From a virus: 32,808 nucleotides of DNA. Position 1 is the first letter of the stretch, and each line of letters opens with the position of its first letter. The notes under the pieces were generated by a model that saw nothing but the letters and a program-made list of their open reading frames with translations, was not told where the DNA came from and did not search any database. Location of the stretch: positions 1 to 32,808 of the IMG/VR virus record IMGVR_UViG_3300017734_000037; one strand, 5' to 3'. This document shows positions 1 to 32,808 of this stretch, one piece after another. The translations under genes were made by a program, and so were the position numbers.

Positions 1-1
1 A

Positions 2-130
2 ATGCAGGTTGGCTGTGGCATAGATAGGGAAAGTTATTCCCAAGCCTATGCTCGTAACTATAAGAAGCCTGCCATCGCCTGTGGCGTGGTCATAGGAGGC
101 CACACTGCCATCAACGTGATGATGGACTAG
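2..130 (+). CDS. Possible C-terminal end of a convergent gene (partial)
   Basis: Frame 2 of the plus strand is open from the window edge to a TAG at 128-130, giving about 42 residues that end in GGHTAINVMMD. About three quarters of its codons begin with a purine, as in real genes. Its stop ends directly against the stop of the giant minus-strand gene at 131-133, which would make a tail-to-tail junction with no spacer. The same stretch is also open on the minus strand, where a GTG at 105-103 could begin a membrane-like protein (residues such as LLIVTSIGLGITF). I favour the plus-strand reading slightly. No function can be assigned, and the real start lies outside the window or is the ATG at 2-4. 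Confidence 0.38.
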   Translation: MQVGCGIDRESYSQAYARNYKKPAIACGVVIGGHTAINVMMD

Positions 131-3100
131 TTACTTAACGCTACTCTCGAAGTAATTTCTTTCTGACTCCCTTACGGCGTTCTCTCTAATGTAATCTATT
201 ATAGCCTGTCTTGTTAGCGGCGTATTATTTGTATACCTTCCATAAACATCGCTATAGTTAACACTCTTACCCTCCTTGTTGAACTCTTTGTTCCACTCAT
301 CAGGATACATCTCAAACATTATAATTTCCTCCATGAGGCTATACTTCGAGTTTCTTCCCGAATTGTAGGTCATTACATCGTTTATCGCATCGGGTCCACT
401 TACAAAGTAGCTATCCTTGATTACATTCTTAGATAGAGTTGGTTGAGGTGCTTCGAAATCTTCAACAACCTCTTCTTGCTTTGGCGGTCTTATTTCTGAT
501 TCAAAGAACCTGTCTCTTATTTCATCTAATTCACTTTGTACAATGGTGTTCATTACAGGCCCAGAGACAAGCAGGTTGGCAACGGTTAATCCTGCTTGAG
601 TTTTAATGTCTTTTTCTAGTTGAACCACCTCTGATTGAAGCTCAGATATCTCCTCTTCAGACATATTTTTCGTTTGCTCAGGGTCTGAAAGTTTATTTTC
701 TATTCGCTGTCTTTTAGCCCTCAGCATCATAACATCCTCACCTCTAGACAATAGAGGGTCTCCAATTGGAAGTAAGAGGTCGATAACTTCTTGAGCCACG
801 TTGATTTCCTTGCCTTCAGACATATCGTCTGTTAGTTTTGAGAGCTTAGAGTATAGCACCGAGTCTTTGTATCCACGATACACTTCATTTTCATCTAATA
901 CACCGAGCTTTCTTGATATATACTCCTCTCCTAGAAGCATATTTATACCCATATTCATGGCTTGAGAAGACAATCCACCACCGCCTCCAGTTATAAACTG
1001 GAATAAGTACTGTCCCAATCCTTTCATTCCGTACTCAATGAATGCATCATCTTGGTTTTCTTCCCAAGCCTCTGCTTTGTCTCTATCAACATAGTAACCT
1101 GCTGTTCCAGGTCGAACATCGGCTAGCTCCCTAATGTCTTCAGGTACGTCTCCGTACTCATCAAAAATATAGAACTCACCATTACCGCTAAGCCTTCCCT
1201 TCTTGATGCTTTCTTCTTCATCATCTCCACCCAAGAACCCTGGCAACTGTCGAGCTAGTTCACCCATGACAGCCGTGTAAGCAAAATATCTTACCCCACT
1301 ACCTATTATTGCTCCTGTAGCTTCAGTCTTGCTCATCTCGCCTTCTTTTAACAACGCCTGAATACCCTGAATCGCTGTCTCATGCTCATATCGAGCGAAG
1401 TTTCTCATGAAGCTATTAGCCTTTCTTAGGGTACTGGGTTCTCCTTTCTTGAAGTCCCCCTTGAACGCCTCAATACCTGAAAAAGCAGTTTTAGTTGCAG
1501 ACTGAGCAATAGACCTTCTATCGGCAAATTGAGTGGCCCTCTTGAGTGCGTCTGCATTCTGTCTCATATACTTCTCATCGTTCGATATGATTTTTTCATA
1601 GTCAGGCTTTTTGCCCGTTATACTCTCAAATTTAGAATCGAATGAGCCAGTCCAAACAGGAAGCCCTACTGCCATATCAGGAGTTGACATCACCATATCG
1701 GCGGCCATTGTTGGCAATCCAGTGACTGCGTCAATTATTTCTCCTGTGGTGCTCTTTATACCTAGGGAGCCTGGCCCTGATGGTGCACCTCCTGTTGCTA
1801 TCGCTATATCACTTGGGCCAGTAAGTCTCTGAACTTGAGTAGACCCCAAGTTGCTAAGTATGTTTGCCATCTTACCATCCTTCAATAGCTTGTTTTTTCT
1901 TATAACACCAACTCCTCTAGAGGAAGTCTTTGGAGTTTTAAGACCCGCCATGCCAAGGTTGGATAAAAATTCCGATATTGGTCTTTTGAAGTTCGCAAGT
2001 CTTTGTGAAACGTTAGCTGAGAAAGCGAACCCTAATGCTTTGCCAGCAAAACTATTTGAGCCTTTCTGAGCTCTTAGGACTCTGTTTTGTGTTTGCTCAA
2101 TTGTCTCTTTAAGGCCCATCAGTTTTTTGTACTGCTCGTCTTTTTCATATAGAGACCTGTCATCTTCATACTTATCTCTAATTGCTTGAAGAGATGTCTC
2201 CATCGTTCTGTTAACCTCAGAAATAGATGGAGTCATGTGGTAGTCTACAAGTGTGTTAGCCGCTGCATCGTATGCGGTTAATACAGAATCAAAGTTTATA
2301 GACTTCAATCCACTTGTTCTTTGATATTGAGTGCCACCTCTTGTTCCAATTGTTTGCGCATCGAACTTCCTAACGAAGTCATCTGCACTCTCTTCTTGAC
2401 CTCCCTCGACCTTGTGTCTTGTGTAGTCAACATATGACTCGGCACTGCCTCCTCTATACAAGCTTGCAGCAGATAGAGAATATGGAGAAAGCTCACTATT
2501 TACTTCAGATATAATATCAAAAGCTTTGATTTCGTTTTCAGAAATAGCCCCATCTTTTTTCATGGCGTCTAATCCCTCCTCAAAGCTTACACCCTCAAAG
2601 TACTTTAGCTTGTCTTTTACTCTTTTTAGAATCTCAGCTTCTTTAGGGTCAACCTTAGGGTCGTTTATTCTTTCGTCTATCCACTCTGCGGCTTCAAAAA
2701 CTTTGCTATCCCTCATGCCTGGATTCATCTCCCACTCCCTTTGCAGCTCTAGGGCTTTTACTAAGAACCTAGATTCTCGCACCCTGTCTGCACTTCTAGT
2801 TCTAACACCCTTACCCTTTAATCCCTTAAAGTCTCCAAGAAGGTTACTTGCTTCTTGAAGTTTTGATTGGAACTTGTTTAGGTCAGCTTCGTAATTCTCA
2901 AAGCTAGAGTCTAGCTTACCCCATGTTGCATTATATACTGAGCTGTCATTGAAATTTCCTAGAAGCCTATCAGTAGCTATTTTAGGATTCAGCCTTAACA
3001 TTTGATTGTATTGGCTTTTTTTGCCTGAGCTAAACTTCCTAACGCCAAGTCCTCTAATTCTTGAGCCAAGATTTAATATTACGTCAGAAACACTAGTCTT

Positions 3101-6100
3101 GCCGCTCGTTTTGTTTAGTATATCCCTAGATGCCCTGTTGGCTTTTATGTCTCTTGCCAATCTATAGGCGTTGTGAGTTATAAACCCATTTTGAGCGTTA
3201 GTTAAAACATCTACAAGAAGCGCCTGCTTTTTTAACGGAAGGGCATCAAAGTCCTCTTTTGACATTGTCTGTAGGTCTACAAATACATCTCTTGAGTCCT
3301 TGTTTGGTATGCGGTCAATTACATCCTGATTGATATTGTCTGGAATCCTAGCCACTCCTGTAGATGGAACATCCATTTCGTAGAAGCCAAGTAGAGGAGC
3401 TGCTTTATCAAAATACATCGCACTCATTTCAGCCTTTTCCTCAGGGCTCATTTCGCTTTCTTCCTTTTTAGACTCGGACAACTCCTCCTCTACCTCTGAA
3501 ATATTGCTCAATATAGATTCAACCTGTCTTATCATAGACTCCCTATCACCAAGATTAATTTCTCCTTTTCTCTGAGCTAACCTTTCTGCTATTTTTATCT
3601 GTCTATCTAAGAATGTATGAGTTATATCATCTCTTGATACGCTTATCTCCGTTCCATCCTTAAGCTTTAAAGCAACTCCGTCGGCATCTGACACGATGAC
3701 CTCTGCATCAGCCCCATCGTAGAAAATCGTCTCCCCTGATATTAGTGGAGCCTCTTCCATTGATAAATCTGAAGTTGGTATATTGAATACCTGATTAAGC
3801 AATGAAGATACTAAGGGGTCTGCTCCGAGCTTATTGTTTTTAGATATGTTCTTTCTAGCCTTACTTATAGTTTCACGAGCAGCCTTAATCTTCTGATTGA
3901 ACTTCTTATCAGATATCATCTTATCAATCTTAGCCTCAGCCTTTGCCGCCTGAGCCTCGTTTGTGAAATCTGTAGTGGTTAATATTCTAAGTAAAGACCT
4001 TGTTTGAGCGTTAGAAAGCATTCGAGGTAATGAGAGGGTAGCGTCCTTAAGTAGCTCTATTGCAGCCACTCCCGCCTCTCTGGTGGCCTTTCTGCCAGCT
4101 CTACCTGCTCTTTGCTCTGCCCTGTATTGGTCTTTTAAAGCCTTGAATTGGTCAACTAAAACCTTTCCTTTATTCTGGTTGATAATCTTGGCCGACTCCA
4201 TCTCCACTCTAGCCCTAGCATCTGCATTGGTCATGTCAGTCCTGGCGATAAGGTCGTATATTCTTTTTACTTGAACGGGCGTTAGGTAAATGCCGTCCTC
4301 TTTAAACTGCTCATTGATTTTGGCAATCATATCTCGCTCAGCCTTCTGCTGTTCACCTACAGCCAACTTACCCGCCTTCTCCTGAATCTCTAGCTCTCGC
4401 TTCATCTGTTGATACGAGTCAATAACTATCTGCGTACCACTCATTTTTTCTGGTCGACCCTGGGCCTCAGTCAAGCTGACACCCATTTCGTTTTTGACCA
4501 TATCTATGATTTGGCCTTTAGTTTCTGAGTTTCCCTTCCGATACGCTCTTGTGCCTCTAGCATACGCCAATGCATTCACATACTGCTGCTCCTCCAAAGT
4601 GCCGCCCGTCTCAATGGCTTTCTTTTCGTCCCACCTACCTTTTGTTTTCTCGATAACCTCTCTAATCTCTGATTGAATTCTTGAGATAGGAGCTCTCTTG
4701 TCTGATTGGCGAACAATATTTTTTTCAGGCTCTCTGCCCTCTATGCCAGCCTCTAATTCTTCGACCCTAGCATCAACAATGGCTTTCATTTCTATCTGAG
4801 CCTGCATGTCTGCTTGCGTATCAACGTTGGATTGAACGCCATACTGGTCAATACGAATAGGTGAGCCCATCTGCTCAAGCGAATCATTGATAGTGCTGAC
4901 TAGGTCTGCATCAACCTTGTCGTTTTTATTGACGTATTGCTTGTAAAGGTCTATGGCTACCTTAGGCTCAGATAGAGTGATAGCCTCTTTATATTCTTCA
5001 TAGGTGACATCTTCACCAGCCTTCACCCGCTCTACAATGTTGTCTATATCCTCGTTTTTGGCGGTCATCGCCTGGGATATGACTTCATCTGATTGTGCAG
5101 ATTGAACCATAGACTTTAGCTCTGACAGGTCTCTGTCGCCAAGATATTCTTCTACGGATTTTCCTTCAAACTCTGCGCTTCGCTCTATCGCTTGGATGAG
5201 CGCCTGATGAAACTCTGCCCCACCTTGTCCTTGCTCAACGGCAGCTCTCTCAGCCTCTGATATAAGTTCTTGCCTTCTTTCTTTGCCGACGTACCTTGAT
5301 TCGACTGCTCTGTTTGTTGATTCTTCATATTCTATATTTTTTTCGTCTAACTTTGCTTCCAAGTTAATAAACTTTTGCTCGAATTCAGCATCTTGACCCA
5401 TAGAAAAATCCAAAACAGTTATTTCTCCTGTAGATTGGTTATATGTAAAGTCAAATATATCACTATCTCTTAGTGCATCTAAGACGTCTTGAGCGGAATC
5501 GGGAGACGTTTTAATTGATAGCTCATTAAAAACACTCTCTCCGTCTGGGTCTGCATCTGTATATTGACCAGCAATAGTGGCTTCTTGAACCTCAGGAGAA
5601 TTCGCACCTAAAACGGCAGCAAGCTTTTCGACATCATCAAGCGTTTGATTACCATCAACCTGAACAAGGAAAGAAACCTCTTGAATCTTGTCACCGTTCT
5701 CATGTACAAAGCCGCCTATACCTTCCTCTAAGGATACGATATCCATACCCATTGAGGCCGCATTGTTCTTAATGGTTTCAATCGCTTGCTTGTACTCATC
5801 GGTCTGTCTTAGAGCATCTGCGTCTTCAACGGTGTTTATTGTTGTGCTGAAAAAAGGAGCTACGTTTATCTTAATAGGCCCTCTTTCAATTTGTGGAGCC
5901 TCCTCTTCTGTTGTGGCCTCACTAGGGGCAAGCGTAACAAATTCGGTGAATTCATCTTCATCAAAGATATAATCTTGGCTTACACGCTGAGAAGAACCCA
6001 TATCTGAGTAAGCCTTGTTGATTATTGTTGCGTAAGAATTTGCATCAGCAAGCGCCAATCCGATACCCTTGATTCTAATAACTTCATTGTATACTTGCTC

Positions 6101-9100
6101 AGCAGATTGAGGGTCACCTTCAGAGGCAAGAGTTTTTATCAATAAATCTACTTCGTCGTAATCGAGAGCCATTTCCCCGTCATTCAAGTATTTCATTTTA
6201 ACCTCAAAACCTGCCTTAGCCCTTTCAGATTTCTCAAGGCTCTCACGACGAAAAGCATTAAAGTTTTCTTTAGAAACAATGTATTGCTTCTTGCCTAATC
6301 TAAGTGGCCCGCTTCTTTTAACGGTATAATCGAGACCCTCTGGTGGGACTTCATTAAACACGTAAGACCCATCTTGCTGCCTATTCGCATTGTCTAGAGC
6401 CCTTCTAATGTTATACTCCGACTCACTAATGTCTAAATCTTTCTGAGCACCTAAGTCGTCGTCAAGCTGTGCGGCCATAGCCATGCTTCGTTCTCCTTCC
6501 ATAGTTACCACCTGCCCCACTGGCTTGCCAGTAGCAACATCACCAGCCATTGCCTTAATAAGAGATATAGCATCCTCGTCTGTGTTGACCTCGTTTATCA
6601 ATCCAAACTTAGATGCCAACTTATTAAAGAAGTTTGCTGACTTGTTCGTTACTGACTCAGTATTAGTGTTAGCTGAAACAATACCAAAGAACTGAGATAC
6701 CGCCTCCTTGCTTATATCGCCAGACTCATACTGAGACACAAACGATTCTAATTGAGCCTTAGTATCTGCATCGACATCGCTCATAATGTCGTTAGCAAGC
6801 TCAACCATGTCTACCTTGACCGCTTGGTCATTATTCATAGAGTTAAATACTACCGCCTCGAATACCTCGTGGCCTACAGTAGTCTTGTCTGCCCTAGCGG
6901 CATTAATATGGATTACATTGAACTCTGGGTCAAAGGCTCCTTTCGCCTTTATGCCCGTAGCAGCAATAAATGAACCCTCATTAGGGTGAATCTTAAATTT
7001 AACCTCAGGAAAGCTTTTCGAAAGCGATGTTGCCGCTGCCTCCACCTGAGCATCAAATCCAAGTAACTGATTTTCATCAGCCTTTGTCTTTATATCTAAG
7101 TCAGTGACTTGGTCGATATACCTCAGAGGGTCACCTATTTCTATGGTAGCCTTTCCGAATATTGTAGCCTTCGCTTTTTGGTCAGCCAAAACATTAGCCG
7201 ACGCATTGTCTTTGCCTGAGATGTATACCAAGTCTCCGTTGTTATACCCGCTCTCTAGGTAGTCAAACATCTGCTCTTTACTTACAACCTCTCCATTGAT
7301 AACATAGTCATTGTCCTTGATGGTTTCTTGATGTTTCTTATTCACACTCATCAATCCCTCTATTTGCCCATTGACATCTTCTAAATCTTTTTCATATCCC
7401 TCAGGCTTGTTTTCCTCAAGGAACAATCTCTTGTTGTCTAGAATTAAAAATGAGCCTAAGGCCTCAGGGTTCATGTCAATGCCATTTAGCTTTGCCATAG
7501 ACCGATACACCTGCCTGTTGGCATTAACTAGTTTAACGGCTTGGTCTAGGTTAACAATGCCATTCTTAGTGTAAAGCTTAACCAATGAGCTGAATTCATA
7601 TGGATTGTTTGCCATCATCATAGCAAGCGCACGATTATCGGCTAGGTCAACATTGTTACTACCATTGGTTGCCTTAGACATCAATCCTCCAGACAACAAA
7701 ATAGTGGCGTTCTCTATGTTGCCCTCTACAGTCTGAAAAGAAGATACACTTTGGCCTATATTACTACTGTACTCAAGACCTGAAAAAGCCCTTCCCATAT
7801 CAAGGAAAAGGGGCTCTAATAGTCTCTCCTCAACTAATTCAGAGGTAGCAGCCCCAACGGGTCCAACTCCGAACGCTTTACCTATACTCAGTCTTTCAAT
7901 AGATGGCATGAACCTGTTTGCAACACCTATGGATGTAGCATATATTGCTTTACTAAGCATTTGTTGTGCAAAAGACTCATCCCTGTTCAAGTCGTTCAGT
8001 GACATTACGAACGAAGGGATAGCTAGTTGCGTTATTTGGGAAGCGGCAGGAGACAAGAATTTGGCTGCCCTTGGTAAAATATAACCTACGCTCTTTGACG
8101 CCCCCATAAAGAAGAATAAGCTTGCCGTGGTGTTTTGTATAGTGTTTGTAATCGTACCTTCATACCCTGTCGTCCCCTCAGTAGGGTCTACCATTGTATG
8201 CGACAACATAACATTACCTGAGGCGTCGCTGAATGCCAATGGGTTACCATTTAGTGACACATAGTCGCCTTGCTTTGTATACTTAATGTTTGCAGGGGCC
8301 ATATCCCTTACATTAAAGAAGCTGTTGTTTACGCCTATTGCGTTCCTATAATTAAACAAGGTGGCTTTGTCGTCGGTAAAAGAAAAGAACCTGTATACAT
8401 TATTTATGGGGTCTACAAGATTGTTTATAGTCCTTTCTGCCAACACGTCAAACCCGCCAGGAGAGCCGCCTAGAACCTCATTTCCCGTCACAGGGTATGG
8501 GTTGTTCTTAAATGCACGTTTAAATTGCCTTAAAGTATTGTTGTCCATCTCTGGATAAGTCTCCTCTAAAAACTTTACGTAATTATCCTCGTTAACCTCC
8601 GCATTACCATCAAGGAATGCTAGCTTAGAAAAATGAAACGTTGATGTGAATGTAGCCTGTCTAAACACCTTAGAGGCATCTTTATTTTCAAGGATACCAT
8701 CTATAAGTGCAGGTGTATAGTTTAACCTTCGATAAAACATTTCATCCTCAGCTATAGAATTTACAAGTGCTCTCTGAAGGTCTAGCTTCTCGGCACTCAT
8801 GGTATTACCAAAATCATCCAACATTGGTGTTCCATCTTCTAGCGTGTAAACCTCTCCTAGGTCAATCACACTAATGGCCTCTAATAACTTTTTATAGTAG
8901 TCAGTTACAAATATTCTAGCAGCTAACTCTTCGTTAAAGTCAGCAGTAGAGTCTGCGAGCATTTGTTGGTTTTTAGCGCCTTGAGGGCCGTCAGTTAAAA
9001 AGGGAAGATATTCATCAATCATCCCGTAAATACCAAACAAATCTTTCTTCCTTGCACTCTTACCAACCTCAACCCAATCTGTCCCTTTAAACTCCTCCAC

Positions 9101-10786
9101 AAAGGCGTTATACGCATCTGTGCCAGACATGTTTCGAGCCTCGTTAGGGTCCATGCCTCTTTTTATTAAGAAAGACTCTACGTCTTGCCTGAATGGCTCT
9201 GTAAAGCCTGTACCTGCGTTTTCAAGCAGGAACTGAGCCTTGTCCCTTGGGTCTTCATAGTCAGATGTAATTCCGTTTATTACCTCAAAAGCGTTAGAAA
9301 ACTCAAGTTCGTTTCTTAGAAGTCCGTATGCTGTTGCTTCATCAAAAAAGGCGTCATCAGACATCCCCCTCACCGCATCCATCAGCTGTGTACCGTCAAC
9401 CCCAAAAAGAGAAACTAAGTTTAAATAGTCTTCAATCTTTTTACTAGTTTCTTTTAGGGCCCTTTTCTCCTTCCTATCAAAGCCTTCCAAGGCTAACTCT
9501 CTAGTAGCATTCTCCTTTAGAATGGATTGTTGAGCCTCAGCAAGCGGAATCTGCTTGTCCATATCTTTTGAGCTCATGAATGTTATAGACCCCTGCGACG
9601 GTGTATATGCAATGTAAGAATCCTCCCCATCCATAAGCTCCTCTATCGCAGAAACCTCCTCAGGATTCTCAATTAAGGATTTTGATTCACGACCTTCCAT
9701 CCCCATATGAGAAACTCTTACTGAAGTAAGTATCTTTTTCTTAGCTCCTTCGTCTAATTTGTTAAAGTCCTCTGATGAAATATATAGCGTCTCTCCTTCG
9801 GTTTCCCACGGGGCATCATTAGAAATATCACTAGACACAAAATACTGCATAGCACCTCCAGATACAGCATCAATCCTAGCCCTTTGATTAAAGAAATCAA
9901 CGCCTGACGTACCTATACCCTCTACAATGTTATTGGCAAGCCTTTGGGCTTTCATTCCATTTTCAAATAGATATTTGCCAGCTAAAAATGTATTTGAACC
10001 CAAGCTGTATAACAAAGGGTTACTTGCAACCACTTCATCTGTTTCTGGGTCCCTTGTATAATATTCGCTCGAAACCCTTCCCTCAAAAGACACAGGAACA
10101 TCATATGAGCGAATCATAGGGCTTACTAGATTGCCCTGAGTAAACCTAGGCTGGTCAGAGCCTGGGTAATATTGAATAAGCGGAGATGTGCCTACCTCGC
10201 CATCAAAAAAAGCCGTTGATGGTTCTACTTGGAAATTACCCCCTTCGTCTTGATAGAAGCCAAACCTAGGCATGGGATTATACTGTGTAAGGAGGTTTAT
10301 TTGAGCTAGATTTTTGTCTAATCCAGTAGTTGCTTGCTCAAAATCCCTTTTGTACCTTTCCTGAAATGAATTGAATGCCGCTAGATTAGGGAATCCCTTG
10401 CCATAAAAAATATCATTAAACTCTTGCTCCCTGTTGTTGATGTTTTCATTGAAATGAATCATCTCGGGAGTGTTTATTAGGTCAAAAACGCCCCTAGCAA
10501 TGCCAAACGCTACCTTGTCCGTATCGACAACCTCTGGTTCTTCATCAAGCCCTGCCTTCCATCTTTGATATGCATTAGCCTTAAGCTGAGTATCCCTGAA
10601 CCTTGTTATGGACCTTAATCTATCAAGGGCAGGAGAGCCGCTAAATCCTAAAAAAATAGGCCTCGCAGGAGCCTCCCGAGGCTCCTCTTGGGGCTCCTCT
10701 TGAGTGGTCTCTACTTGTTGCTCTTCTTGGTTCGACCCCTCCTCTCCTTCCCCAGGAATATTATTTAAGTTGTTTTCTTCAATCAT
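131..10786 (-). CDS. Giant virion/ejection protein (3551 aa) with zincin-like site
   Basis: This is a single 3551-residue ORF, last of the structural block. Residues 1-42 are acidic and Gln/Glu-rich. Hydrophobic segments lie near 885-930 and 3165-3195. A segment around residues 1290-1315 matches the zincin metallopeptidases found in large phage polyvalent proteins: a predicted strand (NVIHIN), then TTVGHEVFEAVV. The active-site motif is H1306-E-V-F-E1310, that is HExxE instead of HExxH. Residues of roughly 2000-2400 are long, charged and coiled-coil-like. The region near 2918-2945 (SANVSQRLANF) and 3040-3060 (PVWTGSFDSKF) resembles C-terminal parts of phage large polyvalent proteins. The size recalls the N4 virion RNA polymerase and the giant crAss-like cargo proteins, but I found neither a T7-type polymerase motif nor DxDGD. 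ATG at 10786 overlaps the upstream TGA as ATGA. Likely role: packaged and injected with the DNA (inference from position and size). Confidence 0.82.
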   Translation of the reverse strand: MIEENNLNNIPGEGEEGSNQEEQQVETTQEEPQEEPREAPARPIFLGFSGSPALDRLRSITRFRDTQLKANAYQRWKAGLDEEPEVVDTDKVAFGIARGVFDLINTPEMIHFNENINNREQEFNDIFYGKGFPNLAAFNSFQERYKRDFEQATTGLDKNLAQINLLTQYNPMPRFGFYQDEGGNFQVEPSTAFFDGEVGTSPLIQYYPGSDQPRFTQGNLVSPMIRSYDVPVSFEGRVSSEYYTRDPETDEVVASNPLLYSLGSNTFLAGKYLFENGMKAQRLANNIVEGIGTSGVDFFNQRARIDAVSGGAMQYFVSSDISNDAPWETEGETLYISSEDFNKLDEGAKKKILTSVRVSHMGMEGRESKSLIENPEEVSAIEELMDGEDSYIAYTPSQGSITFMSSKDMDKQIPLAEAQQSILKENATRELALEGFDRKEKRALKETSKKIEDYLNLVSLFGVDGTQLMDAVRGMSDDAFFDEATAYGLLRNELEFSNAFEVINGITSDYEDPRDKAQFLLENAGTGFTEPFRQDVESFLIKRGMDPNEARNMSGTDAYNAFVEEFKGTDWVEVGKSARKKDLFGIYGMIDEYLPFLTDGPQGAKNQQMLADSTADFNEELAARIFVTDYYKKLLEAISVIDLGEVYTLEDGTPMLDDFGNTMSAEKLDLQRALVNSIAEDEMFYRRLNYTPALIDGILENKDASKVFRQATFTSTFHFSKLAFLDGNAEVNEDNYVKFLEETYPEMDNNTLRQFKRAFKNNPYPVTGNEVLGGSPGGFDVLAERTINNLVDPINNVYRFFSFTDDKATLFNYRNAIGVNNSFFNVRDMAPANIKYTKQGDYVSLNGNPLAFSDASGNVMLSHTMVDPTEGTTGYEGTITNTIQNTTASLFFFMGASKSVGYILPRAAKFLSPAASQITQLAIPSFVMSLNDLNRDESFAQQMLSKAIYATSIGVANRFMPSIERLSIGKAFGVGPVGAATSELVEERLLEPLFLDMGRAFSGLEYSSNIGQSVSSFQTVEGNIENATILLSGGLMSKATNGSNNVDLADNRALAMMMANNPYEFSSLVKLYTKNGIVNLDQAVKLVNANRQVYRSMAKLNGIDMNPEALGSFLILDNKRLFLEENKPEGYEKDLEDVNGQIEGLMSVNKKHQETIKDNDYVINGEVVSKEQMFDYLESGYNNGDLVYISGKDNASANVLADQKAKATIFGKATIEIGDPLRYIDQVTDLDIKTKADENQLLGFDAQVEAAATSLSKSFPEVKFKIHPNEGSFIAATGIKAKGAFDPEFNVIHINAARADKTTVGHEVFEAVVFNSMNNDQAVKVDMVELANDIMSDVDADTKAQLESFVSQYESGDISKEAVSQFFGIVSANTNTESVTNKSANFFNKLASKFGLINEVNTDEDAISLIKAMAGDVATGKPVGQVVTMEGERSMAMAAQLDDDLGAQKDLDISESEYNIRRALDNANRQQDGSYVFNEVPPEGLDYTVKRSGPLRLGKKQYIVSKENFNAFRRESLEKSERAKAGFEVKMKYLNDGEMALDYDEVDLLIKTLASEGDPQSAEQVYNEVIRIKGIGLALADANSYATIINKAYSDMGSSQRVSQDYIFDEDEFTEFVTLAPSEATTEEEAPQIERGPIKINVAPFFSTTINTVEDADALRQTDEYKQAIETIKNNAASMGMDIVSLEEGIGGFVHENGDKIQEVSFLVQVDGNQTLDDVEKLAAVLGANSPEVQEATIAGQYTDADPDGESVFNELSIKTSPDSAQDVLDALRDSDIFDFTYNQSTGEITVLDFSMGQDAEFEQKFINLEAKLDEKNIEYEESTNRAVESRYVGKERRQELISEAERAAVEQGQGGAEFHQALIQAIERSAEFEGKSVEEYLGDRDLSELKSMVQSAQSDEVISQAMTAKNEDIDNIVERVKAGEDVTYEEYKEAITLSEPKVAIDLYKQYVNKNDKVDADLVSTINDSLEQMGSPIRIDQYGVQSNVDTQADMQAQIEMKAIVDARVEELEAGIEGREPEKNIVRQSDKRAPISRIQSEIREVIEKTKGRWDEKKAIETGGTLEEQQYVNALAYARGTRAYRKGNSETKGQIIDMVKNEMGVSLTEAQGRPEKMSGTQIVIDSYQQMKRELEIQEKAGKLAVGEQQKAERDMIAKINEQFKEDGIYLTPVQVKRIYDLIARTDMTNADARARVEMESAKIINQNKGKVLVDQFKALKDQYRAEQRAGRAGRKATREAGVAAIELLKDATLSLPRMLSNAQTRSLLRILTTTDFTNEAQAAKAEAKIDKMISDKKFNQKIKAARETISKARKNISKNNKLGADPLVSSLLNQVFNIPTSDLSMEEAPLISGETIFYDGADAEVIVSDADGVALKLKDGTEISVSRDDITHTFLDRQIKIAERLAQRKGEINLGDRESMIRQVESILSNISEVEEELSESKKEESEMSPEEKAEMSAMYFDKAAPLLGFYEMDVPSTGVARIPDNINQDVIDRIPNKDSRDVFVDLQTMSKEDFDALPLKKQALLVDVLTNAQNGFITHNAYRLARDIKANRASRDILNKTSGKTSVSDVILNLGSRIRGLGVRKFSSGKKSQYNQMLRLNPKIATDRLLGNFNDSSVYNATWGKLDSSFENYEADLNKFQSKLQEASNLLGDFKGLKGKGVRTRSADRVRESRFLVKALELQREWEMNPGMRDSKVFEAAEWIDERINDPKVDPKEAEILKRVKDKLKYFEGVSFEEGLDAMKKDGAISENEIKAFDIISEVNSELSPYSLSAASLYRGGSAESYVDYTRHKVEGGQEESADDFVRKFDAQTIGTRGGTQYQRTSGLKSINFDSVLTAYDAAANTLVDYHMTPSISEVNRTMETSLQAIRDKYEDDRSLYEKDEQYKKLMGLKETIEQTQNRVLRAQKGSNSFAGKALGFAFSANVSQRLANFKRPISEFLSNLGMAGLKTPKTSSRGVGVIRKNKLLKDGKMANILSNLGSTQVQRLTGPSDIAIATGGAPSGPGSLGIKSTTGEIIDAVTGLPTMAADMVMSTPDMAVGLPVWTGSFDSKFESITGKKPDYEKIISNDEKYMRQNADALKRATQFADRRSIAQSATKTAFSGIEAFKGDFKKGEPSTLRKANSFMRNFARYEHETAIQGIQALLKEGEMSKTEATGAIIGSGVRYFAYTAVMGELARQLPGFLGGDDEEESIKKGRLSGNGEFYIFDEYGDVPEDIRELADVRPGTAGYYVDRDKAEAWEENQDDAFIEYGMKGLGQYLFQFITGGGGGLSSQAMNMGINMLLGEEYISRKLGVLDENEVYRGYKDSVLYSKLSKLTDDMSEGKEINVAQEVIDLLLPIGDPLLSRGEDVMMLRAKRQRIENKLSDPEQTKNMSEEEISELQSEVVQLEKDIKTQAGLTVANLLVSGPVMNTIVQSELDEIRDRFFESEIRPPKQEEVVEDFEAPQPTLSKNVIKDSYFVSGPDAINDVMTYNSGRNSKYSLMEEIIMFEMYPDEWNKEFNKEGKSVNYSDVYGRYTNNTPLTRQAIIDYIRENAVRESERNYFESSVK

Positions 10787-12537
10787 TTCAAGAATTCATT
10801 GTAATCTTCCAATATGATGTTGTCTAGCGAGGCCTTGTTACTCCTGTCATCAAATAGTGAGGAAATTGTTTTATTCCCTATTTTGATTGTCCACTCCGCA
10901 CTTGCCTTATCAAAATTAACCTCAAGCGTTCCACCAAGCTGTTTTGCTAACTGACCATACGCTTGACTCAAGATTTCTTTTCTTTTGGCTTCTATGCTAG
11001 CGCTGTCTTTTGATGATTTGTTACTTGAGAACGCAATATCATAACCTAATTCAGAGGGTGTATTCTGATAATCGCTTATTTGTGCCACTGTTCCGCCGTA
11101 AGGTTTTATTGAAAACCCATCAATTCCCGTAGGCATGCTGCTGCTCTCTTCCCCACTTTTTTCAGGAGGAATACCCATTATGCTTACAGCGTTGGGCGTC
11201 ATTTGAGCATTACCGAATCCTCCACTATCGAATTTTTCACCAGCTAAACTTAAATTGCCACTAGCCGCTTGACCTGCTGCCAAAAGCCATTGGCGATATC
11301 CTTGAGGAGTATCAATAGGGTATGACTGACCCTGAACAGTCCCTGTAGGAGCACCACTAGAGTTATCAAATCCAAGCTCAAATCCAGCTGCCTGTGCGGC
11401 CAACTGAATCGCCCCTTGGTCTCCTGTGGAGTAGGCTATCTCCATTTGTCTGTAGAGCTCTGCTAAATCTTTTTTATCTCTTCCTTCAGGGTCTCTTGGT
11501 TCTTGAGTAAACTTAGTTACCTCTTCTGTCTGAACATCTATTGCATCCGACAAAAATGTAACAGCCTTAGCCCTAACATCTTGCCAACCCTTACTATCCA
11601 TAGCTGGAACGAGATTACCCCCTTGGTTTATGAACACAAGCGCATTGGGGTCGTCAATTTTCGACTCGTCCGTGGTGTACTTATCAAAAATATCTTCTTG
11701 AAGATGGTCAGAAGCCAATGATTGTAGCTTGGAGGGGCTGTCAACTATTGAGCTAATAAAGTCTGTTTTCGCAGGCTGATAAGCCTCGTTAAACTTCTCA
11801 CTAGTTGTGTTTAATCTAATATTCCCCTGAGTTGCCTTCCCTACCTCATCAACAAATCCTGTTACATCAGAAAAGTAGTCATATGCGGTAAACATCTGCT
11901 GACTCATATTTATCAGATTACCCATCGTCTGAAGACTGCGTGTCTCATAAGGCATAGTGGGGTCTCCAGTGGTAAATACAACTCCGCCTGTCCCATCTTT
12001 ACCTATAACCAACTCTGTGTTTCCGAAGTCCATATATCGACCTGTAAGGGTTGTAAGCCACTCATCGCCACGACTCAAGATAGAGCCTCCATCTATTGGG
12101 TTCCCTTCTCCATCAACACCCATTCTCATTTGCTCTCGCTTAGTAACAGCCTCATTGTATTGAGTGGTGTAGTTCTTAAAGTTTGTTATTGTGCCCTCTG
12201 TGTTCGAGAGGTTTCTCTTAAACTGAGCAACTGAAATCTGTCCACTCTTTAGAAGTTTCTCTTGAGTCAGTAGGTATTGCCTCGCATTGTTGGCGCCCTC
12301 AAACATCCAGTTATTGAAGTCAACGTCCATCCCAACGTCTAAGTTGTCCATATTGGCAAGCGTCGTAGATATGTTCTTATCTATCTCTGCCTTTGCCGCC
12401 ATTCTACGGTCACGCTCTAGATTAATAAAGTCTACGAACTTACCCGTAATCTCTGACCAATCTACTACGTCCTTACTTACATCTCTAGGAGCCCTAGTGA
12501 AGAAGTCTTGCTGCTGAAAATCTTGGTTTATTGCCAC
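10783..12537 (-). CDS. Putative internal/ejection virion protein (584 aa)
   Basis: I recognise no family. The 584-residue protein is hydrophilic and mostly helical-looking in its first half, with an N-terminal charged segment (ERDRRMAAKAEIDK near 40-53). From about 380 it is Gly/Ser/Gln-rich, with Ala/Gly-rich stretches such as LLAAGQAASGNL. There is no signal peptide and no clear membrane helix. The start is GTG at 12537-12535; its first base is the last base of the preceding gene's TAG. The stop TGA overlaps the ATG of the giant protein. It is the middle member of a three-gene unit (274, 584, 3551 aa) with its own promoter-like box upstream. Size order and position parallel T7 gp14-gp15-gp16, so an internal-core or ejection-channel role is plausible but inferred. 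Confidence 0.75.
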   Translation of the reverse strand: MAINQDFQQQDFFTRAPRDVSKDVVDWSEITGKFVDFINLERDRRMAAKAEIDKNISTTLANMDNLDVGMDVDFNNWMFEGANNARQYLLTQEKLLKSGQISVAQFKRNLSNTEGTITNFKNYTTQYNEAVTKREQMRMGVDGEGNPIDGGSILSRGDEWLTTLTGRYMDFGNTELVIGKDGTGGVVFTTGDPTMPYETRSLQTMGNLINMSQQMFTAYDYFSDVTGFVDEVGKATQGNIRLNTTSEKFNEAYQPAKTDFISSIVDSPSKLQSLASDHLQEDIFDKYTTDESKIDDPNALVFINQGGNLVPAMDSKGWQDVRAKAVTFLSDAIDVQTEEVTKFTQEPRDPEGRDKKDLAELYRQMEIAYSTGDQGAIQLAAQAAGFELGFDNSSGAPTGTVQGQSYPIDTPQGYRQWLLAAGQAASGNLSLAGEKFDSGGFGNAQMTPNAVSIMGIPPEKSGEESSSMPTGIDGFSIKPYGGTVAQISDYQNTPSELGYDIAFSSNKSSKDSASIEAKRKEILSQAYGQLAKQLGGTLEVNFDKASAEWTIKIGNKTISSLFDDRSNKASLDNIILEDYNEFLK

Positions 12538-13361
12538 TATCCTTCGTTTGTTGATGCCTGCGATATAAATCGGTTGTTATACGCCTCTGTTCCATATAGA
12601 GGGAAATCTGGCGCTAAAGCATCTGCCGCCCCAAATAATCCCCCCACACCTGCTGCTAGGTTTTGCTGCCTAGATGCTCTTAATCCTTCTGCTCGTTCTC
12701 TTAAGAACTGAGATTCGCCACCATATATACCTGCCATCTGCTGTGCCACCTGCTGTTTCTCTTGTATTACAGCCTCATCTCTAGCCTGTATCTGCTTGGC
12801 TTGTTCAGCCGCTAATCCAAACTGCTGTGCCGCTACTCCACCTTGAATGGCTTGTGCGGTTGCCTGAGCAGCCCTTGGGCCTGCGGCTTGCGCCGCATCA
12901 ATTTGCTGCGCTGACGCCACTTGAGTAGCTCTCATCGCCTCGTCAAAGGCTGTGTTGTCGATTCTTAACTCTTCTGATTCGAGCTTGCCAATCTCGGATA
13001 TGGCCTTGTTCATCATCCTCTTGGATTTCATCTCATCCTGCTGAGCCTGCCTCTTTGCTTTTATTGCTTGGGCAAAATTTACGATTCCCCCTATAACAGC
13101 GGACGCAGCACCAATAAAGGGCATTGCCGTCCCTACAGCACCACCAATCTTGCCTAGTAGGCCTAGAGCTTTGCCTGCGCCTCCTAAAGCTTGACCTGCG
13201 CCACCACTACCGATGTTGCTTGTAAAACCAGTTAATGCCCCTCCAAATTTTTGATTATAAAGAAGAGGGTTTGTATTTTTTAAATAATCCTGATAGAGAT
13301 TGCCACTCATCCCAGATTGGGGCGCATTGAAGTTTCCAAATTTGTTAAACCCGTTTGCCAT
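12537..13361 (-). CDS. Gly-rich internal virion protein with membrane helix (274 aa)
   Basis: From ATG at 13361 (MANGFNKFGNF) this is 274 residues. An in-frame GTG at 13379 would add six residues, but it touches the TATATTTG box at 13386-13379 and probably would not be transcribed, so I chose the ATG. Residues about 40-74 are Gly-rich with GGAG/GGA repeats. Residues about 72-100 (AVGTAMPFIGAASAVIGGIV) form a small-residue hydrophobic helix. This is followed by a basic stretch and a long Ala/Gln-rich, coiled-coil-like helix to about residue 215. This layout resembles small ejected pore proteins of podoviruses (T7 gp14-like, P22 gp7-like); the comparison is structural, not a sequence match. It is first in the ejection trio, and its stop overlaps the GTG of the 584-aa gene. 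Confidence 0.75.
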   Translation of the reverse strand: MANGFNKFGNFNAPQSGMSGNLYQDYLKNTNPLLYNQKFGGALTGFTSNIGSGGAGQALGGAGKALGLLGKIGGAVGTAMPFIGAASAVIGGIVNFAQAIKAKRQAQQDEMKSKRMMNKAISEIGKLESEELRIDNTAFDEAMRATQVASAQQIDAAQAAGPRAAQATAQAIQGGVAAQQFGLAAEQAKQIQARDEAVIQEKQQVAQQMAGIYGGESQFLRERAEGLRASRQQNLAAGVGGLFGAADALAPDFPLYGTEAYNNRFISQASTNEG

Positions 13362-13378
13362 AGAAAAAGTATATTTCA

Positions 13379-13386
13379 CAAATATA
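13379..13386 (-). promoter_or_regulatory. Bacteroidota-type -7 box TATATTTG before the ejection trio
   Basis: On the minus strand the short gap after the 289-aa gene's TAG (13396-13394) holds TATATTTG, a match to the Bacteroidota -7 consensus TAnnTTTG. The ATG of the 274-aa gene is 18 nt further on. I see no TTG at the usual -33 spacing. The same octamer recurs in two other gene-start gaps, which supports function. Confidence 0.55.
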
Positions 13387-13393
13387 CTAAAAA

Positions 13394-14263
13394 CTACGGC
13401 TTACTCTCCATATAGTCGGCCTCTACAGCGTATACTTCAGCCCTAGATGTTGTGTTTAAACTTAGGTCTATCTCCATAATGTGACCTGTAATACCAGCAG
13501 ACTCATTCTCACTAGGCCTTGCAGCAACGGATATGTAGTCTCCAGGCGCAGGGGGAGTGGGTGGATTAGGGACTGTTAGGTCAATAAATAACTCTATTGC
13601 CACCTTGTCTTTTCTGTTAATTATTTTAGTGATATTACCTACAGCAACCCTGTTTACATATACCAAATCATTAACCCTTATGGATGTATTTATTGGGAAT
13701 CCTAACTCATATTGAATAACAGTGTTGGATGGTGAGCTTTCAGCAGTGTATCCAATAGATGACATAAGGCCTGTAGGCGTGCCTCCAAAGTAACTTACTG
13801 AAGCGGGAGCCGTACCTACACCCTTAAAGAACCTAACGTTATCACCATACCCAACCTCTTTTATATACGCAAAGTGTGCGTTCTCTTTTTTAACAAAGGT
13901 CACTGTAGTGCCTGAGTCCATATCAGTCTGTAGGCTAGTGTCAAGGTTAGAAGACGCCTGAACCTCTGCCAAAGCCCTAATGGCCTTAAATACCTTAGAT
14001 GTTATGGGAGTCCCATTGAAACAAGTCTTTACCCTTGGCGTTACATATGGCAAGATTGATGAGTCTCCATCTATAGACTCTTCCATATAAAATGTAGCTC
14101 TCCCGTTTGTGTCTGTATTGTGAATATTTAGGTTGCCATTCTTAAACGAAAAAAAATCGCTATTCATCCCAGTCATATACTCAGGATAGAACGAGTAAAA
14201 GGAAACCCATCCGCCCACATTGTCATCCGATGATGTTGGTGTATATGTAACTGTATATGCCAT
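13394..14263 (-). CDS. Short-tail structural protein (289 aa)
   Basis: The N-terminal region VGGWVSFYSFYPEYMTGM, followed by FFSFKNGNLNIHNTD (residues about 16-50), is a pattern I associate with tail proteins of crAss-like and other Bacteroidota podoviruses, where a 'W-SF-SF-PE-M' segment precedes 'F-SFKNGNLY-HN'. The rest is beta-rich. Around residues 195-250, VNDLVYVN and GDYISVA suggest a small barrel resembling the recurring module of neighbouring genes. A proline-rich stretch (PNPPTPPAPG) sits inside it. The start codon overlaps the amidase stop as TAATG, so the two are translationally linked. It is likely part of the tail, between tail fibre/hub and internal proteins; exact position in the virion is unknown. 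Confidence 0.68.
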   Translation of the reverse strand: MAYTVTYTPTSSDDNVGGWVSFYSFYPEYMTGMNSDFFSFKNGNLNIHNTDTNGRATFYMEESIDGDSSILPYVTPRVKTCFNGTPITSKVFKAIRALAEVQASSNLDTSLQTDMDSGTTVTFVKKENAHFAYIKEVGYGDNVRFFKGVGTAPASVSYFGGTPTGLMSSIGYTAESSPSNTVIQYELGFPINTSIRVNDLVYVNRVAVGNITKIINRKDKVAIELFIDLTVPNPPTPPAPGDYISVAARPSENESAGITGHIMEIDLSLNTTSRAEVYAVEADYMESKP

Positions 14264-15141
14264 TATAGTTCTGTTAACATGATTAGTAATTCTTCCTGAG
14301 GGAACATATCACTCTTACCCTTGTTGGTGTTAGAATGCGATAGAAGGCCCCTGACGTGTCCGTAGTAGGCTTTCTCGTTCCATTCGAAGGCATCAGCACC
14401 TTTTTCTTTTATAAGGGCAGGGAGGCCTTCTCTGACATCTATATTATCTCTGTCTGCAATAAACAATATTAGTTTACGCAAAGACTCAATCTGAGCGTCA
14501 GAGTATCTATGCCAATTCTTATACCCCTTGAATTCCTTTGACAACTCGACCCTATGTTCTTCGTGAACGGTGTGCCCAGCGTATGTCTTGCCATTCTTTA
14601 GGTATCCGAAGTTACACACCTCTATACCTACACTATTTGTATGCATCTCCTGAAATCCGTTCCTTCCTAAATGCCAAGCATATCCCCCATCAGGAATACA
14701 CTTAACAATCTCACCGTCGTACTTGAACTCATCGTTGAATATAGATGGGCCACCCAAAACAAACTCGGTTGCAATTCTTCCTCTGCTATCTCTCCCCCAA
14801 TGGTCAACGGTTCGATATGGGTTATGCCATCCTGCTGTGTGGTGAAGGAACAGGTACTCCTTTGGGGTGGGGCCCCTAAAGTACTCACGCTTTGGAAGCG
14901 CATGGTAGTTAATAACAATTCCGTGTTGACTGTCTAGTGACTCTTGAATGTCTGTAGTCAGTCCAAACAACTCAGCCCAAGTCTTAGGACCTACTATGCC
15001 ATCTACTTCTAAATGGCTTTCAACCTGAAACCTCATTACAGCAGACTCTGTTATAGGGCCAAAAATCCCATCAGCCTCAATACCTAGTTCTTTTTGAATA
15101 GCCTTTACGTCTTCGCCTTGATGTCCTTTTTTTATTAGCAT
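14263..15141 (-). CDS. N-acetylmuramoyl-L-alanine amidase with peptidoglycan-binding domain
   Basis: This 292-residue enzyme should cleave the bond between N-acetylmuramic acid and L-alanine in peptidoglycan. Residues about 4-60 form a PG_binding_1 domain with two repeats (GIEADGIFGPITESAV and EVDGIVGPKTWAELF). Residues about 95-280 are an Amidase_2 (T7 lysozyme-like) fold: LFLHHTAGWH gives H100, AWHLG gives H157, GIEVCNFGY gives E174, and a C-terminal HSNTNKGKSDMF gives H269, K276 and D278. H100, H269 and D278 are the likely zinc ligands (D replaces the Cys of T7). There is no signal peptide. It overlaps the 2027-aa gene by 7 nt (ATGCTAA) and lies inside the tail operon with no holin beside it, so it may be a virion-associated lysin or the endolysin. 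Confidence 0.93.
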   Translation of the reverse strand: MLIKKGHQGEDVKAIQKELGIEADGIFGPITESAVMRFQVESHLEVDGIVGPKTWAELFGLTTDIQESLDSQHGIVINYHALPKREYFRGPTPKEYLFLHHTAGWHNPYRTVDHWGRDSRGRIATEFVLGGPSIFNDEFKYDGEIVKCIPDGGYAWHLGRNGFQEMHTNSVGIEVCNFGYLKNGKTYAGHTVHEEHRVELSKEFKGYKNWHRYSDAQIESLRKLILFIADRDNIDVREGLPALIKEKGADAFEWNEKAYYGHVRGLLSHSNTNKGKSDMFPQEELLIMLTEL

Positions 15142-18100
15142 GCTGCTTTATTTGTTACAACTCCACTTGAGTCGACTGTTAAAACATCTGTTCCAACCTT
15201 GTAAAATCCTGAAGAAACTATGCTAGTTCCTGCGGCATCACTATATATTGTATCTCCAACTATAGGTGTCCCTGCCGTTCCTGTTGCATCGTGATAATAC
15301 GTAGTGGCAGGAGTTCCTGCACAAGCTGTTGTGGAATGCGATGGATGATAAAACCCTGTAAACGAGCCAATGACTTTTGTTATTATACCATTCGCATCTA
15401 CAGTAATACTAACCATATTTGAAACTCCTGTAGTGTTGAATGTGCCAGCAGAAACTTTTGTAACCCCATTTGCATCTGTAAAAACATAATTATATCTCAC
15501 AGGTACGCCTCCTGTTCCCCCACTAAACGTGGAGTGGTATACTGTAATAGGACCTGCAATTTGGAATGATGGTAGCGCAGCAGGGCAAGCGACATTTACA
15601 TTGAACAACTGAGATTTAACCAAGAAAAGGTTAATTAGCAACCTAGATGGCGTCGCAGTTGTCTTAGGAATAACCATCACATATTCAGCCCCTCCAGTCG
15701 CAGATGTCACCTCTCCACTATTGACCACTAAGTTTTGCGTGCCTCCTAAGTTATAGTTTGTTCCGTCCCACTCTTTTATTGTGAAAGGTATGGTGGCACT
15801 ACCCGAAGATGGCAATGGAGCAACAACTCCACTATGAGAGAAAAACTTCTCTACAAATCCATCGAGAGACGATGTATATGAATTGTATGAGCTACTACCC
15901 AGGCTAGATATCATCATTCCTGCGTGGTTAGGAGTTGAAGATAAGTTGCCAAAAAAGTCTTGATTAGGTCTTAATCTTACAATAACTGCGCCCGTTGTAG
16001 TGTTAAGCTCTACAGGAAACTTATACAGCTCCTGCGCTAGGGATACGCCATCACCCCCCTCGCTAAATGTGCTACAGTCCTCAGCACAAGTGGGGCACGT
16101 AACAATGTCTGCCAATGCTCCTGAGTTTACGTAGTAAGCAACTCCATCTCCAAGACTATACAATCCGTCCGAAGCCGATGTAGTCATATTAGGAGTTGTA
16201 AACACTCCCGTAACCTTGTTCTTGTCATCTGCATCTATATAATAAATTGATGTTGAAGAACCTGTGCAACATACGTCATAAAGGTCGTCATCGAAAGAAG
16301 TTACAGGCGACACCTCATTAAATGTTCCTGTTCTAGTGTTCCTTAAATCCCAAACAAGGTATAAATGGTCTTCCCCAGAAGCTCTAGAAGTTAAGTTAAA
16401 ATCTCCAAAATACCCATTACCCGCACCTGTTGCTGTTACCGTCGGTATAGTGGTTGCGCTAGACAATATAGTCTGTATATCGGAAGAAGTGTACTGCGTG
16501 CTTGAAAGTAGGTGTTTAAAGTCGTGCCTAGTGCTCGTAGTCATATCATCCAAGGTGAATGACTCACTGTTGAAAGCTGCCATTCTTATAGTATCACCAA
16601 CAGCAGGAATTATTCCATTACCAGGTAGCCCTGCTGTTCCTATAAACTCACTAGCGAAAGCGCCAATGCCTGAGCCACAACTAAACTGCCCACCCTCAGA
16701 GGCTATGTACCCTCCCGATTCAATTCTAGACGCATTGTAGTTTACTTGAGAGCCATTATCCTCATCACTTGTAAGCATTATGTAGTATACATTCAGCCTG
16801 TCTGCTGATGGACAAGGGGCTGTAACCTTAAAGCTTCCCATAAGTCCAGATGGGTACGCCATGTTTAGATTAAGCCTTGTTGGCTTTGCTGACGTCTTAG
16901 TAAATGTGTAAGTAGTATCGGTAGTTATTGGAGAACCACTACCACCCTTAGCAACGCCATTCCACGTAATGGTAGGAGTAACACCAGCGGCAGCAGCCTT
17001 TGTTATTTCATATGGGTCTTCTATCGTGAATATGCCAGCACTTAATGATATCTCCGTCTCAGAAGTCACTGCGGCCACGTTAGTTATTTGACCCGTTCTC
17101 TTGTTTCTCAACTGACACGCAGTTGTGACTCCGCTAGTTACAAAAGTAGCGTTAGTGTCGATAAGCTTTAATGAATCTGCGGCACTTATAATAGTATAAG
17201 GTTGGCCTTGCGTTATGCCTATTTTTGAGGCGAACCCTAATTGTGTATCAGAATCAATAGTGGCAATCGGTACAGCAGTTTGTGTTGAGTCAACTCGGAC
17301 TACATCTCCCACCACCACTGATGTGGTAAAAGTTTGAGACTCGTCAATAAGCTTATTGGTGGCTCCTGTATCGGTTGCCGTTCCCGTTGACTTTGGGCTT
17401 GGATTGCTAGTTACATCGCCATCAGCGACAAAGTCTCTTATGTTTTCAATGTCAACCTCAATCGCTATATCGCCAACAGTATCTCCAACTTCTACCTCAG
17501 TGTCAGTTGTGCTACCTCCCTCAGAGATTTCGCTATCAATAAATCTATTTATGATTATGTTGCACGGCTCTACAAAAGTGGGTGCTGGTAAATTACTACC
17601 CGTGCTAGATAAGACATACTCCTGAGAGTGCTCGTCATACTCTCCCAAAGTAACCTTGTTTATAGAGCTCTTTAAGGAGTCTCTGAAGTAAGACTTCATA
17701 CCTACGTTGGACACTATCGCTATCTGGTCGTTCTGACCTCTAGCACCCGTGCCTGAAACCCTAATTACAGCACCCCTTTTGGCATCAGTAAAATAATAGT
17801 CATATCCATACTTAGCGAAACTCTCAGCGTTTCTACTAATGCCAAACTCCTCTGGCCTTGGTAGTTGATTCCCTAGGAAGGTGTTTGACTTGGCAAGTAA
17901 TTCGCTCCCCTCGTCATCTGACAATATGTTTTTAGATACCAATATTCTAGATATCCTATCCTCTTGGAGAGCCAATATATCTTCGCTTCTGTCAGCTAAT
18001 ATCATTATCTCTCCAAAGTTCTTATCAAGGTCTTTGTAGTTTATATCCGCTAGATTAAACTCATTAAGAGAGTTATAGTTCGTCTCATCATTAAAAAAGC

Positions 18101-21100
18101 CACTATACGTCATTGATGCAAACCTGTCAGCTTCCTTGTATTCTGTATCAACTTCGATAGATGCTCGCTCCCCTAAGAAGAACTTGTGAGAGGCTATCCT
18201 GTCTCCTATGCTTAATGACTCTACGCCATTGTAGAATGTGTAGCAATTGTGAAAGTTTAGGTCGCATATAGCGTCTGCGTTAGTGGCGGTGTCTTGGTCC
18301 TGAGTGTTCCCCTTATGGACTAGCTTCCCTGCGCCATCAGTAGATACATCAAAGACCTGATTACCTTCATAGTATATCTCTGATGTTATTTCTTCAGGCT
18401 GTGTCTCAAATGCATAGAACCCTGAGTTTCTTATAATTTCAACCTTTGCGGTTGTTTTCATTTTCTTATTAGCCCTACATCCATCTGCGCCTGCTTGAGC
18501 GAGTAGAACCAATCCCCCAGACGCGTTTATAAACTGAAACTTATGCTTGTTGTTTACTGGCAGGGGGTCACCACTAGAATAAAAAATAGCATTAGATGCG
18601 CTTGTTCCCGTATTACCATAGTATCTAACAGGAAGAGTTGCTGCTCCTGAGTCAAACTTGATATCTGCCCAATTTATACCTCCATTGTGCCCGTCAAAAA
18701 ACTCTTTGAAGTTGGCGTAATCAACTTGAGCCACAAATCTGTCTATTCTAAACTCGTCAACTATCTCTTCGCACCTAGCGGTAGTTCCATCTCTTTTGTG
18801 CCTTATCTTTAAAGACACTCTGTCTCCTGCGTTTATTGGGATGTTACCAGAGCCGTCAAAAAGTTTTATTTCTATAGGTGGCTGCTCCATATTTCTCGTT
18901 GAGACAGATTCTGGATTTATAGACACAACATCAGTTCCAGCATTTTCCACGCTCATTGAGGCTCCAGGCTTTATAGACATATAAAGACCTTGAAGTGAAT
19001 TACCTGCATTTCCTGGCAGTAAGCCCTCTCCAAACGCCTCAATATCCAAAACAGTGACCTTTTGAAGCGTGTTTAGTGCTCCCGAAGAGTCCGCCTTAAC
19101 GGTGAGCACATCGCCAGTCTTCATCTTGTTTTGATTGTCCCCCTCTAGTTTAAAATAACAAGTACCATCAGTGCTATCTACATATACCACATCAGAGAAT
19201 ATAGAATCATAGTCTCCTCCTGAACTTTTCAAAAAGAACTTGTACTTACTAGCCCACGATGGGGGCTTCTGTGTTATAGGAACCCTAGCTCTAACTATAT
19301 TAACTTCATCACTGCCACTAGCAGGTACATATGTAGTATTGTTTTCTGAAGTGAGCACTGTAGTGGCTCTATTGTGTTCGTCCAAATAGACAATGCCAAG
19401 GTCATAGTCTCTGTTGCTATGAAGAGACTTGCTACCATTGGCTCCTTGTGAAGAAAAGAAGTCAAGAGCGGTTATGTCGAAGTATTCGTAATAATCTGTA
19501 CTATCGTGATTTAGCTTGAACATAGGAAAGCTAAAAGACACCCCTGTGCTTCCAGCAGTGCTAGAAACCTCTATCTGTCTTGTCTCAACTATGGATGGCG
19601 AAGGAGGAACTACCTGGACACCTAATGAATCAATGCCATTCCCTACCACTGAAAGATTGCTTCTGCTTCTTGACCTTTCGTAAGCGCACATATATTGGTC
19701 CGTAAACGTAGCCCCAGAACAGAAATTATTATTATTTACGGTCTCTGATGTTATAATACTGCGTATGTTGGTCGTACCTGGCTGAGAACTCATATCGCGA
19801 CCTAAAGCCAATAAAAACTCAGTACTAGAAAATAATTCATGCACGGAGTTATAGTCTGTCGGCAACGTATATGTTATTTCAAACTCAAACTCACCCCCCT
19901 CGTCAGGAGTCTGCACATATGTAGACGCAGAGTTGTCTCTAGTAAAAACAAAAACAAGGCTTATTGTATTATTCTGCAACAGGCTAATCCCATTAAAATC
20001 TATAGTCACCTTACCATCAACTGACTTAGTGGAGGACGGAGACTCGATATCATATGTTATCGGAAAAAACGTGGTCGGCGCAGACTCTTTAAAAACAGCC
20101 GACGTTGTTGTTCTGCGCTCTGAAGTGTATGCTATCTTAACATCATTGCCATCCTCATCGGTCAAGTCCCTTCCATCATTATAGTTTCCATATACAAGCC
20201 TATTACCTGATATGGTCTGTGCCTTTGCTTTTAGTGGCACATTATCATATGCCCTAGCCAACTGATTCGATGGCAGCGCAGCATAGGCCTTACTGTTATC
20301 AAATACAATTGTTTTGTCAGTATTGTCGGTATAGCCAAGGTCTGCTTTGTCGTATGTTTGAATAACACTTATGGTATTAGTATCGCTTATCTTATAGCAC
20401 AATTGAATCTTGTCAACGTTACTGGGCCCTGTATTGAAAGTTACCTCAGCAGCGTTAAATCTATTCTGCATCCCTCCATTGTCATAGGAAGAGCGATTAA
20501 ACTCAAACGCCTTGGCTAGAAAAGCCAACTCACTAAATGAAGACAATGCGCTATACTCTCCGTCTCTGTATCTATATCTATATGCGAATGCAATCAGCTT
20601 GTCCTCAATGAAGTTCTCCTCAGCACCTGTATTTACCATATTGATTGATGGCGGAAGTGCGGGTGGCTTTACAATAACGCTGATGTCATCTTCAGTAATA
20701 TTATCCGAAAACGGACTCCCTGAAGGGAACTGATAGTGCCTTGTTACATTGATTCTTCTAGGAGGATTTAAGTCGTCAGTAAAGAACAACAAGTCTCCAA
20801 TTCTATTTACTCCCGTAATTAAATATTGAGGATTAAAGTTTAATACGCTAACCGACATGACATGATATACAAGTTGGTCTGTATTCATATTGTAAGACAC
20901 AATCATATCTACCGCATCGGTAGTCTGTCCATCGGCATTTGTGCCTCCTGGGTCGTAAACAAACCAATATATGGTTTCTTTAGTGTCGTCGGAATAAGCC
21001 CCAATACACTTAGCGCCAAATGACAATCTTTCCCCCGCAAACTCTAGTTCGGTTAGCCTCCTGCTTCCTTTTGCATTTTGCACAGCGCCTATATCGTCGT

Positions 21101-21218
21101 TATTACCAGGGCTATTTACCCTGATATTCATAGCGTCAATATATTCACCTTCGGGTAGGATGCGCTTATCGACGCCCTTATTCATGCGCCCCTTAAGGAA
21201 AGACCTAGTTTCTTTCAT
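15135..21218 (-). CDS. Tail stabilisation (P22 gp10-like) protein with long adhesin-like C-terminus (2027 aa)
   Basis: Residues 1-60 carry the pattern FLKGRMNKGVDKRILPEGEY, then DAMNIRV and GAVQNAKGSRRL, typical of phage 'stabilisation'/tail-hub proteins of the P22 gp10 type that are common in crAss-like and other Bacteroidota podoviruses. The N-terminal ~1250 residues are beta-rich and would sit in the short tail. At about 1285-1405 are two tandem copies of a 60-residue beta module (see separate entries). From about 1460 on there are Cys-bounded modules (Cys near 1464, 1652, 1708-1714, 1878, 1964 and the last residue) with YY, VGDT-Y and G-Y motifs, such as VGDTIYSDAAGTSIVSSGFY. These look like surface-exposed receptor-binding repeats of Bacteroidota phages. 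ATG overlaps the upstream stop (TAATG). It appears to be a fusion of tail hub and host-recognition functions. Confidence 0.82.
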   Translation of the reverse strand: MKETRSFLKGRMNKGVDKRILPEGEYIDAMNIRVNSPGNNDDIGAVQNAKGSRRLTELEFAGERLSFGAKCIGAYSDDTKETIYWFVYDPGGTNADGQTTDAVDMIVSYNMNTDQLVYHVMSVSVLNFNPQYLITGVNRIGDLLFFTDDLNPPRRINVTRHYQFPSGSPFSDNITEDDISVIVKPPALPPSINMVNTGAEENFIEDKLIAFAYRYRYRDGEYSALSSFSELAFLAKAFEFNRSSYDNGGMQNRFNAAEVTFNTGPSNVDKIQLCYKISDTNTISVIQTYDKADLGYTDNTDKTIVFDNSKAYAALPSNQLARAYDNVPLKAKAQTISGNRLVYGNYNDGRDLTDEDGNDVKIAYTSERRTTTSAVFKESAPTTFFPITYDIESPSSTKSVDGKVTIDFNGISLLQNNTISLVFVFTRDNSASTYVQTPDEGGEFEFEITYTLPTDYNSVHELFSSTEFLLALGRDMSSQPGTTNIRSIITSETVNNNNFCSGATFTDQYMCAYERSRSRSNLSVVGNGIDSLGVQVVPPSPSIVETRQIEVSSTAGSTGVSFSFPMFKLNHDSTDYYEYFDITALDFFSSQGANGSKSLHSNRDYDLGIVYLDEHNRATTVLTSENNTTYVPASGSDEVNIVRARVPITQKPPSWASKYKFFLKSSGGDYDSIFSDVVYVDSTDGTCYFKLEGDNQNKMKTGDVLTVKADSSGALNTLQKVTVLDIEAFGEGLLPGNAGNSLQGLYMSIKPGASMSVENAGTDVVSINPESVSTRNMEQPPIEIKLFDGSGNIPINAGDRVSLKIRHKRDGTTARCEEIVDEFRIDRFVAQVDYANFKEFFDGHNGGINWADIKFDSGAATLPVRYYGNTGTSASNAIFYSSGDPLPVNNKHKFQFINASGGLVLLAQAGADGCRANKKMKTTAKVEIIRNSGFYAFETQPEEITSEIYYEGNQVFDVSTDGAGKLVHKGNTQDQDTATNADAICDLNFHNCYTFYNGVESLSIGDRIASHKFFLGERASIEVDTEYKEADRFASMTYSGFFNDETNYNSLNEFNLADINYKDLDKNFGEIMILADRSEDILALQEDRISRILVSKNILSDDEGSELLAKSNTFLGNQLPRPEEFGISRNAESFAKYGYDYYFTDAKRGAVIRVSGTGARGQNDQIAIVSNVGMKSYFRDSLKSSINKVTLGEYDEHSQEYVLSSTGSNLPAPTFVEPCNIIINRFIDSEISEGGSTTDTEVEVGDTVGDIAIEVDIENIRDFVADGDVTSNPSPKSTGTATDTGATNKLIDESQTFTTSVVVGDVVRVDSTQTAVPIATIDSDTQLGFASKIGITQGQPYTIISAADSLKLIDTNATFVTSGVTTACQLRNKRTGQITNVAAVTSETEISLSAGIFTIEDPYEITKAAAAGVTPTITWNGVAKGGSGSPITTDTTYTFTKTSAKPTRLNLNMAYPSGLMGSFKVTAPCPSADRLNVYYIMLTSDEDNGSQVNYNASRIESGGYIASEGGQFSCGSGIGAFASEFIGTAGLPGNGIIPAVGDTIRMAAFNSESFTLDDMTTSTRHDFKHLLSSTQYTSSDIQTILSSATTIPTVTATGAGNGYFGDFNLTSRASGEDHLYLVWDLRNTRTGTFNEVSPVTSFDDDLYDVCCTGSSTSIYYIDADDKNKVTGVFTTPNMTTSASDGLYSLGDGVAYYVNSGALADIVTCPTCAEDCSTFSEGGDGVSLAQELYKFPVELNTTTGAVIVRLRPNQDFFGNLSSTPNHAGMMISSLGSSSYNSYTSSLDGFVEKFFSHSGVVAPLPSSGSATIPFTIKEWDGTNYNLGGTQNLVVNSGEVTSATGGAEYVMVIPKTTATPSRLLINLFLVKSQLFNVNVACPAALPSFQIAGPITVYHSTFSGGTGGVPVRYNYVFTDANGVTKVSAGTFNTTGVSNMVSITVDANGIITKVIGSFTGFYHPSHSTTACAGTPATTYYHDATGTAGTPIVGDTIYSDAAGTSIVSSGFYKVGTDVLTVDSSGVVTNKAAC
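17004..17180 (-). repeat. Recurring beta-rich module, second copy in the 2027-aa tail protein
   Basis: Residues about 1346-1405 read as SLKLIDTNATFVTSG, then a variable strand, then AAVTSETEISLSAGIF and DPYEI. The pattern is 'L-D-x-TF-T, x, V-S-x-T-x-L-L-IF, YxI'. It follows directly on another copy and matches modules in the 205-aa and 324-aa proteins. The usual GD pair is missing here. Confidence 0.5.
17190..17365 (-). repeat. Recurring beta-rich module, first copy in the 2027-aa tail protein
   Basis: Residues about 1285-1343 read as NKLIDESQTFTTSVVVGDVV, then IATIDSDTQLGF and QPYTII. This is the clearest full copy in this gene of the LID-TFTT-VGD-V-I-SDT-L-YTI pattern. Confidence 0.55.
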
Positions 21219-22141
21219 TATTTAATTATGTTTCCCTGTGCTCTTAAATTCATTAGTAGTCTGCCAGGATGAATATTGCTCATTCTAATCTTGGCGTTTC
21301 TAAGTAGTGTAGATTTGTCTCTTTGAGACCTTTTAACCACATACTCCTGAATGCCCACCCTAGAGTTAACTATCATATATTTTATGTAAGCGTAAATATA
21401 TTCCTCGAACAACTTATTCACACTCACGAGTGAATCATCTCCACCCTCCATGCCATCAGAAATATATTCAACGATGCACGTTTCTCCACCCATTCCTGAT
21501 GAAAAGTTTATTACGCCACTCTTATTGTCAATCCTAAACGTAGGGTTTGAGTTCGCCGTCTCTGAATTTAGGCCATATCTCGCCCCAATTGGGAAGTCAA
21601 AGTAATATCTGTTGTTTATAAGATATCCCTCTTGACCGTGATACTTGCTACCCTCGTTTAAGTATATACTTTTATTTGTTTTGTTTATTCTTCCTACATC
21701 TAGTCCAGACTGCTCAGGCTGAATAATATTACCTAACTCATCAAACAATATGCTACAGTCGTTATCCTGAAGATATGCCTTTGCACTATTTATCTGAATA
21801 TTCTCAGTGAGCGGATATAGGCATCCGTCTTTAAACATAGATATTCTAACCCAATTTACGTAGTCGTTAGGCAATACAAATCTTAAGTTTTCGCAAACAT
21901 CTAGCTCCAAAGCTTTAATCTCTTTGAATGCATCATAGTTTAGCTCTTGAATGCCACGCTTAGCGTGAAATATAACTTGAGCCCTAGACACATTAGCAAG
22001 CATCTTTTCTTGGCCCGTATACATCACCATAAAGTTCTTTACGATGTCCGATAGGGATACATACTGATAAGACCCCCAGTTAGCGTTTTCAGGACTAGCT
22101 CCTGCATTTTCATAATATTGATATCCTGTCAAATATGCCAT
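21218..22141 (-). CDS. Ring/tail tubular-type adaptor protein (307 aa)
   Basis: Residues about 57-95 (IFHAKRGIQELNYDAF, then LRFVLPNDYVNWVRISMF) follow a pattern I know from head-tail ring or tail-tube adaptor proteins of crAss-like and other Bacteroidota podoviruses: 'HA-RG-QE--YD', a Leu/Val strand, then 'LP-DYV--V--S'. The remainder is beta-rich, with a C-terminal helical region (YAYIKYMIVNSRVGIQEYVV, then basic RDKSTLLRNAKIRMS). Such proteins stack below the portal and seal the head. It is coupled by TAATG overlaps both to the 324-aa gene upstream and the 2027-aa gene downstream, so these three should be made together. Confidence 0.7.
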   Translation of the reverse strand: MAYLTGYQYYENAGASPENANWGSYQYVSLSDIVKNFMVMYTGQEKMLANVSRAQVIFHAKRGIQELNYDAFKEIKALELDVCENLRFVLPNDYVNWVRISMFKDGCLYPLTENIQINSAKAYLQDNDCSILFDELGNIIQPEQSGLDVGRINKTNKSIYLNEGSKYHGQEGYLINNRYYFDFPIGARYGLNSETANSNPTFRIDNKSGVINFSSGMGGETCIVEYISDGMEGGDDSLVSVNKLFEEYIYAYIKYMIVNSRVGIQEYVVKRSQRDKSTLLRNAKIRMSNIHPGRLLMNLRAQGNIIK

Positions 22142-23115
22142 TACTTATCTTGTGTGTCTTCAATTGATGCTTGCCCCACCGTATACTGATAAATTTGCTC
22201 GTCTCTGATTGAAACACCAGCCAACTGCAATATTTTATTTACAAGTAGCGGAAGCTCTGATTCAGGTAACTCAAAGTCTTGGTATCCAGCCTCTGAAGGG
22301 TTAAATAAACCCTCAGCAAATCCTGTCCACGCAGGGTCAAGTGGTTCTCTAATATATTGTGCAATTACACTACCCTTGTTGGTTATACTATTGGGATACA
22401 TAATTACGTTGCTCCCTTGCATTAAGCACGATGGGAACATAGTTGTGGGCTTTGTTAAGTTAGACGAGTCAAGAGACCAAATCTTTGATGGGTCTTGAAT
22501 CTCAATCTCGGCATATTTGCTTGGATTGAATATTTTATATGTCATAGATAATCCGCCCCCTAAATCTTTGAATATGTCTTCTGTAAGACCTAACACGGTA
22601 TCAGTGACGGATGTTACAAAGGCCGTGTCAAATGTGTATGTGTTTACTACTAAGTCACCAACAGTTGCCGAGGTGGTAAATGTAGCGCCAGTATCAGTAA
22701 GCGTGGGAGCCGATGGTGTTGCACTAAAGGCTGTCTGTGTGCCAGAAGCATTTTGCGTGTTGTAGTATACCAACTTATTAAGAAGGTATAGGCCACTAGG
22801 TTTATCAAAAACGTGACTACCACTGCTTGCAATATTGCCCAAAGACTTAATCTCTGAGAATATCTCTATAACCTGTCTCTTGCGCTCTGCTAGGTCTCCA
22901 TACGCCTCATTTGTTGAAGCACTTACCGCAGTAGACTGATTGACAGCAACTCTTTTATTAAGTCTATTTACTTGGTCATTATAGTCATAGAAAAACTCCT
23001 TAAACACATCCATCTGAGCATGTCGTGCATAGTTATTGAAATCCTCTGGTGGTATGTATCCGTAGTTGTTTTTATTCGCTATAGCGAGTACAGTTTGACG
23101 AACCTCGTTAATCAT
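22141..23115 (-). CDS. Head-tail ring adaptor protein with inserted module (324 aa)
   Basis: The N-terminus INEVRQTVLAIANKNNYGYI, then PEDFNNYARHAQMDVFKEFF, fits the 'ANK-x-GY-I-P--FN-YA--AQ' opening of ring/adaptor proteins that bind below the portal in crAss-like phages. The adaptor part resumes at about residue 198 (YAEIEIQDPSKIW, TKPTTMFPSCLM, VIMYPNSI, IAQYIREP). Between them, residues 137-195 are an extra beta module (see entry at 22531-22707). It starts at ATG 23115, 20 nt after a terminator. A one-mismatch -7 box (TTATTTTG, minus strand 23136-23129) overlaps the terminator's T-run and could drive this gene and the four downstream. The stop overlaps the next start (TAATG). Confidence 0.7.
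   Translation of the reverse strand: MINEVRQTVLAIANKNNYGYIPPEDFNNYARHAQMDVFKEFFYDYNDQVNRLNKRVAVNQSTAVSASTNEAYGDLAERKRQVIEIFSEIKSLGNIASSGSHVFDKPSGLYLLNKLVYYNTQNASGTQTAFSATPSAPTLTDTGATFTTSATVGDLVVNTYTFDTAFVTSVTDTVLGLTEDIFKDLGGGLSMTYKIFNPSKYAEIEIQDPSKIWSLDSSNLTKPTTMFPSCLMQGSNVIMYPNSITNKGSVIAQYIREPLDPAWTGFAEGLFNPSEAGYQDFELPESELPLLVNKILQLAGVSIRDEQIYQYTVGQASIEDTQDK
22531..22707 (-). repeat. Recurring beta-rich module inserted in the ring adaptor
   Basis: Residues 137-195 of the 324-aa protein read as TLTDTGATFTTSATVGDLVV, then AFVTSVTDTVLGLTEDIF and MTYKIF. The pattern is that of the modules in the 2027-aa and 205-aa proteins: L-D-x-A-TFTT-x-VGD-V, then VTSV-xDT-LxLxxDIF, then YxI. It lies between two stretches that look continuous in ordinary adaptor proteins, hence an insertion. 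Confidence 0.55.
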
Positions 23116-23134
23116 AACGATAAAGATACAAAAT

Positions 23135-23159
23135 AAAAAAGGGGTCGAAACCGACCCCT
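23135..23159 (-). terminator. Rho-independent terminator after the 112-aa gene
   Basis: The minus-strand stem AGGGGTCG / CGACCCCT (8 bp, loop GTTT) is followed by TTTTTT. It lies 25 nt after the stop of the 112-aa gene and just before the ring-adaptor gene, so it should isolate the small virion-protein unit from the tail operon. Confidence 0.88.
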
Positions 23160-23184
23160 AATAAAGTTGAATACAAACTTTCGA

Positions 23185-23523
23185 TTAAGCCATTGCTTCG
23201 TTGAAGTCTCTTTGACCGAATGTTACACCCTGAATAGCGTATGGCAATGATACAGCATAAATAGGGTTAGTCCAAGATGTTTCCAAGGCATTGCCGATTT
23301 CAGCCACTAGAGCTCTTTGTTGCTCTTTTGTCTTGGCTTCTGTATTGGCAAGGCTTGATGTTACCGTAATAGTGGGAGCCTCAAAAGCAGCAGCATCCAA
23401 CGCCACATGGTCTAATAAAATGTCAACGTTTTGATTGCCTGTGCGGGCCTTAACAGAAAGAATTTTGTCTACTGCAATTACAGTATCCATGTCATCGTAA
23501 GAAAGTTTTATAAACTTTTTCAT
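23185..23523 (-). CDS. Small putative virion (decoration-type) protein (112 aa)
   Basis: I do not recognise the family with certainty. The 112 residues start MKKFIKLSYDDM, continue with beta-strand-like segments (IAVDKILSVKA, NVDILL, PTITVTSS), then an amphipathic helix (KEQQRALVAEIGNALETSW) and a final strand (YAVSL). The same order of elements occurs in residues 98-185 of the upstream 205-aa protein (IVSIVQI, DVDI, LLTIVFEG, the helix AGLFLDALINQIETHL), so the two look like diverged paralogues. It has its own TATATTTG box 33 nt before the ATG and a strong terminator after it, as expected for an abundant structural protein. A decoration or head-accessory role is inferred from position after the capsid gene. 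Confidence 0.7.
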   Translation of the reverse strand: MKKFIKLSYDDMDTVIAVDKILSVKARTGNQNVDILLDHVALDAAAFEAPTITVTSSLANTEAKTKEQQRALVAEIGNALETSWTNPIYAVSLPYAIQGVTFGQRDFNEAMA

Positions 23524-23555
23524 AGTAAAAAATTGTGTTGTTAAAAAATACTATG

Positions 23556-23563
23556 CAAATATA
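23556..23563 (-). promoter_or_regulatory. -7 box TATATTTG before the 112-aa gene
   Basis: TATATTTG on the minus strand lies immediately after the TAG of the 205-aa gene (23566-23564) and 33 nt before the ATG of the 112-aa gene. It matches TAnnTTTG. No TTG is seen at the expected -33 spacing, which overlaps the end of the upstream gene. Confidence 0.55.
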
Positions 23564-24181
23564 CTAAGAAACTGCAACTGCTGCCGAACCTCTCTGTATG
23601 GCCACAAAATCTTCTGAGCCTGGAGGAATAACAAAGTCTGCCATTACCTTGGTGGCACTAGACTGCAAGTGTGTTTCTATCTGATTGATAAGAGCATCTA
23701 GGAAAAGCCCTGCCTTGGTTTCGCTTGGGTCATTGCCTTCAAACACAATGGTCAATAAAGCTCCACCTACATACTGAATCTCAATACCATTGTATACCAG
23801 CCCTAGAAGTGGAGAACCTGAAATGTCTACATCTCTAGACCCTCCTATTTGAACTATAGATACAATATCATTACATCTAATAATGTTATCTCTTCGAGTG
23901 TCCTTATCGTATATTTGGAACAGTTTGCCTGTAGGTATCGCGAATGTGGACGTTGTGTTTAGTATTAATTCATCAGCATCAGTTACGCTTACTACTTTAT
24001 CAAGCGCATACGCAGGGCCATTGTTACCACCTGTTGAAATTAAGACAAAGTCTCCTGCTTCAGCTACTGCTGTGAAATCAATAGCTCCAGTTCCTTTTAA
24101 TTCATTGTTTGTGTTAGGGGCAACACTTGTATCTGCGGCCTTGGCTACAGCTAATGAGTTTATACGTAAATATTTTTCCAT
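23564..24181 (-). CDS. Small putative virion protein with inserted module (205 aa)
   Basis: The right start is ATG at 24181 (MEKYLRINSLAV), giving 205 residues. A longer reading from 24232 adds 17 residues that are only the translation of the terminator hairpin and the promoter box, so it is rejected. Residues 1-10 resemble the first strand of the 112-aa protein (MKKFIKL). Residues 24-92 are a beta module (ELKGTGAIDFT, AGDFVLIST, KVVSVTDADELILN, LFQIYD), and residues 98-185 align with the rest of the 112-aa protein. It therefore looks like a 112-aa-type protein with a module inserted after its first strand. TATATTTG lies 4 nt upstream of the ATG, so the message may be leaderless. Its function (head decoration or accessory) is inferred. 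Confidence 0.75.
   Translation of the reverse strand: MEKYLRINSLAVAKAADTSVAPNTNNELKGTGAIDFTAVAEAGDFVLISTGGNNGPAYALDKVVSVTDADELILNTTSTFAIPTGKLFQIYDKDTRRDNIIRCNDIVSIVQIGGSRDVDISGSPLLGLVYNGIEIQYVGGALLTIVFEGNDPSETKAGLFLDALINQIETHLQSSATKVMADFVIPPGSEDFVAIQRGSAAVAVS
23906..24112 (-). repeat. Recurring beta-rich module in the 205-aa protein
   Basis: Residues 24-92 contain ELKGTGAIDFTAVAEAGDFV, then VVSVTDADELILNTTSTF and LFQIYD. The order L-x-G-x-xFT-x-GD-V, then V-SVTDAxELxL, then a closing strand, is the pattern shared with the ring adaptor and the tail protein. This copy is more diverged. Confidence 0.45.
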
Positions 24182-24185
24182 GACG

Positions 24186-24193
24186 CAAATATA
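24186..24193 (-). promoter_or_regulatory. -7 box TATATTTG adjacent to the ATG of the 205-aa gene
   Basis: On the minus strand TATATTTG is followed by CGTC and then ATG (24181). In Bacteroidota the transcription start lies a few bases after this box, so transcripts would begin at or within a base or two of the ATG. It follows directly on the T-run of the terminator at 24224-24202. Confidence 0.55.
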
Positions 24194-24201
24194 AGTAAAA
24201 T

Positions 24202-24224
24202 AAAAAAGAGCCCCGAAGGGCTCT
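24202..24224 (-). terminator. Rho-independent terminator with C(UUCG)G loop
   Basis: The minus-strand stem AGAGCCC / GGGCTCT (7 bp) closes a TTCG tetraloop with a C-G pair, the very stable cUUCGg type. A T-run (TTTTTATTTT) follows. It lies about 54 nt after the stop of the 242-aa gene and just before the -7 box of the next gene. Confidence 0.92.
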
Positions 24225-24255
24225 CTAAACAATGATTATGAATTATCTATCGAAT

Positions 24256-24263
24256 CAAATATA
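24256..24263 (-). promoter_or_regulatory. Extra TATATTTG upstream of the terminator
   Basis: The same octamer occurs again on the minus strand 15 nt after the 242-aa gene's stop. A transcript from here would run into the terminator after about 45-50 nt. It may be a second promoter, the source of a very short RNA, or a chance match in an AT-rich gap. Confidence 0.3.
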
Positions 24264-24277
24264 TAAATAAATATTTA

Positions 24278-25006
24278 TTATCCTTCTATTTTCATCAATT
24301 GTTTTTCGAGTGCATTCATAATCTCCTCGTCTTTGATAAGTAAGCCAAGTACAATATCCCTTGGGTCTTCACCGTAAGGAACGTTAGTTAGCTTTTTCTT
24401 ATTGTTTGGGAGGTTGTAGTACACCTCTTTGTTTTTATTTCTAAGAGATAGTAAGCCATTATTAAATAGTCTAGCCACTAAATCTTGAATCTCAATCGTA
24501 GAATCTTCCATAGACTCTAAGAATGCTTGAGGGTGTCGCCTAGCAAACATCAACACATCTCTTTTGATTTCAGCTGAAGACATTGAATCTACTCTTAGAC
24601 CGAGGTGTACCCTAGCCACGGTTTCCATTGTAGAGATATCCATTTGCTTTGCAGCGATAAGGGCATCTACCTCGTAGTTTATAATGTCTAGTTCTTCCTG
24701 AGCATCTCTCTCTGTATTAACCTCTTCGAATACCTGGCCATTGCCTGGGTGAAGTTCAAGGAATTTCTGTAATACAGGATTTGTTTCAGGAACATTTAAA
24801 AATCCATCTTCAAAAACAACAGGTTCTAATATGGCATTGCCATCCTGTTCATCCTCAAATGGGCTTTTTTGATTTGAAGCGTATCGAAGCGCTCTGTTAG
24901 TTTTTCCGTCAAAATGTAGAAGTGGCTTTCTGTGAGTATTTCTAGAAGCCAAGATAAAGCTTAACGGTGCAGCCTTACTCTTTAAAACGTATATTTTATT
25001 TTTCAT
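24278..25006 (-). CDS. Unrecognised protein after the capsid gene (242 aa)
   Basis: I do not recognise a family. The N-terminus MKNKIYVLKSKAAPLSFILASRN is basic and hydrophobic. Around 60-100 is an acidic linker with FLNVPETNPVLQKFLELHPG, a pattern seen in phage proteins coded next to capsid genes. Residues about 100-200 are helical, and IQDLVARLFNNGLLSLRNKN could be a winged-helix-like segment, which might suggest DNA or protein binding. ATG at 25006 is only 13 nt after the capsid terminator and no TAnnTTTG box precedes it, so it probably depends on read-through from the capsid transcript, giving lower levels. Its own terminator follows. A head-completion or assembly role is inferred from position only. 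Confidence 0.72.
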   Translation of the reverse strand: MKNKIYVLKSKAAPLSFILASRNTHRKPLLHFDGKTNRALRYASNQKSPFEDEQDGNAILEPVVFEDGFLNVPETNPVLQKFLELHPGNGQVFEEVNTERDAQEELDIINYEVDALIAAKQMDISTMETVARVHLGLRVDSMSSAEIKRDVLMFARRHPQAFLESMEDSTIEIQDLVARLFNNGLLSLRNKNKEVYYNLPNNKKKLTNVPYGEDPRDIVLGLLIKDEEIMNALEKQLMKIEG

Positions 25007-25018
25007 TTGATTTAATTT

Positions 25019-25044
25019 AAAAAAGGGGGGAGTTGCCTCCCCCC
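25019..25044 (-). terminator. Rho-independent terminator after the major capsid gene
   Basis: A perfect 8-bp stem GGGGGGAG / CTCCCCCC with a GCAA (GNRA) loop is followed by TTTTTT on the minus strand, 17 nt after the capsid stop codon. It separates the abundant capsid message from the 242-aa gene. Confidence 0.92.
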
Positions 25045-25060
25045 ATAAGGTTAAGGAATA

Positions 25061-26512
25061 TTATCCTTTGAAGATAAAGAAGTTGTTAGCCCCCATTACA
25101 CATACCGCTCTTTCAGAGAGGAAGTGTACCTCCATAGCATCTAAGCTCGTTCCAACACGACCTTCAACCATACCAGCAGAACCAACAATAAACGTTTTGT
25201 ATCGTCTATTTTCAGTTTCTGATGCACGGTATCTAACGTGTAAGAATGGTCTAGTAGCGTTTTTACCAAGAATTTGGTCGTAAACAGTTGTAGAACCCGC
25301 AGGAACTAAAAGTCCGTTGATAGCTCCACCTGTAAGACCACCTCTCATTGTTGGGTCATTCAAGTATTTCCAATCAGTCTTGTAGAAGTCATAACCTCTG
25401 CGGAATCCTGAGAATCCAAGGTTTAATGCCATCTCCTCATCGTTGTCGAAAAGACCGTAAGAAGTACCTCCTGCGCCGTAAGAGTTTTGAGCAGCAAGCA
25501 TATCGTCAATGTCGAAAGAGAATTGTCTGTTTAAAAACAATACGTTCTCCTCGATAGACCCTTGCTTGTCAAGTCTCTGAATAACAGCGTCAAAGTCAGA
25601 AAGGGTAGTTGGGTTACCACCACTCCAAACATTTCCTCTGTTTTCTACAGCGTGGAATACACCCTCAGAACCAGCAGTTGTTTTACCAGCAGCAGCATAT
25701 CCAAGAGCAGTTTCTGCTCCAGAACCGTCAGCAGCAGGCACAGCCTCAATCATTGCAGTCTCCAAGTAGTCTTCGAAGCGAAGTCTTGTTTCGTGCTCTG
25801 ATTTTAGATACCATAGATATCCTGTTCCTCCGTCTTCAGTGCTGATTTCAATCCATCCGATTTGAGCCATATCAGAACCAGATACAGTGAATTGGTCCTT
25901 GATGATGATTGGCTTGTTTTCGAAAATAAGCCCGTCAGATTGTAGAGACTCAGTCATGCCTGATTTTCCTTTTTGGAACTCAGAACCATATACGAAAATC
26001 GAAACTTTAGAACCTGCAACGTAAGCCGCCTGAGTAGCTTCGTAGTATGCAACAACAATTGTTCCCGCAGAGTAATTTGGCTCAGCAGTAATAACTGCTT
26101 TGTTTGACAATGAAGAGCCAGCAGTGTTGTCTGAAATCATGATTGTCTGCCCTTTTCTAAGCGCTATCTGACCGTCAACGAATCCTAAGCCCGTCAAACT
26201 ATCACCAATAGTAATAGTCTGAGTTGTCTCACTTCCAGTGTGAGTGCCTAAAGTACAGTCAGTGTACTTAACGTGTAGACGACCCTGTTCAGCCCACTTG
26301 ATTAAGTCAGAGTTAGTTGGCATCTCTGCACCTACCATTCTTAAAAAAGAAGAGATAGTACGGTTGCCATAACGCTCGAACTCAGCCTCGTAAACGTCTG
26401 GTAAATACTGATTCAAAAAGTTGAAGTCAGTTAAATAATTTGATGAGGTTGCGACCCTCTCTGCACTAGGTTGTAAATTAAAACCTGGAGTGCTCGCTAA
26501 TGAACCTGCCAT
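25061..26512 (-). CDS. Major capsid protein (483 aa)
   Basis: This protein should form the icosahedral shell (HK97 fold). Residues about 198-256 (ENKPIIIKDQFTVSGSDMAQ, then IGWIEIS, GYLWYLKSE and TRLRFEDYLETAMIE) form a block I recognise from crAss-like major capsid proteins. The length of 483 is usual for that group. The N-terminal ~45 residues end in YLPDVYEAEFERYGNRTI, also typical. Residues about 108-172 form a beta-rich segment that may be an insertion. Position agrees: scaffold directly upstream (10-nt gap), a strong terminator 17 nt downstream. No TAnnTTTG box was found in the short upstream gap, so it should be transcribed from further upstream together with the scaffold. Confidence 0.88.
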   Translation of the reverse strand: MAGSLASTPGFNLQPSAERVATSSNYLTDFNFLNQYLPDVYEAEFERYGNRTISSFLRMVGAEMPTNSDLIKWAEQGRLHVKYTDCTLGTHTGSETTQTITIGDSLTGLGFVDGQIALRKGQTIMISDNTAGSSLSNKAVITAEPNYSAGTIVVAYYEATQAAYVAGSKVSIFVYGSEFQKGKSGMTESLQSDGLIFENKPIIIKDQFTVSGSDMAQIGWIEISTEDGGTGYLWYLKSEHETRLRFEDYLETAMIEAVPAADGSGAETALGYAAAGKTTAGSEGVFHAVENRGNVWSGGNPTTLSDFDAVIQRLDKQGSIEENVLFLNRQFSFDIDDMLAAQNSYGAGGTSYGLFDNDEEMALNLGFSGFRRGYDFYKTDWKYLNDPTMRGGLTGGAINGLLVPAGSTTVYDQILGKNATRPFLHVRYRASETENRRYKTFIVGSAGMVEGRVGTSLDAMEVHFLSERAVCVMGANNFFIFKG

Positions 26513-26522
26513 TTTTTATGTT

Positions 26523-27593
26523 TTATGTTTTTTTAATACTTTTTATCCTAAGTCCGTTGCCTCGATTTTGGGCGACGCTACGAACGTTGAATCCCCCTTT
26601 ATTAGAAAACTGTGGAGCTTGCTTAACATCCATGTTGATGTTTTTAGCACGCCTTGCATCATTTTCTATGGCCTCAGAACGCCCCTGTTCATAAAAGAAC
26701 TTGGCGAACTTTTCGGGATTCATGGCCGCAGCTAAAGCCTTATGGTATCCGCGGGCGTCCTTAATCATGCCATCATCATCTAAGTACCTCGATACGAAGT
26801 TGTTTAGACTAGACTGGTCATTCATAATTTGACTCGCTTCGCCAGGTGAGTAAGTATAAGAAGCTTCTCCGATATTAATTTCAAAACCTTTGAAATCATC
26901 ATTGAAAATATCTTTTGTTTTCTCATTGAAAAACTCTGTTTGGCGCTTTGTACGCTCCTCATAGGTTTTCGCTTGATTAACATACTCTCGGTAAGCTTCC
27001 ATCTCTTCGCTAGAAATTGCATCTGCCCTTGACTCAAGTGGCGCATTATATTTCTCTCTTTGAGATTCGAAATGCTTTTTAGCTTTAGCTAATTCTCTTT
27101 TCTTATCTACTTGCTTTCTTTTAGAATCTTTACTGTTATTATCCTCAGTGTCGAACCTATCAGAAATAAGTATGTCTATGTCTGTATCGTCTAGGTCGGG
27201 CTCTACTTCCTTGTAATAAGAAAATAGAATTTGGTCTTCCGTCAAGTCATCCGTACTGCTATTAAGCCTTAAAAAATCCTCCATGGTCCTGCCAGTTTGT
27301 TTTTTGTACTCATAGTACGCCTTAACATCCTCTGGCAATTCTTCAGATTGACTTCTCTCGGCGGTTAGCTCATCGAACGATTCGATTTTCTTACCATACC
27401 TTTCCGATATATATGAAAGAACGTCTTCGTCACTAAGTGACTTGTCTTCTTGTTTGGGCCCTTCTTGTTGTGTATTAGAGTTTTGTGGTTCAGCTTGAGC
27501 CTGCTCGGTCTCGTGCTTAGCCAATAATTCTTTTTCAATTTCTTGTTTAGACTTCTGTTCTCCAGAGTCTAAAGCCCTTACTTTGATTTCCAT
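26523..27593 (-). CDS. Putative capsid scaffold / assembly protein (356 aa)
   Basis: The protein lies between portal and capsid genes, the usual place of a scaffold, and has the usual character: highly charged, Gln/Glu-rich N-terminus (residues about 10-55), long helical regions (KQVDKKRELAKAKKHFESQR near 160-180 and the stretch to about 225), no cysteine motifs, and a basic C-terminus (GNGLRIKSIKKT) suited to bind the capsid protein. No protease motif is visible, and no similarity to a named family is claimed. ATG at 27593 follows the portal stop by 31 nt; a weak -7-like sequence (TAACTTTA) lies in that gap. It is co-directed with, and probably co-transcribed with, the capsid gene. Confidence 0.72.
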   Translation of the reverse strand: MEIKVRALDSGEQKSKQEIEKELLAKHETEQAQAEPQNSNTQQEGPKQEDKSLSDEDVLSYISERYGKKIESFDELTAERSQSEELPEDVKAYYEYKKQTGRTMEDFLRLNSSTDDLTEDQILFSYYKEVEPDLDDTDIDILISDRFDTEDNNSKDSKRKQVDKKRELAKAKKHFESQREKYNAPLESRADAISSEEMEAYREYVNQAKTYEERTKRQTEFFNEKTKDIFNDDFKGFEINIGEASYTYSPGEASQIMNDQSSLNNFVSRYLDDDGMIKDARGYHKALAAAMNPEKFAKFFYEQGRSEAIENDARRAKNINMDVKQAPQFSNKGGFNVRSVAQNRGNGLRIKSIKKT

Positions 27594-27608
27594 AGATTAA
27601 ATTTCGTG

Positions 27609-27616
27609 TAAAGTTA
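27609..27616 (-). promoter_or_regulatory. Weak -7-like box before scaffold and capsid genes
   Basis: TAACTTTA on the minus strand matches TAnnTTTG except for the last base and lies 15 nt before the scaffold ATG. It could supply extra transcription for the scaffold-capsid pair, but it may be chance. Confidence 0.22.
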
Positions 27617-27624
27617 CTACTTTT

Positions 27625-30069
27625 TTATTTTGGGGCGAATGGGTCTCCTACACCCTCTGCAACTTTGTTAAGGTCTTCAGACTCTTCCATAAAATCAATA
27701 GGAGCCCCACCCTTCTTTCTTTGGTCAATTAACCTTGATTGCTGAGTGTTTTGTCTGTCGATTCTTTCATCCTTAGCCTCTTCCTTTTCTTTGTTTCTTT
27801 GGTCAAGACTTTGCTCTTTAACCATGGCTATCTGATAATCGTGTTGGAATTGTTGCTGCATTAACTGACTCTTTATTTGAGCCTCGTTTTTAATCTTTTC
27901 GATTTGGAACGCCACCTCGGCCTGAAGCTCTCTAAGAGTAACTTGATGCTCCATAGATAACTTTTGCTGAGCGCTTTGAGCTGCCTGCTGTTGAGACTGC
28001 ATCTGCATCTGCATCTGCATTTGCTGTTGAGCCATTTGCTGCTGTTGCTCAGCCTCTTTATTTTTCGTTCTTTTTATCTTGAGAAGTTGATTCGCAACCT
28101 TAGTGTTGTTTATCTCTCTTATGTCAATAGCATCCTCAAGGTTAATGTCATTCTTACTTAACGCCATCTGAATGTTTTGCTCAAGCATTGCTTTTTGCTC
28201 CTCATCTGGTGCGACTTGTATGAATACACCAAAGTCACGCATATACAGGTCTTTGATGTCCTCCAACATAGAGACATTATACTTCCCTATCTGCATTGCA
28301 AACTCTTCTGCAAACTCATAGTACTCAAGTATGTCTGCTATTCTACAAGATATCGCCTGAGACAATCTCTTTATAATAAACATACTAGACTCCATAATAT
28401 GTCTAGTGGCAGTGTTTGAATTAGCAGCGGCTAGTTTCTGAACTCCGACTAATGCGTCGGGGTCAGGGCTTGAGCCATCTCTAGCTTCATTCAGACCTGT
28501 CACACTTCGAATCATATCTAGGTAGTAATTGTAATTACCTAGCAATGCTTGTAATTTGCTTTGACTGGAATGGCCTGTAATGGGTTGGATAGGTACTCTA
28601 GCGTTGTTAAACTCCCCATCTTGAGTGTACGACCTGCCAATAACAGAACCTGTTTGAAAGTATAGCCTTAGTGCATCTTCAGGATTATATGCCGCGCCTG
28701 TTCCTAGGTCTACTTCGCTAAGGCCATCCGCATCAATAAATACTCCGTCAGGAGTCATTCGATTCATAACCTGCTGAATCTTTAGGTGTGTAATCTGAAT
28801 GAGGTCAGCGTATGGAATCATACGTCTAACTAGTGATTCTACATTACCCTTGTACATTCTTGGGGCAACGGCAACATAGTTAGATAAAGCGTGCTGAGAT
28901 GCGGATGCTGGCCTAACCATGTTTTCCATCATATCCCATCTAAGAACAATATCAGTACCCATAACCATTACGCCATCATACCAAACATCAATAGTCTTTT
29001 CGATTACTTCAAACCTTCCCTCCTCTAGCATCTCTGGCGGAGGATTAAACGCAGAGTCCTTTTCTACCATCTTTACAGCACCACCTTCAGATATTTTTTT
29101 CTTGTACTTAAATGTGTTGGTTGTCTTGTAGTTGAAGTACAACAAAGTAGCGGTATCTCTGTAAAATGAATCACTCTGATGATACTGCTGAACGTTATAA
29201 TAATTATTCCAATTTTGACTGTACTTGGATATTTTCTCTAAGTCTTCTTGTTTCAAAGAAGTGTCAATTTTGACAAGCTCAGTGATTGGAACTGTCTTTA
29301 TCTCTCCCCAATAGAAACAATCGTTAAAATTAGGGTCTTCGGTGTAACTATGAATTACGTTCGCAGGGTCTACATACTTAACGTCAACTCCAGAGCCAGG
29401 GTTAAACTCATGCTTTGCAACCGCCATCCCTAACACCGCCAAGTCGTAATCTATACGCTTCCTAGTGTCATCATAATCGTTGTCTTCAAGAATGGTATTA
29501 ATCGCCGTCTCTTCAGCAATCTCTATCGCAGGCTTGTAATTCAACTGAAGGTGAATGTTTAGCTCATCATCGTTTGCGGGTATCTGCTCAGGTTCTAAGT
29601 TAAATGTGTCAACACCAAACTCATCTTTTATCTTTTGAAGAACAGGCTGAGCAATCATATCCGCCTTAACCATCTCTTGATATGCGTTCTTTTCATCGGC
29701 AGACATTGCATCCTGCGCTTCTGCTTTTACAGTAAATGGTCTGCTAGACATACCATTAACCACAATGTCAACAAATTTTGGAAGTATAGGTACAGGTGTC
29801 CAGTCTAAGTTTAGATAGCTAAGGTCTCCATCTACGGCAAGTTCTTTTTTGTACTTAGCCACCGACTGCTCACCACGAGCATATAGTCTTAGTTTGTGGA
29901 AGTTACGATACCTATCGTAATACCTACCATTGTTGCCGTCCCTTCGAAACCATTCATATTGAATTGCTTGACCTATTTTTAATCCATACTCCAAACTAGC
30001 CTTCTCCTCGTCTGAGGCAAACTGACTAGGGAAGTACATTGACGGAATGTTTACTTTGACATCTTTCAT
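27625..30069 (-). CDS. Portal protein (814 aa)
   Basis: The portal forms the dodecameric vertex ring through which DNA is packaged and ejected. Diagnostic stretches are LNLDWTPVPILPKFVDIVVN at about 86-105 and, around residue 520-545, YLDMIRSVTGLNEARDGSSP followed by ALVGVQKLAAANSNTATRHI, both typical of portals of crAss-like and related Bacteroidota podoviruses. The length of 814 is within that group's range. Residues about 660-705 are a Gln/Met-rich tract with (MQ)n, followed by a long charged coiled coil (about 705-790), which would form the barrel or an internal extension. The ATG directly follows the TerL stop (TAAATG), so the packaging genes are translated together. Confidence 0.9.
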   Translation of the reverse strand: MKDVKVNIPSMYFPSQFASDEEKASLEYGLKIGQAIQYEWFRRDGNNGRYYDRYRNFHKLRLYARGEQSVAKYKKELAVDGDLSYLNLDWTPVPILPKFVDIVVNGMSSRPFTVKAEAQDAMSADEKNAYQEMVKADMIAQPVLQKIKDEFGVDTFNLEPEQIPANDDELNIHLQLNYKPAIEIAEETAINTILEDNDYDDTRKRIDYDLAVLGMAVAKHEFNPGSGVDVKYVDPANVIHSYTEDPNFNDCFYWGEIKTVPITELVKIDTSLKQEDLEKISKYSQNWNNYYNVQQYHQSDSFYRDTATLLYFNYKTTNTFKYKKKISEGGAVKMVEKDSAFNPPPEMLEEGRFEVIEKTIDVWYDGVMVMGTDIVLRWDMMENMVRPASASQHALSNYVAVAPRMYKGNVESLVRRMIPYADLIQITHLKIQQVMNRMTPDGVFIDADGLSEVDLGTGAAYNPEDALRLYFQTGSVIGRSYTQDGEFNNARVPIQPITGHSSQSKLQALLGNYNYYLDMIRSVTGLNEARDGSSPDPDALVGVQKLAAANSNTATRHIMESSMFIIKRLSQAISCRIADILEYYEFAEEFAMQIGKYNVSMLEDIKDLYMRDFGVFIQVAPDEEQKAMLEQNIQMALSKNDINLEDAIDIREINNTKVANQLLKIKRTKNKEAEQQQQMAQQQMQMQMQMQSQQQAAQSAQQKLSMEHQVTLRELQAEVAFQIEKIKNEAQIKSQLMQQQFQHDYQIAMVKEQSLDQRNKEKEEAKDERIDRQNTQQSRLIDQRKKGGAPIDFMEESEDLNKVAEGVGDPFAPK
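27997..28020. repeat. Hexanucleotide tandem repeat, 4 x CTGCAT
   Basis: Four perfect CTGCAT units (plus strand) code, on the minus strand, for the MQMQMQMQ run of the portal's Gln-rich C-terminal tract. Each unit adds two residues, so copy number could vary without a frameshift. Confidence 0.9.
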
Positions 30070-32388
30070 TTAGTTCAGCAATTCGCTTGTGTTCCCTTTG
30101 TTATTATACCTTGCAAAGTTAATCTTTATTTTTGATTGCTTAACCTCAGGTCTGTATAGGTGTCTTTGATTAGCCATTATAGCCAACCCAGAACTAATAG
30201 ATGCATCATATTTTGTGCGATTATTTATATCAAACTTAGCCCAATCTTCTAACGTAGTTGTAAAAGGCATAGAGCCCATATCGCCAGCCTCCCTATGCTC
30301 ACCTGTAGTATCTAGTCCTACGTGCTTTTCAATATAAGACTCTATAGCTGCTGCGTGAGACTGCTTTATGTCCTCAGATGAGTTAGGTATGCCGCCTAGC
30401 TCTTTCTCGGTCTTAGAGAGCTTGTTAAGGGCCTTGTCGGGCCTATTCATAGAGTATCCCCTGTATCCTCTATTCTTGAAGTGATATAATAGTCTTGGCT
30501 TGTTGTTCTCCGCAAGTATTGGCATCCCATAGAATATACATGCCATAAGAACATCCTCGAAGAATATCTCGGCGGTCTGTGGCCTTGCTATGTACTCCAA
30601 GAAGAACTCGTTGGATGGCCCTTCGTCCATATGGAACTTAGTGAGCCCATGCAGTGAGCCATTTGAAGAACCTCCACCAACAGTACCTGATATGTCATAG
30701 GGGTCACATCCAAAAGAGCCCATATGCTCATTACCTGGTCTTTTCCTTCCGCCCTTCTCCACAATCTTGTTTTGAAGATGTTTAGGTGGAATCCAGGACG
30801 CCAAAAATCTACCCCTACTATCAGGACTCCAAACAACCTTGCTATCAGGCCCATCCTTCCAATAAAACTTACCCCTCGTAACATAGTGGTCTCTTATAAC
30901 CGAGTCGTTGTAGTCTATCTGCTGATATATCTTGGTTAGGTTGAATATGGATGACTTACTCTCATCCCTAAAGGCGTGAGACTCTGTTCTAGGGAACTGA
31001 CGATAGAACTCGTTCAGGGCATCTGCGTCGTTCTTAAGGGACTTTACCTCGTTATCCCAATATGTGATAGCACCCGTAGATATCATCTCTCCGTCAACAC
31101 CCTCTAAGGATGTGGTGGGGTTTTCAAACACAGGCCACCCAAACTTATTGATATACCCCTCGAAGTTCCATTCCATTGGAACGAACAAAGAGTACAAGCC
31201 ACTCTTAGTTTGACCGTTAGGGTTTCTAGTGGAAGGGTCAGAGTCCGTGTATAGTTTCTTAAAGTTATTACCCCCCTTATTTAGTGCGTTACAAGTAGAG
31301 CCCATCATACACTTCCCAACGACACGACTACCTAGTCTCAAGCAGGTCTTGGTCACACGCCAGTTGTTTAGAATGTTCTCAGGCTTCTCCCACTTACCAC
31401 TCTCGTCGTGTACTAGTAGTTTCAGCTTCTCACCATCGTAGCTATTGTCTGCTGTGTTCTTCCAGTCAATAGTCGTATCGAGGCCATCCATATCGTCATC
31501 CATAACCTCGTGCATATTCTTCTTTGTAATCTTAGAAGCTGGAACACGAAACGCCAACTCTGTCTTTGGCTTATCCATACCATCCTGTATTGGCTTGAAG
31601 AAGAAAGGGTAATTATTGGCTATTGGTACAATCTTATCTACGAATAGTTTCTTAGCATCGCCCCCTGTCTTAGATAACACCCCAAGCCTAGAGTCTTTTG
31701 CTAACGTTCCAAGATTAACAGACTCTGATGCCCCCATAAACGAAAACCCTGACCGCCTAATCTTTAGGTAACACATGCCAAAGCACCTCTTATCCGCCTT
31801 GCACGCCTCCCAAAATATATAGAATATCCTATTAGCCTCCCTGAAGTCAGGATACCCAACATCAATCTTAGTCCACTGCAAGTACATGTAGTGCGAGCCT
31901 GTAAGATAGGTTGGCTTGCCGTGGTTCATATACCAAAACCCATTCTCCCTATTGTCGAACTCCTGCTCTATGTAGTCAACCCACATCGATTTAAAATCGG
32001 ATAGCATCTCGTTCCATTGGAATATTGACCTTATTCTCTTTAACTGTTTGGGGTATTCCTTACGCTCCCAATATTGCTCGTCCTTTTTGTTGCTTCTTGA
32101 GTGCACCTCTTTGGGTGCTTTTGGTAAGCCTATAATTAGGCCATTAATGTTATACACCTCCCCCAACGTGCCGTCACGAGAAATGATTATGATATCATAC
32201 TTTTCATCATAGCCATATTCCCAGCTTCTCCCCTTGTTCTTTTGCCTTATTACTTGCTTGGGGATACCTGAGTCAACTACTCGATATAAGCTATTTTGAC
32301 CTTCGTTCAGCAAATCCTCTAGTTGAACTTTTAACCTCGTTAAGTGCCTCCTTCTCAGCTTCGATTCTTGATAGTATCTCGAACGCAT
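30070..32388 (-). CDS. terL: Terminase large subunit (772 aa)
   Basis: This is the ATP-driven packaging motor and nuclease. A Walker A-like segment at 208-217 (LKIRRSGFSF) lacks the canonical GKT/S. Walker B is LKLLVHDES with D328-E329. The coupling motif is probably MMGSTCN (361-367). The RNase H-type nuclease has GSFGCDPYD (D562), ILAENNKP (E627) and a terminal YDASISSGLA (D728). Long N-terminal segments such as YLTGSHYMYLQWTKIDVGYP (161-180) are characteristic of TerL in Bacteroidota podoviruses. ATG at 32388 overlaps TerS by 98 nt; a TTG at 32313 (residue 26) would reduce this to 23 nt and may be the true start. The stop is directly followed by the portal ATG. Confidence 0.92.
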   Translation of the reverse strand: MRSRYYQESKLRRRHLTRLKVQLEDLLNEGQNSLYRVVDSGIPKQVIRQKNKGRSWEYGYDEKYDIIIISRDGTLGEVYNINGLIIGLPKAPKEVHSRSNKKDEQYWERKEYPKQLKRIRSIFQWNEMLSDFKSMWVDYIEQEFDNRENGFWYMNHGKPTYLTGSHYMYLQWTKIDVGYPDFREANRIFYIFWEACKADKRCFGMCYLKIRRSGFSFMGASESVNLGTLAKDSRLGVLSKTGGDAKKLFVDKIVPIANNYPFFFKPIQDGMDKPKTELAFRVPASKITKKNMHEVMDDDMDGLDTTIDWKNTADNSYDGEKLKLLVHDESGKWEKPENILNNWRVTKTCLRLGSRVVGKCMMGSTCNALNKGGNNFKKLYTDSDPSTRNPNGQTKSGLYSLFVPMEWNFEGYINKFGWPVFENPTTSLEGVDGEMISTGAITYWDNEVKSLKNDADALNEFYRQFPRTESHAFRDESKSSIFNLTKIYQQIDYNDSVIRDHYVTRGKFYWKDGPDSKVVWSPDSRGRFLASWIPPKHLQNKIVEKGGRKRPGNEHMGSFGCDPYDISGTVGGGSSNGSLHGLTKFHMDEGPSNEFFLEYIARPQTAEIFFEDVLMACIFYGMPILAENNKPRLLYHFKNRGYRGYSMNRPDKALNKLSKTEKELGGIPNSSEDIKQSHAAAIESYIEKHVGLDTTGEHREAGDMGSMPFTTTLEDWAKFDINNRTKYDASISSGLAIMANQRHLYRPEVKQSKIKINFARYNNKGNTSELLN

Positions 32389-32602
32389 CGAATATGGCTA
32401 GCTTCTTTGACGCAGCAGCATTCTTTAGCCTGTCGGCAGCAAGCTCGTCATCAGGGTCTGGCTTGATGATATTCTCCTCAGCCACCTTGATGAGTTGCTG
32501 CACAGCCTTATAGCCCGCATCAATAATCTTTTTCTTTATCTCTGAAGTGTTTATTGTACTTGTCTTGCCAACTCCAGTCTCCTGTTTTTTCGTATTGCTC
32601 AT
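32291..32602 (-). CDS. terS: Terminase small subunit (103 aa)
   Basis: The 103-residue helical protein lies just upstream of TerL. The core (DAGYKAVQQLIKVAEENI, then DDELAADRLKNAAASKKLAI, then FDAFEILSRIEAEKEALN) has the look of small terminases of T7-like and related phages: Asp/Glu-rich turn, ADRLKNAAA-KK helix, then an acidic 'EIL-RIE-E' helix. It should form a ring that recognises the viral DNA end and stimulates TerL. Start is ATG at 32602. The frame stays open upstream for about 16 more codons (to a TAA), but without an ATG. It overlaps the small ORF upstream by 83 nt and TerL by 98 nt, unusually long overlaps on both sides. Confidence 0.78.
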   Translation of the reverse strand: MSNTKKQETGVGKTSTINTSEIKKKIIDAGYKAVQQLIKVAEENIIKPDPDDELAADRLKNAAASKKLAIFDAFEILSRIEAEKEALNEVKSSTRGFAERRSK

Positions 32603-32699
32603 AAATCCATACTGCGTCAGGGCATCTCTGCCATCTATACTTTCCTTTTATTCTTTTCAACTTGCATCCGCACTGAAGCCACTTCTCTACTTTTTCCAA
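32520..32699 (-). CDS. Short Cys/Trp-rich ORF with TTG start (59 aa)
   Basis: This 59-residue frame, too short and without an ATG to be obvious, fills the gap between the GroES-like gene and TerS. From TTG at 32699 it reads MEKVEKWLQCGCKLKRIKGK, then KYRWQRCPDAVWIYEQYEKT, and ends with RDKEKDY. It has CxC plus a third Cys (10, 12, 26), five Trp residues and many charged residues, a composition unlike random frames. It overlaps the end of the GroES-like frame by 13 nt and the first 83 nt of terS. Function is unknown; a small metal-binding or accessory protein is possible. A chance open frame is the alternative. Confidence 0.42.
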   Translation of the reverse strand: MEKVEKWLQCGCKLKRIKGKYRWQRCPDAVWIYEQYEKTGDWSWQDKYNKHFRDKEKDY

Positions 32700-32808
32700 T
32701 GAATCGTAATGTTTTCAGTGAACATCCTATAAAGCTTTTCTTCGTTTATTCTAAACTCATACTCGCTGTCAGGACTGAATGATATTCTGTCACCAACCCT
32801 CAGCCCCA
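32687..32808 (-). CDS. C-terminal fragment of a GroES-like co-chaperonin (partial)
   Basis: The minus frame entering at the window edge reads GLRVGDRISFSPDSEYEFRI, then NEEKLYRMFTENITIHWKK, and stops at TAG 32689-32687. The order 'VGDR-I-F, acidic/aromatic hairpin, EEKLYRM, NI' is like the C-terminal beta barrel of GroES ('VGDKVLF...GEEYLILRE-DIL'). Marine and Bacteroidota phages often carry a GroES-type gene near capsid genes to help fold the capsid protein. Only 39 residues are visible, so the call is tentative; another small beta-barrel protein is possible. Its 5' end is outside the window. Confidence 0.5.
   Translation of the reverse strand, partial: GLRVGDRISFSPDSEYEFRINEEKLYRMFTENITIHWKK

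Follow-up and report, generated by a model that had tools for sequence, protein, structure and literature searches.

A candidate ejection cassette with modular cargo, including a putative S-adenosylmethionine lyase-like module, in a short-tailed phage of Bacteroidota-type hosts

Results

A conserved three-gene cassette closes the structural module

Three genes, named here A, B and C, come last in the structural module of the window (the whole stretch of 32,808 nucleotides that was analysed), and we conclude, with a probability of about 0.8, that they constitute an ejection cassette of internal virion proteins with modular cargo in C. The source phage is short-tailed, has Bacteroidota-type hosts and is akin to Elemovirus, Pervagoviridae and Pachyviridae. 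The trio of 274, 584 and 3551 residues described in an earlier, sequence-only reading was recovered, all three ORFs being on the minus strand, which that reading had not given (Table 1). Their stop-to-start overlaps, also seen earlier, measure 1 nt between A and B and 4 nt between B and C. Gene order is T7-like: nozzle gene, peptidoglycan hydrolase, a paralogue of the nozzle tail, then A-B-C last. The paralogue matches the muzzle C-domain family PF25729 with an E value of 6.4e-5, below cut-off.

Table 1. Features of the ejection-type cassette and of the adjoining genes in the window.
Feature	Position	Strand	Description
C	131..10786	(-)	3551 aa; giant modular protein of the virion, encoded last in the module
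C-terminal core, C 2388-3192	1211..3625	(-)	Common to Elemovirus and distant viral contigs
Module X, C 1908-2300	3887..5065	(-)	Confined to the window clade
Module V, C 1640-1884	5135..5869	(-)	Predicted tandem ferredoxin-like; SAM-lyase-like active-site pattern at 5582-5716
Module Z, C 1247-1426	6509..7048	(-)	Zincin-metallopeptidase-like; motif HEVFE at 6857-6871
C residues 1-1230	7097..10786	(-)	Lineage-specific N-terminal region
B	10783..12537	(-)	584 aa, GTG start; middle ejection-type protein, with long helices at the N terminus followed by alpha/beta
A	12537..13361	(-)	274 aa from ATG; small ejection-type protein, has a hydrophobic segment rich in Gly/Ala
-7 box	13379..13386	(-)	TATATTTG (TAnnTTTG); Bacteroidota-type promoter heading the trio
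289-aa gene	13394..14263	(-)	Paralogue of nozzle C-terminal region; matches the crassvirus muzzle C-domain weakly
Amidase gene	14263..15141	(-)	Peptidoglycan-binding N-acetylmuramoyl-L-alanine amidase adjoining the trio; PF01471, PF01510
Nozzle/muzzle-like gene	15135..21218	(-)	2027 aa, tail virion protein; PHROG 14478, E 1e-201

The -7 box lies 18-25 nt ahead of the start of A (the mechanical ORF of A begins upstream, with a GTG at 13379). Of 62 homologous loci, 15 have such a box upstream of A, compared to 7.4% of random 120-nt stretches, which exceeds chance; it precedes B in 5 and C in 6 of 79 loci. L002 and L011, the closest relatives, have a nearly unchanged promoter region. The -7 box noted earlier at the head of the trio is confirmed.

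Relatives in viral contigs were recruited by nozzle alignment, which yielded matches (at least about 600 with the nozzle gene) where C, used as an exact-pattern query, gave none. Conservation was counted on 82 non-redundant A proteins, with 80 loci testable for B and 67 for C. B follows A in 75 of the 80, and an ORF of 1000 aa or more on the same strand, corresponding to C, is present in 62 of the 67; in four of the five exceptions the contig end truncates the ORF. A-B-C is therefore a conserved cassette. A PADLOC run detected nothing.

Homologues of the trio are recorded in virions

Homologues of all three proteins are annotated as "structural protein", on the basis of MS/MS proteomics according to the record notes, in phi40:1 (gp099, gp100 and gp101) and phi18:3 (gp120, gp121 and gp123), two related Cellulophaga phages belonging to different families. 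These homologues are distant, and the C proteins of both phages are devoid of V. Absence from virions had been named in the sequence-only reading as what would tell against an ejection role; the opposite is recorded for homologues in two families. Because the cassette is conserved, its genes come last among the structural ones in a T7-like order and its homologues are recorded in virions, an ejection apparatus is well supported, and the leading promoter adds to this.

Proteins A and B

The Gly-rich membrane helix proposed for the first protein corresponds to a Gly/Ala-rich hydrophobic stretch at residues 72-100 of A (maximal KD 1.75). A hydrophobic 19-mer (KD >=1.3) was found in 68 of 82 A proteins versus 0 of 75 B proteins, and membrane activity of A is putative. 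The A family comprises 125 matches. Its profile ranked DEV gp73 first, both among 58 proteins of T7, N4, DEV and crAss001 and in the whole PDB, in the latter with an E value of only 0.043.

For B, the predicted structure (AF2 pLDDT 77.6) gave nothing significant against the PDB, with no match at E<0.8; gp15-like folds are not among the matches listed, which does not exclude them. Overlap with the DEV gp72 fold was limited to one 40-residue helix, and a VIA search with the B fold returned short helices only. PHROG and Pfam searches with whole B or whole C produced nothing usable, and hhalign of B and of the C core against proteins of T7, N4, DEV and crAss001 revealed no sequence kinship with gp15, gp16 or vRNAP.

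C is a mosaic of exchangeable modules

C varies from 1479 to 3859 aa in relatives, whole modules are swapped among close relatives, and the protein is a mosaic of exchangeable modules. Its N-terminal region has profile matches outside the window solely in the close relative L002, BLAST reaching L098 as well (residues 1-45 and from 868). Module X is missing in L109. Module V is present in the window, L090, L102 and L171, in the last of which it stands ahead of Z, and is missing from the three nearest relatives although distant ones share it. An alignment of nine diverse C cores was too divergent for pattern search. The middle regions of C, left unexplained in the sequence-only reading, are now partly accounted for by the swappable modules Z, V and X; much of C falls in no detectable family.

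Module V resembles phage SAM lyases

The AF2 model of V, with a pLDDT of about 90 across most of the domain, predicts tandem ferredoxin-like folds. It matched the phage S-adenosylmethionine (SAM) lyase 6zm9 (Z-score 7.6, 3.4 Å over 114 of 129 residues), and also the SAM lyases 6znb, 7ock and 8bb1. Among the small BFVD matches were proteins of Dev-CD-23823 and Spp16, identified as SAM lyases through Pfam (E 1.3e-31) and through their similarity to T3 (E 2e-10); phage polyvalent proteins were matched in BFVD too.

The active site of the SAM lyase Svi3-3 comprises Gly56, Tyr58, Glu69, Ser71, Gln104 and Glu105 (PMC7877911). By a mapping that rests on spacing and secondary structure, the V counterparts of the first five are Gly52 (21/21 V sequences), Tyr or Phe54 (21/21), Glu64 (21/21), Ser66 (20/21) and Gln95 (21/21), and position 96, the counterpart of Glu105, is acidic in 20/21. 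The window has Phe at the Tyr58 position; in Svi3-3, Y58F costs fivefold in activity (PMC7877911). V thus retains, as judged from this mapping, the active-site pattern of phage SAM lyases. A candidate catalytic Glu in the "SVES" of T3 gp0.3 was dropped, as the published work places the catalytic Glu at E68 (PMC7877911).

Profile comparisons were less clear-cut. No convincing Pfam family, and no PF23780 match, was obtained with the V of the window. For the V of L171, PF23780 scores best among Pfam models (E 0.0035), and the best V member reaches 17.7 bits versus a gathering cut-off of 28. The V profile ranked Dev gp4 first against 1000 shuffles, yet just 6th among 913 unrelated ORFs, and hhalign with the T3 SAM lyase gave no significant match. 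Kinship of V with SAM lyases is thus unproven by sequence profiles alone. SAM lyases are trimers, which for a module embedded in C we count against the assignment.

On balance, we lean slightly towards V being a SAM-lyase-like enzyme. A serious contender, though short of an even chance, accepts the proposed ejection of the cassette but takes V for a generic ligand-binding module of ferredoxin-like (ACT/PII-like) type. Ferredoxin-like folds from many families do score alike: RND porter ferredoxin domains reach values as high as SAM lyases, and 6zm9 does not stand above other such folds; the rank of Dev gp4 and the absence of T3 from the profile matches leave room for this reading. Against it stand the active-site pattern, with its matching placement along the secondary structure, and the small viral matches that are SAM lyases themselves.

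Module Z, and whether C is purely structural

Z was found in 51 of 71 unique C proteins, many of the loci having been recruited via Z itself. The HExxH motif of zincin metallopeptidases is kept in 46 of these 51, as HEVFH in most relatives; only the window and three of its close relatives have HEVFE instead. In the window a Glu thus takes the place of the second zinc histidine, and activity of this Z is doubtful. This decay, together with the large part of C that has no detectable family, would suit a core protein that serves structure or scaffolding alone and whose modules are filler with no enzymatic role in the host. We consider this improbable, given that close relatives swap entire modules, that key V residues are conserved in 21/21 sequences and that nearly all other Z domains retain HExxH.

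No polymerase signature in C

That C could be an injected RNA polymerase of the N4/DEV or crAss type, diverged past recognition, is suggested by gene order and size, which equal those of N4 gp50-51-52 and DEV gp71-72-73, but is very improbable, as a sequence search of the PDB gave no match at E<=1 and hence no RNAP, neither a D-F/Y-D-x-D nor an NADFDGD-type catalytic Asp motif is present in the C of the window, the -7 boxes are host-type, the complete relative MW202828 has no annotated RNAP and C shrinks to 1479 aa in relatives. The sequence-only reading had likewise seen no polymerase motifs; at the sequence level no single-subunit RNAP domain appeared, nor any sign of a polymerase fold that would change the role of C.

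Discussion

Comparison with known systems

As noticed earlier for the rising sizes, the trio resembles the T7 gp14-gp15-gp16 ejectosome: small, medium and large genes follow the nozzle, with a promoter upstream (phi13 before gp13-14-15-16 in T7), a hydrophobic segment in the smallest member and a location in the virion, known for the trio from homologues (PMC8954989). Unlike in T7, the peptidoglycan hydrolase is a separate gene; gp16-type proteins have 609-1337 aa (PMC8954989), versus 1479-3859 aa for C, and no sequence homology was found. The Schitoviridae trios N4 gp52-gp51-gp50 and DEV gp73-gp72-gp71 have nearly the order and sizes of A-B-C (PMC10925440, PMC8954989), and DEV gp73 is the best PDB profile match of A; they differ in that C has no polymerase signature and that the B fold matches one helix only. 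In crAss001 the cargo proteins gp45, gp46 and gp47 are encoded directly after the muzzle, as the trio lies beside a weak muzzle C-domain match, and gp45, which has a TM helix, extends through both tail and capsid (PMC10172136). However, gp47/49/50 are RNAP-associated, and A-B-C have no sequence match there.

Phage polyvalent proteins (Iyer et al. 2017, PMC5512222) share with C a very large size, several disparate enzyme-like modules including a zincin, and a place near late genes; one relative has LPD38, and V matches polyvalent proteins structurally. The window differs in having no LPD or other Pfam domain above cut-off in C: LPD38 was searched and is absent, and DUF3293, noted in an Elemovirus record, has no Pfam match. 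The main text of that paper does not mention SAM lyase (PMC5512222). With phage SAM lyases (T3 gp0.3, Svi3-3; PF23780), V shares the predicted ferredoxin-like fold and the six active-site positions. These enzymes are, in contrast, stand-alone proteins of 125-152 aa, made early in infection in the case of T3, whereas V is a module within a virion protein, has a second ferredoxin-like repeat and shows no significant sequence similarity to them.

A proposed course of ejection

We infer the order of ejection, the channel roles and the enzyme activity with its purpose as follows. After attachment, A, B and C would most likely exit the head via the tail ahead of the DNA. A would insert into the outer membrane and B would form the periplasmic part of the conduit, while the amidase, a separate protein, may assist in opening peptidoglycan. 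C, held by its conserved C-terminal core, would reach the cytoplasm and double as injected cargo, its middle being a rack of swappable modules. There, V would lower S-adenosylmethionine, so that SAM-dependent restriction or BREX defence is blunted as DNA arrives.

We advance only tentatively that the phage injects a SAM lyase built into a giant ejection protein, SAM being lowered before or during DNA entry. With the same reserve, SAM-dependent Type I/III restriction, BREX or SAM-AMP CRISPR signalling might be blunted without phage gene expression, and the module slot might be swapped according to host defences.

Ejection trios are already known; an ejection protein that is no polymerase, counts 3000 to 3900 residues and has visibly swapped modules is not described in the literature cited here, and we propose the virion-delivered, SAM-lyase-like anti-restriction module as the novel part. 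C reveals the place in which phages of a Bacteroidota-type group, widespread judging from the nozzle-gene contig matches, keep their host-directed cargo. Should V prove to be a SAM lyase, its depletion of SAM would counter restriction straight from the virion and ahead of transcription, whereas T3 uses an early gene for this.

The A-B-C cassette

The minus strand of the 32.8 kb viral contig carries all large genes (table below). The sizes of A, B and C, their stop-to-start overlaps (1 nt for A/B, 4 nt for B/C) and the leading promoter, proposed in the sequence-only reading, were all borne out on that strand. T7 has the same order, with nozzle gp12, promoter phi13 and gp13-14-15-16. The 289-aa protein and the C-terminal part of the adjoining nozzle-like protein are paralogous, and the pair recurs in relatives; the 289-aa protein also weakly matched the crassvirus muzzle C domain.

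Features of the window, genes in 5'-to-3' order of the minus strand
Feature	Nucleotides	Strand	C residues	Match or detail
Terminase		minus		PHROG 6681
Portal		minus		PHROG 6547
Scaffold-like protein, 356 aa		minus
Probable major capsid protein, 483 aa		minus		PHROG 13704
Small head proteins		minus
Two ring or connector-like proteins		minus
Nozzle or muzzle-like protein, 2027 aa		minus		PHROG 14478, E 1e-201
Amidase with peptidoglycan-binding domain		minus
289-aa protein	13394-14263	minus
-7 box before A	13379-13386
A, 274 aa	12537-13361	minus		ATG at 13361
B, 584 aa	10783-12537	minus
C, 3551 aa	131-10786	minus
Module Z (zincin-like)		minus	1247-1426
HEVFE motif	6857-6871	minus	1306-1310
Module V (SAM-lyase-like)		minus	1640-1884
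Segment X		minus	1908-2300
C-terminal core		minus	2388-3192
Further TAnnTTTG boxes	24186-24263; 23556-23563			short intergenic gaps

Eighty loci were gathered with the nozzle alignment, among at least 600 matching stretches, and another 80 with module Z; isolates were added. Profile searches found 125 members for A and 131 for B. Once near-identical A proteins had been removed, B came next after A in 75 of 80 loci and a large C was found in 62 of 67, mostly as the last gene before the strand switch. Non-redundant A homologues measured 97-334 aa (median 269), B homologues 369-761 aa (median 558) and the 48 non-redundant complete C proteins 1479-3859 aa. A strongly hydrophobic 19-mer was present in 68 of 82 A proteins, versus none of 75 B proteins.

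In phage phi13:2 (L007, 21119-21382), a separate 87-aa gene resembles the first 53 residues of the C protein of Gundel_1 (L008; 58% identity), meaning that phages differ in whether C is split or fused. GroEL and/or GroES chaperonins are encoded by the relatives L005/L006 (phi38:1), L003 and L193 (MW202828).

The -7 box (TAnnTTTG) was found ahead of A at 15 of 62 homologous loci, compared to 5 of 79 for B, 6 of 79 for C and a background of 7.4%. The promoter before A is thus real in the window clade, as it is in isolates including phi38:1, phi13:2 and Gundel_1; it is not universal. Elsewhere in the window, a terminator-like hairpin, GAGAGCCCTTCGGGGCTCTTTTTT, lies between two boxes near 24200-24240, the second box directly following it.

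Virion presence and known counterparts

Database records place homologues of the trio in virions: for both phi40:1 gp099-100-101 (Pervagoviridae) and phi18:3 gp120-121-123 (Pachyviridae), the entries state 'annotation based on experimental MS/MS proteomics analysis'. The A and B profiles include members from these phages or near-identical relatives, and the window's C is tied to theirs stepwise, through successive local pairwise matches, and by its position. With the conserved cassette and the T7-like order, these records uphold the earlier interpretation of the trio as an ejection apparatus; the virion mass spectrometry proposed as its check is answered through homologues.

The ejection operons of DEV (gp73-72-71) and N4 (gp52-51-50) (PMC10925440, PMC12633501) encode proteins of the same sizes as A-B-C. 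Sequence varies strongly among T7-like trios (PMC8954989). Against all PDB sequences, the A profile matched DEV gp73 best (8vxq, E 0.043); against 58 proteins of T7, N4, DEV and crAss001, DEV gp73 ranked first, crAss001 gp45 third and T7 gp14 fourth, none significant alone. The AF2 model of B (pLDDT 77.6) found no significant match among PDB structures. It is consequently well supported that the trio works like known ejection proteins, while homology to them is not proven.

C is a mosaic

Comparison of C proteins revealed a mosaic. Identity to the near relative L002 was 22-46% over most of residues 1-1000 and 52-88% over 1050-1500, fell near zero at 1650-1900, and was back to 58-86% at 1900-2300. 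V is absent from L002/L110, L098 and L109, but two distant relatives, L090 and L102, carry it at 30-35% identity. In the C protein of L171 (IMGVR_UViG_3300020401_000002) V lies ahead of Z, the reverse of the window order. X is present in L098 and L110 and absent from L109. The C-terminal core is common to the window, Elemovirus, L089, L091, L097, L099, L101 and L102; profile comparison ties further C-terminal groups to it (E 1e-4 to 1e-10), and one relative outside the core group has LPD38 at its C-terminus. DUF7178, LPD38 and DUF6861 domains occur in other C proteins (L095, L092, L090), and GNAT, ParB-N and nucleotidyltransferase matches among family members; the cargo slot is hence diverse.

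By alignment, the zinc motif of Z is of AHEVFHA type: of the 51 unique C proteins that carry Z, HEVFH occurs in 36, HEAFH in 6 and another HExxH in 4. HEVFE is confined to the window, L109, L110 and L098. A weak IrrE metalloprotease profile match spans the motif (E 0.08). Zincins in polyvalent proteins have been proposed to process the polypeptide (PMC5512222); such activity of Z is doubtful in the window clade. Five other C proteins carry unrelated, zincin-like HEFGHxW motifs.

Module V, a likely SAM-lyase-like module

The AF2 model of V shows, with high confidence, two consecutive beta-alpha-beta-beta-alpha-beta units. Its structural matches (VIA) are generic ferredoxin-like folds, including RND porter domains (Z 7-8.6) and the phage SAM lyases 6zm9 (Z 7.6, 114/129 residues), 6znb, 7ock and 8bb1. 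In a viral structure library, most of the significant matches were to giant phage proteins, of which two bear the name 'large polyvalent protein associated domain-containing'. Among the small single-domain matches were a protein of 142 aa from Salmonella phage Spp16, homologous to the T3 SAMase (E 2e-10), and one of 134 aa from Cronobacter phage Dev-CD-23823. The latter equals in length that phage's gp4, which matches the SAM lyase family at 1.3e-31.

In the SAM lyase Svi3-3, Gly56, Tyr58, Glu69, Ser71, Gln104 and Glu105 matter, and E69Q lowers activity ~4500-fold (PMC7877911). The counterparts in V (Gly, Tyr/Phe, Glu, Ser, Gln and an acidic residue) are each kept in 20 or 21 of 21 V domains: G-x-Y ends strand 2, E-x-S sits on strand 3 and Q-E just ahead of strand 4. 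T3, Dev and Spp16 share this pattern. Two results speak against kinship with SAM lyases. The Pfam SAM lyase family matched, among V domains, that of L171 alone, below cut-off (E 0.0035); in a V profile test Dev gp4 ranked first against shuffles and 6th of 913 against unrelated ORFs. We put the probability that V is a SAM lyase slightly above one half. The middle of C, left unexplained in the sequence-only reading, is filled in part, with mosaic modules Z and V, the SAM-lyase reading of V being only likely.

In viral contigs, every copy of V is part of a very large ORF; none stands alone. V also occurs in Bacteroidota-binned contigs (L220, Cytophagales MAG; L222, Bacteroidia MAG), probably phage or prophage sequence.

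A possible role in the host

By analogy with T7, N4 and DEV, A would form an outer-membrane pore and B a periplasmic tunnel, and C would pass to the inner side. The modules of C may then act in the host cytoplasm, where V would remove SAM. Type I restriction and BREX require SAM; for BREX, a published abstract says the same. A paper on SAM-AMP lyases shows that CRISPR defence, too, is a field of conflict over SAM chemistry. The trio itself belongs to a known kind, of which it is an extreme but otherwise ordinary example. What is new is the mosaic cargo and, likely, a SAM-lyase-like module, which is testable with one purified domain.
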